DNA of 64,000 nucleotides from an uncultured Bacteroidota bacterium. GTDB lineage: Bacteria > Bacteroidota > Bacteroidia > AKYH767-A > 2013-40CM-41-45. A model generated the notes under the pieces. The model saw nothing but the letters and a program-made list of their open reading frames with translations, was not told the origin of the DNA and did no database searches. The stretch's first letter is position 1. Each line of letters opens with the position of its first letter. The stretch lies in assembly GCA_937871435.1 (NCBI GenBank), contig CALMQM010000110.1, positions 1 to 64,000 of the forward strand, given 5' to 3'. Position numbers and translations under genes: made by a program. Positions 1-64,000 of this stretch are shown here, in pieces.

Positions 1-3000
1 GCTCAGACTATTCCTTCACCTGTGATTGACTCAGTACTTACTGTTGATCATGATTTTTTTTTCAATGGAGAAATTATTGTTCCTTATTCCACCGGACATG
101 TAAGCGTTACCAATAATGCGAATATTCAGATTCATTCCACCATCGATGTCGATCTCCTGCCAGGCTTTACTGCTTCGGTAGATTCAGGGTGTGGGGAGTT
201 TGTTGCGGGTATTAGGGGCTGTCCATATGTTGAAGCTTCCAAAGTAATTTCAAATGTTTCATGTTATGGTCAAAATGACGGTTCAGTTGATATTAGTATT
301 GGCAATACAACCAATCAGTATAAATATTTATGGTCAGTTGGCGGTGATACAAAGCATATAAAAAAAAATCTTTCGGCTGGAACTTATTTAATTACAATTG
401 TTGATTCTACGGCATGTAATATTTTGGATTCAGTTACAATTTCACAACCTGATTCAATTATTTCATATATTTCTACATCACTTGCTACTTGTGGTGATTC
501 AACAGGTACAGCGAGCGTGCATATAACTGGTGGGAAAAATCCATTTACCTATTACTGGTATCCTTATGGTGGATCAGATTCTATTGTGTCTAATTTAATT
601 TCAGGAAATTATGAATTAATTATCCGGGACTCAAACTTTTGTTCTCAAAAATATTATTTCGAAATTGGAGATTCAAATGGAGCAGAAATACATGTTGATA
701 GCATTCGGAATGCAACTTGCTCAAGCTTTCCTGACGGTGCTATATTTACCCATTACTCCGGAGGAACTCCACCTCTTAATTGCATTTGGCAAGGGTCGAA
801 TGATACTGGGTCAGTAATCTTAAATTTATCCTCTGGGACTTACAAACTTTTGGTTCAAGATTCTTTAGGTTGTAAGAACTACAAATCAGTTCAAGTCAGT
901 GAACCTGATCCAATTGTTATTTCTTTTTTTAACAATAGCACAATTTGTAATCAAAACACAGGTTCAGCCTATGCGATTGTTTCCGGAGGAGTAACACCAT
1001 ATTCTTATTTATGGACTTCTGGGTCAACAGATTCAGTAGCGAACCAATTAGGTAATGGAATACAAAGAATTCTGGTGACTGATCATAATGGTTGTACTAG
1101 CACTGACAGCACTTCAATCGAATCTGGTGGGGGGCCACAGATTGTTATAAATAATATTAAGAATGTAACTTGTTTTGATGGTTCAGATGGAAAGGCTAGT
1201 GTAGAAGTATTGTCTGGAAATGCTCCATTTACGTATTTATGGTTACCTGACAGTACAACAACTGATACCATAGATAATATCAAAGCTGGAAATCACATGG
1301 TTATTGTTAAAGATGTAAATGGATGTGAAACTTCGTCTATAGTAAATATAATTGATCCACCGAAAATCAAAATAACAATTTTATATGATCCCCCTTCCAA
1401 TGATAGTACAAGTGATGGTAACCTTTATTCTACAGTAAGCGGAGGAGAGCAAGATTACACTTATCAATGGTCATTGAATAATTTAAACACCGCTGATATT
1501 AATCAAATTTCTTCAGGTCCATATTCCCTGTTTATTACTGATGCAAAAGGCTGTCAAGCAATAGAACGAGTTCAAGTGAGGGCTAATATTTTTCCATGCA
1601 TCAATCTTTCATCAAATGTACCATGCTCTGTAGCAAGTCCTACACCTTGCGGAAGCAGCCATTGTTATAAAGATATAGTTCTGGATTTTGGAGCTGATCC
1701 TACAGGTAATACAAATTCTACATGCTCATTTCAAGCGGCAGCCGAATTTTTTAACAACAGACAAGGTCATGGAACATTATATATCCCTCCTGGAGATTAC
1801 ACTGTTGGCGAACAAAATACTGGGGGAGGATTTTGGCTAACTGGTGATGATATTTTGTGTTTCGAAAATTGTACCGATCTAACTATCAGAGGAAAAATTA
1901 CAGGAATTTCGCCGCTAATTAAATTTGAAAACTGCCTAAAGTTTGGTTTATTTAATCCAACAACTGGAGATCGAAATATTTATTCAACAGGTAATTGTTG
2001 TGATGTGGCCGGATCAGGATGCGGTGTCGTTCAATATCACGAATGCGCAACTACTGGAATATTTCTTATAATGAAAAATTGTTTAAATGTTAGTATTCAA
2101 GACCTTGAAATTGATGGTAATTCTGAAAATTATATTTATGGTGGGCACTATTGTGACGGCATTCAATTACCTTCTGACGGGATTGTATTTGAAAATTCAA
2201 GCAGAATTTTAGTTGAAAATGTAAAAGTTCATCATTTTGGAAGAGATGGGTTGGGATTATATGATAATTCTGGTCGTATCAGAAATATTAATCTAATCGT
2301 TCAGAATAGTCAGTTTAATTACAATGATCGATGCGGTTTAGATTGGGCAGGCGGATCAGTTGCAGAATTTCATCACACTCAATTTAACTATAATGCTTCC
2401 GCGAGATTTATAAGTCGTGCAGCTGATGGAGTAGATTTTGAATATTTTGGTGGACAACCTATTAAACAAGGACTCTTTTCGGATTGTGAATTTATGTTCA
2501 ATTCTTATTGTGGAGTCGAAGCTTCTTCTAGTAATGGGTATGGGCAATGTAGGGATATGCAATTCAATCGATGCAAATTTGTCTCCAGTGAAACCAATAG
2601 TATTGCCAATTCTTTTTCAATGTCTATACCGAATCCGAATTTCGAATTTAATAGTTGCGAGATATATGGGACGTTGATTCACGTGTATGAAGATCGCGAC
2701 TGTCAAGGATGCTGGAATAATGATAATGTAAAATTTAAAAGACTATCTGGACTTCAACCACGAACTGTTTTCAGTGAAAATTATAATAATTTTAGTCATG
2801 TCTACAATCAAAGTGATGAAGATGCTTGTAACGGTGCTCCCTATCCTAGTTTGGATTGGTTAATAGACTTAGGATCCAACAGTTCTGCGAGGGCTCTATT
2901 TTCCGAATGTGATATCAAGTCTAACTGGCAGGCCAGACTAGCTTATGTTTATGGTCCGATGTTACAACCATGGAATCGGCCAACAATTCTTCGTTGTAAT

Positions 3001-3519
3001 TTTTATAATTATGGATTGATTGATTTTACTTTAGGAAGCCTAAATTATTTTAACAATTATAATAATAATTTGTTTATAGTAAATAATAATTACGACTTTT
3101 ATCCAGCCAATTTATTTACTGAACATCTAATCAACGGGAGCATTTGCGTACCCAAATATGTTCGTGCACCATATTTGAATGAAATAAACGATGCTTATAA
3201 CTGCTTTTCTTGCCGGACATATCTCCCTGCAATTTGCCCTGCTGATTGCAATCCTTGTAATGAAGCACGACTAAATTCCGAACTACCGAATGAACCAAGT
3301 ACTTTGATTTCTATTATTCCTAACCCTGTTTTTAATTCCTTTTACATTAGTGATGTTTCAATTGGAGAAGAGATAACAATATTTTCACTGCAAGGAAGTT
3401 TTATACTTAGAAGGAAAATTTGCCAAATGCATGAGCAGATAGATGTTCATGAATTAGTTCCTGGAATTTATATAGTTCGTAGTAGTTCAAATAATTTGTA
3501 TAAATTGGTTAAAATTTAA
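1..3519 (+). CDS. SprB-repeat / beta-helix T9SS surface protein (5' partial)
   Basis: The frame is open from base 1, so the true start lies outside the window; the first residues (AQTIPSP) look like the mature end of a cleaved signal peptide. After a short N-terminal segment come six repeats of about 75 residues (roughly residues 75-530), each with an early Cys, a G/D-rich turn, a Y-x-W strand, an L-x-x-G-x-Y strand and a closing D-x-x-G-C. This is the pattern of SprB repeats found in gliding adhesins. From about residue 560 to 1060 the sequence is Cys/Asn-rich with short repeated rungs and an IPPGDY segment, typical of right-handed parallel beta-helix (pectate-lyase-like) proteins. The last 75 residues form a T9SS sorting domain starting at IIPNP and ending LYKLVKI. 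It is probably exported through the outer membrane and anchored at the surface. Whether the helix has lyase activity cannot be read. The gene is visibly A+T-rich compared with metH. Confidence 0.85.
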   Translation, partial: AQTIPSPVIDSVLTVDHDFFFNGEIIVPYSTGHVSVTNNANIQIHSTIDVDLLPGFTASVDSGCGEFVAGIRGCPYVEASKVISNVSCYGQNDGSVDISIGNTTNQYKYLWSVGGDTKHIKKNLSAGTYLITIVDSTACNILDSVTISQPDSIISYISTSLATCGDSTGTASVHITGGKNPFTYYWYPYGGSDSIVSNLISGNYELIIRDSNFCSQKYYFEIGDSNGAEIHVDSIRNATCSSFPDGAIFTHYSGGTPPLNCIWQGSNDTGSVILNLSSGTYKLLVQDSLGCKNYKSVQVSEPDPIVISFFNNSTICNQNTGSAYAIVSGGVTPYSYLWTSGSTDSVANQLGNGIQRILVTDHNGCTSTDSTSIESGGGPQIVINNIKNVTCFDGSDGKASVEVLSGNAPFTYLWLPDSTTTDTIDNIKAGNHMVIVKDVNGCETSSIVNIIDPPKIKITILYDPPSNDSTSDGNLYSTVSGGEQDYTYQWSLNNLNTADINQISSGPYSLFITDAKGCQAIERVQVRANIFPCINLSSNVPCSVASPTPCGSSHCYKDIVLDFGADPTGNTNSTCSFQAAAEFFNNRQGHGTLYIPPGDYTVGEQNTGGGFWLTGDDILCFENCTDLTIRGKITGISPLIKFENCLKFGLFNPTTGDRNIYSTGNCCDVAGSGCGVVQYHECATTGIFLIMKNCLNVSIQDLEIDGNSENYIYGGHYCDGIQLPSDGIVFENSSRILVENVKVHHFGRDGLGLYDNSGRIRNINLIVQNSQFNYNDRCGLDWAGGSVAEFHHTQFNYNASARFISRAADGVDFEYFGGQPIKQGLFSDCEFMFNSYCGVEASSSNGYGQCRDMQFNRCKFVSSETNSIANSFSMSIPNPNFEFNSCEIYGTLIHVYEDRDCQGCWNNDNVKFKRLSGLQPRTVFSENYNNFSHVYNQSDEDACNGAPYPSLDWLIDLGSNSSARALFSECDIKSNWQARLAYVYGPMLQPWNRPTILRCNFYNYGLIDFTLGSLNYFNNYNNNLFIVNNNYDFYPANLFTEHLINGSICVPKYVRAPYLNEINDAYNCFSCRTYLPAICPADCNPCNEARLNSELPNEPSTLISIIPNPVFNSFYISDVSIGEEITIFSLQGSFILRRKICQMHEQIDVHELVPGIYIVRSSSNNLYKLVKI

Positions 3520-3529
3520 TTTATTTGTT

Positions 3530-5104
3530 GTGATCAATAAATTGTTGTTAAATAGTATCATTTTCTCCGGTTTGACTGTAGCTGGATTTGGACAAGCTCC
3601 ATCTATTCAATGGGAAATATCATATGGAGGAACAGCTTCGGAATTCACCAATTCAATAATTGAATTGCCGGGAAAGGGATTTGCCATAGTAGGCGCAACT
3701 TTATCAGTAGATGGAGATATTGTTGGCAATCACGGAGGATATGGTGATGTTTGGTATTTGGAAACAGATAGTTTGGGCACTATCGTAAGAAGCAAGTGTT
3801 TTGGAGGCAGTGGGGATGAAGGCGCATATTCAATTGATAAAGTTGGAAACAATGGGTTCTATTTAGGCGGGTTTACCACCTCTTGTGATGGAGATGTTTC
3901 CAGTTGTATTGGTGGAGCAGATTATTGGTTATTAAGGGTGGATAGTAATTTAAACATTTTGTGGGAAAAAACATATGGAGGCACCGATGCTGACGAATTA
4001 AGAAGTATAAAGACAACTCCTGATGGTGGTTGTGTACTTTTTGGCTATACGCTTTCCGTTGATGGAGATGTTACCGGTGCACACACTTGTAATGGTTGCT
4101 CTTCGGACATGTGGATACTGAAAGTTGACAGTCTAGGGAATGTAGAATGGAACAGAGCCTTGGGTAGTACAGGTAATGAATGGGGTTATGATATTACATT
4201 AAGCCCAGATGGTGGGTATGTGATGGCAGGGAATGCTGAGCTTGTGAATGGAGATGTTACTTATAGCAATGGTTTATCTGATTATTGGGTAATAAAATTA
4301 AATAGTTCTGGTCAACTTGTTTGGCAACATTGTCTAGGAGGTTCAGACCAGGATTTAGCCAATTCGATTTTAGCCACACCGGATGGTGGATATATTGTTT
4401 CTGGTAGCACACAATCCTCTGATGGGGACGTGAGTATAAATCACGGTTATGAAGACAATTGGATTGTGAAGCTGGATTCACTCGGTAATATAATCTGGGA
4501 AAATTCAATAGGTGGTTCAAATGCGGACCGGGGTTATATTGTCCGAGAATCTTCACACGGGAGTTATCTTGTTTTATCAGAAACTTTATCGTCTGATGGA
4601 CAAGTAATTGGATTCCATGGCTACACTGACATTTGGTTATCAAAAATAGACAGCATTGGAAATTTATTATGGCAACGGGCGCTTGGGGGTTCCTTTTTTG
4701 ATGAACCAACAGGATTATTGGTTTTAAACAACAATGACTGCATTGTACTTGGGTATTCAAACTCAACGGATGGCGATGTGTCTGGAAACCATGGTGGAAC
4801 AAACTGCACCCAAAGCGAAAGTTGTCTTGACGGTTGGGCGGTGAAGTTGTCAACGATCACTAATGAAGAGACAATCTCGAACTCGGTTAAAATGTTTGTT
4901 TATCCCAATCCCGCAAAAGAATATTTTAGCATAAAAAATCTGCGCCTTCCTCGAAGAATTTTTTTATATTCATTTTCAGGAATAAAAATCAAACAGTTCG
5001 AATTAAAGTCAACGGAAGAAAAACTGGATATATCTTATCTTTCTCCAGGTGTATATTTTTTAAAAACAGAAGATGGCGCTGTTTCTAAATTGTTGAAATA
5101 TTAA
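3530..5104 (+). CDS. Secreted beta-propeller protein with T9SS sorting domain
   Basis: The 524-residue protein starts at a GTG 10 bp after the preceding stop and opens with a signal peptide (about residues 1-21, ending FGQ). The body is seven repeats of about 55-60 residues, each carrying an S-x-DGDV-x-G-x-HG-like loop, then D-x-W-(I/L)-x-K-x-D-S-x-G-x-x-x-W and a GG strand. Seven units suggest a seven-bladed propeller, and the DGD loops could bind calcium. The C terminus (from about residue 450, YPNPAKEYFSI, ending SKLLKY) is a T9SS type A sorting domain. No catalytic residues are recognisable, so a binding or adhesion role is inferred. It probably sits in one transcription unit with the gene before it and is similarly A+T-rich. 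Confidence is high for secretion and architecture and low for role. Confidence 0.85.
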   Translation: MINKLLLNSIIFSGLTVAGFGQAPSIQWEISYGGTASEFTNSIIELPGKGFAIVGATLSVDGDIVGNHGGYGDVWYLETDSLGTIVRSKCFGGSGDEGAYSIDKVGNNGFYLGGFTTSCDGDVSSCIGGADYWLLRVDSNLNILWEKTYGGTDADELRSIKTTPDGGCVLFGYTLSVDGDVTGAHTCNGCSSDMWILKVDSLGNVEWNRALGSTGNEWGYDITLSPDGGYVMAGNAELVNGDVTYSNGLSDYWVIKLNSSGQLVWQHCLGGSDQDLANSILATPDGGYIVSGSTQSSDGDVSINHGYEDNWIVKLDSLGNIIWENSIGGSNADRGYIVRESSHGSYLVLSETLSSDGQVIGFHGYTDIWLSKIDSIGNLLWQRALGGSFFDEPTGLLVLNNNDCIVLGYSNSTDGDVSGNHGGTNCTQSESCLDGWAVKLSTITNEETISNSVKMFVYPNPAKEYFSIKNLRLPRRIFLYSFSGIKIKQFELKSTEEKLDISYLSPGVYFLKTEDGAVSKLLKY

Positions 5105-5131
5105 TGGAACTATAGATATTTCGCTGTGCCT

Positions 5132-5250
5132 GATTTGTTTTCACTTTTAAATAAACGCACGTCATAGCTTCTCCGGACGAATGTCCGTCGAAGTGCTGCA
5201 ATATTTATTACCTTTAGAATATGAATACATGCGACAAGTAGTCGACAAGT
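5132..5250. repeat. 119-bp intergenic repeat, copy A
   Basis: This segment aligns without gaps to 7066-7184. Both copies begin GATTTGTTTTC, share a nearly identical core (GCTGCAATATTTATTA, then TTTAGAATATGAATACATG) and end GACAAGT. Each copy lies just downstream of a beta-propeller T9SS gene. In the plus frame the core reads EVLQYLLPLEYEYM, but this copy has an in-frame stop upstream and most differences between copies change the amino acid, so it does not look like a maintained coding sequence. Confidence 0.75.
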
Positions 5251-5314
5251 CCGTTGCGGCAAGTCTATTCCATATTGTTTATAGTTTGAATTGTTTATTG
5301 TTTTTACTGAACTG

Positions 5315-6997
5315 ATGAAAAAGACTATTTCAAGGCCAATTTTCATTTTGAAAGCAATGCTTTTCATTTGTTTGTCTATTTCAGATCTACAAGGGCAGCA
5401 ACCAGTATGGTCTTTTGCAAAAAGTTTTGGCGGGAATTACGCAGATTTAACATTTAGTCATTTGTCTATCGATGGAGAAAATAATATTATTATAAATGGT
5501 GATTTCTTTAGTTTAAATCTACAAATTGGAACTAGTTCATTTAGCAGTAATGGCGCTGACGATGTATTTCTTGCAAAGTTTGACTCATTAGGAAATGTAT
5601 TATGGGCAAAAACTATGGGAGGTACAGATTATGATGCTGCCAGTGCAATATCAATTGATTTGAATAATAATATCTATATAACTGGTGTTTTTTACAGTGA
5701 TTCAATTAATTTTGATAATATTACACTTTACAATCGGGGTATTTCAAATATTTTCATAGCAAAATTTGACCCACATGGAAATGTTGTTTGGGCGAAAGCA
5801 ACTGAAAATATTGTGAGAACCTCTGGAAACGATATTGAAATAGATTTGAACGGAAACATATTAATTACTGGAGAATGTCTTGATTCTGTATTTGTATTTG
5901 CTGGAGATTCAACATTTGTGCCTCATGATCCGCATTATATGCAAGTTTTTTTAATCAAACTTGACTCATCCGGAAATTTAATTTGGACTAAATTTATTGA
6001 AGGAAGTTTGAATGAGGATAATAGTAAAATTACTTGTGATGCATCAGGAAATTGTTTTATACTGTTTCTCTCCAGAAGTCCTTCAATAAAAATTGGTACA
6101 GATTCAGTTCAAGACTACTCAAATGGTGGTGTATATCTATTGAAATTAGATCCTTCTGGTCATCTAATCTGGGGTAAGAACGCTGGCGGCAGTGGGAGTT
6201 GTTATAATTATGATATTGTAATGGATTCAAATGATAACATTTATTTTTCAGGGAGCTCAACTTGCGACACACTTTTTTTTGACTCACTATATCTTTTGAA
6301 TAATACATCTACTGAAAACGCATTTCTTGCTAAGTATGACAGCTCCGGTCAGGTTGAATGGGTTAAATATTTTGGAGGAAATAACATGGATATAGCAACC
6401 AGCATTGCTATAAATAGGGATGACGGGCCAACAATAACAGGCTTTTTTGCCAGTACTTCAATTTCAATCGATGGAACTATTCTTCAAAATGATTCAATTT
6501 ATTCCAGCGATATCTTTCTAACTAGTTTCGATTCTCTTGGAAATAAAATTTATGCAATCCGGTATGGTGGCACAGGTTCAGAAGAAGGGTACGGGGTTTA
6601 TATTTCCAATGATGGAACTATGTATTTAAATGGACACTTTTCAAGCGATCCATTAATATTGAACAATGTGATGGTAAGCAATTCAACACATTCATACGAT
6701 GTATTTTTTGCAAAATCTGATTTAATTTTATCTTCAAAATCGATGGCCACGAATGACGAAATTAATCTTGTTAATGTCTCCCCCAACCCAAATTCTGGCC
6801 ACTTCCAAATCGATAGTTCGGATCCCATAGAAAAAATTATTGTGTCTGACCTTCCTGGACGAATTGTTTATGAAAAAAATTATTCGGGAACAATCACAAA
6901 AAATATTTCTATTAATTTATCCGAGAATGGAATGTTCTTCATCCAGGCACAGATGAAAGGTGAAACATGCACAAGCAGAGTAATAGTTAGTCGATGA
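5315..6997 (+). CDS. SBBP-type beta-propeller protein with T9SS sorting domain
   Basis: I place the start at the ATG at 5315 (MKKTISRPIF...), which gives a normal signal peptide, rather than an upstream TTG. The protein is about 560 residues. Its repeats of about 60 residues follow the pattern D-x-F-L-A-K-(F/Y)-D-S-x-G-x-x-x-W-x-K-x-x-G-G, then an I-x-I-D-x-x-x-N-x-Y-x-T-G strand. This matches the SBBP beta-propeller family and is a relative of the preceding gene with a different loop set. The C terminus (about residues 490-560; VSPNPNSGHFQI ... SRVIVSR) is a T9SS sorting domain. It is probably surface-exposed or released; ligand and partner are unknown. It is flanked by the two copies of the 119-bp repeat, converges on metH, and is A+T-rich like its two upstream neighbours. 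Confidence 0.83.
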   Translation: MKKTISRPIFILKAMLFICLSISDLQGQQPVWSFAKSFGGNYADLTFSHLSIDGENNIIINGDFFSLNLQIGTSSFSSNGADDVFLAKFDSLGNVLWAKTMGGTDYDAASAISIDLNNNIYITGVFYSDSINFDNITLYNRGISNIFIAKFDPHGNVVWAKATENIVRTSGNDIEIDLNGNILITGECLDSVFVFAGDSTFVPHDPHYMQVFLIKLDSSGNLIWTKFIEGSLNEDNSKITCDASGNCFILFLSRSPSIKIGTDSVQDYSNGGVYLLKLDPSGHLIWGKNAGGSGSCYNYDIVMDSNDNIYFSGSSTCDTLFFDSLYLLNNTSTENAFLAKYDSSGQVEWVKYFGGNNMDIATSIAINRDDGPTITGFFASTSISIDGTILQNDSIYSSDIFLTSFDSLGNKIYAIRYGGTGSEEGYGVYISNDGTMYLNGHFSSDPLILNNVMVSNSTHSYDVFFAKSDLILSSKSMATNDEINLVNVSPNPNSGHFQIDSSDPIEKIIVSDLPGRIVYEKNYSGTITKNISINLSENGMFFIQAQMKGETCTSRVIVSR

Positions 6998-7065
6998 AAT
7001 AATGACAGAAGACTTCCAGAAGAAAATAGAGTAAATTAAGCTCCACACTCCCGCCATTTTTGACA

Positions 7066-7184
7066 GATTTGTTTTCTCTATCAATTAAACACACAACCAA
7101 GCTACAACGGACATTCCTCCATCGAAGCGCTGCAATATTTATTAACTTTAGAATATGAATACATGGGACAAATGGTTGACAAGT
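7066..7184. repeat. 119-bp intergenic repeat, copy B
   Basis: Second copy of the segment at 5132-5250, same length and no gaps. In the plus frame this copy has no stop across the core and reads ...PSYNGHSSIEALQYLL..., loosely like the tail of a DDE transposase or integrase, but the frame runs on into the antisense of metH and has no start. I see no protein gene here. It is either a decayed mobile-element end or a non-coding repeat attached to propeller genes. Confidence 0.75.
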
Positions 7185-7266
7185 ACGGAGCAGCAGGGGT
7201 ACATACTTACACACAAAGATTCCGCCGAACAAGAGGATGTTCTAACGAGAGCTATTTAATTAATTC

Positions 7267-10200
7267 TCAGGATGAATATGCCAATACAGGTCCCAGCCAA
7301 CGCTCGGCTTCTTCGATGCTGATGCCTTTTCGTTTTGCGTAGTCCTGCACCTGATCCCGTTCAATTTTACCAAGACCGAAATACCGTGCTTCCGGATGCG
7401 AAAAGTACAATCCACTTACCGCGGCAGTTGGATACATAGCCAGACTCTCTGTCAATGTAATTCCGGTGTTCTTTTCTACATCCAGCAATTTCCACAAGGT
7501 AAGTTTTTCTGTATGATCCGGTTGGGCTGGATAACCGGGAGCCGGTCTGATTCCGCGGTATTCTTCACGGATAATTTGTTCGGATGTCAGTTCTTCATTT
7601 TTCGCATATCCCCAAAACTCCCTCCGCAAACGAGTATGCAAAAGTTCTGCAAATGCCTCCGCAAGTCTGTCTGCCAATGCTTTTAGCATAATCGCAGAAT
7701 AGTCATCGTGCTCCTTTTCGAATTTTTCAATCCACTTTTCTATTCCAATTCCGGTTGTAACGGCAAAAGCTCCGATATAATCCGTAACCTGAACCCCGGC
7801 TTCAACAGTAGAATTTTCTCCCTTAGCAGGAAATGCTTCCACTGATCGCGGAGATTGCGCCATCGCAACTTTTTCCGTCTTCCCGGAAACTGAATCTGCT
7901 TTCGATGCCGGAAGAATAAAATCAGACAATGCAAGATTTGGTGTCGCATCCGGTTTTTGTGATTGCTGACGAAGCGTATGAAAAACAGCCTGACTATTGC
8001 CTTCCTGATCGTACACATGGATGTCGTCTCCCTCCGACAAAGCCGGAAAAATTCCCAACACTGCATTTGCTGTCAGCCATTTTTCTTTGATGATGCGTTG
8101 CAACATTTCATTGGCATCGTTCAGTAATTTCTTTGCTTCCTCTCCCCTTTCGGGATCATTCAGAATTTTCGGATACGAACCTTTCATTTCCCAACTGATG
8201 AAGAATGGAGTCCAGTCGATATACTGCGCGATTTCTTCCAGAGGATATTCACGGAAAACTTTTGTTCCCGTTATGTTGGGTTGAGGAACAGCATACTCCT
8301 TCCACTCAGTGCTCAGTTTATTTCTTCTCGCCAGATCGAGCGGAATGTATTTGGTGGCGGCTCTTGCCTGTTTGTGGTATTCCCTCAGGCGGGTGTATTC
8401 ATCTTTCGTTTCCTGCACAAATTTTCCACGAAACTCAGCAGAAAGTAAATTGCTCACTACCGCAACACTTCTCGAGGCATCGTTTACATGAACGACAGGC
8501 TGTTTGTAATGTGTTTCAATTTTCACAGCAGTATGCACTTTGGAAGTTGTCGCCCCGCCAATGAGCAATGGAATCGTAAATCCTTCGCGTTCCATTTCTT
8601 TTGCAACATGAACCATCTCATCCAGTGATGGAGTAATCAATCCGCTTAGTCCTATTACATCCGCATTTTCCCTTCGTGCCGCTTCAAGAATCTTCTCAGC
8701 AGGTACCATCACACCGAGGTCCACGATTTCGTAGTTGTTGCAAGCCAACACTACCCCAACAATATTCTTTCCAATATCATGCACATCGCCTTTCACCGTT
8801 GCCATCACAATTTTCCCTTTACCTTTGATGGAAGTATTGACTCCGGAAAGCAGCGCAGCATCTTTTTCCGCTTTGAGATAGGGTTCAAGATAGGCGACCG
8901 CTTTTTTCATCACGCGCGCACTTTTGACAACTTGCGGCAAAAACATTTTTCCCGCTCCAAACAAATCGCCAACGACATTCATTCCTGCCATGAGTGGACC
9001 TTCAATCAATTGCAAGGTAACGGGATATAATTTTCTTGCATCCTCCAGATCCTGTTCAATGAAATCCGTAATTCCCCGTACCAGCGCATGACTGAGGCGT
9101 TCTTCGGGAGTTCCCTTTCTCCATTCTTCGTCCTTCTCTTCTTTCTGACGAACTGTTCCTTTCAATGATTCGGCATAGCTGATCAAACGTTCAGTGGCAT
9201 CATCCCTACGATCAAGCAACACATCCTCCACACGTTCCAGTAATTCTTTCGGAATCTCATCATACACCTGGAGCTGACTTGGGTTTACAATTCCCATATC
9301 CATTCCGGCTTTGATTCCGTGGTATAAAAAAGCGGAATGAATCGCTTCGCGAACGATATCATTTCCACGAAAAGAAAATGAAACATTACTCACGCCTCCG
9401 CTGATCTTCGCGAACGGAAGATTCGCTCTGATCCATCGTGTGGCTTCGAAATAATCCAACGCGTTTTTCCGGTGCTCTTCCATTCCTGTTGCAACAGGAA
9501 AAATGTTCGGGTCAAAGATGATGTCTTGTGGAGGGAAATGAACTACTTCGGTCAAAATTCTGTATGCTCTTTCACATATTTCAATTCTGCGTTCCAGTGT
9601 GTCAGCCTGACCTTTTTCATCAAAAGCCATAACGATTACAGCGGCACCGTAATGCAACACTGTTTTCGCCTGACGGATAAATTCTGTTTCTCCTTCTTTG
9701 AGTGAAATTGAATTTACGATTGATTTTCCCTGCGTGCATTTAAGTCCGGCTTCAATGACATGGAATTTGGAAGAATCAATCACGATCGGAAGCTTTGCAA
9801 TATCAGGCTCAGCGGCGAGAAGATGGAGATATTTACTCATGGATTCCGCTCCGTCCAGCATTCCTTCATCCATATTGATATCAATCGCCTGAGCACCGCC
9901 TTCTACCTGTTCCCGTGCAACCGACAAGGCCTCGTCGTATTGTTCATCTTTGATCAGTCGCAGAAATTTTCTTGATCCGGTTACGTTGGTACGTTCCCCG
10001 ATATTCATAAAATTTGAATCCGGACGAAGAGTCACAGCTTCGAGTCCACTGATGCGCAGATAAGGTTCAATGTGCGGAATCGGTCTTGGAGGAATTGTTG
10101 ATGCTATTTTCGCGATCTTCCGGATATGATCCGGTGTTGTACCACAACATCCACCGACAATATTGAGAAAACCACTTTTCAGAAAATCTTCAATCGCATG

Positions 10201-11106
10201 TCCCATGTGATCCGGAGTTTCATCGTATTCACCAAACTGGTTGGGAAGACCTGCATTCGGATACGCACTGACATAAAACGGAGCTTTCTCGGAGAGTTCC
10301 TCGATATGCGGGCGCATTTCTTTTGCACCCAACGCGCAATTCAACCCAATGCTTAAGAGGTTGACATGTGAAACTGAATTCAGAAATGCTTCTACAGTTT
10401 GTCCTGACAAGGTTCGTCCACTCGCATCAGTAATTGTTCCACTGATCATTACCGGGAGTGAAACATTTTTTTCTTCCATAACATTTTGAATAGCCACGAG
10501 AGCCGCTTTCGCGTTCATGGTATCAAAAATCGTTTCGACCAAGAGTAAATCAGAGCCTCCATCAATGAGACCTCTTACCTGTTCCGAATAAGCGAAGACA
10601 ACTTCATCAAAAGTGACAGCGCGGTACCCGGGATTATTTACATCGGGCGACAAAGACAATGTCCGGTTGGTGGGACCTACCGCACCGGCTACCCATCTTG
10701 GCTCAGTATTTTTCTCCTGAAATTTTGTCACAGCGCGTTTCGCGATACGTGCTGATTCGAGGTTCAGTTCATAGCTGAGCTCCTGCATTGCATAGTCAGC
10801 GAGGGAGATGCGTTGCGCATTGAACGTATTGGTTTCAATAATATCCGCTCCAGCATCGAGGTATTGAAGGTGAATTTCCTCGATGATATGTGGCTGTGTA
10901 AGAGAAAGCAAATCATTGTTTCCTTTCAAAGGCTGAGGAAAATCACTGAAGCGGGAACCACGATAATCTTTTTCTTCGAGGCGGTAGCGTTGTATCATGG
11001 TACCCATTGCACCATCAATGACCAACACACGCTTTCTGAGAGCTTCACGCAAGGACTTTTCGGAATCTGACATTCCAGGATAATTTTTCAACTGAGCAGT
11101 AGACAT
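7267..11106 (-). CDS. metH: Cobalamin-dependent methionine synthase
   Basis: Transfers a methyl group from 5-methyl-tetrahydrofolate to homocysteine through methylcobalamin, giving methionine in the cytoplasm. All four modules are present in one 1279-residue chain: the homocysteine domain (about 20-340) with zinc ligands C257, C320 and C321; the pterin domain (about 360-630; MNIGERTN); the B12 cap and Rossmann module (about 660-900) with D-x-H-x-x-G at 774-779, H776 being the lower cobalt ligand; and the AdoMet reactivation domain (about 930-1279) with RPAPGYP. The chain is about 50 residues longer than the E. coli enzyme. Part of the excess is a Ser/Ala/Lys-rich insert between SDFILP and DYIGAFAV. 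It is transcribed alone behind a SAM-I riboswitch. The identification is secure. Confidence 0.98.
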
Positions 11107-11148
11107 AAACAGATTTTATCAATCATGATTGGGCTTACCGAGGAAGGC

Positions 11149-11184
11149 AAAAAAAAATCTCTCCTGACAGGTCAGAAGAGATTT
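11149..11184 (-). terminator. Riboswitch-controlled terminator of metH
   Basis: On the minus strand a 14-bp inverted repeat (AAATCTCTTCTGAC / GTCAGGAGAGATTT, one G-U pair) is followed by an unbroken U tract, about 40 nt before the metH start codon and about 40 nt after the riboswitch. This is the expression platform of a transcription-attenuating riboswitch: high SAM should favour this hairpin and stop metH transcription. Confidence 0.92.
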
Positions 11185-11221
11185 CATATACATGGATAAG
11201 CCATATCGGAGATCACTCTGA

Positions 11222-11403
11222 CTTATCTATCCTTCCGTTTCCGGAAGAGCGAGTTGGCACCTTCTTCCGGGTTCTGATTGGTTATCCGGCAAATGAGATT
11301 GTTATGATAAACAATCAGCATCTGAGCAGAAACAATCAGGCAGAACCTAAGTAAGGGTTGCCAAGGCTTCATAGGGCGCATTCCCTCCACCTTTCTTGAT
11401 AAG
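11222..11403 (-). promoter_or_regulatory. SAM-I (S-box) riboswitch upstream of metH
   Basis: Read on the minus strand, the S-box signature is clear: P1 5' strand CTTATCAAG, then AAGGTGGAGGGA, GCCCTATGAAGCC, GGCAACC, and later AAGGTGCCAACTC, closing with GATAAG of P1. P4 is CTTCCG-GAAA-CGGAAG. P3 is unusually long: GGTTCTG...TGATTG pairs with CAATCAGAACC, and a further GATTGTT...AACAATC hairpin lies inside it, making the element about 180 nt. CTTATC occurs again at 11195-11200 and could pair with the 3' strand of P1 as an alternative fold. It senses S-adenosylmethionine, the downstream product of the methionine that MetH makes. Confidence 0.95.
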
Positions 11404-11406
11404 CAG

Positions 11407-11422
11407 GCCCGCAAAGACGGGC
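11407..11422 (-). other. Leader hairpin before the riboswitch
   Basis: On the minus strand GCCCG TCTTTG CGGGC forms a short GC-rich hairpin just 5' of riboswitch P1. It has no U tract, so it is unlikely to be a terminator; it may stabilise the 5' end of the leader RNA. Confidence 0.5.
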
Positions 11423-11441
11423 ATTTGTTAAAGAACTGATG

Positions 11442-11471
11442 CAAATATACAAACAAAATTGTTTTTACAAA
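11442..11471 (-). promoter_or_regulatory. Bacteroidota-type promoter of the metH leader
   Basis: On the minus strand TTTG (11468-11471) lies 18 bp from TATATTTG (11442-11449), matching the Bacteroidota housekeeping pattern TTTG / TAnnTTTG. Transcription should start near 11435, giving a leader of about 330 nt that carries the leader hairpin, riboswitch and terminator. Confidence 0.75.
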
Positions 11472-11478
11472 ACACCAT

Positions 11479-11515
11479 AAAAACGCAACGCCCCCGTTTT
11501 GCGGAGGCGTTGCGT
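11479..11515 (-). terminator. Terminator of the adhesin-like T9SS gene
   Basis: On the minus strand ACGCAACGCC...CCG CAAAA CGG...GGCGTTGCGT forms a strong GC-rich stem followed by TTTT, 14 bp after the stop of the gene ending at 11529. It separates that transcript from the metH promoter directly downstream. Confidence 0.88.
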
Positions 11516-11528
11516 AAATTCTATCTGA

Positions 11529-13127
11529 TTATTTATTGATAATCACCTTACGGGTAATGGAACCGATTTCGTTTTCTACTCTAACAAAATACACTCCGGT
11601 TGACCATTTGCTGCAATCCAATTTTGATTCCAGCTCATTGTTCACAGTCAGACTTTTCACTACCTGACCTGTGAGATCAAGTACGGAAATACGCGATTGT
11701 CCTTTCAGTTGTCCAAGCGCAATGTGGAGTTCTGTCGTTGCAGGAGATGGATATACACTTACCTGGTTCAGGATTGTTTCGCTGATACCAACAGGAAGGA
11801 TGATGTGTACAATATAATCTTCAGTTTCTCCATAGCTTTGATCTGAGCAATCTTCAGCCACTGTTGCAGGGGCATTGTAAACATAACGGACGCGCATACG
11901 GGTATTGCCGAGAACTGCACCGGCAGGAACAGAAACAGTTGTTGTAAAGTCAGGAGAAACCTCCGGAATTGAATCTGAAATGTGGAAAAACTCTCCACTA
12001 CCCTGGAAATCTCCGCTGTGATCAAAATCAAACCACACTGCAGCGCCATGATTACCAGTTCCGGGGCCAGAAGCAAAAGTGAGGGTGTAGTCGAGACCTT
12101 GCTCAAGAGATGTTGTACAAACTCCGGTGTCAGGATATAAAATGTAGTTATTCAGATTTCCGTTGCAATCAGTGCTTACATTCAACAGGGTACGGATACC
12201 AACTTTTGCAATCGCATCACAACCGTTGGTGTAAAGAGGTGTACAATAACAAGCAGTAGACGGATTCATTGTGATCTGAATAGAACCTGAACTTGCTGTT
12301 TGTCCGCTGCAAGTAACATTACACTGATAATACGTTGCTGTGGTTTGAGCTACGAGGTAAACAGAATCTGTCGCGCCCAGAATATCAGTCCATGTAGTAC
12401 CATCCGGTGAAGATTGCCATTGGTAAGTAAGTCCGGAAGCAACATCTGCACCTGTGAGATAGAGCTGAATAGTATCTGTTGTACATACAGATGTAAATAA
12501 TGATGAGGCTGTACCGGCATTCGGAGGAGCATTACATGGAGAAACGTTCAACACCTGAACGTTGTCGATAGCCCACCACCAGTCCCAGGATCCAGTCCAG
12601 GTGAAACGAACCATGATATTGTTCGCAATACCAATGAGAGCGGATAAATCATAACGTGAATGTACAGCAGGGTTTGGATATCCCAGGTCAGTAGTATCAA
12701 ATACCAATACTGTCCACGAAGTTCCTCCATTAGTTGAATAAGAAATTGTACGGGAAGAACCGTCTGACAAAGGACCGCTGAGTGAACGGTATTGCTCATC
12801 AAGATCCAGGAACAAGGAACCGTTAGCGGTAGAAATATCAATTGATGGTGTCGTTAAACTTGCTAACTCAGGAATGCCGTCATTGGTCGAACCTTCGTCA
12901 CTGTCGAAAATCGCGAAGTGTGTGTCAAATCCGGCACCGGTGATGACACGTGAATAAAAATTGTTGAAGATCCAGACATTCATTGGTGTTTGTCCCAAAG
13001 AATCGTTTGTCCAACCTGCAGGCAATGATCCACCGCTGAAGGATTCAGAGAAGAGAATCTGTGCATTGGAATTCGTTCCAATTAACAAGACAACTCCCAG
13101 TAGAAGTGAGCGTAAAATTTTGTTCAT
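11529..13127 (-). CDS. Adhesin-like protein with GEVED domain and T9SS sorting domain
   Basis: The start is set at the ATG at 13127 (MNKILRSLLLG...), which gives a proper signal peptide ending NSNAQ; a longer upstream frame would overlap trhO. The protein is 532 residues. Seen in order: a cleaved-adhesin / choice-of-anchor-J type jelly roll (about 20-190; FSESFSGGSLPAGW, ISYSTNGGTSW), an Ig-like segment (about 205-290; YQWQSSPDGTTW), a GEVED domain (about 305-440; AVWFDFDHSGDF ... YGETEDYIVHI) and a T9SS sorting domain (about 455-532; VYPSPATTELHI ... RKVIINK). These combinations are common in secreted Bacteroidota adhesins and peptidases, but no protease domain is present, so a binding role is inferred. 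It follows trhO by 22 bp and has its own terminator. Confidence 0.85.
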   Translation of the reverse strand: MNKILRSLLLGVVLLIGTNSNAQILFSESFSGGSLPAGWTNDSLGQTPMNVWIFNNFYSRVITGAGFDTHFAIFDSDEGSTNDGIPELASLTTPSIDISTANGSLFLDLDEQYRSLSGPLSDGSSRTISYSTNGGTSWTVLVFDTTDLGYPNPAVHSRYDLSALIGIANNIMVRFTWTGSWDWWWAIDNVQVLNVSPCNAPPNAGTASSLFTSVCTTDTIQLYLTGADVASGLTYQWQSSPDGTTWTDILGATDSVYLVAQTTATYYQCNVTCSGQTASSGSIQITMNPSTACYCTPLYTNGCDAIAKVGIRTLLNVSTDCNGNLNNYILYPDTGVCTTSLEQGLDYTLTFASGPGTGNHGAAVWFDFDHSGDFQGSGEFFHISDSIPEVSPDFTTTVSVPAGAVLGNTRMRVRYVYNAPATVAEDCSDQSYGETEDYIVHIILPVGISETILNQVSVYPSPATTELHIALGQLKGQSRISVLDLTGQVVKSLTVNNELESKLDCSKWSTGVYFVRVENEIGSITRKVIINK

Positions 13128-13149
13128 GTGTTGAAGTTTTGAGGTTAAT

Positions 13150-14211
13150 TTATTCTGTTTGATGATTGAGAGTAGAATGCGTGATTTCGCGTAAGTTGGG
13201 ACGGAGTCTGCTTTTGTACACATTCCTGTGGATCTCTTTTCCTTTTCCTTTTCTGTGAACGCGTCTTTCTTCCAATGGAAGTGCAGCTACTTCCATGCAT
13301 GTTTCGGTACAGCAGCCATTCATTTTTTGTGCACAGGAATCACATTGAATAAACAATAAATGGCATTCTTCATTTTTACAATTTACATGTGTATCACATG
13401 GAGCACCGCATTGATGACAGGAACTGATGATATCTTCTGTGATCCGTTCACCAAGGCGTTGGTCAAAAACGAAATTTTTTCCGATGAACTGAGTCTCCAA
13501 CCCTTCGGCTTTCACCTGGCGGGCGTAATGAATTATTCCTCCGTTCAGTTGATTGACATCTTTGAATCCATGGTGCTTAAAAAACGCGCTTGCCTTTTCG
13601 CAACGCACACCACCGGTACAATACAAAACAATTTTGTTGTCTTTCTTGTCTTGCAACATGTCCAGCACCATCGGCAGTTCTTGTCGGAAAGTATCTGACT
13701 GAGGCAGGATAGCGCCTTTGAAATGTCCCACTTCACTTTCGTAATGATTGCGAAGATCTACGAGTACTGTTCCCGGAGTTTGAATGGCTTCATTGAATTG
13801 CTGAGCATTGAGGTGAGTCCCGACATTCGTCACATCGAAATCGCCATCATTCAAACCATCCGCTACAATTTTCTTTCGTGTACGAACAATCAATTTGATG
13901 AAAGATTTTCCATCATCTTCAACCGCGATTTTCAAATCCACTCCACGTAATTGAATGATATCATTTAACAAGGAAAGGAATTTATCCCAATTGAATTCCG
14001 GAACAGAAATCTGTGCATTAATGCCTTCATGAGCAACATACACTCTGCCGAGTATATTCAATTCCTGAAAACGGACATACAGTTGATCACGGAAAGATGG
14101 AACATCATCCAGGATCACGTAGCGATAGAAGGAAACAGTTTTCCTGTTAAAATCCTCCGCCATGAGGCGTTTGGACAGGGTTTCTTTGTCGTATTTATTG
14201 TGCAAAATCAT
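13150..14211 (-). CDS. trhO: tRNA uridine-34 hydroxylase TrhO (rhodanese family)
   Basis: TrhO proteins (formerly YceA) hydroxylate uridine 34 in the wobble position of certain tRNAs. The N-terminal acylphosphatase-like domain (about 20-110; VYVAHEGINAQIS) is followed by a rhodanese domain with YCTGGVRCEK, giving active-site C198 when counted from the ATG at 14211. A C-terminal Cys-rich tail follows (CHQCGAPC, CKNEECH, CDSC, CC-x3-C). I prefer the ATG at 14211 (353 residues, near the E. coli length) over a GTG at 14247. It may share a transcript with the downstream T9SS gene 22 bp away, but the two have no obvious common function. Confidence 0.9.
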   Translation of the reverse strand: MILHNKYDKETLSKRLMAEDFNRKTVSFYRYVILDDVPSFRDQLYVRFQELNILGRVYVAHEGINAQISVPEFNWDKFLSLLNDIIQLRGVDLKIAVEDDGKSFIKLIVRTRKKIVADGLNDGDFDVTNVGTHLNAQQFNEAIQTPGTVLVDLRNHYESEVGHFKGAILPQSDTFRQELPMVLDMLQDKKDNKIVLYCTGGVRCEKASAFFKHHGFKDVNQLNGGIIHYARQVKAEGLETQFIGKNFVFDQRLGERITEDIISSCHQCGAPCDTHVNCKNEECHLLFIQCDSCAQKMNGCCTETCMEVAALPLEERRVHRKGKGKEIHRNVYKSRLRPNLREITHSTLNHQTE

Positions 14212-14332
14212 CTTCGCTTCAAAGATAGCAAATGCGCTGATTACCACAAAAATACATGCTAAGTAATTGATTCAAACCCGATTATTTCGGGTTAAATCAG
14301 GAGAATAAAATTGTCAGGATAAAAATTCGGGA

Positions 14333-14560
14333 TCAGGACTTGTTGCGGTTTTTATACCATGTAAAAGCGCCTACTGCTCCAATTAAATAAGGAACTGCCA
14401 ATAAATAAAGAATTCCGGAGTTCAGCTTTTTGCCCACTTTGTTGCCACCGTTGTGTGCATTGGTTTCGGTAACACGACGACACATTGCACATTGTGCAAA
14501 GGAACCTCCGCTTGCCAGAAGCAGTGAAGCGAGTACGAATGTGAACAGCAGCTTTTTCAT
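14333..14560 (-). CDS. Small CxxC membrane protein at the end of the oxidase operon
   Basis: A 75-residue protein I cannot name. It opens with a signal-peptide-like segment (about 1-22, ending SFAQ), followed immediately by CAMC, then a polar stretch and one transmembrane helix (about 50-68; ILYLLAVPYLIGAVGAFTWY), and ends in basic residues (KNRNKS). It begins 1 bp after the DUF420 gene, so it is the last member of the cytochrome-oxidase accessory operon. The exposed CxxC next to a SCO copper chaperone gene suggests thiol or copper handling, but that is inference from position only. Confidence 0.7.
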   Translation of the reverse strand: MKKLLFTFVLASLLLASGGSFAQCAMCRRVTETNAHNGGNKVGKKLNSGILYLLAVPYLIGAVGAFTWYKNRNKS

Positions 14561-14561
14561 T

Positions 14562-15095
14562 TCAGAATTTATAGTAAGGTGAAATCATCAGGTACACGAT
14601 CACTCCGGTGGTAGTAACGTACAGCCAGACAGGAAATGACCATTTTACTATTTTCCTGTGCAGGCTAACCTGATTTGTCAACCCGCGATACAAAGATACT
14701 AAAACCAATGGCAAAACAATGGCCGCCAGAATGATATGTGTGGACAGCAGGATCAGGTAAAAAGGTCGCATTGGATTGTCTTTCGGAAATGTAGTTTCGA
14801 CTCCGAATGCATGAAAAGTAATGTAGGACAATAAAAAAACGGTAGAGAGGATACAGGCTGTGAGGTTGAGTTTTTTATGGATGGAAACTTTCTTTTTGCG
14901 GATGTAGAAATAGCTAATGACAAGCAGGACTGTTGTGATGGCATTGAGGGTTGCATTCAGCGCAGGCAATACTTTGGCCCAATCAGGAATGGATTCCGCT
15001 TTAGGTGCTCTTCCCAATACTGCAACGGCAAGAAAAACGACAATCGATACTGTGTATATAAGTCGCAGGTAAGTTTTCTCGTTTGACGGGACCAT
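14562..15095 (-). CDS. DUF420 family membrane protein
   Basis: A 177-residue protein with about five hydrophobic segments and conserved-looking His/Phe positions (YITFHAFG; LLSTHIILA), matching the DUF420 family. That family is regularly encoded next to caa3/aa3 oxidase genes and SCO proteins, and some members are linked to oxidase maturation. It lies in the inner membrane. It sits between the SCO gene and the small CxxC membrane protein on the same strand. A role in assembling cytochrome c oxidase is supported by context, not by a visible active site. Confidence 0.82.
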   Translation of the reverse strand: MVPSNEKTYLRLIYTVSIVVFLAVAVLGRAPKAESIPDWAKVLPALNATLNAITTVLLVISYFYIRKKKVSIHKKLNLTACILSTVFLLSYITFHAFGVETTFPKDNPMRPFYLILLSTHIILAAIVLPLVLVSLYRGLTNQVSLHRKIVKWSFPVWLYVTTTGVIVYLMISPYYKF

Positions 15096-15166
15096 GTTTG
15101 TGATGTTAATCAGAGAAGGATGAAACTGAATTTGAGAATGAGAGTTCAGATTAAGAATACGTTCAT

Positions 15167-15826
15167 TTAACGCATTCCTTTTTCTGTTTCATAGAGTAAA
15201 ACTTTCATCTCATCAATTAAGGTATCCACCTCGTTGGCTTCAGTGCCATCGTAGATACCACGGATACGCTTGTCTTTATCCACGAGGATGAGATCCTGTG
15301 AATGGAAAAAATCGTCAGCTGTTTTTCCTGCAGCAGCGGGAACAAGAAATCCTTCGCAGGCAATTTTATAGATAGAATCTTTGCTTCCTGTAAGGAACCA
15401 CCACATGGAAGAATCAGCTCCCATTTTTGTGGCATATTCTTTCAAGACAGAAACGGAATCATGATCCGGATCCACGGTGAAAGAAAGCATTTTGATTTTA
15501 CTGACATCCTTAAATGCTTCCTGCACGCGTTTGAATTGCTCATTCATTTTCGGGCAAACAGTTTTGCATGTCGCGAAGAAAAAATTGGCAACAAAAATTT
15601 TTCCTTCCAATGAAGCATCTGAGATTACCTTTCCTTCCTGATTCAACAGGGAGAATGAACCAACGGTATGAAAAACAGAATCTCCCTGTGCATTGATCTC
15701 AACAGGACCAATTACAGGGAGACTTTTAAAATGATTGGTTCCTCGTGTCAATACCAGCCAGAAGATGACCGGAAAGAGCAAAATTGCCAGGGGAATTAAT
15801 ATCCTCTTGAAGGGCGAGTTTGCCAT
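15167..15826 (-). CDS. SCO1/SenC-type copper chaperone
   Basis: A 219-residue thioredoxin-fold protein with one N-terminal membrane anchor (about 8-26). The copper/thiol site is complete: CKTVC (C87 and C91) and the distant His in FFHSQD (H175). SCO proteins deliver copper to the CuA centre of cytochrome c oxidase subunit II and face the periplasm. The gene lies between the subunit IV and DUF420 genes in the oxidase accessory operon. Start: MANSPFKRIL, 12 bp behind the subunit IV stop. Confidence 0.92.
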   Translation of the reverse strand: MANSPFKRILIPLAILLFPVIFWLVLTRGTNHFKSLPVIGPVEINAQGDSVFHTVGSFSLLNQEGKVISDASLEGKIFVANFFFATCKTVCPKMNEQFKRVQEAFKDVSKIKMLSFTVDPDHDSVSVLKEYATKMGADSSMWWFLTGSKDSIYKIACEGFLVPAAAGKTADDFFHSQDLILVDKDKRIRGIYDGTEANEVDTLIDEMKVLLYETEKGMR

Positions 15827-15838
15827 TGACAGAGAAGA

Positions 15839-16180
15839 TTAATACGGCACATGCATGAGGGCAGTACCTTCATACAATGCGATGAATATCAAATATACGA
15901 TGAGCACAAAAGGAAGCAGCAAGCTGTATTTCGCGGCAATGGCTTCAAATTTCAGGTGCATGAAATAACCTACAATGAAATAGGCTTTCACCAGAGTGAG
16001 TGCTACGAATGTCCAGATCAATACAACATGGGGAATGCCGGTGAAAGAAATTGCTACTTCAAACAATGTGATGAATAACAAAATCCAGAATACACGCCAG
16101 ATCAGTTTTTTATTCAGCGCACTGTGCGCTTTGTCTTCAGCGTCATGCGAAACGTGTTCGTGGTGGATATCAGATGACAT
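15839..16180 (-). CDS. Cytochrome c oxidase subunit IV
   Basis: A 113-residue protein with a His-rich N-terminal tail followed by three transmembrane helices (about 28-47, 53-73, 82-104). It carries the VKAYFIVGYFMHLKFE segment typical of the prokaryotic cytochrome c oxidase subunit IV family. It is a small structural subunit of a heme-copper terminal oxidase. It follows a subunit III gene by 27 bp in the same operon. Confidence 0.9.
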   Translation of the reverse strand: MSSDIHHEHVSHDAEDKAHSALNKKLIWRVFWILLFITLFEVAISFTGIPHVVLIWTFVALTLVKAYFIVGYFMHLKFEAIAAKYSLLLPFVLIVYLIFIALYEGTALMHVPY

Positions 16181-16207
16181 AGTGTATAGTTTGCGGTTGA
16201 ATAATGA

Positions 16208-17023
16208 TTAAACGAGATAGAAGAAAGTGAAGACGAATACCCATACAAGGTCAACGAAGTGCCAGTAGAGTCCGACTTTTTCTACCAATTCATAATCTTT
16301 CTTTTTGTCGAGCGCACCCTGATATACCAGGATAAACACGATAATGTTGATCATCACTCCGGAGAACACGTGGAATCCGTGGAATCCGGTAATGAAGAAG
16401 AAGAAGTTCCCGAATAAAGGAGTGTTACCGTATTCGTTTTCGGTGAGGTTAGCACCATGGATATTTTTCACTGCGGTAGAAATCAAAGCTTGCGCTTCGG
16501 CACCTTCTACAACAGTTCCATCATGAAATTTCAAAACACCGGGTTCAAGATCATCCGTACGGGCGAAACGTCCGTCTGCCAACACGTAAGCACCTTTTTC
16601 AGATCCTTCGATGAAGTGAAACCACTCCCAGGCCTGTGAGCCAAGGAACATGAAACCACCAACGATTGTCAAACCGAGCCAGCGGAGTACCACTTTACGG
16701 TTCATCGAATGTCCGGCATCCACAGCGAGTACCATCGTTACGGATGACATGATGAGGATGAAGGTCATCAAACCCACATAAGCCAATGGAACATGACCAT
16801 GAATGAATGGGAAGTGTGTAAATACATCTCCCGGTTTTGGCCAGATATCCGGAAAGCGATGACGCATCGCTCCGTATGCGATGATCAGACTGGAGAATGT
16901 AAAAGCATCCGAGACCAGGAAGATCCACATGAACATCTTTCCCCAACGCATTCCGAAGGGAGATGAACCTCCGCCCCAAACGCCTGATGAAGAAGATGCT
17001 GCTACTGCTGAATGGTTTGCCAT
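16208..17023 (-). CDS. coxC: Cytochrome c oxidase subunit III (long form)
   Basis: A 271-residue heme-copper oxidase subunit III. Visible helices include MFMWIFLVSDAFTFSSLI, VPLAYVGLMTFILIMSS, a W-rich segment around GSQAWEWFHF, and a C-terminal set with GFHGFHVFSGV and GLYWHFVDLVWVFVF. It is longer than its neighbour because of a polar insert (about 140-205) between helices. It is the second of two adjacent subunit III genes, an arrangement I know from Bacteroidota oxidase loci. Subunits I and II are not in this operon. Confidence 0.92.
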   Translation of the reverse strand: MANHSAVAASSSSGVWGGGSSPFGMRWGKMFMWIFLVSDAFTFSSLIIAYGAMRHRFPDIWPKPGDVFTHFPFIHGHVPLAYVGLMTFILIMSSVTMVLAVDAGHSMNRKVVLRWLGLTIVGGFMFLGSQAWEWFHFIEGSEKGAYVLADGRFARTDDLEPGVLKFHDGTVVEGAEAQALISTAVKNIHGANLTENEYGNTPLFGNFFFFITGFHGFHVFSGVMINIIVFILVYQGALDKKKDYELVEKVGLYWHFVDLVWVFVFTFFYLV

Positions 17024-17084
17024 GAACGTAAAATCAGTTTATGTGTTAGTGTGTTTATACGTGATAGTTTGCAGGGGTTTCTGA

Positions 17085-17738
17085 TTACCGGACGTAAAGT
17101 AAAAAGAAAAATAAATACACCCACAATAGTCCGAGAAAATGCCAATATACCGCACACATTCTCACGCCATTGAAATTCTCCGGACTGTATTTTTTCCGCA
17201 ATGCGCGCGAAAATACAACAAATAATGCAATGATTCCTCCCAACACATGCATCACATGCAATCCGGTTATGACATATAAAAAGGAGCCGGCAACATTCCC
17301 CGCATCACCTGCTTCTGTCGCGCTTTCTGTCCCTGCCGGAATATACTGGAAGTTACCTTTTATGTCCTTGATACGACCTGAAAATGCAATTCCCTGCCGG
17401 AACAATTCTGACCAGGCGATATACTGACTAATCACAAATGCAACTCCCAACAAACTTGTGATAATGAGAGCAATAACTAAATTTTTCTGGTTGCCTTTTT
17501 TAGCTGATACAGATGCCCATTGCATGGGAATACTGCTTAGAGCAATAATAACTGTGCTGACAGCAAAGGTCATCGGCAAATCAAACTGAACCCACTTTCC
17601 TTCACCTTGTCTTACAATGTATCCGGATGTGAGTCCGGCAAACAACATGAGGATACTGATTACTCCGATCCAAAGAAGACTGCGTTTCGCTTTTCTTTCC
17701 AGGAGTGTACGTTCGTCAGGAACCAATTCTGCAATCAT
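17085..17738 (-). CDS. Cytochrome c oxidase subunit III (short form)
   Basis: A 217-residue heme-copper oxidase subunit III with five predicted transmembrane segments. It has the family motifs TGLHVMHVLGG near the fourth helix and CAVYWHFLGLLWVYLFFFLLY at the C-terminal end. It begins 2 bp after the heme O synthase gene stops and precedes the longer subunit III by about 60 bp. The two proteins share the C-terminal HxxH-type helix pair but differ elsewhere, so they are diverged paralogues rather than a split gene. Confidence 0.9.
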   Translation of the reverse strand: MIAELVPDERTLLERKAKRSLLWIGVISILMLFAGLTSGYIVRQGEGKWVQFDLPMTFAVSTVIIALSSIPMQWASVSAKKGNQKNLVIALIITSLLGVAFVISQYIAWSELFRQGIAFSGRIKDIKGNFQYIPAGTESATEAGDAGNVAGSFLYVITGLHVMHVLGGIIALFVVFSRALRKKYSPENFNGVRMCAVYWHFLGLLWVYLFFFLLYVR

Positions 17739-17740
17739 GA

Positions 17741-18643
17741 TTATTGAAATAATTTATCTATCATCCAGATGATTTGAACAACAGGCAGATAGATGAATGA
17801 ACCGAACATTAATTTTTGTGCTGACTTCATTTCACATGATACATACAAGCGATAAGCCTGAACAGAAAAGAATATTCCACATACAATGATGAGTAGTGTG
17901 GAAATCAATCCCGTGAATTGAAAAAAGTGAGGAAGAAATCCCATCGGAACAAGACAAATGGAATACACCAAAGTCTGGAAGGCACTGTGTTTCGTTCTTC
18001 CTGTTCCTGAAGGAAGCATTTTAAAACCTGCTTTCTGATAATCATCGTGAAGCATCCAGGCAATTGCCCAAAAATGAGGAAACTGCCAAATGAATTGGAT
18101 GGAATACAAAACCAATCCTTCGAGGCCTACTTCATTTTTTGCAGCAACCCAGCCGAGCAATGGAGGAAATGCTCCCGGAATCGCACCGATCAGGACAGAA
18201 AATGAAGTGATTCGTTTGGCAGGGGTATACACTGCCACATATAATAGAAGTGAGAGCAGACTGAGAACTCCACACAAAGGGTTCATTTTCAACCACAAAA
18301 TTGCAACTCCGGAAATACCCATCAGGATAGCAGCCCACATCGCCTCAGAAACAGACATCCTGCCGGTAGGCAAGGGTCGGTTAACTGTCCGCGTCATCAG
18401 CTTGTCGAGATCTTTTTCAATGATCTGGTTGAATGCGTTGGATGACCCTGTAACAAGGAAACCACCAAGCATTAACAGTAAAAAGTCTGTCCAGATAAAA
18501 TTTCCATTGGTAGCAATTACATAACCCATGGCAGCTGAAAAAACCACCAGGCTCGACAAGCGTAACTTGGTGAGCTGTATATAGTCTTGAATTTTAGCGG
18601 AAAGAGACACCTGTTCTGTGAGGGTCAAGGATTTTTCCTGCAT
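17741..18643 (-). CDS. ctaB: Protoheme IX farnesyltransferase (heme O synthase)
   Basis: Farnesylates protoheme to heme O, the precursor of heme A for the terminal oxidase. This 300-residue UbiA-superfamily membrane protein shows the first Asp-rich motif as NQIIEKDLDKLMTRT...RPLPTG (about 85-110), YTPAKRIT after a central helix, and DDYQKAG as the second Asp motif (about 200). About nine transmembrane helices are evident. It is the first gene of the oxidase accessory operon and starts about 20 nt downstream of the predicted transcription start. Confidence 0.95.
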   Translation of the reverse strand: MQEKSLTLTEQVSLSAKIQDYIQLTKLRLSSLVVFSAAMGYVIATNGNFIWTDFLLLMLGGFLVTGSSNAFNQIIEKDLDKLMTRTVNRPLPTGRMSVSEAMWAAILMGISGVAILWLKMNPLCGVLSLLSLLLYVAVYTPAKRITSFSVLIGAIPGAFPPLLGWVAAKNEVGLEGLVLYSIQFIWQFPHFWAIAWMLHDDYQKAGFKMLPSGTGRTKHSAFQTLVYSICLVPMGFLPHFFQFTGLISTLLIIVCGIFFSVQAYRLYVSCEMKSAQKLMFGSFIYLPVVQIIWMIDKLFQ

Positions 18644-18671
18644 CGTGAATGGAGCGGGGTGAAACGGGCTG

Positions 18672-18703
18672 CAAGTTTACCAATTTCCGCATAATGGGGC
18701 AAA
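18672..18703 (-). promoter_or_regulatory. Promoter of the ctaB-cox accessory operon
   Basis: On the minus strand TTTG (18700-18703) is followed after 20 bp by TAAACTTG (18672-18679), one base away from the Bacteroidota TAnnTTTG box at the expected spacing. Transcription would start near 18665, just upstream of ctaB. It indicates that the operon starts here rather than at a distant coxA/coxB. Confidence 0.6.
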
Positions 18704-18729
18704 TGAAAAATTTCTGGTTTTGAGGAGAA

Positions 18730-19776
18730 TCAGGCTTCTTCCCGGTAATAAATCTTATAGAATTTTCTTCCGTCTTTCTCCACTCCTTTTTCGATCAGAT
18801 CCTTGTCGCCATGAATATAGATGTGAAAATTTTTATCCAGTTTCAACACACTTTTAAAAATGCGACTTTGCTTTTTCACAGCGGGAGTAGAAATTTGAAA
18901 TGAATCTTCCAACTCGAGCATATTTTCTTCGCGGTAATTCTTGTCGTAATTTCTAAAAGATTTGATGAGCTCGGGTTCCTGAAATACTTCTTTTTCAAAT
19001 TCTTTTTTGGAAAAAGATTCATGTGTTTTGAAATATTCCACGGAGCGATTCAAAAGATCGATCTGATCAGTTTTACTCACTTCAAATTCCTCTGGCAATT
19101 GTTTCGCGACATAGTTTTTAGCCAGATTCATGAACTGTTTTGTCTGGTGAAATGCATCCTGACAAGGTTTCAAATTGAGGAAATGTTCTTTCCAATATTG
19201 AGCTTCTTCCGACTGATTGGATTTATCGACTATGCAAATTTTGTAGCCGTCTTCTTTGTGCGTATTGAAGATCAAACATCCTTTGTCGAGTTTTTCTACC
19301 TGAATCCCCTCTTCTGCTTTCACTCTGAATTCACCTTGTCTGTGATCAACTTTGAGAAAAGAATTTTTCGATTCTGATTTAAAAATTCCGATGACATCCG
19401 TTACCTCATCTTCCACAACCACTTCAGAGATGTAAGCAACAAACAAATCACCTGATTTGATCATGGCATTATTTCCCTGCTCAAATAAATGCCGGGCAAT
19501 GTGTATGGATTCTTTGTGAAATGATTTTTTACTTTCAAAAACAGTTGTTGCATACGCAAACAAAGGATTCAAATTAAAATCATCGTTGCTGAATGTGAAG
19601 GAATAATATTCCGGATTTGTGAATGATTGAAAAAAGAATTTGATCAGAATCTGATTCAGTTTCTCATCGGAGATATCCAGAAGATTTTTCGAAAGCTCCA
19701 GATCTTCTCCATTTGTTTTGTTTCCAACTTTATGCGCGGCTACCTTTTCCAGGTTACTTGCTGAATAGTCTATCAT
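18730..19776 (-). CDS. Nucleoid-associated protein (NdpA/YejK family)
   Basis: A protein of about 348 residues matching the nucleoid-associated NdpA/YejK family: an N-terminal conserved block (LEKVAAHKVGNKTNGEDLELS), a central HIARHLFEQG...SGDLFVAYI region, an F-N-x-H-K-E-D-G-Y segment and a C-terminal IYIHGDKDLI. Members bind the nucleoid, but their exact role is unclear. The start is uncertain: in-frame ATGs occur at 19797, 19779 and 19776; I use 19776 (MIDYSASNL), which begins where the family similarity appears to begin. It is a single gene, between the oxidase promoter and the polysaccharide cluster. Confidence 0.82.
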   Translation of the reverse strand: MIDYSASNLEKVAAHKVGNKTNGEDLELSKNLLDISDEKLNQILIKFFFQSFTNPEYYSFTFSNDDFNLNPLFAYATTVFESKKSFHKESIHIARHLFEQGNNAMIKSGDLFVAYISEVVVEDEVTDVIGIFKSESKNSFLKVDHRQGEFRVKAEEGIQVEKLDKGCLIFNTHKEDGYKICIVDKSNQSEEAQYWKEHFLNLKPCQDAFHQTKQFMNLAKNYVAKQLPEEFEVSKTDQIDLLNRSVEYFKTHESFSKKEFEKEVFQEPELIKSFRNYDKNYREENMLELEDSFQISTPAVKKQSRIFKSVLKLDKNFHIYIHGDKDLIEKGVEKDGRKFYKIYYREEA

Positions 19777-19892
19777 CATCAGGAAATTGTGCTGCAAAGT
19801 AGAAATTTCAGCATTGAAGTAATAAAAAATTTGCGTAGATATTTATTCCCACCGATAATTAAGATCAAAAATTTCAGGGAAATTTAACAGTA

Positions 19893-21110
19893 TCAATTCA
19901 TCTCTTCCACAAGAGAAAAATCGTTTACCAATACTTCTTGTTCCGGAAGATGTTGTGGAAGTTGAAGCAATTCAGAAATCACCGGAAGCAAATTTTCATT
20001 AATTCGTTCGCGGATAAAAAGCTCTTCCGTTTTAAGAATATTGGAAAATGATCGTGTCAACGGAAGAGTTTTGATTTGAAGAATCAATTGACGTAATTCT
20101 TCCGGATCTTCTGATTCCAAAACGAAAGTGTTTTCAAACCGGCGTAATAATTTCGCCGCTTCTCCGGTGCCACTGAAAATGATTGGAAGTCCGGTACTGA
20201 GGTATTCAAATAATTTTGAAGGAATAGCACTCTGGTAATTACGTCCAAGTCGGGCAAACAGGATTGTAGATGTCTGGTAAAATGGAAGTAATCTGTTCCA
20301 TTTTAATTTGCCATGAAGCCGAACATTGCGAAGGTTTTCAGTGCGAACTTTCTTTTTGAAGTCTTCCAGTTCAATTCCGTCCCCTATCAGATTGAGTTTG
20401 ATATCTGAAATCCCTTTGACAGCTTCGAGAATAGGTTTCAGATCCTGGCCGTTCCCGATATTCCCGATGTACGTAATCACAAAAGGGTTTTCAGGCTGAG
20501 AATATTTAATGGAAGAAAGTCGTTTGAATTTATCTTCACTGATGCCGTTATTAATGATCCGGATTTTATCGCTGTGAATACCTGCTTCATTCCTGATCCA
20601 TTTCGCTTCAGACTCATTGGTTACAGTGATGAAATCATATTTACCGAGAAAATACTTCACCATTTTTGTGAATCCGGATTTTACCCAGCGTTGCAACTGA
20701 TTTCTCTCGGGAAGATAACACCATACAAGATCCCGAACATCCATCATTTTCTTTGATTTTGTTCCTGCAAGAATCACTGCTGGAATCAGAAACATGTAGG
20801 GAGTTGTTGCCAGTGTAAGATCAGCACGCTTACGCGCCGCTTTAAAAGCGATCCGGAAAGCATAGATACATTCAAACACAGCCCGTATAAAAAACAAAGA
20901 CTTGTTGTACGAAGGGAGGTTGGTATAGTAGATCGTGAGATGATCGTTCAGCTGAACTTCTTTCTCTTTTGCCGGAACACCGATTTCAGTCAATGTAAAC
21001 ACATTCACTTTGCAGTCGGCACTGAGTGTGCCAACGAGAGCTTCCAGCCTGTGCGCAGCGGCTGTCACCTCGGGTGGAAAATGGGGTGTAATTACATTGA
21101 TTATTTTCAT
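19893..21110 (-). CDS. Glycosyltransferase, GT4-like
   Basis: A 405-residue GT-B glycosyltransferase. The N-terminal Rossmann half starts MKIINVITPHFPPEVTAAAHRL. The nucleotide-sugar half includes VITYIGNIGNGQDLKPILEAV, GKLKWNRLLPFYQTS and a SKLFEYLSTGLPIIFSGTGE segment, which carries the donor-binding loop seen in WbuB-like GT4 enzymes. It is cytoplasmic, membrane-associated at most. It is the last gene of the first polysaccharide cluster, 23 bp after the heparinase-like gene. Donor and acceptor sugars cannot be read from sequence. Confidence 0.87.
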   Translation of the reverse strand: MKIINVITPHFPPEVTAAAHRLEALVGTLSADCKVNVFTLTEIGVPAKEKEVQLNDHLTIYYTNLPSYNKSLFFIRAVFECIYAFRIAFKAARKRADLTLATTPYMFLIPAVILAGTKSKKMMDVRDLVWCYLPERNQLQRWVKSGFTKMVKYFLGKYDFITVTNESEAKWIRNEAGIHSDKIRIINNGISEDKFKRLSSIKYSQPENPFVITYIGNIGNGQDLKPILEAVKGISDIKLNLIGDGIELEDFKKKVRTENLRNVRLHGKLKWNRLLPFYQTSTILFARLGRNYQSAIPSKLFEYLSTGLPIIFSGTGEAAKLLRRFENTFVLESEDPEELRQLILQIKTLPLTRSFSNILKTEELFIRERINENLLPVISELLQLPQHLPEQEVLVNDFSLVEEMN

Positions 21111-21133
21111 TCGTAATTCAATCCTTTGGGTGA

Positions 21134-22702
21134 TCAGACAGTAATGCGTGTCACCAGATTCCCGGAAAAAGGAATTTTAATTTTGTAAGCAGGTAACTGA
21201 ACACCGAATGCAGGTGAATGCCAGGTATCGCTGTGTTCAATCCGGTGAGCCCCCTCGAAACTAACCTGAACAAACTTAGAAATTAGTCGACCATTATCGA
21301 GTCGCAATCCACATTTTTTATCAACATGCAAATAGGCAATAGCCTGAGTATCATGTTGACGACTTATTTTATCTGTGATTATTATTTCCCGCTCACGAAA
21401 TTCTATTTTACGTGTATGCATGGCGCCGATGGATTTGTATCCATCGTGTGTCGCCTCCAAAATATGTCCCTGCTCTTTGAGATTCACTACCCGCGCTTTT
21501 CTACCTACCCGAAAATTCCCGTAGATTTCACTTTGGTTTTTTCCGTTCACTTCCACGGTGTTGTGTGCCGCGGTGGATCGTTCATAGGACCTCACATTAC
21601 CTTTTTCATAAACAGACACACCTGTATCAATGATGAAAGGAGAACCAAACACATGCAATAAAAAATGCAAAGCATCCGCATGTGCATGTCCCGGTGCAGG
21701 AGCTTGCGTGAAACCATTTACATCTACAAGCATTTCAAAATGCAAATTCCGGAATTTACGTAAGCCTGAAGCATTCAACGGAAGAGCGTTGCATTTAATT
21801 CCGAGTGTGTGCGCATAATCCGCCAATGCTGTTACCGATGGTGCACCATCGCTCGCGCTGTCATTGATGGCGGGAAGTTCACCATTTGAGAAAACGATAG
21901 TAGATAACCAGCCACACATTTTAGAAGCAACATCCGTCAGCAATGAATTGAGTGGAGAAAAATCATGTTTGATATTCCGCATCGCGTCAATACTTTCAAG
22001 AAGTCGCCATAGCACTGAACAATGGTACATCGGACTGAGCTCTATGTGTGCGCCATCATTCAGTACCTGTTTATTCAGTTCATGAATGAGAATTGCCTGG
22101 CCGTGAAGAAAAAACTTTTCTTCACCAAAATATAATCCGGCTCTTAATAAAGCAAAACCATTATCGAGAAGGTGATTGTTTCGCAAATGATATTCCGGAT
22201 TCAGGGAAAGATAATATGCTTGTCGCCAGAGAAACTCCTGTACTTCTTCGTCTTCGATATCATATCGGGAAAGAAATCCGATCCAGTTCATGATTCTCTG
22301 TGAAACACAATAGCTGTCGTACAACAGATTGTTCCCGGATGATTTGCGAATGAAACTTCTTATAAGATTCATTCCGGATTTTTGCGACAAATCAGGATTA
22401 CAGAGATAATCGAAAGAATTCAACCGAATCGTCCACAAAGCTCCATATTGCCTGAAGTTCCAATCGGGATCCAGATCAAATTTTTTTTCACGATTGAGGA
22501 AGCGAAAATTTCCATCCTGAAAAAATGAATGTGTCGACAGGTTTCTTTTTAAATGTATCGGAGAAAGTGTGAGCTTTCCAGGATAGGACAAATGCAAATT
22601 TCCTCTTTCCGCTTTTGCTTTACGAATCGCATATAACATTTTCGCCCGAATCTGATCCGGATGCACATTTCTGGCGGTTCGTAAAAGTCTGAGGAGTTTC
22701 AT
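21134..22702 (-). CDS. Heparinase II/III-like protein in polysaccharide cluster
   Basis: A 522-residue protein with the two halves of the heparinase II/III family. An N-terminal alpha/alpha toroid has NNHLLDNGFALLRAG, which includes the family's Asn-His pair. A C-terminal beta-sandwich (from about 320) starts GHAHADALHFLLHVFG, followed by STAAHNTVEVNGKNQSE. No signal peptide is obvious. Such proteins are often encoded in capsule or EPS clusters, where they may trim or modify the polymer. Glycosaminoglycan cleavage is not implied: only the family is supported. It lies between two glycosyltransferase genes, with a 127-bp gap upstream that could hold its own promoter. Confidence 0.85.
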   Translation of the reverse strand: MKLLRLLRTARNVHPDQIRAKMLYAIRKAKAERGNLHLSYPGKLTLSPIHLKRNLSTHSFFQDGNFRFLNREKKFDLDPDWNFRQYGALWTIRLNSFDYLCNPDLSQKSGMNLIRSFIRKSSGNNLLYDSYCVSQRIMNWIGFLSRYDIEDEEVQEFLWRQAYYLSLNPEYHLRNNHLLDNGFALLRAGLYFGEEKFFLHGQAILIHELNKQVLNDGAHIELSPMYHCSVLWRLLESIDAMRNIKHDFSPLNSLLTDVASKMCGWLSTIVFSNGELPAINDSASDGAPSVTALADYAHTLGIKCNALPLNASGLRKFRNLHFEMLVDVNGFTQAPAPGHAHADALHFLLHVFGSPFIIDTGVSVYEKGNVRSYERSTAAHNTVEVNGKNQSEIYGNFRVGRKARVVNLKEQGHILEATHDGYKSIGAMHTRKIEFREREIIITDKISRQHDTQAIAYLHVDKKCGLRLDNGRLISKFVQVSFEGAHRIEHSDTWHSPAFGVQLPAYKIKIPFSGNLVTRITV

Positions 22703-22829
22703 TCAACAATTGCTTTCGCACGGCACACTTCAACGAATATAAGAAAATTAGTAAAGGCTATTTAGGATGTTAAATGAAAAAATCAACCGTTAACAAATGA
22801 CCAACGCTATATGCACCAGCCTAAATCAT

Positions 22830-23840
22830 TCACAAACTGCTATATAAAGCGAATAAATTTTGAGAAAAATCTGTTTGTTGAAAAGTGATACGATACGGAT
22901 GTGTTAATACTGCCATGATTTTATCCCGGAGATCTTCGTCATTTCCCGTTTTGTAAACTATCGTACCGGAAGGTCTGTTTGCACAATCGCTTGCAATTGC
23001 CGGAATTCCTGCAGCAAGAGCTTCACGTAAAGAAAGTGAATCGCCATCCGCCAGAGTGCAACGAAGAAATAATTTGCATGACGATAACATCGACGAAACA
23101 TCTACAGCATTCGGAACATAGAGTATTCTCATCCCGGATTGAGATTGTAATTTTCGAACAGAGGCTTCATATTCTTTTTCCAATGTTCCGTTTGGATCAA
23201 TGAGCACAAGCAGAAATTCCTTCAGAGAAATATCTCCACTCATTCGCTCAAACACATTTAGGATTGTATCAAAACCGTATAAATCTTTACCATCGATACG
23301 AGTTGCTTTTCCCGGTTCGTGATAAGCTAAAGTGAGCACTACCTGCGGTTGATTTTTTATTTCATTGATAAACCAATCAGGAGCCCGCATTATTTTTGTC
23401 GAAGGAATATAAGCCGGGATAACAGATATTTTATTTTCAAATTCATTGAGAGCCGAAGGAGTTGGTTGTACAAGCACAATTCGATGTGCAATCTGCATGG
23501 TTTTTCTGGTTGATGAATCGTCGAGGTCTCTGAAATTATGTTGTGTGTACACAATCTTTTTCCCCAGCATCTTTGACCATTTCGCTACCCACACTTTCAG
23601 CGATTTGCTGATGTGGATGTGAATGATGTGCGCGCGCAAAAATGTCCATACAATGAAAATCCAGTTTCCTGAACTTCCATGTGAATCAAACAATTTTCGT
23701 TTTCGAAGATCGAGTACCGACAAAGAAAATTCCGGATGAGATTCAGCAGCCTGCAGAAGTCGGTATAAATGCATAGAAACACCCCCGGGAGGATCCGGCA
23801 TAGGGCCAATAAGGAGAATTCTCTTTCGGGCTTCAGGCAT
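22830..23840 (-). CDS. Glycosyltransferase family 4-like
   Basis: A 336-residue GT-B enzyme starting RILLIGPMPDPPGGVSMHLYRLL, with a glycine-rich acceptor-side loop. The C-terminal half has SLREALAAGIPAIASDCANRP, matching the GT4 donor-site motif, with E at the first Glu position of the E-x7-E signature region. It overlaps the upstream glycosyltransferase gene by 8 bp, indicating translational coupling. Sugar specificity is unknown. Confidence 0.87.
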   Translation of the reverse strand: MPEARKRILLIGPMPDPPGGVSMHLYRLLQAAESHPEFSLSVLDLRKRKLFDSHGSSGNWIFIVWTFLRAHIIHIHISKSLKVWVAKWSKMLGKKIVYTQHNFRDLDDSSTRKTMQIAHRIVLVQPTPSALNEFENKISVIPAYIPSTKIMRAPDWFINEIKNQPQVVLTLAYHEPGKATRIDGKDLYGFDTILNVFERMSGDISLKEFLLVLIDPNGTLEKEYEASVRKLQSQSGMRILYVPNAVDVSSMLSSCKLFLRCTLADGDSLSLREALAAGIPAIASDCANRPSGTIVYKTGNDEDLRDKIMAVLTHPYRITFQQTDFSQNLFALYSSL

Positions 23841-24951
23841 TCCCGGGCAAAATTTTTTGAATGAGATCCATGTAATTATTTACAACCTGCACAGCACTGA
23901 ATTCCCGGGCTCGTTGTTGCAACAAATTTTTATCGGTTCTGTTACTCAATGTCTGAAACAGTGCATCCGCCATAGTTTCCGGGGCAGAAACCGGAACCAA
24001 AGTTCCGTAACGTCCATTTTCCAGAACTTCGGAGGAGCCACCCGGACAATCCGTACTGATAACGGAACAACCTGCAGCCATCGCTTCTACCATGACAAAC
24101 GGAAGGCCTTCGTATTTCGAACTCAACACAAACACGTCGGCATAGTTCATCCACAACATTGGATTTGGGATGAAACCCTGCAAGCTCACAGCATTCTGAA
24201 TATGTAAATCATGGCTTAACTGAAGCAATGACTCTCTCATCTCTCCTTCTCCGAGTATGATGAGATTCACTTCTTTTTTTTCTCTGACAATTGCGATCGC
24301 TTTCAACAACGTTGGAAAATCTTTGCTCTCAGTCAATCGTCCGGCTGAAATGACAACAGGAATATTTTTATTTCTGAAAAAAGGATGATCCGGAGCAGGT
24401 TCTTCTGTAAAACGGTTTATTCCGGTGATAACCGGATTGTAAATGACATCTACTTTTCCATTCATTTCCGGAAAACATCTTGTGAAGTCAAGAGCGGAAG
24501 CGCTGGACACTGCCGTAACTGCAGCGGCCATAGGAAAATAATGTCGGGCAAGCAACCTGAATACCAACTGACGGAATCCTTTTACAGGAACATTTACCGA
24601 AAACATACTTTGCTCATTCAAAATGACCGGAACTCTCAATCGATGACGATGTATGCTCATCATCACCATCAGTTGCACATGAGCTTGTATGGCTATAATA
24701 ATTTGAGGGTTTTCGGATTTCAAATATTTCGCGAATGTGTTTCCTGCTTTCCGTGTTCTTCCCGCGTGAAGATCCACTACCCTGACAGATGGACTGAGAT
24801 CATTCATAAATTCTCCTTCGGCATTTACCATTACAACATCTGTTCTAATTCCGCGACTGCTGAATTCATTCGCGAGATTAACGGCGGCTCGTTCGGCACC
24901 GCCCATTCGCAAGCTGCCAATAACAATAGATAAGTGAGATAATTCTTTCAA
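23833..24951 (-). CDS. Glycosyltransferase family 4
   Basis: A 372-residue GT4 enzyme with SLRMGGAERAAVNLANEF at the N terminus (the classic GGAE loop), VISAGRLTESKDFPTLLKA at the start of the donor half, and YEGLPFVMVEAMAAGCSVISTDCPGG with the E-x7-E donor motif near residue 280. It adds one sugar to the growing lipid-linked repeat unit on the cytoplasmic face. It overlaps the polymerase gene by 4 bp upstream and the next glycosyltransferase by 8 bp, so these genes are co-transcribed. Confidence 0.92.
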   Translation of the reverse strand: MKELSHLSIVIGSLRMGGAERAAVNLANEFSSRGIRTDVVMVNAEGEFMNDLSPSVRVVDLHAGRTRKAGNTFAKYLKSENPQIIIAIQAHVQLMVMMSIHRHRLRVPVILNEQSMFSVNVPVKGFRQLVFRLLARHYFPMAAAVTAVSSASALDFTRCFPEMNGKVDVIYNPVITGINRFTEEPAPDHPFFRNKNIPVVISAGRLTESKDFPTLLKAIAIVREKKEVNLIILGEGEMRESLLQLSHDLHIQNAVSLQGFIPNPMLWMNYADVFVLSSKYEGLPFVMVEAMAAGCSVISTDCPGGSSEVLENGRYGTLVPVSAPETMADALFQTLSNRTDKNLLQQRAREFSAVQVVNNYMDLIQKILPGNA

Positions 24952-26222
24952 CTCATCTCCTCCTCTTTTTTCGATTCATTGGAATCTTCGTAAATATTCC
25001 AGAAGCGTGCGCCTAACAACATTCCCAATCCAATGCTGAATGATTTGTGATAAAATGAATGGTAGAAAAGAAAGATCATTGGAATCATAGCAATGAAAAT
25101 GTACAAACATGATTTTCTCCTGTTTCCATAAATTTCCTTGTCCAATGCTGTCCAAAAGAGATAAATGAGTCCGAGAAAATAAAGCAATCCGGGTAGTCCC
25201 CAATAAATCCAGAGCTGAAAAAAAGCATTGTGCGCTGCCATGGCAACATCCGTTGTAAAACGATTGGTAATGCCCGCGGATACCGCCCAACCATGCCAGT
25301 AATTTCCGGCACCGATTCCTGTCAAAGCATACTGATCAATCGTTTTAAGAACCGCGGTATACACTTTGGTTCTGGAATCACTTTCCTGTAGCTCAGCAAA
25401 ACGCAATACAGAGCCAAGTCTGACCCAAACTACATCCGGAACAGCTATGAATAAAAAAATGATCAATACAAGCGAAGGCAACACCCAGGATTTTAAATTA
25501 ATTTTTGATTTGTAAACAAAAATCAGGATGGAAACAAAAAAGACAACCGCTCCTGTGCGTGATGCAGGGAGAAAAACGCCGAGAACAGAAGGCACTGTGA
25601 GAAACAGGAGTACATATCTTTTCCATTTTACTTTTTCAAAATACATCCAGATTAACCCAATGACTGCACCGATAGATGAGAAATAAGAAATATCGTTCAG
25701 GTTCCCACGGAGGAAGAATGTTTCGAAAGCCTGGATTCGTGCTCTGGAAGCATCGTAAAAACCTTCCGCTGAAAGTGAACGCAACAGAGGTTCAGTGCCG
25801 AAAATGAGGAACAGAGACTGGAATGCACTTGCAAGAATGAAGGCGAATAGTGAAACATCGAAAGCCGTTTTGTCACGACACAACACGGCAATGCAAAAAA
25901 TTCCAAGTGTCATATTGAGGTAACGAAAAATAAAATCGTAAGAGGAGAAAGGATGCAGGGTCTCCATAAATATGCATACCACAGCAAAACCTATGGAAGC
26001 GACAAAATATTTGCTGGAGAATAACCTGAGTAAAGTATTCAACCGGGTCAGACCGATGTATGCAAAAGTGAATCCGAAGATGAGAAAAGGAGTACTGGCT
26101 GTTCTGAAATACGGAAGATTCGCTTCGAAATAAATACTGAATACCAGCAAGAAGATCAGTATTCTGTCGAATAATGATGAACGGATTTCATATGTACCTG
26201 GAAAAACTGCCGCTTCTAACAC
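24948..26222 (-). CDS. O-antigen polymerase / ligase family protein (first set)
   Basis: A 424-residue membrane protein with about ten to eleven hydrophobic segments. A large periplasmic loop is followed by GIGAGNYWHGW and AHNAFFQLWIYWGLPGLLYF, the H-x-x-x-x-x-x-x-x-G pattern of the WaaL/Wzy (O-antigen ligase) family. In a cluster with a Wzx flippase, the likely job is polymerising undecaprenyl-linked repeat units in the periplasm; ligation to a lipid acceptor is the alternative. It overlaps the following glycosyltransferase gene by 4 bp. Confidence 0.85.
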   Translation of the reverse strand: MLEAAVFPGTYEIRSSLFDRILIFLLVFSIYFEANLPYFRTASTPFLIFGFTFAYIGLTRLNTLLRLFSSKYFVASIGFAVVCIFMETLHPFSSYDFIFRYLNMTLGIFCIAVLCRDKTAFDVSLFAFILASAFQSLFLIFGTEPLLRSLSAEGFYDASRARIQAFETFFLRGNLNDISYFSSIGAVIGLIWMYFEKVKWKRYVLLFLTVPSVLGVFLPASRTGAVVFFVSILIFVYKSKINLKSWVLPSLVLIIFLFIAVPDVVWVRLGSVLRFAELQESDSRTKVYTAVLKTIDQYALTGIGAGNYWHGWAVSAGITNRFTTDVAMAAHNAFFQLWIYWGLPGLLYFLGLIYLFWTALDKEIYGNRRKSCLYIFIAMIPMIFLFYHSFYHKSFSIGLGMLLGARFWNIYEDSNESKKEEEMS

Positions 26223-26378
26223 ATCGCGAATTTAACCATGATTTTTGGTTTTTCTTTGCTTCTGAGAAAGACCTTTTTGTGAAAAGCAAAAAATCAGTAC
26301 GGTAAGCATTTATCCCGGGAGAACTAAGTCCGTAAAAAAAATGGTCAGGAAAAAATTCAGCTATAGTAGAATGAAAGT

Positions 26379-27704
26379 TCAGATAGAAGCAGAAATTTTC
26401 ATTTTACGCTTCACGTAACGGAAGCCGATCACATTTAAAAGAATCAAACCAAAGGAAGAAGCGATAGAAGCTCCGAGAATTCCGAGTCCGGGTATCGGTA
26501 TAAGAAGTATATTCAGCAAGACCTGAGCAGCGAAAGCGACAATATAAAAAATCAGAAACATCTTCTGATTGCCTGTCATGGTAAGCATTCCGCCAACCAT
26601 TCCTGTCGCCGCATTGACCAGTTGACCTACAATGAGAATAACTAACGGAAGATACGCGTTGGAAAAAGCATCGCCAAAAAAACCAAGGAGCCATTTTCCC
26701 GAAGCAAGCAATACAACGGCAATCGGAACAGTAATGAGCAAAATTTGTCTTGACCCTTCACGGACAAGTTTCTGCAATTTCATGACTTGTCTTTTCTCCC
26801 ACAACGCTGCTATTTTAGGCATGAATACATAATCCGTCACCGATAATCCGATGGCAACAAGGGTAGAAATTTTTACTGCAGCACCGTAAATTCCTGCTTT
26901 TGTATTTCCAAGAAAATAACTGACAAACAAAATATCACTTTGCTTGAGCAACATATTCAATAACGTACTGATGAAAATTACGGAAGATACACTTGTCCAC
27001 AAACCGGGCTTCATTACCGGTTCCGCTTCAGGAATAATCTGATTCACTGTTTTTCCGGCTTTCCTGTTTATGAATATACACACAGCGAAAGTGCAGATCA
27101 GGTTGATCATCATCGCCGCGTCAACAGGAAGTTTATTGTGTTCATTGTAATAATAAATACACCCGAGTCCTATGCTGACAGGCAGGAGAATGTATACCGG
27201 CAGCATGGAGATTTTTATCTGCTGAAGCGCACGTAACACTGAACTTGCCTGATAAATGAACGCGAGAAAAGGCAGGAGAACAACCGCCCAGAATAATCCT
27301 TCAGAAAAACCGATGTTGAATTTTTTTGCTTTTGCCAATAGAAAGACAAACAATGCAATACTACAACCGATGGAAATGAAGGTTATTAATCGATAGGAAA
27401 AACGAATGAAACCATGTACTGCTCCGTGTTCCTGTTTCGCCAGCGCGGAAGGAATAAAACGAAGAGCACCTGTATCCATCCCAAACAAACTAATCGCCAG
27501 CAACATATTGACGATCGTGATGATCACAGTATAATCGCCATAGGCTTTTGGACCCATCAATCGGGCCAGCAACACCTGACTGAGATAGATCAACAGCAAT
27601 CCGATCACACGAAAAACAAACGTGTGTGAAACGGATTTAAGCAATCCGTCGGGATTTTTGTATTGGGTAAACAGATTCAAAACCTGATCCATGGATTTTT
27701 TCAA
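26379..27704 (-). CDS. Polysaccharide flippase, Wzx family (first set)
   Basis: A 441-residue membrane protein with about twelve to fourteen transmembrane segments and no soluble domain. The N-terminal LARLMGPKAYGDYTVIITIVNM segment is characteristic of Wzx/MATE-like polysaccharide exporters. It should flip undecaprenyl-pyrophosphate repeat units across the inner membrane. It begins 1 bp after wecC ends. A second flippase lies at 44858-46216, so this one probably serves the polymer whose precursors are made by WecB and WecC. Confidence 0.9.
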   Translation of the reverse strand: MKKSMDQVLNLFTQYKNPDGLLKSVSHTFVFRVIGLLLIYLSQVLLARLMGPKAYGDYTVIITIVNMLLAISLFGMDTGALRFIPSALAKQEHGAVHGFIRFSYRLITFISIGCSIALFVFLLAKAKKFNIGFSEGLFWAVVLLPFLAFIYQASSVLRALQQIKISMLPVYILLPVSIGLGCIYYYNEHNKLPVDAAMMINLICTFAVCIFINRKAGKTVNQIIPEAEPVMKPGLWTSVSSVIFISTLLNMLLKQSDILFVSYFLGNTKAGIYGAAVKISTLVAIGLSVTDYVFMPKIAALWEKRQVMKLQKLVREGSRQILLITVPIAVVLLASGKWLLGFFGDAFSNAYLPLVILIVGQLVNAATGMVGGMLTMTGNQKMFLIFYIVAFAAQVLLNILLIPIPGLGILGASIASSFGLILLNVIGFRYVKRKMKISASI

Positions 27705-27705
27705 T

Positions 27706-28905
27706 TCATTTACTCATTGCGCCGCAAAAATCCAGAACAATTTTATCACTGGCAATAGTCATCGAACGAAATTCCTTGTGAGCGACAAGAAATACGATGA
27801 TATCCGCTTCCATAGCGGCTCTCAGCGTATCCGTGATTTCCAGTTCAGCATGTTTGCGGATATTGGGTTCCACCGCCATCACTTTGAATTTATCCGCTTC
27901 AAGTTCATGATAAATCTCCAAAGCCGGTGATTCACGCAAGTCATCGATATCCTGTTTATAAGAAAGACCCATGCAGGCAATCATCGGAGCACGACCGATG
28001 TCTTTCTGAAACTTCTTCGCCGCTGCTTTGATTTTTTTCATCACCCATTCTCTCTTGTAATTGTTGATTTGTCGGGCTTGCTTGATAATTTTCGCTTCGG
28101 TCGGAAATTCTGAAACAATGAACCATGGATCTACCGCGATGCAATGTCCGCCTACTCCTGGTCCCGGTTTCAGAATACGAACACGCGGATGCTTACTCGC
28201 CAGATCAATCAGTTCATTCACATTGATATTGGCTTTGTCACAAATCATACTCAGCTCATTGGCAAAAGCAATGTTCACATCACGGTATGCATTTTCAACG
28301 AGCTTGCACATTTCAGCGGTACGCGAATTGGTTTTGTGCAAATTTCCTCTTACAAATCTGGAATAAAAACGAACAGCAGATTCTGTACTTGCTTCATCAA
28401 TTCCTCCGATCACACGATCGTTCTGTTGCAATTCATAAATCACACTTCCGGGCAATACCCGCTCCGGACAATACGCTATCCAGATTTTATCGCGCAGTTC
28501 AGGGCGTTCTTTGAAAATAATTTTCGCCATCTTTTCTGTTGTTCCTACCGGACTGGTGGACTCGATAATGAAAAGATTTCCGGACTTCAAATGTGGCAAC
28601 ACCATGCGGGTTGCTTTTTCAACGAAGGATAAATCCGGCTGGTGATTTCCTTTGAATGGAGTTGGAACAGCAACTAAAAAAACATCTGCCGGCTTCACCT
28701 GAGTGGAAGCAAGCAAATGTCCGCGCTGAACACCGTAGTGTACAAGTCCTTCCAGATCCGGTTCTACAATGTGAATCTTTCCTTTGTTGATGGTATCTAC
28801 AACCGATTTATTGACATCCACTCCATTCACTGTAATACCTTTACTTGCGATCAACGCTGCTGTGGGTAAACCAATATACCCAAGTCCCATTATTGTTACA
28901 TTCAT
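27706..28905 (-). CDS. wecC: UDP-N-acetyl-D-mannosamine dehydrogenase
   Basis: Oxidises UDP-ManNAc to UDP-ManNAcA with two NAD+. The 399-residue chain shows the N-terminal Rossmann motif (GLGYIGLPTA), VPTPFKGNHQPDLS, ESTSPVGTTEKM and the catalytic Cys in GPGVGGHCIAVDPWF (about residue 258). The C-terminal UDP-binding domain has GLSYKQDIDDLRESPALEI. The HCIAVDPWF version points to the WecC branch rather than UDP-glucose dehydrogenase. With wecB just upstream, it makes an aminouronic acid for the surface polymer. Confidence 0.94.
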   Translation of the reverse strand: MNVTIMGLGYIGLPTAALIASKGITVNGVDVNKSVVDTINKGKIHIVEPDLEGLVHYGVQRGHLLASTQVKPADVFLVAVPTPFKGNHQPDLSFVEKATRMVLPHLKSGNLFIIESTSPVGTTEKMAKIIFKERPELRDKIWIAYCPERVLPGSVIYELQQNDRVIGGIDEASTESAVRFYSRFVRGNLHKTNSRTAEMCKLVENAYRDVNIAFANELSMICDKANINVNELIDLASKHPRVRILKPGPGVGGHCIAVDPWFIVSEFPTEAKIIKQARQINNYKREWVMKKIKAAAKKFQKDIGRAPMIACMGLSYKQDIDDLRESPALEIYHELEADKFKVMAVEPNIRKHAELEITDTLRAAMEADIIVFLVAHKEFRSMTIASDKIVLDFCGAMSK

Positions 28906-28964
28906 TGCTTTCTAATTTTGACAATCCATTCGCTCCGGGAGGTACAGAGGATAAATCAGCGATT

Positions 28965-30092
28965 CTAAATTTTATTAAGAATAATATCTGCTATCTGTTT
29001 GCATGCAGTTCCATCACCGTATGGATTTACTGCTTTGGCCATTTTTTCATATGCTGCTGGATCGGAAAGCAAATTGGTCAACTCACGAATAATTACTTCT
29101 CTGTTTGTTCCGACCAATTTCGCAGTACCTGCATCCACACCTTCCTGTCTTTCGGTTACTTCTCTCATTACGAGAACAGGTTTACCGAGAGCCGGTGCTT
29201 CTTCCTGTAAACCTCCGCTGTCCGTAAGCACGACATTGCATTTTTCCATGATCCAGATAAAATGCGGGTAATCCAATGGTGTGATCAAATGAACATTTGA
29301 TAATCCACTCAACAACCGATTGACAGGTTCCTGTACATTCGGATTCAGATGAACGGGATATACAAATTCTACTTCCTGAAATTGTGAAGCAACCGTTTTT
29401 ATGGCATTGCAAATATTTTCAAATGGTTCCCCGAAACTTTCACGACGATGTCCGGTGATGAGTACAATGCGTCGATCCATTTTTATTCCTTCGAATTTCT
29501 TCGCATACTCATGTTCGCCTTTTTCTTTGACCAAACGTAATCCCAGGAACAACGCATCAATGACCGTGTTGCCGACACAATGCACATGCTCGTGAATGTT
29601 TTCCCGGTGAAGATTATTTACTGACTGAATAGTTGGTGGAAAATGAAAATCCGCAAGATGTCCTGCCAGAATTCTGTTGAGTTCTTCCGGAAATGGAGAA
29701 TATTTATTGTCGCTGCGTAAACCGGCTTCAATGTGCGCGACTTTTATTTTTTTATAATACGCCGCGAGTGCTCCCACAAAAGATGTGGTTGTATCGCCTT
29801 GTACGAATACTATCTCCGGTTGAAATTCACTGAGAACCGGTTCCAGCGCTTTCAATCCATCTGCAGTTACATCGAACAAAGTCTGGTTAGGCTTCATAAT
29901 ATTCAAATCGTAATCAGGCACAATTCCAAAAAACTCCAGTACCTGATCCAGCATTTGTCGGTGTTGTCCGGTAACACACACTTTCACATTCGTGTTCCGC
30001 CTGGATTTGAATTCCTTTACAAGCGGAGCAAGTTTGATTGCCTCCGGACGAGTTCCAAATACAAACAACAATTTGATTGCTTTATCCTGCAT
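28965..30092 (-). CDS. wecB: UDP-N-acetylglucosamine 2-epimerase (non-hydrolysing)
   Basis: Interconverts UDP-GlcNAc and UDP-ManNAc in the cytoplasm. This 375-residue GT-B-fold enzyme has GTRPEAIKLAPLV at the N terminus, QGDTTTSF, AHIEAGLRS (about 120), TGHRRESFG (about 215), and SGGLQEEAPALGKPVLVMR in the C-terminal half. These are the substrate and catalytic motifs of the non-hydrolysing epimerases. The product feeds WecC, encoded 59 bp downstream. Confidence 0.95.
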   Translation of the reverse strand: MQDKAIKLLFVFGTRPEAIKLAPLVKEFKSRRNTNVKVCVTGQHRQMLDQVLEFFGIVPDYDLNIMKPNQTLFDVTADGLKALEPVLSEFQPEIVFVQGDTTTSFVGALAAYYKKIKVAHIEAGLRSDNKYSPFPEELNRILAGHLADFHFPPTIQSVNNLHRENIHEHVHCVGNTVIDALFLGLRLVKEKGEHEYAKKFEGIKMDRRIVLITGHRRESFGEPFENICNAIKTVASQFQEVEFVYPVHLNPNVQEPVNRLLSGLSNVHLITPLDYPHFIWIMEKCNVVLTDSGGLQEEAPALGKPVLVMREVTERQEGVDAGTAKLVGTNREVIIRELTNLLSDPAAYEKMAKAVNPYGDGTACKQIADIILNKI

Positions 30093-30253
30093 GAAAGATT
30101 CGGCTCCCGTAGATTTGATCGATTAGAAATTTGAGACTCTGAAAAACATCGTTTTGGCGAATGATTTCAGCTGTTTCACTATGCGGAAAAGCCACAAAGA
30201 AATCAGGCTTAATCCAGCTTGTTGTACAGTTTATAAGAAAAGGGGTTGCGATT

Positions 30254-31312
30254 TTACGCGATTTGGCGTGCTTTTTTGATCTTTAACAAAATCAAGGGCA
30301 ACTGTGTGAAAAGCAAAGCATTAGCCAGCAAAATGTAGAATACAAGAGCAGAATTTTCAGTCCTGAACAGATACGCCGCAGCCATGAAAAGTAAATTGAC
30401 GGCATAGAGGATTAAAGTTACAGTTCCGGGAGATAATCCCAGTTCAAGCATTTTGTGGTGCAAATGATTTCTGTCGGGTGAAAAGGGAGAGCGTCTTTTC
30501 AATATTCTAAGAGTAAATACACGGAGTGTATCAACTACCGGGATGATTAACATTGCAAGAACCATTACCGGCGCTGAACGGGAATCAAAAAGATCAGGTA
30601 TAAAAACGGCTTTGCTTAATTCCACAAAGCGCAAGGAGAGAACTGCAAGTATAAAACCAATCGTCATGGAACCTGTATCGCCCATAAAAATTCTGGCGGG
30701 ATGAAAATTGAACATCAGGAATCCAAGTAAAGCTCCACTCAGTGAGAATGACAATACAGCCATGAGCTTGTCCTGATACAACAAAAACAGGACACCAAAA
30801 GCCGCGGATGCTATGAAACCTAATCCGCCGGCCAAACCGTCTACTCCATCAATAAGATTGTAAGCATTGATGATAAACAATATTACCAGAACAGAAAGAA
30901 TCGCCAACACCCATACCGGAAGAGCATGCAATCCAAAAAGTCCGTGCATTCCCTGTAAGCGAATGTTGCAAAAAAGTACAACCAGCATGGCAGCTACAGC
31001 CTGTCCGAAAATTTTTGCAACAGGTTGCAATGGCATGATGTCGTCTCTCAAACCAAGAAAGAAGAGGATAATCAGAGAAGCAACGATAAACAAATGTTGT
31101 TGTTCAAAATATCCTGCGGCCCAAAAAGTAAACGAGAATATCGTAGCGGCGAATATTGCCAGTCCTCCGAGCAATGGAATTTTATCCGGATGAATTTTTC
31201 TTTCATTCGGCTCATCATACAATTCTACTTTACGTGCGACCCGGATCAATGACGGAATGGATGCCAGAGAAATCAGAAACGCGGTAATTGCAGATGGGAG
31301 TAATGGCTGCAT
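30254..31312 (-). CDS. wecA: Undecaprenyl-phosphate N-acetylhexosamine-1-phosphate transferase
   Basis: Starts lipid-linked repeat-unit synthesis by moving a sugar-1-phosphate from a UDP-sugar to undecaprenyl phosphate. This 352-residue polytopic protein of the MraY/WecA family has RKIHPDKIPLLGG, the metal-binding NLIDGVDGLAGG (about 155), MGDTGSMTIGF (about 215) and DRNHLHHKMLELG (about 285), the HHxH-type motif of the WecA/TagO group. It is the only initiating transferase in the window, so both polymer systems may rely on it or on one encoded elsewhere. It is divergent from the gene at 31516. Confidence 0.92.
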   Translation of the reverse strand: MQPLLPSAITAFLISLASIPSLIRVARKVELYDEPNERKIHPDKIPLLGGLAIFAATIFSFTFWAAGYFEQQHLFIVASLIILFFLGLRDDIMPLQPVAKIFGQAVAAMLVVLFCNIRLQGMHGLFGLHALPVWVLAILSVLVILFIINAYNLIDGVDGLAGGLGFIASAAFGVLFLLYQDKLMAVLSFSLSGALLGFLMFNFHPARIFMGDTGSMTIGFILAVLSLRFVELSKAVFIPDLFDSRSAPVMVLAMLIIPVVDTLRVFTLRILKRRSPFSPDRNHLHHKMLELGLSPGTVTLILYAVNLLFMAAAYLFRTENSALVFYILLANALLFTQLPLILLKIKKARQIA

Positions 31313-31515
31313 TGCAAATTTGTTCCTTCAAAGATAAGTAATGAATCCGGCTTCCTTTTCGGGCTATACAAAGAATATGAACATTTTAGAGAGAATTGTG
31401 TGATCTCCGAAAATCGTTTCAAAATGGAATTTACGACTTTTTATGTTCAACAGAAGTACTTTATTTTCAGTATACTTGTATTTCTAAAAAAATTGTTCTT
31501 CAACACATATTCAGC

Positions 31516-33372
31516 ATGAAAAAACCATTACTCCTCCTGTTTTTGTTTTTCATTGTACAGCGCACAACTCTGTTGGCCTGTAATGCGAACTTCACTCACA
31601 CCTATGCATGTGCCGGAGATACAGTCTTCTTTGAAGCACTGGATCAGGCAGCAGTGTATACCTGGGATTTCGGTGATACTGCTTCCGGAGTCGCTAATAT
31701 TTCTCACGATACAGACAGCTATCACATTTTTGTAAACCCCGGAACATACTATGTAACATTGTTTGTGAATATAGGTGCAGAATGGGATTACAAAACACAA
31801 ATTCTTCATATCGGTACCGATTGTTTCAATGCTGACTTCAGTGAATTGTGTGGTGGCAATAAGGATTTTAATTTTACCAATGAGTCAACAGGCGCATACA
31901 CTTCCGTGCTCTGGAATTTTGGAGATCCTTCCACAGGAACTTCCGATACTTCCACAAGCGTAAATGCCTATCATGCATACAGCACCACCGGAACATACAC
32001 TGTGACTTTGATTATCAGCGATGGAACACAATCTGATACACTCATTCGACAGGTAACAGTACAACCAACCTGCCTCACAGCGACATTCTACAATTTCCTC
32101 GGAGGAGATTGTGTGCAGAATACGACAACCATGCAGGTTTCATACTTCGGAAATCCTACATCTTATTACTGGGACTTTGGCGATCCCTCCACAGGTATTT
32201 CTAATTTTTCTACCGATTCATTGGGAGTACATGCATTCAGTGCTGTCGGCGTGTATCTGGTTACACTGGTAGTGAGTGATGGAATGAGAACCGATACTTT
32301 TTATACAGTACAGGATATTATCGACTGTGACATCTATCCGGGGAATGCCAACCGTGACGGTGAAGTGAATATGGAAGATTTATTCGCCATTGGAATTTCT
32401 TTCGGTGATACCGGTACAAGCAGATCCACTACAAGTTTGAGTTGGGCTCCACAAACCTGTGCAGACTGGTCAAGCGGAAATTTCATGGGAAATATGTATG
32501 TGCAGCGACTGGTTGACAAGAAGAATGCGGATTGCAATGGCGATGGTAGCATTGGTCTGCACGATGTAGACGCTGTTAACCTGAACTACGGAAACCACGT
32601 TCCTCATTATGCGCACAATGATTTGATGATGCCTTTACAGGTAAGAGTTACCGATCCTGTTCTGGAGGTAAATCCGGGAGTATTCAATTACCTGGCAAAT
32701 GACACCGTCACATTAAGTATCGACTTGTCAGCATTGGATTCCGTGTGGAATGTTTACGGTATTGCAGCCACCATTCATTATGATCCCAATCACATTGTCC
32801 CCGGAACCATGAGTATTTCCTTTGGAAACGGATGGCTCGGAACAAGTGGAAATGATATGTTTGGTTTATATAAAGATTTTTATGCCGATGGCTATATTGA
32901 ATTCGGGATGGTGAGAAACAATAAAATGAATGCTAACGGAAATGGAGCTATCGCCACTTTGCAATTTGTTTTGAACGGAAACACAGGTTCAATGGCATTC
33001 GAAGTAGACCCGCTCGTTAAAATGATTTCCATCGGAATGTTCTCCTCTCAGGAAATTTTCACTCCTGTAAATGTCAGCACAAACTCTATTCAGGCTGTCA
33101 TCACCGGTGTGGATGACTTCACTTTATCTCCCATGGTATTGTATCCAAATCCTGCACAGGATAAATTTGTCGTATCCCTTCGCGATGGAAATAGTTCAGG
33201 AGAATGGTACCTGCTTGATGCAGTTGGAAAAATTGTGTCGCACGGAATTCAATCAAATGAATCCGTTCATAGTTTTTCAATTTCAACTGATGATTTACCA
33301 GCCGGCGTTTATTCGTTCTCATTCCATTCAAATGGTAAACAATTCCAAAAAGCTTTGACGATAGTAAAATGA
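31516..33372 (+). CDS. PKD / dockerin-like / cohesin-like T9SS protein
   Basis: The start is placed at the ATG at 31516 (MKKPLLLLFLFF...), which gives a signal peptide; the product is 618 residues. Three PKD domains (about 25-105, 106-188, 189-270) carry YTWDFGD or LWNFGDP/YYWDFGDP and G-x-Y-x-V-T-L motifs. Next come two dockerin-type calcium loops (about 277-295, GNANRDGEVNMEDLFAIG; about 340-362, ADCNGDGSIGLHDVDAVN), separated by an insert of about 50 residues. A cohesin-like beta domain follows (about 370-520; VTLSIDLSALDSVWNVYGIAATIHYDP). The end (about 540-618; YPNPAQDKFVVSL ... QKALTIVK) is a T9SS sorting domain. It is exported to the surface; no enzymatic motif is seen. A regulator gene follows 4 bp later. 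Confidence 0.82.
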   Translation: MKKPLLLLFLFFIVQRTTLLACNANFTHTYACAGDTVFFEALDQAAVYTWDFGDTASGVANISHDTDSYHIFVNPGTYYVTLFVNIGAEWDYKTQILHIGTDCFNADFSELCGGNKDFNFTNESTGAYTSVLWNFGDPSTGTSDTSTSVNAYHAYSTTGTYTVTLIISDGTQSDTLIRQVTVQPTCLTATFYNFLGGDCVQNTTTMQVSYFGNPTSYYWDFGDPSTGISNFSTDSLGVHAFSAVGVYLVTLVVSDGMRTDTFYTVQDIIDCDIYPGNANRDGEVNMEDLFAIGISFGDTGTSRSTTSLSWAPQTCADWSSGNFMGNMYVQRLVDKKNADCNGDGSIGLHDVDAVNLNYGNHVPHYAHNDLMMPLQVRVTDPVLEVNPGVFNYLANDTVTLSIDLSALDSVWNVYGIAATIHYDPNHIVPGTMSISFGNGWLGTSGNDMFGLYKDFYADGYIEFGMVRNNKMNANGNGAIATLQFVLNGNTGSMAFEVDPLVKMISIGMFSSQEIFTPVNVSTNSIQAVITGVDDFTLSPMVLYPNPAQDKFVVSLRDGNSSGEWYLLDAVGKIVSHGIQSNESVHSFSISTDDLPAGVYSFSFHSNGKQFQKALTIVK

Positions 33373-33376
33373 ACGA

Positions 33377-35047
33377 ATGAAGGATGATTTCTTTATTCGA
33401 AAATTTAGAATTTATTTCTCTGTAAATATGTCAAGGCTGACCGGAGTTTGCATCGCGTTTCTCATTGTCAATATTTTCAGTGCATTGGAATGTGAGGCTG
33501 TAACTTCTCGTCAACTTATAGAGAATGGCTGGGAAGAATTGTTCAGAGACAATGATGTTCAGGCATTGCGACTTTTCGGAGAAGCTTATGAAAAAGCAAA
33601 ATCAGAAAATGACACCGAAGCGGTCGCTTTGTCCTTGCTTGACATGGGCATTTGTAGTTATAGCGTAAGCTATAGCGACGGCCTTGATTATGCGCTCCGT
33701 GCCATGGATGAATTCAGGAAATTCGAACATAGCAATGCTGCACTGGCATTACAAGGGAGAAGCAAATGTTTGCAACTGATCAGCACGATAAACAGTCGTC
33801 AGGGCAAATTCAAAGAAGCCATCGCACTGAGTAAGGAGGCATTGTTAGGATTTCCACAAGAGCGCGACACAACCACTTATCTGGGAATTATATTCAATAG
33901 TCTTGGTAATGCATATGCAAAAATCGGGAAGCAGGACTCTTCTGATTATTTCCACCGGAAAGCATTGGATGAGAGAACGAAGATGAATACGCTTCACTAT
34001 CTGCCGGTCTCTCTCATCAGTGTAGCAGATATAGAATCAAGACTTGGAAACAAAGTCGCGAGTAAAACTTTATACGACCGGGCTTTTCAGATTTCCGACA
34101 GCACAGGGAACAAGCAGGAAGAAGTGATGGCATTATTAGGACTGGGGAAATGGTCATTGAAATTTCTCAACGATAAAGCTGAAGCTGAACATAAATATTC
34201 AGACGCGGCAAATATTGCGCGTGGACTCACAGATCGTTCCTTTTACCTCACTGCTCTTGACCACCTCATCGAACTAAAAAAAATGCAGGGAGATTTTCCC
34301 AAAGCATTTCAGTTGATGAAGGAAGAATCAGCTATTCACGATTCCATGTATTCCTGGGAAAAACAAAAAATCCAGAATACGTTGGAGATTCAGTTTGATG
34401 TTGCTGAAAAAGAGCGTCAGCTGAAACTTATTCAAAAAGAAAATGACATTTCCAGGCTGACCAATTATTTACTTTGGGCCGGTATCGCTCTCGTGTTATT
34501 GATTTCAATCAGTATCATATACCTGATTCGCAGAAAACATCAGAGAGATAAAGTTTTACTTCATACTCAGGAAGAATTGGTAAAAGCTTTGGAACAACAG
34601 AAAGCGATGCGTGAACAGTTCATGCAAAATGAATTGGAATTCAAAGAATCTCAACTTTCCGCATTGACTGTCCAGATGTTGCAAAAAAATGAGTTGATGC
34701 AGGAGCTGAAGGAAAAAGTAGAAGCTGATCAGTCGATTTCCAAAGACAGTCCGCTTAGCAGACTGGTGAACAAAGGACAGAATCAGGAAAAAGAATGGGC
34801 CGATTTTAACGTGCAGTTTGAGAGTATTAACAAGAATTTTTACGAAAGAATACGTCAGGCTTATCCGGACATCAGTCCGAACGACCTGAAAGTTTGTGCT
34901 CTGATTAAACTCAATTTATCTATCAAAGAGATGGCCGGGATCCTTAATATTTCACCGGATAGTGTCAAAACAGCACGTTATCGTTTGCGAAAAAAACTTC
35001 AGCTTAATTCCGAGGATAATCTCACGGAATTCATCCTGAAACTTTGA
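33377..35047 (+). CDS. TPR-transmembrane-coiled-coil-HTH regulator
   Basis: A 556-residue protein with a signal or anchor segment (about 18-40), TPR-like helical repeats (about 45-345), one transmembrane helix (about 363-384), a coiled coil (about 385-450), and a C-terminal helix-turn-helix (about 493-556; SPNDLKVCALIKLNLSIKEMAGILNISPDSVKTARYRLRKKL) resembling LuxR/GerE-type domains. This layout puts the sensor repeats in the periplasm and a DNA-binding domain in the cytoplasm. It is common in Bacteroidota but poorly understood. The start is 4 bp after the PKD-protein stop, so the two are probably co-transcribed. An alternative start is the ATG at 33428. What it controls is unknown; its neighbours are the first candidates. 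Confidence 0.82.
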   Translation: MKDDFFIRKFRIYFSVNMSRLTGVCIAFLIVNIFSALECEAVTSRQLIENGWEELFRDNDVQALRLFGEAYEKAKSENDTEAVALSLLDMGICSYSVSYSDGLDYALRAMDEFRKFEHSNAALALQGRSKCLQLISTINSRQGKFKEAIALSKEALLGFPQERDTTTYLGIIFNSLGNAYAKIGKQDSSDYFHRKALDERTKMNTLHYLPVSLISVADIESRLGNKVASKTLYDRAFQISDSTGNKQEEVMALLGLGKWSLKFLNDKAEAEHKYSDAANIARGLTDRSFYLTALDHLIELKKMQGDFPKAFQLMKEESAIHDSMYSWEKQKIQNTLEIQFDVAEKERQLKLIQKENDISRLTNYLLWAGIALVLLISISIIYLIRRKHQRDKVLLHTQEELVKALEQQKAMREQFMQNELEFKESQLSALTVQMLQKNELMQELKEKVEADQSISKDSPLSRLVNKGQNQEKEWADFNVQFESINKNFYERIRQAYPDISPNDLKVCALIKLNLSIKEMAGILNISPDSVKTARYRLRKKLQLNSEDNLTEFILKL

Positions 35048-35201
35048 AAAGCCGTTAAATTGCAAATTGTTTACCTCCCGTATACTGATTTTGGGAGCCA
35101 TGTCTACCTCAAGTCTACCTGAATTTCTTGGTAAAAAAACAAAGCGGATATAGTTTTACCTCAACTAACCAGAAAAAAAAAACAAACAAAAAATTCCGCT
35201 T

Positions 35202-36119
35202 ATGAAAAAGATTTTACCTCTCCTGATCCTCGCCCTGATATGTTGTCAGCTCTCCTCCTTTGCTCAAATTCCAAATGGCGATTTTGAAAATCTGAATTCG
35301 GATGGAACCATCAGCAATTGGGGAAATGTTTATATCACCCAAATCGTGGTGGATTCTTCCGGTAATGTGGTTCTTGATTCAATCGTTGCAGACGGACCTT
35401 ACTATCAAAAGACTACGGATGCATACTCCGGAATGTATGCCATGGAAATGAGAAATTCATACGATTTTACGTTGAACACAGGCAGAGCCGGGAGCGTAAG
35501 TTCTGATGCTGATTCAGTGTACTCTGCCTGGGGTTCACTCGAATTCGTGAATATTCAAATGCAACCCACAGATTTTAGCTTCTATTACAAATATACTTCC
35601 GTCGGAAACGATACGGGAATTGCAAGTTTAATTGTTTATGATACACTGGGGTATCAGGTAGGAAATGCGACAGTTCTGTTTACAGGTTCCAATTCAACCT
35701 ATCAATACGTTTCAATGCCAGTTCAATATACAGGAACAGATCCGGTTGCATTTTACTCTCTGAATTTCAGTACAAAATTCAGTGCAGCAGATTATCCGAC
35801 TTCACCCAATCTGGGTTCAAGACTGACAATTGATGATGTTCGTATGAGCGGCACAACAGGAATAGAATCATCCGGACTTCGTGAAAATAATTTTTCATTG
35901 TATCCGAATCCGGCCCGCAATCTGATTAACATTAATTCAAAATACCAGGGTGAAGTGAATTTCAAAATTTTTGATGCTTTTGGAAAAGTAGTTGCGTCAG
36001 GAATTCTATCTCAAGGGATACAAACTATTTCTGTTTCATCTTTTGATGCGGGAATTTATTCCATGGATCTGAATTGCACAGGAAAATCTGTTCAATCTCG
36101 TTTCGTGGTAATTAAATAA
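35202..36119 (+). CDS. Small secreted T9SS protein, carbohydrate-binding-like
   Basis: A 305-residue protein with a signal peptide (about 1-21, ending SSFAQ), followed by IPNGDFENLNSDGTISNWGN, the usual opening of jelly-roll carbohydrate-binding-type domains. The domain runs to about residue 225 and ends SRLTIDDVRMSG. A T9SS sorting domain closes the protein (YPNPARNLININ ... SRFVVIK). It lies 154 bp behind the TPR-HTH regulator on the same strand and so may be its target. Ligand unknown. Confidence 0.8.
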   Translation: MKKILPLLILALICCQLSSFAQIPNGDFENLNSDGTISNWGNVYITQIVVDSSGNVVLDSIVADGPYYQKTTDAYSGMYAMEMRNSYDFTLNTGRAGSVSSDADSVYSAWGSLEFVNIQMQPTDFSFYYKYTSVGNDTGIASLIVYDTLGYQVGNATVLFTGSNSTYQYVSMPVQYTGTDPVAFYSLNFSTKFSAADYPTSPNLGSRLTIDDVRMSGTTGIESSGLRENNFSLYPNPARNLININSKYQGEVNFKIFDAFGKVVASGILSQGIQTISVSSFDAGIYSMDLNCTGKSVQSRFVVIK

Positions 36120-36298
36120 TCCGATAAGAAAAAAATATTCTTTACAGAAAGATCAGGATGTAAGATACATCTGATATGATAATCTGTTTTCCAATTGGTT
36201 TATCGGGTAATCTTTCCGCAGGGAATCCGGATGATAATTTCTATCTCCGGTTTCTCTGTCGAAGGTTTCAATTCCTGAATCATAAACAATTCAGGAAA

Positions 36299-37894
36299 TC
36301 AGAAATCGAAATAATAATTTTCGAGTGAAGTTCTCAGTCCGAAAAAAATCAGCATGGACTGATCATTACTATTTACATTTTTAAATTGTCGGCTTGCTAC
36401 TCCCAGTTCAATATTGAAATTCGTTTTTGGATTCACGAGGTAATCAATCCGGAATTCAACTGAGTTTAATGTGCTGCTCAAACCCTGGAACATGCGGTTT
36501 CCATATTCACGGTAATAGCTGTCATAATTTTTGAAAATATCATTTCCAAGATTCGCGCTGCCGGTATCTCTTCCCATTTTTGCATATTGAATTTTCAGTT
36601 CCGCGAAAATATTTTTCCATCTGTAGTTGATAAAAGAAACTGATTCCACAAAATCAGAACCCAATGGATGCGCTAAGGGTTGATTGGCATTGGAATAATT
36701 CTGAGAATTGCTTCTGTGCGAATAGGTGAACGGACGTACAAAATTAAATTCCGTCTGCAAGTTCAGCTGCTTCACTCCGAATAGATTCCAGGATTTATAT
36801 CCGAGTTGAAAAGCCTGCTTGTTTGCCCACCAGCCATTTCCGGCACGTACTTCAGCGAGCAGAAATTCATCCAACATAAGTTGCGCATAGACTGTATTTC
36901 GTGAATTCAATTTCCAGCGGATATTGGAACCAAGCAGTGCATTGTCTGGCGAGCCCACCGAATTTTCAACAGGACGAAGGAAAATGATCGGATTCAGATA
37001 ATGCAATTCATACCCGCGTGAAGCTGCCGGTTTCCACATGACTGCTTCGAAGATACCAACAGACAAAGAATTTTTCTTTCCAACATTCACATCCAGATTG
37101 TGAATGGTACTGTACTTTTTTGTGTATCCGATATTTTCATCATAACCTCCGCGCATATTTTGCAAAACTATATAATAGACGGAGTAACGGAATTTCCAGA
37201 AGGTCATGTGTATCCTCAAAAAGGGATAACTGTAGGTATTGTCTGATAGCAGGAGAGATCTGTAACCATCTCCGATAAAATTTTTATCGTTCGCAAGAAG
37301 GAAATCAAAGTGTTTCCCGGCACGATAACCTACTCCGCCGGTAGCCTGACTAAAATCAAAAGATTCATTTGCCAGAAACTTGACTTTACCTTGTCCGGGA
37401 ACAATGGAATCTTTGCGAACAAGACTGTCTATGTATCCGGCGTATCGAGCCTGATTTTCGTGGAATCCTGAATAGAAGTAAAACTTATCATTCATATTTC
37501 CCATCACAAGAACACCCCGTGTATTCACGTACACCGTACGGTCGTTTTTCTGATCCTTGCCAAATGAAAGATTAAAAACCGGATCAACAGAAAGTTTGAT
37601 ATCATCGGCATCCACTGCAAGAAAATGTTCCTTGCGTAATTTTCTTCCCACCCAGGTTTTGTAAAATTTAGAATCCAGTAAATGAAGCGCGAGAGTTGAA
37701 TCAATATTAGCTAGCTGATTCAATTCAGGAAATGCGTAAGGAAGTATAGACGTATGCAAACCACTTGTATCCGCATTCAGAATCGAACCTATTCTTGTAT
37801 TCGCGTCACGATTAAGTGTAAACAAATATTCCTGTGAAAAAAGCGGTCGGCTTAAGCACAATAAGAACATCAAAATTCCGACTCTCAGTTTCAT
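36299..37894 (-). CDS. RemB / Wzi-like outer-membrane capsule assembly protein
   Basis: A 531-residue protein with a signal peptide (about 1-20, ending LFSQ) and a long series of amphipathic aromatic strands ending in FDF, as in outer-membrane beta-barrels. The central HFDFLLANDKNFIGDGYRSLLLSDN and YPFLRIHMTFWKFRYSVYYI segments resemble the capsule-assembly Wzi family and Flavobacterium RemB. Wzi helps hold exported capsule at the surface; RemB is a cell-surface gliding protein. Its place between the two polysaccharide clusters fits an export or attachment role. I lean to RemB/Wzi from pattern memory, without a search. Confidence 0.75.
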   Translation of the reverse strand: MKLRVGILMFLLCLSRPLFSQEYLFTLNRDANTRIGSILNADTSGLHTSILPYAFPELNQLANIDSTLALHLLDSKFYKTWVGRKLRKEHFLAVDADDIKLSVDPVFNLSFGKDQKNDRTVYVNTRGVLVMGNMNDKFYFYSGFHENQARYAGYIDSLVRKDSIVPGQGKVKFLANESFDFSQATGGVGYRAGKHFDFLLANDKNFIGDGYRSLLLSDNTYSYPFLRIHMTFWKFRYSVYYIVLQNMRGGYDENIGYTKKYSTIHNLDVNVGKKNSLSVGIFEAVMWKPAASRGYELHYLNPIIFLRPVENSVGSPDNALLGSNIRWKLNSRNTVYAQLMLDEFLLAEVRAGNGWWANKQAFQLGYKSWNLFGVKQLNLQTEFNFVRPFTYSHRSNSQNYSNANQPLAHPLGSDFVESVSFINYRWKNIFAELKIQYAKMGRDTGSANLGNDIFKNYDSYYREYGNRMFQGLSSTLNSVEFRIDYLVNPKTNFNIELGVASRQFKNVNSNDQSMLIFFGLRTSLENYYFDF

Positions 37895-38005
37895 AAATAA
37901 GCTGATAAAATTAATCTCCTGGATATTTCTTCAAATATAAAAGAATCTGTTTCAATTTAAAATTGATTTCACCAACCCTTCGCTTTAACTGATTTCCGGA
38001 TTATA

Positions 38006-38851
38006 TCACAAATGAACAACGGCAGTATTCTCCCACACAACTTCTTTGTCTGCTTTTTCAACATCTACAAAAGAGTGATCAGAGAGTAATTTGTCGAGTT
38101 TAGGCAATGATGATTTCAATCCGTAATACGACATAATTTTACGCTTCAGAGGCAGTTGCTTCAACATTGGTTGCTCCGGATCAAAATCACGGGGGTGGAA
38201 ATACGTCATTACATAATCCGTTGAAATCATTTTGGTATTGATAAATGAATAAGGCAATGCCCGGAAATATCCACCTCCTGAAAAAACAATGTCTTTGCCG
38301 AATAGTGAAACAGTATTTAACGGAAATTCTTTCAGATAACTTCCATTGATTTGAATCCTGCATGGTCTGGCTATTCCGAAACGCCGAAAACCTCCATGAT
38401 TTCTGCTCGCCGGAAAAACAGAACAGTCAATGGTAATTCCACATTCCATCAAAATTTCAAATGCCCATGAACTTTGTTCTGTGATAGAAAAGCCGGAAGC
38501 ACGGTATGCTTTCATTTTTCTTCCGGTCAGATCTTCGAGACGTTTCATCACATTCAGCGTATCCGTCTTGAATTTTTCAGGCGACTGTGTGTAAACCAAT
38601 TCATGCACATCCGAATGACATGCAATATCATGAAAGAGCGAAATTTGTTTAATCACTTGAGGATAGTGTTGTGCTATCCATCCAAGACAAAACCAGGTTG
38701 CCCGTACTTTGTGATTTTCCAAAACCGTCAAAAGCCTCTCAACATTGCGTTCCAATCTCGATTCAAAATTCATCCATTGATCCGGTCTCGCCGTATCCGG
38801 ATGATCCAGAATATGAAACCAGTCTTCAAGATCTATTGTCAGAATATTCAT
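38006..38851 (-). CDS. Polysaccharide deacetylase family protein
   Basis: A 281-residue NodB-fold protein starting MNILTIDLEDWFHI, with the metal-binding Asp in TIDLEDW, the H-x3-H pair in CHSDVHELV (about 75-83) and RASGFSI as the third motif. The later TYFHPRDFDPEQP and C-terminal tail resemble the DUF3473-containing deacetylases found in exopolysaccharide loci. It removes acyl groups, usually N-acetyl, from polymer or lipid-linked sugars. No signal peptide is evident, so it may act on cytoplasmic precursors. It lies just after the cold-shock gene terminator. Confidence 0.88.
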   Translation of the reverse strand: MNILTIDLEDWFHILDHPDTARPDQWMNFESRLERNVERLLTVLENHKVRATWFCLGWIAQHYPQVIKQISLFHDIACHSDVHELVYTQSPEKFKTDTLNVMKRLEDLTGRKMKAYRASGFSITEQSSWAFEILMECGITIDCSVFPASRNHGGFRRFGIARPCRIQINGSYLKEFPLNTVSLFGKDIVFSGGGYFRALPYSFINTKMISTDYVMTYFHPRDFDPEQPMLKQLPLKRKIMSYYGLKSSLPKLDKLLSDHSFVDVEKADKEVVWENTAVVHL

Positions 38852-38884
38852 GTAAGATTTTACAACGTTCGAATTTACAGAATG

Positions 38885-38916
38885 AAAAAAGCCCCCCGAA
38901 ATTCGGGAGGCTTTTC
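38885..38916 (-). terminator. Terminator of the cold-shock gene
   Basis: On the minus strand AAAAGCCTCCCGAA TTTCGGGGGGCTTTTTT forms a GC-rich stem with a U tract, 23 bp after the cold-shock stop codon. It separates that gene from the deacetylase gene. Confidence 0.92.
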
Positions 38917-38938
38917 CGGTAAAGTATAACGAATGAAA

Positions 38939-39130
38939 TTACGCGAGGCGTACGTTCACAGCATTTAAACCTTTTTTACCTTCCTGGAGGTCGAATACCA
39001 CTTCGTCATTTTCACGAATTTCTTCTTTCAGTCCAGTTACGTGTACAAATACCTCTTTATCAGAGCTACTCATTTTAATAAAGCCAAATCCTTTGGTTTC
39101 ATTAAAGAATTTTACAATTCCTTTTTCCAT
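38939..39130 (-). CDS. cspA: Cold-shock domain protein
   Basis: A 63-residue single cold-shock domain with RNP1 (KGFGFIK, residues 13-19) and RNP2 (VFVHV, about 28-32) intact. It is a five-stranded beta-barrel binding single-stranded RNA and DNA, acting as an RNA chaperone. It is slightly shorter than the E. coli CspA (70 residues). It is transcribed alone from the box at 39167-39174 and ends in a strong terminator. Confidence 0.95.
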   Translation of the reverse strand: MEKGIVKFFNETKGFGFIKMSSSDKEVFVHVTGLKEEIRENDEVVFDLQEGKKGLNAVNVRLA

Positions 39131-39166
39131 TTTAATTGATTGTGTTGTATTTTAAATAATGAGCGC

Positions 39167-39174
39167 CAAAGGTA
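39167..39174 (-). promoter_or_regulatory. Promoter -7 box for the cold-shock gene
   Basis: On the minus strand TACCTTTG fits the Bacteroidota TAnnTTTG box. No clear TTTG is visible at the -33 position. The start would be near 39160, giving a 5' leader of about 30 nt. Confidence 0.5.
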
Positions 39175-39332
39175 AGATAATATTTCACATAACCTGAACA
39201 GAATTAAATGATTAATGAGCTAAGTCTAAGAAATCCGGTCCGGAATTTTGATTGTAAAAAGAACCGGAAAAAACATCCGATTATGATGTATATGGCTGTT
39301 TTTCAATATATTATATAGTAAATCCGAGCCTT

Positions 39333-40415
39333 TTAAAAAATATCTCCATCCCCAAAACTCAGATACCACTGCCGGATATCAGTCGCAACATCCAATTTAA
39401 CATTTGGGGAATGTGTCCGAAAAATGAATTCCAGCGGTTGAGGAAGCAGCGAATCCGGTATTCTGAAGAAGGATAATTTACCCATTGAAATCTTTCCCTT
39501 GCCGGTATCCTGACGGGCAATGGCGACCAAATCCATTTTCCGTTTAGCCGACTGTTGTGTCAGCCACTGTAACAAATTTTCCGCGGCCTGAATAGATGGA
39601 GCGGAAGAAATATTCAGTAGATCCACAACAATCAATGCTTTCAGGCCAAACAGTGTGGCTGAGCGCACCACTGCGATTGCCTGAATATGGTTCTCCGTTT
39701 CTACTTTATAAATCTGATATGTCCTCATCGGCACAACGCAATATCTCCATTTAAAAAATTCAAAAGACCTTTTCGTGCAACACATTTTATCGGCATGAAA
39801 TTGCGCGATGAATTCTTCGAATTTATTTTTATCTGTTTCAAGTTCAAACAAAGAAACAGCGGATGTCTTACTCCTTCCGTATGGATCAAAAGCAAGTGGT
39901 GTTTCCTCTCCTCTTTTTTTCCCTTTTTTAAAAAAATATGTCAACGCGGAATGAATCGGCCGAAGCGGTTTTATATAAAAAGGAATTCTTCCGAAGGAAT
40001 GAAAGCGCAGCTTAGTATTAAAAACAGGAGATGAAAGCGGATTTGGAAAACCAACAGTAAAGGCGATACCTCTGTTTGCCGCAGCATCATATGTTTTTTC
40101 AGCCAATTGAGGAAACAAATTTTTCCCACGAAAAGCCGGATCTGTAAGAGTATTTACCGACAGAGATCCACTTTGCTGCACTCCATTGACGATGAATTTA
40201 CGCGGCAGAAGGATGTATTGGGAAACACAAGCTGCTTCTTGCGCAGCAACAAAAATCAATGCCTTGCCATCAGGATTTTCAAGGTATTCCCATTTGAGAT
40301 ATTCCGGATCCGAAATTTCTCTGCCGGGATATGTTTTCTTTGTCAACTCTGTGAGTCGTCGAAAATTCCCATCCTGAAATTCAGAAAGTACTATTTCACT
40401 TTTCTTATCCACCAT
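39333..40415 (-). CDS. GNAT-type acyltransferase-like protein
   Basis: A 360-residue protein with an N-terminal GNAT-like region (about 10-125): VLSEFQDGNFRRLTELTKKTYPG, KWEYLENPDGKALIFVA, and SVNTLTDPAFRGKNLFPQLAE, whose R-G-K-N-L loop is the likely acyl-CoA pyrophosphate site. A second half (about 190-360) looks like a diverged repeat. Such proteins occur at the end of EPS clusters and may acylate a sugar or aminosugar. It overlaps the upstream glycosyltransferase gene by 11 bp, so it belongs to the same operon. The substrate is unknown. Confidence 0.75.
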   Translation of the reverse strand: MVDKKSEIVLSEFQDGNFRRLTELTKKTYPGREISDPEYLKWEYLENPDGKALIFVAAQEAACVSQYILLPRKFIVNGVQQSGSLSVNTLTDPAFRGKNLFPQLAEKTYDAAANRGIAFTVGFPNPLSSPVFNTKLRFHSFGRIPFYIKPLRPIHSALTYFFKKGKKRGEETPLAFDPYGRSKTSAVSLFELETDKNKFEEFIAQFHADKMCCTKRSFEFFKWRYCVVPMRTYQIYKVETENHIQAIAVVRSATLFGLKALIVVDLLNISSAPSIQAAENLLQWLTQQSAKRKMDLVAIARQDTGKGKISMGKLSFFRIPDSLLPQPLEFIFRTHSPNVKLDVATDIRQWYLSFGDGDIF

Positions 40416-41496
40416 TCAATTTCTCAAACAAAGATCTGTATTCCCCGCAAATTTTATCCCAGCTATAGTGCATTCTCACTCTTTGTATTGCCTTATTTTT
40501 AATTTCAGTCAAATGTTGATCTTCCGCCTTTTCCAGGTTCTCAAGTGTTCTGGAAAGTTCAGGTACCGAAGAAAAATAATATCCTGCATCATCAGCCACT
40601 TCGCGATTAAAAATATTATCGTGACACACACAAACAGAGCCTGCAATCATGGCTTCCAGTAAGGAAGGATTTGTTCCTCCCACACTGTGACCATGCAGAT
40701 AAGCAAATGCTCCTGCCCGAAGAGAATCCAGAATGTTCTTTTCGTAAATGCCACCAATGAATTGTATCGAATGTTGTTGCAGGGACATCAGTTCACGGAC
40801 GTAGGCACTATTATCCTTTCCGCCCACTATCACCAATTTTCTTGATGTGCCGGTTTGCAAATAGCCTTGTATTAATTCCCGCACATGATTTTCCGGCACC
40901 AATCTGGCGATGATCAGATAGTATCCATTTCTTTCCAGGGAATATTTTTCCAGATGTTCTTTTTGAAATGAATTCGGTTCATCCGCTCCGTAAGCAATTA
41001 CCGAAATTTTATTTTCCGGAACATGCAACGTTGATTTCCAATATTCCTTCACTCCTCCTCCATCTGCAATCAGGTGCTGACTGTATTGTCTGGTAAATCG
41101 TTGCGCGAGCCGAACATAGCCTTTTTTGACTTTAGAAAATTTTGTGCGTAAATGTTCCAGCCCATCCACATTCGTGATGATTTTCGTTTTCGCGCTTCTG
41201 TAAATTGGATAAAAAAGTGCACCTCCTACTCCGCAGACGAGTACCAAATCATTTTTACCTATGGTAAGGCGCAATGAATCCCAGTAATACCAAACAGGAT
41301 GAATGCTTTTTTTGTATGTGGAAGCAACACGTTTTATTCCGGAAGGAATGAACTCCGCTCCCGGATGATTTTTCTCTACCACAACAGATACCGTGTATCC
41401 GTGCTTCACCAGGTCGTTGGCCAAATGTTCGGTAAATGTTTCGAATCCTCCGTACCTCGCAGGAATTCCACGGGAACCAATCAGCGCAATTTTCAT
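40405..41496 (-). CDS. Glycosyltransferase with DUF1972 N-terminal domain
   Basis: A 363-residue GT-B enzyme starting MKIALIGSRGIPARYGGFETFTEHL, the hallmark of the DUF1972/rhamnosyltransferase-like N-terminal domain. Other motifs are TNVDGLEHLRTKFSKVKK, a donor half from about 190 (LIIARLVPENHVRELI) and HSVGGTNPSLLEAMIAGSVCVCHDN with the donor Glu. Related enzymes transfer a deoxyhexose such as rhamnose in EPS and S-layer glycan assembly. It lies 1 bp from the glycosyltransferase before it and overlaps the acyltransferase-like gene after it. Confidence 0.88.
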   Translation of the reverse strand: MKIALIGSRGIPARYGGFETFTEHLANDLVKHGYTVSVVVEKNHPGAEFIPSGIKRVASTYKKSIHPVWYYWDSLRLTIGKNDLVLVCGVGGALFYPIYRSAKTKIITNVDGLEHLRTKFSKVKKGYVRLAQRFTRQYSQHLIADGGGVKEYWKSTLHVPENKISVIAYGADEPNSFQKEHLEKYSLERNGYYLIIARLVPENHVRELIQGYLQTGTSRKLVIVGGKDNSAYVRELMSLQQHSIQFIGGIYEKNILDSLRAGAFAYLHGHSVGGTNPSLLEAMIAGSVCVCHDNIFNREVADDAGYYFSSVPELSRTLENLEKAEDQHLTEIKNKAIQRVRMHYSWDKICGEYRSLFEKLNGG

Positions 41497-41497
41497 G

Positions 41498-42607
41498 TCA
41501 GGAAAGTAAGGAATAAAAAGAATCCGCTATCATTTTCCAATTGTACTTTTCCTCACAATCCTTCATAGCTTGCAGTTTCAATTTCTCAGGTAATTCCGGA
41601 GAAGAAAGCAATAGATTTATTTTATCTGCCAGCTCTTGCGGCTGTCCGTCCCGGAAAAGAATTCCATTTTCTCCATCGCGGATGATTTCCCGCATCGCAG
41701 GTAAATTTGATGCAACCACAGGCAACCCATAACTCATGGCCATCAGTAATACTCCGCTTTGGTAAATTTTTCGGTAAGGCAATACAATCACATCAGCAGC
41801 TGAAAAAAGCAGATTACGTTCTTCATTCGGGATGAATCGAATTCTAAGATCAATTTTATCTTGCATGGAAGTTCGCTGAATAATCTTCTCGTAGGGATGA
41901 AAATCATGACCGCGCATTCGCCCCGCAACAACACTTCTTACACTTCCATTAATCAATGGCAATGCTTCCAAAAAAACATCGAGTCCCTTCGAAGGCTTGA
42001 TCATTCCAAAAAACAAAATTACTGGCTGATCTACAGGAAATGAAAGTCTTTTTCTCGCCTCATTCTCTGATATTTTTTCCTTCGCAAGTACAGAAAAATT
42101 TCCATGAGGAATTTGATTAATTATTACTGGTCCATTTTCCCCAAGAATTTTCAGCAATTCATTTTTTGTAAATTCATTGTGAACCACCAAATGACCGGCA
42201 TAGCGGCAAATCTTCTTTATCCGTGATTTATTGGAAGAATAAATAAAACTTTCCACATCGTGAATGATGAGTACCACATTAAAACCGGAATCAGAAGCTT
42301 TTCTCAGCACCCATTCATCCATTCGATTAAAATGAAAAACATGAAAAATAATATTCTTCACTCGTCTCTTCCGGCATTCCTTTATTACTCGCCTGTATTT
42401 TCGAAATAGAGAAACCACAGACAACACAGAATGTTTCTCCCGATGATCAAAATAAGCCTTGCCGTAGTCACTTTGAAAATTTGAAAACAGAAGTGTATCA
42501 CATCCCATTTCTTTCAATTGGTTCAACAAAGAAAGATCGTAGTGATCCAGTCCGGCTTTACTGCCAACAGGGTCAATGATTGCAACTGAAGTGGGCATGA
42601 ATGTCAT
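41498..42607 (-). CDS. Glycosyltransferase family 4-like (second cluster)
   Basis: A 369-residue GT-B enzyme. The C-terminal half is clear: PVILFFGMIKPSKGLDVFLEAL, ADVIVLPYRKIYQSGVLLMAMSYGLPVVASNLPAMREII and ENGILFRDG. These are the GT4 motifs for nucleotide-sugar binding, with a Ser-Gly-Val variant in place of the usual first Glu. It overlaps the sulfotransferase gene by 4 bp, so sugar transfer and sulfation are translationally linked in this operon. Confidence 0.88.
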   Translation of the reverse strand: MTFMPTSVAIIDPVGSKAGLDHYDLSLLNQLKEMGCDTLLFSNFQSDYGKAYFDHREKHSVLSVVSLFRKYRRVIKECRKRRVKNIIFHVFHFNRMDEWVLRKASDSGFNVVLIIHDVESFIYSSNKSRIKKICRYAGHLVVHNEFTKNELLKILGENGPVIINQIPHGNFSVLAKEKISENEARKRLSFPVDQPVILFFGMIKPSKGLDVFLEALPLINGSVRSVVAGRMRGHDFHPYEKIIQRTSMQDKIDLRIRFIPNEERNLLFSAADVIVLPYRKIYQSGVLLMAMSYGLPVVASNLPAMREIIRDGENGILFRDGQPQELADKINLLLSSPELPEKLKLQAMKDCEEKYNWKMIADSFYSLLS

Positions 42608-43512
42608 TCAGCGGAGAGCCAGGCAGAAAGATCCCTATGGATCAACTTCTCAAGTTTCTTAATGTCTTCGGAATAAATTTCCACGAGTTGTTTGCGTGTT
42701 GAAGGCTCCAGCAGAATTTGTTTGCTTCTGGAAGAATTCCATTCTCTGAATTGCTCACGAATACCTCTACGCCATGAATCAGGCAGCTGATTCAGGATGC
42801 GGAATTTTGTTTTGCTTTCAACGGTAATCAACCGACTTATAAATTTGAAACGCGGTTCATATGAAGCATTTAATCCATCCTCCCGTTGAAATATAAAACT
42901 TTCATCCACACCCAGAAACTGACAAATTTCTGCCAGCATTTCAGCCGGACGAAGTTTTAAATCTTCGAGCAAAACTATTTTGACAGATTTGAATGCACGT
43001 TGGTATGCTTCTACCTGTCTGGCGTAAAAACCTCTGTCAATATAGAAATAATCAAAGCTGTATCCATCCTGCATGCGTTTGGTTTCAGCTTCAATGGCTT
43101 CTTCAAAAGTCAGTGGCTCTCTTCCATCCCGCACACGCCACATGTATTGCGAGAATGCTCTATCCGCAGGATTCCTCAGCAGAATAAGAATTTTTACATC
43201 CTTTGGATGAGTATGGTAGCGATTGATATTGGTTATTGTTTTTTCAAACAAATACAAATACGGAGTCGATATTTCACCGGTCGCCTGTTCTTTATCGGCT
43301 TCAGTAAATAATTCAAGATATCGTCGCGGGTCCCGAACAGCAAATGCAAATTTTCCATGTTTGTATTTGGTTTTATCTTCCGCAAACGCGAAAAAACAAG
43401 GCTCTTTTAATTTAGGCAAAAACAATCCCGGATGTTGTCTGAGATAACGCTGCAGTGAAGTTGTCCCGGCCCGGGCTGCACCCACAACTAAAAAATCAGG
43501 CCAGTGTTTCAT
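42604..43512 (-). CDS. PAPS-dependent sulfotransferase
   Basis: A 302-residue sulfotransferase of the heparan/N-deacetylase-sulfotransferase-like type. The 5'-phosphosulfate-binding loop is VVGAARAGTTSLQRYLRQHP (about 9-28). The 3'-phosphate-binding segment is ILLRNPADRAFSQYMWRVRDG (about 108-128), with the expected Arg and Ser. It moves a sulfuryl group from PAPS to a sugar hydroxyl or amine. It overlaps both neighbours by 4 bp (polymerase upstream, glycosyltransferase downstream), and PAPS-synthesis genes lie in the same co-directional run, so the acceptor is probably this cluster's own polysaccharide. Confidence 0.9.
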   Translation of the reverse strand: MKHWPDFLVVGAARAGTTSLQRYLRQHPGLFLPKLKEPCFFAFAEDKTKYKHGKFAFAVRDPRRYLELFTEADKEQATGEISTPYLYLFEKTITNINRYHTHPKDVKILILLRNPADRAFSQYMWRVRDGREPLTFEEAIEAETKRMQDGYSFDYFYIDRGFYARQVEAYQRAFKSVKIVLLEDLKLRPAEMLAEICQFLGVDESFIFQREDGLNASYEPRFKFISRLITVESKTKFRILNQLPDSWRRGIREQFREWNSSRSKQILLEPSTRKQLVEIYSEDIKKLEKLIHRDLSAWLSAE

Positions 43513-44801
43513 GCGATGACGGTTTCTGAAGAAGGAAGCAGATCTCCGCTACCAAAATAATCATAACGGAAATAATATAACAAACATACTAAAAACATGA
43601 TACTGCTCGAATCGCGGATATTCACGGCAGAAAAGAACATACTCAAAAAGAAAAATAAGAGCATGTATTCTATGGTTTTGAAAAATACATGGTTGGAATG
43701 CACTTGTCGCGACATACTGAGTGAAAAGTAATACGGAAGGTAAATCAAACATGTGCCCAGCAAACCGAATACAAAAATATTTCCCAACAAGCCAATATCT
43801 ACCGGATAAAAATACCCGAGAATATCCCTCCACCCTCCATTCCACTGATTGCTGATAAATCCATTTCCGAGGATAGGATTTTTTTCAATGTAATCAAGAG
43901 CAATATTGAATTCCATGAAGCGCACCGCGGAAGAAGCTTCGTCCGATGTTTCTCCGAAAAAAATGTTGTAGACATTTGAATACAACACATGGTATTTATC
44001 ATAGAGTGAAGTATATCCCAAACTGAATAATAAGGCTCCGGCCACAATTATAACAGAACCATAAATGATGGTATTGCGGATTTTTTCACGCAAAGTGAAA
44101 TTTCTAAAGAAATAAATCAACAAGGTGAAAGCAAGCACAACGAGCGTTGTTCTGCTCTGAAGGAAATAAACCAGATAAAAAATGATCAACAAAACGATCG
44201 CGATATACCCGTTCTTCTTTTCGTGAGATACCTTGAATAAGGAATAAAACAAAAGCATAATCACCAAAGCAAATTGAAATCTGTAACGATAGCCGCGGAT
44301 CGGACTATAGGCTACAAATTCCATATCTGTAAACTTCACCGGATTTACAAAGAGAAAGAAAAAATAAAAAATGATCAGTAAAGAAAGAGAGATGATTACA
44401 AAAGATCGTTCTACCTGCTGAATAGTGATCCAACCTTTGCGCAGAAGCGATATCAGCAAGATCCCTGACAACGACAGCAAAACTGATCTCTGAGCCATAA
44501 TTCCGTAGTAATACGGTTGCTTGAAGATCGCATGACCCTGATAGGCAGCGAAAAAATTCACCAGGATAAAAACCCACATAAGTACATCCAGTCGTGTGAT
44601 TTTTTTATCCCGAACTGTAAGCAACAAACTAAACACGTAGTAAACTGACAGCAGAATAATCGCGAAGCTGGACAAGGACTGATGCAAACTTTCCAGGGGC
44701 AAAGTTGCAAATATTCTGAAGGTAGAAATGAAAATCAGAAACAGCAGCGTATAAGCCAGTATCGGCGGCAGTTTTTGCTGATGTAATAGTTCCTGGCTCA
44801 T
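43509..44801 (-). CDS. O-antigen polymerase-like membrane protein (second set)
   Basis: A 430-residue membrane protein with about eleven or twelve hydrophobic segments and a periplasmic loop containing NPILGNGFISNQWNGGWRDILGYFYPVDIGLLG, resembling the ligase/polymerase loop of Wzy-type proteins. It follows the second flippase by 56 bp and overlaps the sulfotransferase by 4 bp. The likely role is polymerising the repeat units of the second, probably sulfated, polymer. Wzy sequences diverge widely, so this rests on topology and place. Confidence 0.8.
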   Translation of the reverse strand: MSQELLHQQKLPPILAYTLLFLIFISTFRIFATLPLESLHQSLSSFAIILLSVYYVFSLLLTVRDKKITRLDVLMWVFILVNFFAAYQGHAIFKQPYYYGIMAQRSVLLSLSGILLISLLRKGWITIQQVERSFVIISLSLLIIFYFFFLFVNPVKFTDMEFVAYSPIRGYRYRFQFALVIMLLFYSLFKVSHEKKNGYIAIVLLIIFYLVYFLQSRTTLVVLAFTLLIYFFRNFTLREKIRNTIIYGSVIIVAGALLFSLGYTSLYDKYHVLYSNVYNIFFGETSDEASSAVRFMEFNIALDYIEKNPILGNGFISNQWNGGWRDILGYFYPVDIGLLGNIFVFGLLGTCLIYLPYYFSLSMSRQVHSNHVFFKTIEYMLLFFFLSMFFSAVNIRDSSSIMFLVCLLYYFRYDYFGSGDLLPSSETVIA

Positions 44802-44857
44802 TCTGATTACCTGAAAAGGTAGACGAATTTACGTATTCAATTGCAACGAAAGCTGGC

Positions 44858-46216
44858 TCAGGATTCGTTTTTCGAACCGGTGAAAGGAATGGTAGAAAAT
44901 CCAAAATGCTTCCACACGTACCAGATACATAAGGTATTCCAAACAAAAGTACCTATCACCTGCGCGATGCAGGTTCCCATTATTCCATGCGAAGGGATGA
45001 GAAGCGCACAAGAGCTCACATTGAAGAGACAAGCCACAATGGCAATGTTTCGCAATACATGTTGCCTGCCTGTCATGTTTAATATCTGTGCCGACAAGCC
45101 GGAAATGACCACAATAAATTGGCCGGCGAGGAGCACATACAAAGATCCTTCGTTCCCGGGAAATTCTTTTCCGAAGATGGATAAAATAAGTCCGGGGAAA
45201 CAGGAAAGCACGATAAAGATTGGGAAAGAAGTGACAAAAATCAATCGCGCGGCCTGATTGGAATATCGCTTTAATGCTTCGGTATCATTTGCTGCATACG
45301 CTTCAGCAAATCTGGGCATGGTAATACTGTTAATCGCGAGAATTGTGATATTGGTAAATACAGAAATTCTCACCATCGCGTTATAAATCCCCACTTGTGA
45401 TTCTGTTGCATACGCCGCGAGAATCAACGTTCCGGCCCATGACATGATGAGTTGCAAAACCGTAGTGGTAAACATAGGCATAGCAATTTTCAACAAGTCA
45501 GACTTTGGAGCATCAGGTGCGGTTTTGTTGGATGCAAAACGGCTTGCTTTCAACCACGACATCAGGCTCATTACTCCGGCGATGGAAATACTGACGAACT
45601 GGATCTCTACAGGAATTTCTCTGGGAACATTTTTGGTGAACACGGCAATGACCAACAGTACGAGTGCAATAGATGAAACCGCGCTCGTTTGATAAAAAGT
45701 ATAAGAAGTAATATTTTTTAATCCTCGTGTGCTTTCCGAATGAAATAAAAGCAATACTAATGGAAAAGTGATCCATGCATTTATCTTAAGATAGGTTCCC
45801 AGATATTCCTTATGGAAATAATGAATCGCCATCCAGTCGGCACTCAGATACAATACAAGAGAAATTACAAATGTTACCGGCAACATGAGTTGCAGTGCTT
45901 TCAGATAAAGACTTTTGATCGTTGAGAAATCATTCTTCCAGGAATATTCAGCTACCAGTTTCATCATCGCCACATCCAATCCTAATTTCCCTGCAACTCC
46001 TGCAAGTGATAAAATCGCTACACAAATGGAAACAATTCCCAACGCACCTGCACTGAAGTATCGACTCGTAAAAAGCGTTACCAAAAATCCGGTACCTACT
46101 CCAATCATCCGAACAATCAGGGAAAAAAAGCTGGTGCGAATGAGTTCGCGGTATTCCGCATCGCTGCGGTAACGTTCAAAGGTTTCCCTGATTTTATTTT
46201 GCAATGAACCAATCAT
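44858..46216 (-). CDS. Polysaccharide flippase, Wzx family (second set)
   Basis: A 452-residue protein with about fourteen transmembrane segments. Family features include GTGFLVTLFTSRYFSAGALGIVSICVAI near the N terminus and a later LGLDVAMMKLVAEYS. It should flip lipid-linked repeat units to the periplasm. Its start codon (ATG at 46216) lies 23 bp inside the 3' end of cysQ, so translation is probably coupled to it. This overlap physically ties PAPS metabolism to polymer export. Confidence 0.9.
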   Translation of the reverse strand: MIGSLQNKIRETFERYRSDAEYRELIRTSFFSLIVRMIGVGTGFLVTLFTSRYFSAGALGIVSICVAILSLAGVAGKLGLDVAMMKLVAEYSWKNDFSTIKSLYLKALQLMLPVTFVISLVLYLSADWMAIHYFHKEYLGTYLKINAWITFPLVLLLFHSESTRGLKNITSYTFYQTSAVSSIALVLLVIAVFTKNVPREIPVEIQFVSISIAGVMSLMSWLKASRFASNKTAPDAPKSDLLKIAMPMFTTTVLQLIMSWAGTLILAAYATESQVGIYNAMVRISVFTNITILAINSITMPRFAEAYAANDTEALKRYSNQAARLIFVTSFPIFIVLSCFPGLILSIFGKEFPGNEGSLYVLLAGQFIVVISGLSAQILNMTGRQHVLRNIAIVACLFNVSSCALLIPSHGIMGTCIAQVIGTFVWNTLCIWYVWKHFGFSTIPFTGSKNES

Positions 46217-46994
46217 TCACCAACGAATGTTTATTGTAAGTCATTTCTTGTCCGGAATTTACGAGAAGAATATTTTTCCCGACAGCTTTCAACAAAGCAT
46301 GACCGGCAGCCGTATCCCATTCCATTGTAGGAGCAAAGCGGGGATAGACATCAGCTCTCCCTTCTGCCAGTAAACAAAATTTGAGTGCGCTCCCTGCTGA
46401 AAGAAGTTCAACTCGATCGTATTCTTTCTCCAGATTTTTGACATATGCCGCTGTTTCCGGAGACATATGTGATCGGCTGGCCAGCACTCTTACAACTTCT
46501 TTGGACCGTTGTTCATTGGAAGGGATCAATGCATATGCTTCAAGATCCAGTGATGATTGAAAGAGCCTGGTCGCGGTCTGTTCTATTTTATAAAACGAAG
46601 TTCCATCTGTCGCATACAGTACATCTTTCACAGGAATATGAATAAGACCAAGAAGCGGTTTATTGTTTTCCATCAACGCAATGTTGATGGTGAATTCCCC
46701 GTTTCTCCTCACAAATTCCTTCGTACCATCCAAAGGATCAACCAGCCAGAAATTTTTCCAGCTGCCACGTTTTTCAAATGAATCAAACTGACCTTCTTCA
46801 CTCAGAACAGGTATTTCTGTTTGTTTAAGGATTTCTGATATCACCTGATGCGAAGCACGGTCAGCAGCCGTGAGTGGAGAATTATCCTGCTTCCATTCTA
46901 CATCAAAAGGAGCGGAATATATCTTCAGGATTTCGACAGATGCTTTCTGAGCAGCCTGAATTGCAATAATTAATAAATCCTGATTCTTAGTCAT
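46194..46994 (-). CDS. cysQ: 3'(2'),5'-bisphosphate nucleotidase
   Basis: Removes the 3' phosphate of PAP, the by-product of sulfotransferases, and can also act on PAPS. It is an inositol-monophosphatase-fold enzyme of about 266 residues. It shows EEG (about 70), DPLDGTKEF for metal binding (about 89-97) and EWDTAAGHALL near the C terminus. I use the ATG at 46994 (MTKNQDLLII) rather than the frame's upstream start. PAP build-up inhibits sulfotransferases, so this gene fits a sulfation operon. It overlaps the flippase gene by 23 bp. Confidence 0.93.
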   Translation of the reverse strand: MTKNQDLLIIAIQAAQKASVEILKIYSAPFDVEWKQDNSPLTAADRASHQVISEILKQTEIPVLSEEGQFDSFEKRGSWKNFWLVDPLDGTKEFVRRNGEFTINIALMENNKPLLGLIHIPVKDVLYATDGTSFYKIEQTATRLFQSSLDLEAYALIPSNEQRSKEVVRVLASRSHMSPETAAYVKNLEKEYDRVELLSAGSALKFCLLAEGRADVYPRFAPTMEWDTAAGHALLKAVGKNILLVNSGQEMTYNKHSLVNDWFIAK

Positions 46995-47042
46995 TGTTTC
47001 CTCAAGCTGCACACCCTGCAATCTTTTTGTAAATATTTATTC

Positions 47043-48320
47043 TCAGAGGATCATTCCTGCCCCAACAGTTTCATTGGTAGATTCATCAACAAGAATGACG
47101 CTCCCTGTATTTCGGTTGCGACGATAGCTATCGAAAAACAAAGGAGAAGTGGTTCTCAACTGAATTCTCCCGATATCATTCATTCCAAAAATCGCATCGT
47201 CTTCAATTCTTCGCAGAGTATTGATGTCAATTTTGTAGCGGACATCTTTCACCATACACCGTACTTCACGCGTTGTATGCCGCAGCACATAACGGTTACC
47301 CTGTTCCATTTTCTTGTCGTTCAGCCAGCAAATCATCAGATCAATATCCTGTCCAACCTGAGGTGAATTATTTTCCCGCACAATCATATCTCCACGACTG
47401 ATATCGAGCGCATCTTCAAGCAGCATGGTGACAGACATCGGAGCGAATCCTTCCATAATCTCTCCATCAAATGAATCTATTTTACTGATTCTGCTGGTGA
47501 AACCGGAAGGAAGAACCATTACTTTGTCGCCCTGACGAAACACTCCTCCGGCAATTTTTCCGGCATATCCTCGGTAATCATGGTGTTCATCCTGTTGAGG
47601 ACGAACAACGTATTGCACCGGAAAGCGACAATCGATATGATTCAGATCTCCGCTGATATGAACATTCTCCAGATGAAACATCAGGGTTGTTCCTTCATAC
47701 CAATCCATATGATGTGATCGGGTAACGACATTGTCACCAAATTTTGCGCTCACCGGAATAAACTGAACATCCTGTACATCAAGGCGTGAAGCAAACATGC
47801 TAAAGTCATCCACAATTTTCTCATACACATCCTGGCTGTAGTCAACCAAATCCATTTTATTGATGCATACAACAACATGTGGAATTCGCAAGAGTGAAGC
47901 AATAAAAGCGTGCCGACAGGTTTGCTCCACCATTCCTTTTCGTGCATCAATCAGGATAAGTGCGAGATTTGCTGTGGATGCTCCGGTGACCATGTTCCGT
48001 GTATACTGAATATGACCAGGAGTATCCGCGATAATAAATTTACGCTTTGGTGTGGTGAAATATCTGTATGCTACATCAATTGTAATTCCCTGTTCACGTT
48101 CCGCTTTTAGTCCATCCGTAAGCAAACTCAAATCAACATCTGCGAATCCTTTCTGAGTACTTGTAGATTGTATGGAAGCGTACTGATCATCCAGAATATT
48201 TTTCGTATCCAACAACAAGCGACCGATCAGGGTACTTTTCCCGTCGTCCACACTTCCGCAGGTGGTAAAGCGAAGCAATTCTATGTCGTGTCGATGAGGC
48301 ATTCTATCTTGAGTATTCAA
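47043..48320 (-). CDS. cysN: Sulfate adenylyltransferase large subunit (GTPase)
   Basis: The GTPase subunit of ATP sulfurylase, which drives formation of adenosine 5'-phosphosulfate from ATP and sulfate. The 425-residue EF-Tu-like chain has the P-loop GSVDDGKSTLIGRLL (about 22-36), DTPGHIQYTRNM (about 98-109) and NKMDLVDY (about 153-160), followed by beta-barrel domains. There is no fused APS kinase; cysC is separate. It follows cysD by 44 bp. Confidence 0.95.
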   Translation of the reverse strand: MNTQDRMPHRHDIELLRFTTCGSVDDGKSTLIGRLLLDTKNILDDQYASIQSTSTQKGFADVDLSLLTDGLKAEREQGITIDVAYRYFTTPKRKFIIADTPGHIQYTRNMVTGASTANLALILIDARKGMVEQTCRHAFIASLLRIPHVVVCINKMDLVDYSQDVYEKIVDDFSMFASRLDVQDVQFIPVSAKFGDNVVTRSHHMDWYEGTTLMFHLENVHISGDLNHIDCRFPVQYVVRPQQDEHHDYRGYAGKIAGGVFRQGDKVMVLPSGFTSRISKIDSFDGEIMEGFAPMSVTMLLEDALDISRGDMIVRENNSPQVGQDIDLMICWLNDKKMEQGNRYVLRHTTREVRCMVKDVRYKIDINTLRRIEDDAIFGMNDIGRIQLRTTSPLFFDSYRRNRNTGSVILVDESTNETVGAGMIL

Positions 48321-48364
48321 ATCAATTTCTTTTGTCAGAACCTGTGAACTTTTTTATTGCCACA

Positions 48365-49270
48365 TTAAAAATATCCTTGCTTTTTTCTGTCTTCCATTGC
48401 AGACTCAGAACGCTGGTCGTCGATACGGGTTCCCCGTTCTGTTGTTCTGGCCACAGCAACTTCGGCAATAATTTCATCCAGATTCTTTGCGTTCGATTCA
48501 ACAGCACCGGTACAGGTAATATCGCCGATGGTCCGGAAGCGAACAGTTTTTTCAAGTGCCACTTCTCCCGGAGCAAGTTTCATAAAATCACCTAAGGCAT
48601 ATAAATTTCCGCTCCGCTCAAACACTTTTCTCTGATGTGAAAAATACAATGACGGCAATTCTATTTTTTCCAATTGAATATAGCGCCAAACATCCAGCTC
48701 AGTCCAGTTACTCAGAGGAAAGATCCTGAAATGCTCTCCAGTATTTTTTCTCCCATTGAATAAATTCCACAATTCAGGCCGTTGATTTTTGGGATCCCAT
48801 TGTCCGAAATCATCCCGGTGAGAAAAAAAGCGTTCTTTCGCCCGCGCTTTCTCTTCATCTCTTCTTGCCCCACCAATAGCCGCGTCCAGTTTTAACTCAG
48901 CGATTGCATCCAGCAGCGTAACTGTCTGCAAAGCATTTCTGCTGGCATTAATTCCCTTTTCTTCCTGTACTCTGCCTTTATCAATCGAATCCTGTACAGA
49001 CCGAACCAATAAATTTATCTTTAGTTTTTCCGCCCAATAATCTCTGAACTGAATTGTCTCCTGAAAATTGTGGCCGGTATCAATGTGTAACAATGGAAAC
49101 GGAACCCTTGCCGGATAGAACGCTTTCATCGCCAGATAGGAAACAACGATGGAATCCTTTCCGCCGCTGAATAACAAGGCCGGTCGTTCAAACTGCGCGG
49201 CAACTTCCCGTAAAACAAAAATGCTTTCGGATTCCAATTCACGCAGATGATCTAATCGATAGCTGAACAT
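48365..49270 (-). CDS. cysD: Sulfate adenylyltransferase small subunit
   Basis: The catalytic subunit of ATP sulfurylase, partner of CysN. The 301-residue PP-loop enzyme has LLFSGGKDSIVV (about 32-43) and GGARRDEEKARAKERFFSHRD (about 138-157), both diagnostic. The C terminus ends RKKQGYF as expected. It lies between cysC (144 bp upstream) and cysN (44 bp downstream). Confidence 0.96.
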   Translation of the reverse strand: MFSYRLDHLRELESESIFVLREVAAQFERPALLFSGGKDSIVVSYLAMKAFYPARVPFPLLHIDTGHNFQETIQFRDYWAEKLKINLLVRSVQDSIDKGRVQEEKGINASRNALQTVTLLDAIAELKLDAAIGGARRDEEKARAKERFFSHRDDFGQWDPKNQRPELWNLFNGRKNTGEHFRIFPLSNWTELDVWRYIQLEKIELPSLYFSHQRKVFERSGNLYALGDFMKLAPGEVALEKTVRFRTIGDITCTGAVESNAKNLDEIIAEVAVARTTERGTRIDDQRSESAMEDRKKQGYF

Positions 49271-49414
49271 TTTGTATTAAAGAAGGAATAATGAATGATA
49301 CATCCGTTACAAGACAAAATTTTGATGGTATTCATGCAAAACATCCGCAAAATTTTGCGCTGATACAAAGGTATGGACGAGTGCGAAGATATAAAAATGA
49401 GCGTTTTTTCTGAA

Positions 49415-50005
49415 TCAGACCGATTGAATCCGTGGAAGTAAGAAATCAAGCATCTGAATGACACATTCTTCGGGTGAACGATTTTCCGTCTTGCAAAGTA
49501 TTTCCGGATTAACAGGTTCTTCGTAAGGAGAATCTATCCCGGTAAAGTGTTGCAACTCTCCTGCTCTCACTTTTTGGTATAAACCTTTTGGATCACGTTG
49601 CTCGCAAATTTCCAATGGTGTATCGACAAATACTTCTATGAATTCATCCTGTTCAACCAATCGACGCACCAATTCTCTTTCTATTTTAAATGGAGAAATA
49701 AAAGCGGTGATTACAACTAATCCTGCATCCACCATGAGCTTCGCAACTTCCGCGATTCTCCTCATATTTTCTTTTCTGTCACCTTCTGAAAAGCCCAGAT
49801 CTTTATTCAGTCCAAAACGAACATTGTCTCCATCCAGCAGATAGGTTTTGATGCCGGCAGCAAACAATTTCTCTTCAAGTAATCCAGCCAGAGTACTTTT
49901 ACCGGAACCACTCAATCCGGTTAACCAGATAATCAATGGTTTCTGACCGAGCAACTGAATACGCTGCGCTTTTGATACTTTGTGTTCGTGACGATAAATA
50001 CTCAA
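49415..50005 (-). CDS. cysC: Adenylylsulfate kinase
   Basis: Phosphorylates adenosine 5'-phosphosulfate to PAPS. The 196-residue enzyme has the P-loop GLSGSGKST (about 30-38), [28 protein letters not shown] (about 57-84) and the usual [18 protein letters not shown]. No cysH, cysI or cysJ gene is seen nearby, so PAPS here is more likely used for sulfation than for reduction to sulfide, although those genes may be elsewhere. It follows the truncated ALDH gene by 70 bp. Confidence 0.96.
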
Positions 50006-50075
50006 ATTGATTTATTCTAAATGGAAATTGTTTCCGATGAAAGAAAGCGGATTCTTGATGAACAAAACTTTTTGT

Positions 50076-51005
50076 TTATTGTCCGATTGGATGCCAGGTA
50101 GTTTTGATTTCCTGCAAGTCCATGATACGATAAGGATTTTGAGCTTCTTCCTTCATCCAGTTGTTTGTTGAATAAATTAACGGACGCTTTACATTCAATG
50201 AAGCCAGCTCCTGAATTTTTTGAATCTCGGAAGATTCATTTCCACAATATACCACAGCATTTACATCCATGTGGTTGGCAAAATGAGAAAGCAATTCATT
50301 GCGCTCACCGGTGAGTATATTGACAACTCCCGCAGGAACATCAGATGAATGAATCACTTCAGCGAAGGTAATTGAAGATAATGGTAAAGTTGAGGAAGCA
50401 AGTACAACCACCGTATTTCCACCAACAATAGCAGGAGCAATCGTTGATACAAGTCCGATCAGCCCGACATTTTCCGGAGACAAAATAGCTACTACTCCTG
50501 TTGCTTCAGGTACTGAGAAATTAAAATGAGAAGACTCAACCGGATTTACCGAACTGAACACCTGTTGATATTTATCGCTCCATCCGGCATAATAAACAAG
50601 ACGGTCGATCGATGCCGAAACTTCTGACTGAGCATCAACTGATGTGTAACCCTGATCCATCAATTCAGAAACAAACTGAGCTTTCCTGGATTCAAGCATT
50701 TCAGCAATCCGGTATAAAATCTGTCCTTTGTTGTATGCTGATTTTGCCGCCCAACCATGTTGCGCTTTTCTTGCGGCAACCACCGCTTCTCTGAAATCTT
50801 TTCTTGATGATTTGCACACATTCGCAAGCGTGTCACCATCCGAATTTTTCAGGATATAATAACGACCGGATTCAGTTCTTGGAAATTTTCCATCAATGAA
50901 TAACTTGTACGTCTTCATTACATCCACACGCTGACTTTTAGATGCCTGTCCGTTGGAATGTGTTCTGACTGATTCTTCTACTTTATTTTTTTCGATCTGA
51001 TCCAT
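50076..51005 (-). CDS. Truncated, non-catalytic aldehyde dehydrogenase-like protein
   Basis: A 309-residue protein matching only the NAD-binding part of the ALDH fold. It shares YKLFIDGKF, AARKAQHGWAAKSAYNKGQILYRIAEMLE and VPAGVVNILTGERNELL with true ALDHs. Catalytic features are missing: the usual Lys after the NTVV segment is Ala (VVVLASST), the E-L-G-G segment is absent, and there is no N-Q-G-x-x-C active site. It ends cleanly with no sign of a frameshift, so it is probably a genuine pseudoenzyme rather than debris. It follows a complete ALDH gene by 44 bp. The pair together matches the length and order of an ALDH16-type protein, where a catalytic unit is followed by a non-catalytic one. 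Confidence 0.82.
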   Translation of the reverse strand: MDQIEKNKVEESVRTHSNGQASKSQRVDVMKTYKLFIDGKFPRTESGRYYILKNSDGDTLANVCKSSRKDFREAVVAARKAQHGWAAKSAYNKGQILYRIAEMLESRKAQFVSELMDQGYTSVDAQSEVSASIDRLVYYAGWSDKYQQVFSSVNPVESSHFNFSVPEATGVVAILSPENVGLIGLVSTIAPAIVGGNTVVVLASSTLPLSSITFAEVIHSSDVPAGVVNILTGERNELLSHFANHMDVNAVVYCGNESSEIQKIQELASLNVKRPLIYSTNNWMKEEAQNPYRIMDLQEIKTTWHPIGQ

Positions 51006-51049
51006 GATTGGCTCCGATTAATGTTCTGTTGAAAATTAGAATAAGAGAA

Positions 51050-52570
51050 TTAACTCTCAATATTTAAATACGGAAGGATTCCATGCAATCCGCCTTCCCG
51101 GCCTACTCCGCTTTCTTTGTAACCTCCAAACGGTGAAGTAGGATCAAACTTATTGTAAGTATTCGCCCAGATCACACCGGCGCGAATCTGAGAAGTGACT
51201 TTGAAAATTTTGGAACCTTTATCTGTCCAGACTCCTCCGCTCAAACCATACGGAATGTTGTTGGCCTTTTCAATAACTTCTTCAACAGTTCTGAATGTCT
51301 GAATTGCCAGTACCGGTCCGAAGATTTCTTCTGAAACTATGCGTGAAGATTGAGCTACATCCGTAAATAATGTAGGGCGATAAAAGAATCCTTTAGATGG
51401 TATGGAGCAATTCGCCTGATACATAGTTCCACCCTCATTGACACCAATCTTTATATACTTCTTAATTTTTTCCAGCTGATCTTTTGAATTGATCGCACCG
51501 ATATCTGTATTCTTATCCAGTGGATCACCCACGATGAGTGTTTCCATCCTGTCTTTCAGTTTGCGGATCACTTGTTTCGCTACAGATTCCTGTACAAACA
51601 AACGGGAACCGGCACAGCATACATGTCCCTGGTTGAAGAAAATTCCATTGATGATTCCTTCCACAGCCTGATCAAGAGCAGCATCTTCAAAAATGATGTT
51701 CGCCGCTTTGCCTCCAAGTTCAAGTGTATATTTTTTCTTTGTTCCGGCGATTGCTTTTTGTATGATCTTTCCTACATCGGTAGATCCGGTGAATGCTATT
51801 TTATCGATATCCGGATGCTTCACCAATGCGGCACCTGTTGCTCCTGCTCCGGTCACGATATTCACTACTCCGGGAGGAAGATCTGCTTCCTGAATGATCT
51901 CGGCTAATTTCAACGCGGTGAGTGGTGTTGTTTCCGCAGGTTTCAATACGACAGTATTTCCTGCCGCAAGCGCAGGAGCTATTTTCCATGCAGCCATAAG
52001 CAAAGGAAAATTCCAAGGAATGATCTGTCCGGCAACACCCAAAGCCCCGGCTTTGGCACCCGGCACAGCATAGGCAATTTTATCCGCCCATCCGGCATAA
52101 TAAAAGAAATGTGCCGCAGCGAGCGGAATATCTATATCTCTGGATTCACGAATAGGCTTGCCGCCATCCATACTCTCAATCACTGCAAGTTCGCGGGCTC
52201 TCTCCTGCATGATACGCGCAATACGGTAAATATATTTCGCACGTTCTTTAGGAGGCATTTTGCCCCAAACTTTATCGTATGCAGAACGAGCAGATGATAC
52301 AGCAGAATCAACATCTTTCTCACTGGCTTCCGCCACCTCTGCAAGTTTTCCTTCTGTAGCCGGATTAATGGTATCAAAATATTTTCCGGAAGAAGGCGCT
52401 ACGAATTTTCCGTTGATAAACAGATCGTATTTCTTTTCCAGACGAATATGGTCCTTGCTCTCAGGAGCCGGAGCATAGCTCCACGATTCTCCCAATGATT
52501 TTGAACCTGGAGTAGCATTGAAATTAATCTTTCTTTCGTCTTTCTTTTTTGCAGCTTTTTTCGTTGCCAT
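51050..52570 (-). CDS. Aldehyde dehydrogenase (catalytic)
   Basis: Oxidises an aldehyde to its acid with NAD(P)+. The 506-residue chain has all key residues: N187 in PWNFPLL, K210 in VVLKPAE, E284 in LELGGK and the nucleophile C318 in NQGHVCCAGSR. A Lys-rich N-terminal tail (MATKKAAKKKDERK) is unusual. It lies 31 bp after deoC, whose reaction releases acetaldehyde, so acetaldehyde is a natural candidate substrate. It precedes the truncated ALDH-like gene. Substrate choice cannot be fixed from motifs alone. Confidence 0.93.
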   Translation of the reverse strand: MATKKAAKKKDERKINFNATPGSKSLGESWSYAPAPESKDHIRLEKKYDLFINGKFVAPSSGKYFDTINPATEGKLAEVAEASEKDVDSAVSSARSAYDKVWGKMPPKERAKYIYRIARIMQERARELAVIESMDGGKPIRESRDIDIPLAAAHFFYYAGWADKIAYAVPGAKAGALGVAGQIIPWNFPLLMAAWKIAPALAAGNTVVLKPAETTPLTALKLAEIIQEADLPPGVVNIVTGAGATGAALVKHPDIDKIAFTGSTDVGKIIQKAIAGTKKKYTLELGGKAANIIFEDAALDQAVEGIINGIFFNQGHVCCAGSRLFVQESVAKQVIRKLKDRMETLIVGDPLDKNTDIGAINSKDQLEKIKKYIKIGVNEGGTMYQANCSIPSKGFFYRPTLFTDVAQSSRIVSEEIFGPVLAIQTFRTVEEVIEKANNIPYGLSGGVWTDKGSKIFKVTSQIRAGVIWANTYNKFDPTSPFGGYKESGVGREGGLHGILPYLNIES

Positions 52571-52601
52571 TTTTTATCCGTGAAAATTTGTGTTCAACTA
52601 A

Positions 52602-53501
52602 TTAATCTTTGGAGAAATAATCAATAGACTGATATACTCCCGTTTCTTCTTTCACTATCTGCATCAGTAAATCATTCGCCAGAGCGCTGGCGCCAAAACG
52701 AAACATATCCGCGTTCAGCCATTCATGTCCTAAAGTTTCGCGAAGTACGACGAGGTAATTAAGGGCCAGTTTTGCAGTAGCGATTCCACCTGCCGGTTTC
52801 ATCCCGATTTTCTTTCCGGTGGCATAATAAAAATCCCGGATGGCTTCCAGCATTACCAGAGTCACAGGAAGAGTAGCTGCAGGTTGAATTTTTCCGGTTG
52901 AGGTTTTGATAAAATCTGCTCCGGCATTCATGGCAAGATCAGAAGCAATGCGAACATTGTCGAGTGTGCTCAACTCACCTGTTTCCAGAATGACTTTGAG
53001 ATGCGCATCGCCGCAGGCTTCTTTCACAGCCGCGATTTCATCAAACACAAAATTATAATCACCGGCTAGGAAATGTCCTCTTGAGATCACCATGTCAATT
53101 TCATCCGCCCCTTCATTCACTGCCCACTTTGTTTCCTCAATTTTTACTTTTCGTGTAGACATTCCTGTTGGAAATGCAGTTGCTACTGCTGCAACTTTTA
53201 CATCTGAACCAACGAGAGCATTTTTGGCAATCCGCACAAAATTCGGATAAACACATACCGCTGCTACCGGAGGCACACCGGGTAAGGCATCATGCGGATG
53301 CATCGCCTTCGTGCAAAGTTGTTTTACTTTTCCGAGAGTATCCTTCGCGTCCAGCGTAGTCAAATCGACCATGCTTAAGGCCAGTTTCAGGGCTGTAACC
53401 TTGGATTCTTTCTTAATACTTCTTTTCGTCAAACGCGCAATTCGTTCTTCAACCCCAACCTGATCGATCGGAGGACTGTCGGTGTATGCTGTTCTGTTCA
53501 C
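52602..53501 (-). CDS. deoC: Deoxyribose-phosphate aldolase
   Basis: Splits 2-deoxyribose 5-phosphate into glyceraldehyde 3-phosphate and acetaldehyde. The 299-residue TIM barrel has the Schiff-base Lys in GADFIKTSTGK (about 225-235), a further catalytic Lys in GMKPAGGI (about 262-269) and VKVILETG. It is the first gene of the long minus-strand run leading through two ALDH genes. A TATATTCG element 42 bp upstream (53543-53550) could be a variant -7 box. The job is salvage of deoxyribose from DNA. Confidence 0.95.
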   Translation of the reverse strand: MNRTAYTDSPPIDQVGVEERIARLTKRSIKKESKVTALKLALSMVDLTTLDAKDTLGKVKQLCTKAMHPHDALPGVPPVAAVCVYPNFVRIAKNALVGSDVKVAAVATAFPTGMSTRKVKIEETKWAVNEGADEIDMVISRGHFLAGDYNFVFDEIAAVKEACGDAHLKVILETGELSTLDNVRIASDLAMNAGADFIKTSTGKIQPAATLPVTLVMLEAIRDFYYATGKKIGMKPAGGIATAKLALNYLVVLRETLGHEWLNADMFRFGASALANDLLMQIVKEETGVYQSIDYFSKD

Positions 53502-53611
53502 TTTTTTGAATAGTTATCCTGTTTTCAGGAAAATGGAAAGGACGAATATACGAATAAGCAGGGAATTGAAGCCATCACAGAACCGTTGAATTCGTGTACA
53601 ATGGCATAAAA

Positions 53612-53642
53612 TAAAAAAGCCTGTACAAGGTATGTACAGGCT
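53612..53642 (-). terminator. Terminator of the DUF1761 gene
   Basis: On the minus strand AGCCTGTACATACCTTGTACAGGCTTTTTTAT: a 10-bp perfect stem with a short loop and U tract, 20 bp after the DUF1761 stop codon and upstream of deoC. Confidence 0.93.
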
Positions 53643-53661
53643 GATAATGCAGTTTAAATAA

Positions 53662-54162
53662 TCACGCAAATGCACAAATAACTCCGCCCATCAAGGCAAA
53701 GCAAACAATCCAGAATCCCGCGCTGATGGCAATGTATTTGGCACTCTTTCTTTCGAACAAAGCATTTACGCCAATCACAGGCCAGGCAGTGAGAATTCCA
53801 TATTCTATTCCATGAAAAATACCATGTTTAAATGTTCTGAAGTTCTGTCCGTACTTATCCATAAATGATTTTAGATATTGTCCCACTTCGGAAGTCGGAT
53901 CAGCCATGCCCGGCTCATTGGCAAAAATTGAATAGACATGCCACTGATGGATAACAATAAAGTTTAAACCGAATGCGATGAAAAAACTAAACAGGTAAGT
54001 AAGTCCGAAAACTTTAGCCATGTTCATGTTCTTTGCTTTTTCATTATCCATTCCACTCACTTTCATCCAGGCGGTACCGAAAACACTTTTGTGATACCAG
54101 AAGAATCCAAGAATCAAAGGAAGCAGTGCAGCAAGAAATAATACAATCCAGTTTAGTTGCAT
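53662..54162 (-). CDS. DUF1761 family membrane protein
   Basis: A 166-residue protein with four hydrophobic segments (about 5-24, 50-72, 120-138, 145-164) and the family-like opening LGFFWYHKSVFGTAWMKVSG. It is an inner-membrane protein of unknown function. It is transcribed alone, with a strong terminator behind it, and gives no functional link to the PorT-like gene upstream. Confidence 0.8.
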   Translation of the reverse strand: MQLNWIVLFLAALLPLILGFFWYHKSVFGTAWMKVSGMDNEKAKNMNMAKVFGLTYLFSFFIAFGLNFIVIHQWHVYSIFANEPGMADPTSEVGQYLKSFMDKYGQNFRTFKHGIFHGIEYGILTAWPVIGVNALFERKSAKYIAISAGFWIVCFALMGGVICAFA

Positions 54163-54272
54163 GAGTGTGGGTTTTAAAGGGTTCAGTTTTCAAATGTAAA
54201 AGAATTCCTGATTTTCAAAAAGACATGTTTGCATGCTGCATGTCGAATCATCAAATCAATTCTTAAAAGTGT

Positions 54273-54869
54273 TTAAAATTGGTACAGAAATGCCGCCTGC
54301 AAAACGGAGTTGTATTGTCCCTGATCAAAAAAGTTGTAATTGTAATTTCCCTGGTAGGGTCTGACTGTTGTCAACGACCATTCGTATCTGAAATCGGCCA
54401 TCCAGTGATCTGACAAGTTGAACAAAATTCCGGCATTTGCGGAGAGCTCCATCTTCTTGAACGCAGGCGCGCCAAGAATTTCGCCAAGTTCATTGTCTTC
54501 CTGAGAAAAAACAAGAGAACCAATCGAAGGGCCTGCTTCAAGAGTAATTTTCCGGGTTGCCTTATACATCAACAAAATGGGCACTTCAGCATAATGAAGG
54601 CGCATACGATAATAGGTATTGTCATCAGTATTCACCGGCTTCCGGCTTCCTTTTTGAATAAATAATATTTCGAAACGAAGGCTGAATTTTTCTCCCAAGT
54701 CCTGTTTCACAAATCCACCGGCAAGAATTCCTGCTTTGTTAAAACCTGTCAGCCGGTCGCCATTCACCTGCGTGGCTGTGATTCCTGCACGGAGTCCTGC
54801 TTTGAAACTTTGTGCGTGAGAGAAAATTCCAATACAAACCAGACTAAGAAGCAGGATATTTTTTTTCAT
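54273..54869 (-). CDS. PorT-like outer-membrane beta-barrel protein
   Basis: A 198-residue protein with a signal peptide (about 1-19, ending FSHAQ), then GLRAGITATQVNGDRLTGFNKAGILAGGFV and alternating aromatic strands to a terminal YQF. This is the pattern of the PorT / outer-membrane beta-barrel (OMP_b-brl_2) family of Bacteroidota. It is probably a small eight-stranded barrel. The family includes, but is not limited to, a T9SS component, so a T9SS role cannot be claimed. It lies 72 bp beyond the Omp28-like gene on the same strand. Confidence 0.8.
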   Translation of the reverse strand: MKKNILLLSLVCIGIFSHAQSFKAGLRAGITATQVNGDRLTGFNKAGILAGGFVKQDLGEKFSLRFEILFIQKGSRKPVNTDDNTYYRMRLHYAEVPILLMYKATRKITLEAGPSIGSLVFSQEDNELGEILGAPAFKKMELSANAGILFNLSDHWMADFRYEWSLTTVRPYQGNYNYNFFDQGQYNSVLQAAFLYQF

Positions 54870-54941
54870 GGAATGAAATTAACAACGCCATATGAAGCAC
54901 AAATTAATTCCGAAAGACAAACAAAAAACAGCGAATCGTTT

Positions 54942-55895
54942 TTACTGAATCCAGGAGGCTTCAACTTGCTTCACTTCATAACTCTGCTCTTCAGAAATGA
55001 AGGCAACAATACGCATATGTTTCGCTTCCCATGCCGGATTCAAAGTGATCTTGTAACCTCTGAGCGCGATGTCTCCTGCATTTACAGTAGCTTCTCCAAT
55101 CACTTCACCATAGTCAGAATTCACAGCCGTTCGCAGGACATGACGGTGGATATAATCCGGATCATATTCCGGAGTCACCGGCGGATACCATTCCTGCCAG
55201 TCAATCAGACTGTCTTCCGTAAGAATCACAGTCAGTTTAAAAGGTCCTGTCATAGAAGAAACAGCTCTTGACTGTACCGCGATTTTTAATTCACGGGAAG
55301 AAGCATCATAATTATTCTTGATACGCAACGCAAAAGGAGCTGCCAATGTACTGCGCTGCTGAATAACACTTGACCACACAGCAGGAGCTTTTACCTGTTG
55401 ATGACTTGGAAATCCGACACGGTCTATCAACCCATTCGGATTGCCGGCATTGGAATTTCCAAAATTGTGATCCCATTCTTCTCCTGTAGAAGTACGAAAA
55501 TCGGTAGTGAAGGAACCCGTTGGCTGTGAACCCGGGCAAGCCAATCCGCCCGGACAAGGTTCTGCAAAAAATCCGGCATGCACAGAAACTACTACGAGGC
55601 GATCACCATACGCAAGCTGAATAGTATCATTCAATTTTATTCCGGCATATGGACAGTTTCCACACAGGATTCCTGTATAATCTTCCGCCAGAACTTTTTT
55701 ACCTGGAGTAGAATTGTCAGATGAAAATCCGAGTGTATCCCCATCAATGACTACAGTATCGTTGTTGACATATACTACACCAACGCTGCTGGCTGTCCGG
55801 TATGGAGCATCGACTTTATCGCAGGAACTTATCCATCCAAAGAGAGCCGTAAGGACAATCAGACTGATATGTTTTGAATTCTTCATGTTCATCAT
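54942..55895 (-). CDS. Omp28-family lipoprotein with CxxC
   Basis: A 317-residue protein with a lipoprotein signal: charged start, hydrophobic stretch, and Cys25 in WISSC. After a linker, LAEDYTGILCGNCPYAG places C78-G-N-C81 where a thioredoxin fold has its active site. The following GDRLVVVSVHAG strand and the later RVGFPSHQQ fit a thioredoxin-like core (about 65-200), with a beta-sandwich to the C terminus. This is the Omp28-related family of Bacteroidota. It is expected at the outer membrane. Three nearby starts (residues 1, 2 and 4) are possible. It lies 8 bp behind the DUF6029 gene, so they are co-expressed. Confidence 0.83.
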   Translation of the reverse strand: MMNMKNSKHISLIVLTALFGWISSCDKVDAPYRTASSVGVVYVNNDTVVIDGDTLGFSSDNSTPGKKVLAEDYTGILCGNCPYAGIKLNDTIQLAYGDRLVVVSVHAGFFAEPCPGGLACPGSQPTGSFTTDFRTSTGEEWDHNFGNSNAGNPNGLIDRVGFPSHQQVKAPAVWSSVIQQRSTLAAPFALRIKNNYDASSRELKIAVQSRAVSSMTGPFKLTVILTEDSLIDWQEWYPPVTPEYDPDYIHRHVLRTAVNSDYGEVIGEATVNAGDIALRGYKITLNPAWEAKHMRIVAFISEEQSYEVKQVEASWIQ

Positions 55896-55903
55896 TAATG
55901 AAA

Positions 55904-57550
55904 TTAAAAACTACTGGTGATTGAAAGCGTAAAGCCACTGGAAGCAGGTACATTCCGGCATACTCCACCTACACAGAAAATTCCCGCGCGCTGACGTCCA
56001 TAACCAATGGTAAAACGGTTTGCATTCTTTGTATAGCCGATATTTCCTGTGAAATAATGAATCTGCCTGCTGCTGACATCATTTCCATAATTCCACTCAT
56101 CAAAACCGGCGATGAACCAATGCGGAGCGATAGAATATTCAGCCAGTAACACAGCCCAGCTTTGCTGATCCTGTTTTGTATACATATGCTGGAGTTCCGT
56201 TCTGAAATTTTTTGTGGATGTAATACGGTAATTCAACTCAAGTACCGCTATGTGTGCATACACATGTCCGAATCCCGTTCTGCCTTCCACAACATCTTTG
56301 TTGTAATTCTGATACATATATGTAAGAATCATCCTGAGCTTTTTGCTGAGCTTGTGATTGATTTCTATATTAAAATCTTCAAAATAAATTTCTTTCCCTA
56401 AAGCAAAAAAGTCAGAAGTATATCCAAGGTCCGCGGCATCGGGATTGCCTGTAGTATCAATCGCAGTTTTTTCAATCGACTGGGCCCGTGAATAATTCAC
56501 TGTTAAATCTGTTCCGTATTTGCCTCCTAAAAAGGAACCCGCTTTCAGGTTATAGAAAAATTCAGCCTGGAATCCATACTCTCCATTCGGTTGAGTGGCA
56601 TAAGGATATAAAGCAGTTAGTATATAAGTGTGATTTTTTGTAAGGGCTGGCAAATAATTTATCAGCAAAGTATTTCCCACTGAATACCGATCACTTCGAA
56701 AACCCATGTTGTCGATTCGTTTTGCGGCAACGGTCACTCCCATTCCTTTTTTAGTATAGCCGACATTGAGCAAAAGTGCTTCACCATCTTTGTAAATAAA
56801 TCCATTGGAAGTAGAAGGGTCATTAATTTTTCGCGCATATTCTGCACTTGCACTCCAGCCGCCTCTGTTCATGCTTAAACGGCCCGAGGAAGCTCCTACG
56901 TTTAAAGGCAGATTAAATGTCGGATCCTGATCTTTCTGGTATTTACTCACAAAACTGCCACCAATAATCCATTGTGTTTTTGCTGCAGCCCTGGAAGCGA
57001 ATGACTCATTGATATTCCATTCACCGTCAAAGCCACGAACAATTCCTTCTCCTGTTTGAAAAAAAGTTCTTTGTCTTCCAATTAATCCTTTAAAGTATAC
57101 ACCGGCAAAGGGTTTGTATTTCAGTCTGAATCCATCGATAGCATTATCGTATCCAAGTCCTCTTTCTTCATAGGCACGAAAGATGAGACCGCTACCAAAC
57201 TGTTCGTAAAAATTTCCGGCCGTCATTTCTAAATCACCATTTCTATAAGTGAGATAGCGAAATGGAATTCCATTGCCCTGATACCGGTTGTCGAAACCTG
57301 AAATTGGATTCAGGTAACTTTCATAACGAACTCCTGCGGAGAAATTATCCTTGTCGTACACAAAATTGATAAACCCGTTACTCAAAACTTTCTCGGGAAT
57401 TTCAGGAGCCCCTATCAACGAATCTTTGAAGTAATACTGACCGTCGAATTGCATATTTCCATGAATAGGCAAATTGGAAATTCCCTGAGCAAAGAGAGAT
57501 GCCGAAAGAGAAATCATTCCGGCTAAACTGAGTAGAAGTTTGGTTTTCAC
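55904..57550 (-). CDS. DUF6029 family outer-membrane protein
   Basis: A 548-residue protein with a signal peptide (about 1-22, ending LFAQ) and many amphipathic strands ending in a terminal Phe (SITSSF), as in outer-membrane barrels. The opening GISNLPIHGNMQFDGQYYFKDSLIG and the NFYEQFGSGLIFRAYEERGLGYDNAIDGFR segment match the DUF6029 family. Function is unknown. It sits in one unit with the TlpA-like redoxin (84 bp upstream) and the Omp28-like lipoprotein (8 bp downstream). It could be the outer-membrane partner for those redox proteins. Confidence 0.82.
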   Translation of the reverse strand: MKTKLLLSLAGMISLSASLFAQGISNLPIHGNMQFDGQYYFKDSLIGAPEIPEKVLSNGFINFVYDKDNFSAGVRYESYLNPISGFDNRYQGNGIPFRYLTYRNGDLEMTAGNFYEQFGSGLIFRAYEERGLGYDNAIDGFRLKYKPFAGVYFKGLIGRQRTFFQTGEGIVRGFDGEWNINESFASRAAAKTQWIIGGSFVSKYQKDQDPTFNLPLNVGASSGRLSMNRGGWSASAEYARKINDPSTSNGFIYKDGEALLLNVGYTKKGMGVTVAAKRIDNMGFRSDRYSVGNTLLINYLPALTKNHTYILTALYPYATQPNGEYGFQAEFFYNLKAGSFLGGKYGTDLTVNYSRAQSIEKTAIDTTGNPDAADLGYTSDFFALGKEIYFEDFNIEINHKLSKKLRMILTYMYQNYNKDVVEGRTGFGHVYAHIAVLELNYRITSTKNFRTELQHMYTKQDQQSWAVLLAEYSIAPHWFIAGFDEWNYGNDVSSRQIHYFTGNIGYTKNANRFTIGYGRQRAGIFCVGGVCRNVPASSGFTLSITSSF

Positions 57551-57634
57551 AAGAGACTATTAGAGTGATGAGAAATGGAATCTCCGGGGAGATGTATTCT
57601 GTAATTGTGAATAATTGCGGGCTTGATTTAACGC

Positions 57635-58168
57635 TTACTTGGTTTCTCCAACAGGTAAACCTTCTTTTACTTTTTTCACAACTTCATATAATTCGTCCTG
57701 GTTACCTTCGGTAAAACCAACATGCTGCCAAACGATTTCACCTTTACCATTGATCACAAAAGTGTGGGGAGGCATATTGACATTCATGGCTCTTTTCAAA
57801 TCGCCGTTTGGATCGAGGTAATTTTCATAAGCCCATCCCTTTCCATTTACAAAAGGAGCAACGCGCGACATCGTTCTGGCATCATCGAGTGAAACAGTCA
57901 CGAGCTTCACCCCTGTTTCTTTCTGCCATGTAGCATATTCTTCATGAATTGCATTCAGCTCTTCAATGCAGGGCTTGCACCAGGTTGCCCAGAAGTCGAT
58001 GATCATCGGCTTTCCATCATTTGAAAGTTTATCAGCAGAGATATTTTCTCCTGTCAATGTCTTAACCGTAACATTTGGCAGCGTACGACCCTTGCTGTCT
58101 TGAGCAGAACACAGAGATTGAATTCCGATTAGGCCAACCAAGAGGAAGGCAGAAACAGTAATTTTCAT
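57635..58168 (-). CDS. TlpA-like periplasmic thioredoxin
   Basis: A 177-residue redoxin with a signal peptide (about 1-22, ending CSAQ) and active site WCKPC (C64, C67) in DFWATWCKPC, followed by a cis-Pro segment NMPPHTFVING (about 132). These are the TlpA/ResA features. It should reduce or exchange disulfides in the periplasm. It is the first gene of a minus-strand unit with DUF6029 and Omp28-like proteins, and is divergent from the T9SS thioredoxin-domain gene at 58346. Confidence 0.93.
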   Translation of the reverse strand: MKITVSAFLLVGLIGIQSLCSAQDSKGRTLPNVTVKTLTGENISADKLSNDGKPMIIDFWATWCKPCIEELNAIHEEYATWQKETGVKLVTVSLDDARTMSRVAPFVNGKGWAYENYLDPNGDLKRAMNVNMPPHTFVINGKGEIVWQHVGFTEGNQDELYEVVKKVKEGLPVGETK

Positions 58169-58345
58169 GGATTTCGAAGGATTTTGAGGTACAAATAAAG
58201 GAATTCGGTGGATATAATTGCCATTTCAGATCATTATTTTGTAAAAAAGCTGCTCGCTGCGTTAAAATGGTGTTGTCACTTGTAAATTCGGTTAAAATTG
58301 TGTTGATTTGATCTTCAGATCGACTAACCCTAAACTATCCTAAAA

Positions 58346-60007
58346 ATGAAAAAACAATTACTTACGTTTATTGTTGCATCCATCCTGGGCATTTTTACCA
58401 CGGCTCAAGCACAAATGACTCCTGGTTGTATTGCTCCTGATTTCATTGCAACTGATATCGATGGAACACAATGGCACCTGTATGATATTCTTGCTACAGG
58501 TAAACCTGTTTACATTGATGTTTCTGCTACCTGGTGCGGACCTTGCTGGAATTATCACAACAGTGGGGCATTGGAAGATCTTTACAATACTTATGGTCCG
58601 CAAGGTACCAATGAATTGATGGTGTTTTTTATTGAAGGGGATGACAACACTACCAATGCTGATCTTCATGGAACAGGAACTAACACTCAGGGTGACTGGG
58701 TGACGGGAACTCCTTATCCTATCATTGATAACGGAACCATTGCAAATGATCTTGAGATCAGTTATTTCCCTACTATTTATCTGATCTGTCCTGATCACAT
58801 CATTCGTGAAATTGGTCAGTTGACTACTTCCGCTCAATTGTATGCACAGCGTACAACTTGTCCTATCGCCAATCAGGCAAATGCGGATGATGCAGGTCTT
58901 ACGAACTCTAATGTTTGTCTCAATACAAATCTTGCTTCTTGTACTTCAGTAGATATCGCTTGTCGTATCGCTAACTATGGTACAAGCCCCTTGACATCAG
59001 CTACTATTACTTTGTCTGTTGGTGGTACTGTTCAACAAACAGCACAATGGACCGGCACTTTGAACACATATGAATCAGACGTCTATACTTTCACTGGTGT
59101 TACAGGAGTTACAGGTACAAACAGTGTCTCTATCGTTGTGAGCAGTCCGAACGGAAATACAGATCCTACAAGTGCTAACAATACCCGCACTTCTTCTTTC
59201 CTGATTTATCCGCAAGTAGGTGGTCCGGAAGTTACTGAAGCTTATGCTTCCGCAGCTTTCCCTCCAACCAACTGGAATATCATTAATGGCGGTGATGCAG
59301 TTACCTGGACAAGAAGTACAGCCGGTTTGAATGGAGCAGGTTCAGCAAAGATGGACTTCTACAATTCTCCTTCAGGTGATGTGGACGCGTTGCAATTGCC
59401 TGCGATGGATCTTTCAGGTTTGCAGGATGCTTCCCTGACTTTTGATCTTTCTCATGCACGCTACCAAACTTCCAATGACAATCTGAAAATTAAAGTTTCC
59501 GCTGATTGTGGAGGTACATGGACTACAGTCTTCAACAAAACCGGTGCTGCACTTGCAACAACTACAGCTTCCACCACAGCTTTCACTCCAACTACTGCCG
59601 CACAATGGCGTTCTGAGCTGGTTTCTCTGGGAGCTTTTGTTGGAAACAACAATCTCTTCGTAAAATTTGAAGGTCTTTCCAACTATGGTAACAACCTGTA
59701 TGTAGATAACGTGAATGTTACTTTCTCAACAGGCATCACTACTGTAACAAAAAAGGTTGCATTTGAATTGTATCCAAATCCTGCTTCCGACCGTGCAAGT
59801 GTGGATGTAAACCTGGATAAGAAAGACGATGTTACTATCGAAGTGTTCAACAAAGTTGGCGCGCTTGTTTACAGTTCTACTGAAGCAGGAATGTCAGCTG
59901 GTGAACACAGCATCACTATCAACACAAATGATTTTGCAAAAGGTGTGTACATGGTAAGTGTAAAAACTTCTATGGGCGCTTCTCAAAAGAAACTTGTTGT
60001 TGAATAA
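58346..60007 (+). CDS. T9SS-exported thioredoxin-domain protein (paralogue 1)
   Basis: A 553-residue protein. Signal peptide about 1-23 (ending QAQ); thioredoxin/TlpA-like domain about 25-175 with ATWCGPCW (C64, C67) and a cis-Pro-type FPTIYLIC (about 150); CARDB-like beta domain about 180-285 (IANYGTSPLTSATITLSV); jelly-roll choice-of-anchor-J domain about 298-470 (FPPTNWNIING ... NNLYVDNVNV); T9SS sorting domain from about 478 (ELYPNPASDRASV ... SQKKLVVE). It is thus a full thiol-disulfide active site delivered outside the cell. It is a close paralogue of the protein at 60943-62607 in every domain. A perfect 13-bp hairpin follows the stop codon. Confidence 0.9.
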   Translation: MKKQLLTFIVASILGIFTTAQAQMTPGCIAPDFIATDIDGTQWHLYDILATGKPVYIDVSATWCGPCWNYHNSGALEDLYNTYGPQGTNELMVFFIEGDDNTTNADLHGTGTNTQGDWVTGTPYPIIDNGTIANDLEISYFPTIYLICPDHIIREIGQLTTSAQLYAQRTTCPIANQANADDAGLTNSNVCLNTNLASCTSVDIACRIANYGTSPLTSATITLSVGGTVQQTAQWTGTLNTYESDVYTFTGVTGVTGTNSVSIVVSSPNGNTDPTSANNTRTSSFLIYPQVGGPEVTEAYASAAFPPTNWNIINGGDAVTWTRSTAGLNGAGSAKMDFYNSPSGDVDALQLPAMDLSGLQDASLTFDLSHARYQTSNDNLKIKVSADCGGTWTTVFNKTGAALATTTASTTAFTPTTAAQWRSELVSLGAFVGNNNLFVKFEGLSNYGNNLYVDNVNVTFSTGITTVTKKVAFELYPNPASDRASVDVNLDKKDDVTIEVFNKVGALVYSSTEAGMSAGEHSITINTNDFAKGVYMVSVKTSMGASQKKLVVE

Positions 60008-60017
60008 ATAATTTCAT

Positions 60018-60052
60018 GATTCCATCTTCCATTCAATTTGGAAGATGGAATC
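60018..60052 (+). terminator. Perfect 13-bp hairpin after the first thioredoxin-T9SS gene
   Basis: GATTCCATCTTCC and GGAAGATGGAATC form a perfect stem with a 9-nt loop, followed by ATTTTAAG. The U tract is weak, so it may be a partial terminator or an mRNA 3'-end stabiliser, letting some transcripts continue into the gene at 60091. Confidence 0.6.
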
Positions 60053-60090
60053 ATTTTAAGTTCAGTCAACCCTTGACAAACAATCCAAAA

Positions 60091-60795
60091 ATGAAAAAAT
60101 TATTACCCGCAATTGCCGCATTTATCCTGGTATCTCTGAGTTCTTTCGCTCAATCACTCCAGATAACAGCAGACACGACCAGTTTTTCCGGACCTGCTAA
60201 TATCGTGATGACAGGTACATGCCGCGTAACAAATGTCGGTGCCAATGCAATTTTCGTGAAGGTAAAAAGGACTGTTGTGGATACCGCTTCAGGACACGTT
60301 ACGAATTTCTGCTGGAACGGCGCTTGTTACCCTGCTACAACCAGCGAATCTCCAACTTATGTGATCATGAATCCGGGTGATGTGGATACAACATTGCTTG
60401 CAGATCTCAACCCACGCGGTTTTGGAGGCACAAGCACTGTTACATATTCTTTCTATGATATGGACAATGTTTCTGATGAATCGCTGATCACGTTTACTTA
60501 CAGAGCAAGCAGCGTAGGAATCGATGAAGTTGGTGCTTTGAAATACATCTCAAATATGTACCCAAATCCTGCGGATGCGGTGACTCATGTTTCGTATGCT
60601 ATCAACAGCGGAAAAGAAGCTCGTTTGGTTATTAGCAATCTTTTGGGTTCAGTCGTAAAAGAGATTGCAATAGCCGACAAACAAGGCGTTTCTACCATCC
60701 CAACTTCAGACATGAAAACCGGAATTTACATTTGCTCTATCATTATCGACGGTAAGTCATATGGATCAAAAAAATTGATTGTTAGTCATCGTTAA
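60091..60795 (+). CDS. Small T9SS protein between the thioredoxin paralogues
   Basis: I start at the ATG at 60091 (MKKLLPAIAAF), which yields a signal peptide ending SSFAQ; a longer frame begins inside the hairpin region. The product is 234 residues: a single beta-rich domain (about 22-150; GTCRVTNVGANAIFVKVKRTVVD, FCWNGACYP) with one Cys pair (C-W-N-G-A-C) and then a T9SS sorting domain (MYPNPADAVTHVSY ... SKKLIVSHR). I do not recognise the domain. The paired Cys next to extracellular thioredoxin-like proteins makes it a possible substrate. Strong tandem terminators follow. Confidence 0.78.
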   Translation: MKKLLPAIAAFILVSLSSFAQSLQITADTTSFSGPANIVMTGTCRVTNVGANAIFVKVKRTVVDTASGHVTNFCWNGACYPATTSESPTYVIMNPGDVDTTLLADLNPRGFGGTSTVTYSFYDMDNVSDESLITFTYRASSVGIDEVGALKYISNMYPNPADAVTHVSYAINSGKEARLVISNLLGSVVKEIAIADKQGVSTIPTSDMKTGIYICSIIIDGKSYGSKKLIVSHR

Positions 60796-60812
60796 TTTTG
60801 ATTTGCTTTGAA

Positions 60813-60845
60813 AAAAGACCATCCCTACGGATGGTCTTTTTTTTT
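60813..60845 (+). terminator. Strong terminator after the small T9SS gene
   Basis: AAAAGACCATCC CTAC GGATGGTCTTTT forms a 12-bp stem with a 4-nt loop and a continuing run of T, 18 bp after the stop codon. The A-rich arm could also let it work on the opposite strand. Confidence 0.93.
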
Positions 60846-60852
60846 GATTCTC

Positions 60853-60877
60853 AGCCCTCAACAGGGCTATTTTTTTT
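60853..60877 (+). terminator. Second tandem terminator
   Basis: AGCCCT CAAC AGGGCT followed by ATTTTTTTT: a 6-bp stem, 4-nt loop and U tract, only 8 bp behind the first terminator. Its T-run merges into a TATATTTG promoter-like box. Confidence 0.8.
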
Positions 60878-60884
60878 ATATTTG
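60877..60884 (+). promoter_or_regulatory. Promoter -7 box for the second thioredoxin-T9SS gene
   Basis: TATATTTG matches the Bacteroidota TAnnTTTG box and lies 58 bp before the ATG at 60943. No TTTG is present at the usual upstream distance; that position is inside the terminator hairpin. It supports separate transcription of the second paralogue. Confidence 0.5.
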
Positions 60885-60942
60885 AGGCAAGCCGGAAGAC
60901 CGGTATCCCAATTGATTTTTAGCCCATCAATTCACAATAACC

Positions 60943-62607
60943 ATGAATAGAAAATTACACATTCTATCGTTTCTGTGTTTACTGATCCTTGGATCATATC
61001 AATCACAGGCGCAATTGAGCGATGGTTCCATCGCTCCTGACTTCACTGCCACTGACATCAATGGCAACACCTACCACCTCTATGATTATCTCGATCAGGG
61101 AAAAACCGTGGTGATAGATGTTTCTGCTACCTGGTGCGGACCTTGCTGGGCATACCATAATAGCGGCGCGTTGGAAGACTTATATGCTCAATATGGCCCT
61201 TCCGGCACCAACTCAATGATGGTGTTCTTTATCGAAGGTGACGGAACAACAACTCTGGCAGATTTGCAAGGCACAGGTACCAATACTCAGGGTAACTGGG
61301 TCGCAGGAACACCTTATCCTATCATTGACAATGCCGGAATCGGAAACAGTTATGCCATCCGCTATTTCCCTACCATTTACATGATCTGCCCGGACAGAGT
61401 AGTAAGAGAAGTCGGACAATTGGCAACTGCCGATTTGTATGCTGCCAGTCAGTCTTGCAGTATAGCAACTGAACCGAATGATGCAGGAATCACACAGTCT
61501 ATGTCTGCCATCAATGGTACACCTGCTTCCTGCTCCGGGGTTTCCTTGCATTACCGTTTGTGTAATTATGGAACAAATCCATTGACTTCCGCGACTATCG
61601 AATTGAAAAGCGGATCTACTGTTTTACAAACAACCAACTGGACAGGCACACTTCAAACTTACGAATCTGCGTATCTGGCATTCACGGGAATTCCCGGCAA
61701 CCCCGGTTTCAACAGTGTCGATGTTGTTGCTTCTAATCCGAATGGACAAGCTGATCCGAATGCTGCCAACAACAGTGCAACACAATCGTATCTGATTTAT
61801 CTTTCCACTGGCGGACCCGCGGTGACTGAAGATTACAGCGGTTCAACTTTCCCTCCTGCAAATTGGTTCAATCTGAATGGTGGAAATCAAAATGCAGGCT
61901 GGAGTCAGAGTACAGCAGGCTATTCTGCAGGTGGTTCAGCTAAAATGGATTTCTTCAATTCACCTTCCGGAGATGTAGATGCATTGTTACTTCCTTCTGT
62001 TGATTTGTCTACCTACGACAATGCTGTAATCAATTTCTATGTTTCCGCCGCGCGATATGGAACTTCCAATGACAATATTAAATTGAAAGTATCAACGAAT
62101 TGCGGCAGCACATGGACGCCTGTCTGGAATAAAACAGGAGCTGCTTTGGCTACAGTGAATCCAACAACCACAGCATTTACTCCAACATCTGCAAGTCAGT
62201 GGAGAAGTGAATCAGTGAATGTAAGTCAATACACTGGGGCGAACAGAACCAATGTGATGTTCAAATTTGAAGCGCTGTCAAACGGAGGCAACAATGCTTA
62301 CATCGATGATGTGAATATGACATTGACAACCGGAACAAAAACCATTACACAATCTCTGGCATTTGAACTGTATCCAAATCCCGCATCACATCATGCGCAA
62401 ATTGATTTCAATCTGACTGAGACAGGAGATGTTTCGTACACTGTTATTGACAAAATGGGCAAGCTGGTGTATGGTTCATCTCAGGAACACATGACTCCTG
62501 GCGCGCACAGTTTTGAAATCAACACTTCTGATTTCGCAAAAGGTGTGTACACCGTGATTGTGAAATCTCCTGCAGGTAACTCTCAAAAGAAATTGGTTGT
62601 AGAATAA
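60943..62607 (+). CDS. T9SS-exported thioredoxin-domain protein (paralogue 2)
   Basis: A 554-residue paralogue of the protein at 58346-60007 with the same order: signal peptide (ending SQAQ), thioredoxin-like domain with ATWCGPCW (C65, C68) and FPTIYMIC, CARDB-like domain, choice-of-anchor-J jelly roll (FPPANWFNLNG ... NNAYIDDVNM) and T9SS sorting domain (ELYPNPASHHAQI ... SQKKLVVE). The two are most alike in the thioredoxin core and the C-terminal tail and differ more in the middle. Keeping the active site in both copies argues that thiol chemistry is selected for. A terminator lies at 62701-62732. Confidence 0.9.
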   Translation: MNRKLHILSFLCLLILGSYQSQAQLSDGSIAPDFTATDINGNTYHLYDYLDQGKTVVIDVSATWCGPCWAYHNSGALEDLYAQYGPSGTNSMMVFFIEGDGTTTLADLQGTGTNTQGNWVAGTPYPIIDNAGIGNSYAIRYFPTIYMICPDRVVREVGQLATADLYAASQSCSIATEPNDAGITQSMSAINGTPASCSGVSLHYRLCNYGTNPLTSATIELKSGSTVLQTTNWTGTLQTYESAYLAFTGIPGNPGFNSVDVVASNPNGQADPNAANNSATQSYLIYLSTGGPAVTEDYSGSTFPPANWFNLNGGNQNAGWSQSTAGYSAGGSAKMDFFNSPSGDVDALLLPSVDLSTYDNAVINFYVSAARYGTSNDNIKLKVSTNCGSTWTPVWNKTGAALATVNPTTTAFTPTSASQWRSESVNVSQYTGANRTNVMFKFEALSNGGNNAYIDDVNMTLTTGTKTITQSLAFELYPNPASHHAQIDFNLTETGDVSYTVIDKMGKLVYGSSQEHMTPGAHSFEINTSDFAKGVYTVIVKSPAGNSQKKLVVE

Positions 62608-62700
62608 TTTTATGATTCTTTTTCCTTCTCCAAAATTTCGGAGAAAAAAAATAAAGTATCATTCTGCACGAAATAAGCTGAGTGATTTCTAAAAACCGAA

Positions 62701-62732
62701 AGCGACGTGGAATTTTCCTCGTCGCTTTTTTT
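62701..62732 (+). terminator. Terminator of the second thioredoxin-T9SS gene
   Basis: AGCGACG TGGAATTTTCCT CGTCGCT followed by TTTTTT: a perfect 7-bp GC-rich stem with a U tract. It closes the divergent redox cluster before malic enzyme. Confidence 0.88.
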
Positions 62733-62867
62733 ATATTGTAAATTCTAAACTCAATTTCTCTTCTTTCCGGAGTGGATAGAAAGGTATAAACAGGCTTTCA
62801 TTTTAATGCTAAAATGGTCATTTTGAAGATGCTATTCCTTATCAACCTATAGAGAAAAATTTTATTG

Positions 62868-62875
62868 TATTTTTG
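62868..62875 (+). promoter_or_regulatory. Promoter -7 box for malic enzyme
   Basis: TATTTTTG fits TAnnTTTG, 61 bp before the ATG at 62937. No clear TTTG at -33. The surrounding DNA is A+T-rich, so chance occurrence is possible. Confidence 0.4.
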
Positions 62876-62936
62876 ATCCCCTTCAAAATTTGGAATGGCA
62901 AATTGGCTGATTTCAATGAAGGATTAATCTTATCCG

Positions 62937-64000
62937 ATGTCAAAATCCAAAATCAATCAGGAAGCACTGGATTACCATGAACAGGGAAGACCTGGAAAAA
63001 TTGAGGTAATTCCAACCAAGCCTTACAGTTCACAGCGCGATTTATCTCTCGCCTATTCTCCCGGCGTTGCGGAGCCATGCCTTCGCATTGCAGACAATCC
63101 GAATGATGTTTACAAATACACAGCAAAAGGAAATCTGGTAGCTGTAATTTCCAATGGAACTGCTGTATTGGGATTGGGAAATATCGGACCGGAAGCATCC
63201 AAACCGGTGATGGAAGGAAAAGGATTGTTGTTCAAAATTTTCGCTGACATCGATGTATTTGATATCGAGATCAACGAAAATGATGTAGATAAATTTGTTG
63301 AAACAGTCAAAGCCATATCTCCGACTTTTGGAGGCATCAACCTTGAAGACATCAAAGCTCCGGAGTGTTTTGAAATTGAAAAAAGACTCAAAGCGGAATT
63401 AAAAATTCCGATCATGCACGATGACCAGCACGGAACAGCGATTATTTCCGCTGCTGCTTTGCTCAATGCCCTTGAACTCGCCCAGAAAAAAATTGAAGAT
63501 GTAGTGATTGTCGTAAGTGGTGCAGGAGCCTCCGCGATTTCCTGTGCGAAATTGTATCTTTCATTGGGAGCGAAGAAAGAAAACATCATCATGCTCGACA
63601 GTCATGGTGTGTTGCAGGAAAGCCGCAAAGATCTTGATGAGAATAAAATTTTATTCGCGACAAAAAGAAAATTACATACCCTGGAAGAAGCCATGAATGG
63701 AGCGGATGTCTTTCTGGGTCTGTCTAAAGGAAATATTGTGAATAAGGAAATGGTGCAATCAATGGCGAAAAATGCGATTGTTTTCGCGCTTGCGAATCCC
63801 GATCCTGAAATTTCCTATGAAGAAGCGGCAGCAGCCCGACAGGATATTATCATCGCCACCGGCAGATCAGATTATCCCAATCAGGTAAACAATGTACTTG
63901 GATTTCCGTTCATTTTTCGTGGAGCACTTGATGTACGCGCGACACAAATCAACGAAGCGATGAAACTCGCCGCTGTACGCGCAATTGCCGAACTGGCCAA
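62937..64000 (+). CDS. maeB: NADP-type malic enzyme (3' partial)
   Basis: Decarboxylates malate to pyruvate with reduction of NADP+ (or NAD+), linking the TCA cycle to pyruvate and NADPH. The frame starts at the ATG at 62937 ([11 protein letters not shown]) and is open to the window end, giving 354 residues. Visible motifs: [13 protein letters not shown] (about 36-48), [17 protein letters not shown], the metal-binding DDQHGTAI, and a nucleotide-binding [10 protein letters not shown]. The opening is that of the large MaeB-type enzymes, which usually continue into a phosphotransacetylase-like domain; that part would be beyond the window. Confidence 0.95.

Follow-up and report, generated by a model that had tools for sequence, protein, structure and literature searches.

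A TlpA–DUF6029–Omp28 gene set near sprA in Bacteroidota: a candidate T9SS-linked outer-membrane thiol–disulfide module

Genes of the locus

The window, that is, the whole stretch of 64,000 nucleotides analysed here (from an uncultured Bacteroidota bacterium), carries toward its end two divergent sets of genes on either side of a gap at 58169-58345. A preliminary description of this DNA had placed here six open reading frames: four for proteins with thioredoxin-type CxxC motifs, one for a DUF6029 outer-membrane protein, and one for a small T9SS protein with a Cys pair. In an ORF check of the window, all six frames are present at the coordinates and on the strands given, the motifs (CGNC, WCKPC, and twice WCGPC) are all located in the sequence, and the divergent arrangement is correct.

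On the minus strand, the leftward unit has the order tlpA (57635..58168), DUF6029 (55904..57550), and omp28 (54942..55895), separated by 84 and 8 bp. After another 72 bp comes a gene for a small outer-membrane barrel of the OMP_b-brl_2 type (54273..54869, minus strand; PF13568, E = 5.1e-16), probably the distal gene of the unit; in 29 of 115 loci, a gene of this kind is found no more than 3 kb downstream. On the plus strand, the rightward order is thioredoxin 1 (58346..60007, with WCGPC at 58532-58546), a small sorting-domain protein (60091..60795), the paralogous thioredoxin 2 (60943..62607, with WCGPC at 61132-61146), and the start of a malic enzyme gene (62937..63998), at which the window ends. 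The Cys pair of the small protein is indeed present (CWNGAC, 60310-60327, plus strand); its signal peptide starts at 60091, and the start first assigned, 60016, is wrong. Both thioredoxins combine a thioredoxin domain, a choice-of-anchor J domain and a Por_Secre_tail (type A sorting domain). All three rightward proteins have the signal peptide and the type A sorting domain (PF18962/TIGR04183) of T9SS cargo.

A further stretch of the same contig, read from position 60000 (L193), extends the rightward side with the malic enzyme (2938-5211 of that stretch), a RuvA-like gene (5983-6558), and SprA (6669-13907). The T9SS translocon gene sprA thus begins some 3 kb beyond the end of the window, with an SprA_N match (E = 4.8e-169) at position 69971 of the contig.

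Conservation of the triad and of its cysteines

Among the relatives, 39 of 41 encode DUF6029, as a rule in single copy. In loci from relatives and from wider Bacteroidota, counted on all ORFs of both strands, tlpA occurs within 2.6 kb upstream of DUF6029 (nearly always directly upstream) or fused to it in 135 of 147 testable loci. The Omp28 gene follows directly downstream in 125 of 145 loci and is upstream instead in eight more. The median gaps within the triad are short (36 and 16.5 bp). The source genome (4.36 Mb) contains 18 AhpC-TSA matches and 2 Omp28 matches, so that such adjacency would seldom arise by chance in a given genome. In one genome (G332, locus L157), TlpA (residues 21-140) and DUF6029 (residues 158-667) form a single fused protein with both cysteine motifs intact; the Omp28 gene is beside it in divergent orientation. 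The preliminary description had made its proposal of a thiol–disulfide module depend on a conserved neighborhood in related genomes; the triad order is conserved across Bacteroidota, and the proposal therefore stands on this point. The Cys pairs are kept as well, in 130 of 131 Omp28 and 134 of 135 TlpA proteins, and in every one of 149 complete DUF6029 proteins.

In DUF6029 (PF19494, E = 2.4e-189), the pair is a C-x(4)-C within the last 60 residues (motif CxGGVC). In the window protein, it reads CVGGVC (C526/C531, 55958..55975, minus strand) and contains the only two cysteines, which were overlooked at first. No further cysteine is found after residue 30 in 104 of the 149 complete proteins. 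An alignment of 80 DUF6029 sequences, with 18-72% identity between the window protein and its aligned relatives, has nine invariant columns, and two of them are C526 and C531. One set of 80 loci was partly collected with the peptide G[LI][LF]CVGGVC and is to that extent biased toward the Cys pair; in the unbiased loci found through Pfam (L033-L072 and L153-L192), the pair occurs in every complete DUF6029 protein.

The AF2 model of DUF6029 (pLDDT 94.5) predicts a barrel of about 24 strands. C526 and C531 face each other across a hairpin that turns at Gly-Gly (strands 523-527 and 530-534), before the last strand. By strand count, with both termini taken as periplasmic, residues 520-537 fall on the outer face of the modeled barrel. 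The even number of strands, the signal peptide, the C-terminal strand ending in Phe, and the Foldseek matches are those of an outer-membrane barrel. The latter comprise PapC, FimD, MtrB, BtuB, and LptD, at TM values of 0.3-0.5, generic for large barrels. A TonB plug domain gave no match in DUF6029; the DUF6029 family covers the protein, and strands begin at residue 29. A profile search of the PDB with DUF6029 found no relative. A single paper mentioning DUF6029 was found (PMC9603273).

The Omp28-family lipoprotein (PF11551, E = 1.9e-25) has a lipobox ISSC, a thioredoxin-like domain with CGNC (55653-55664, minus strand) and Pro153, and then an Ig-like domain. It scores 90.1 bits against PF11551 (cut-off 34.9) and 130.6 bits against NCBIfam NF033782, under the cut-off of 150. 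The only invariant columns in 64 relatives are C78, C81, and P153, which correspond to the CxxC and the cis-Pro position of thioredoxins; the lipid-bearing Cys is kept in 63 of the 64. In the AF2 model (pLDDT 93.5), C78 and C81 are at the start of helix 81-99, and P153 precedes strand 154-157. With hhalign, the CxxC of Omp28 pairs with the WCKPC of TlpA (E = 1.6e-5, probability 79%). In Foldseek, the whole model matches 2r2c, a solved structure of the Ig-like domain of Omp28 from P. gingivalis; Ig-type matches dominate, and there is no thioredoxin among the 50 matches listed for the whole model. Together, the model, the CxxC with cis-Pro, and the profile match to TlpA predict the thioredoxin fold that the preliminary description had assumed for this protein. 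The start of the lipoprotein (C-D-K-I-D/E-x-P-Y) bears only a weak resemblance to known surface-export signals, a point against the redox reading set out below.

The TlpA/ResA-like redoxin (PF00578, E = 1.9e-18) has a signal peptide, WCKPC at 57968-57982 (minus strand), and a cis-Pro at position 134, in an AhpC-TSA fold, as in thioredoxins of the TlpA/ResA type. C64, P66, C67, and P134 are invariant among 40 relatives. The source genome encodes DsbD; models found neither VKOR nor DsbB in its assembly, the completeness of which is rated at 100%. This favors a TlpA that reduces rather than oxidizes and that probably draws on DsbD.

PorA relatives, surface thioredoxins, and T9SS

A profile of 41 orthologs of the small sorting-domain protein matches PDB 6kjk, the N-domain of P. 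gingivalis PorA (E = 4.1e-5). Without the sorting domain, the match persists (E = 8.6e-5), and PorA is the sole convincing one. The reverse search, with a PorA fragment against all ORFs of the loci, returned only PorA-like ORFs (best E = 2.3e-5). PorA was found only by family profiles: PDB searches with the window protein alone gave no credible match, and a search with one distant family member gave none. The CX4C of the window aligns with the PorA segment CFGQC, and no residue outside the sorting domain other than its two cysteines (C74 and C79) is invariant in the 41 family members. By these profiles, the small protein is a member of the PorA family. Like PorA (PGN_0123/PG2172), it has an Ig-like N-domain followed by a sorting domain (234 residues, 246 in PorA), with CWNGAC for CFGQC. 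PorA acts on PorXY-SigP and is reported as restricted to Porphyromonas (PMC7712824), whereas the family of the window protein, known here by sequence alone, extends over Bacteroidota at low identity. The source genome has a PorX-like gene with a receiver-like segment and PglZ (contig C114); a weak PglZ match on another contig (C101) was set aside, as it looks like a phosphoglycerate mutase.

DUF6029 occurs in 42 of 52 genomes that carry a PorA-like gene, versus 38 of 244 that do not (Fisher p about 1.5e-19, uncorrected for relatedness). In DUF6029 loci, the PorA-like genes are mostly found a short way upstream of tlpA, or some 2.5 kb ahead of DUF6029. In these loci, chosen for DUF6029, a thioredoxin, TlpA, or Omp28 gene is at most 600 bp from 65 of 80 PorA-like genes. 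On the other side, PorA-like genes occur in only 65 of 116 DUF6029 loci with wide flanks, and this counts against a common module. The source genome has a second PorA-like gene, also with CX4C, and the gene directly after it encodes another T9SS thioredoxin, with WCAPC. In P. gingivalis, the Omp28 lipoprotein is PG2173, the next locus number after PorA (PMC9722745, PMC7712824).

The place of the surface partner is filled in the family of the window organism by a sorting-domain thioredoxin, and in other lineages by Omp28-domain proteins that also carry a sorting domain. A CxxC is present in the scanned N-terminal part of 47 of 60 such surface paralogs (Omp28 or thioredoxin) and absent from 13, which suggests that some have probably lost the site and that these proteins are less constrained, a point against the redox reading. 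A precedent for the thioredoxins is HBP35 of P. gingivalis (PG0616), with its N-terminal thioredoxin site and T9SS sorting domain. The recombinant protein reduces insulin, an activity that is lost when both cysteines are changed (PMC2907840). HBP35 is, however, a single protein, known from heme-binding studies and with no DUF6029, TlpA, or Omp28 partner described, whereas the two thioredoxins of the window flank a PorA-like gene.

SprA is found in 79 of 80 genomes with DUF6029, versus 227 of 296 overall (Fisher p about 7e-10, uncorrected for relatedness). The gene is within the fetched stretch of 28 loci, including two extra stretches that overlap the window and locus L164. No SprA was found in one DUF6029-bearing genome (G270), and 148 of the 227 SprA-bearing genomes, including most of a well-sampled family (f9), are without DUF6029. 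DUF6029 is thus not present wherever the T9SS is, as a core component would be, and the module would rather be an accessory of the system. Both the closeness of sprA and the presence of a PorA-family protein speak for a connection with the T9SS. It had also been suggested that the SprB-repeat protein at 1-3519 is a client of the module. That protein, with its SprB repeats, is about 51 kb away, and nothing connects it with the module beyond its 46 Cys and its sorting domain; the suggestion is unsupported and was rejected.

A possible redox role and its alternatives

The conservation of the triad, the TlpA::DUF6029 fusion, the invariant cysteines, the CxxC and cis-Pro of Omp28, the homology with PorA, and the nearness of sprA together point to a redox module linked to T9SS. 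Probably, the gene set serves to form, cleave, or sense disulfides on the cell surface. In the form that we prefer, with a probability of roughly 0.4, reducing equivalents would reach the periplasm via DsbD and be carried by TlpA, which would act on the DUF6029 barrel. The barrel would present its cross-strand CX4C disulfide outward, as a redox relay or as a gate opened by redox change. Omp28, placed facing outward, and the surface thioredoxins would then exchange with the CX3-4C hairpins of PorA-family proteins; in other lineages, Omp28-type paralogs would substitute for the T9SS-exported thioredoxins in this exchange. The redox state of PorA, as a putative client, and of other surface disulfides could thereby be set or sensed. 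The steps beyond TlpA, with the passage of electrons or disulfides across the outer membrane and its direction, are those that we infer. More doubtful is the full extension of this scheme, by which DUF6029, TlpA, and Omp28 would be the first known thiol–disulfide conduit spanning the outer membrane, or the first redox-gated barrel, coupling the periplasmic thiol pool to surface proteins and also, with PorA-family proteins as the link, to the T9SS, its state or its expression.

The component families are already known (DUF6029 only by its number). In the literature searched, with subscription papers outside it, no description was found of the triad, of the Cys pair of DUF6029, or of PorA relatives beyond Porphyromonas. 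As in the DsbD/DsbC, ScsB, and TlpA/ResA pathways, a periplasmic TlpA-type protein is probably fed by DsbD. Those relays cross the inner membrane, and we know of none with an outer-membrane beta-barrel bearing a conserved Cys pair. The encoding of a large outer-membrane barrel with a lipoprotein recalls, on the level of genes and folds, SusCD, BtuBG, and XusAB; unlike these, DUF6029 has no apparent TonB plug, and its partner is of the thioredoxin type. How disulfides are controlled beyond the outer membrane of Gram-negative bacteria, without NADPH or quinone, becomes a testable question with a barrel that carries an invariant Cys pair and is linked at the gene level to two thioredoxin-type proteins, one periplasmic and one a lipoprotein. 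The T9SS field gains a broader PorA family and a candidate route from surface PorA to the periplasm, the existence of which was required by the authors of PorA, who could not name it. Disulfides were only recently (2025) described as powering the T9SS (PMC12635249).

The CX4C of DUF6029 could also be purely structural, and this counts against the redox reading. In the strongest rival explanation, which we regard as unlikely, TlpA (with Omp28, if that faces the periplasm) would only form or correct this disulfide during biogenesis of the barrel, in a dedicated maturation without redox traffic across the outer membrane, and DUF6029 itself would have some other function. In E. coli, the disulfides of LptD are matured by DsbA/DsbC. 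Invariant cysteines paired in a hairpin with a two-residue turn can act as a stabilizing staple, DUF6029 is usually without other cysteines, and tlpA is directly upstream with short gaps; the TlpA::DUF6029 fusion would equally suit help in cis. However, maturation leaves unexplained the conserved active site of Omp28, the surface thioredoxins, the Cys pair of PorA, and their common neighborhood, and the presence of DsbD without VKOR or DsbB points to a reducing, not an oxidizing, TlpA.

A role of DUF6029 as an export channel, for PorA-family proteins or a polysaccharide for example, with the thioredoxins folding or releasing the substrate, has a low probability. It would agree with the 24-strand usher pores PapC and FimD among the fold matches (although the TM values are generic), with the plug-less Wzi-like barrels that resemble DUF6029 by HHpred (PMC9603273), and with the surface localization of PorA even in T9SS mutants of P. 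gingivalis (PMC7712824). On the other hand, PorA forms a complex with PorV and Sov, no longer binds Sov without PorV, and is deemed T9SS cargo (PMC8754138). The polysaccharide porin suggested in PMC9603273 finds no recognized export gene in the conserved core, and is kept only within this minor alternative.

Still less probable is a role in making or resolving the disulfide links of SprF and PorG with GldK in the motor for T9SS and gliding. Such bonds power T9SS and gliding in F. johnsoniae (PMC12635249), and a term search of that paper for an oxidoreductase found no enzyme. The nearness of sprA and the almost constant presence of SprA with DUF6029 would fit, as would the fact that outer-membrane proteins of this system contain cysteine pairs. 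Yet the motor involves other proteins and a disulfide on the periplasmic side, whereas the Cys pair of DUF6029 is on the outer face in the model. With T9SS genes in many species without DUF6029 (the 148 SprA-bearing genomes above), the motor should not need the module. The patchy distribution speaks against a general enzyme for these bonds, and the candidate was rejected.

Finally, the genes might encode independent envelope proteins that have simply remained neighbors and share no redox function. The large number of TlpA-like proteins in Bacteroidota (the 18 AhpC-TSA matches here) would fit, but this reading is very improbable and already disfavored by the adjacency in most genomes of many families, by the fusion, and by the invariant cysteines in each core part.

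PorA-like genes elsewhere in the source genome

A second PorA-like gene with a CX4C motif lies outside the window in the organism's own genome, on contig C18 (positions 646-1314 of L200, the stretch around it), and is directly followed by a gene for a T9SS-exported thioredoxin with a WCAPC site (L200:1343-2758). This is a PorA–thioredoxin gene pair independent of that of the window. On another contig of the same genome, C88, also outside the window, a third PorA-like gene has as neighbors a histidine kinase with TPRs and a response regulator of the LytTR type (L201:272-3927 for the whole group), an arrangement reminiscent of PorA's role in signaling.

DUF6029, Omp28, and the small barrel

In the locus stretch L157, TlpA and DUF6029 are naturally fused into one protein of 667 residues, encoded at positions 6530-8533. 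In L167, an Omp28 protein of unusual form (689 residues, two CxxC motifs) occurs alongside DUF6029; its genome, G270, gave no SprA match. Downstream from omp28 in the window, there is a small outer-membrane barrel of the 8-strand type (54273-54869), in a position kept in the window's family and likewise in 29 of 115 loci.

Other proteins with sorting-domain-like tails

Besides those of the module, many more proteins along the window carry a sorting-domain-like C-terminal tail (1-3519, 3530-5104, 5291-6997, 11529-13223, 31396-33372, and 35202-36119); Pfam was applied to three of them. Among them, the SprB-repeat protein, with its gene truncated by the window start, is Cys-rich (46 Cys in 1172 aa).
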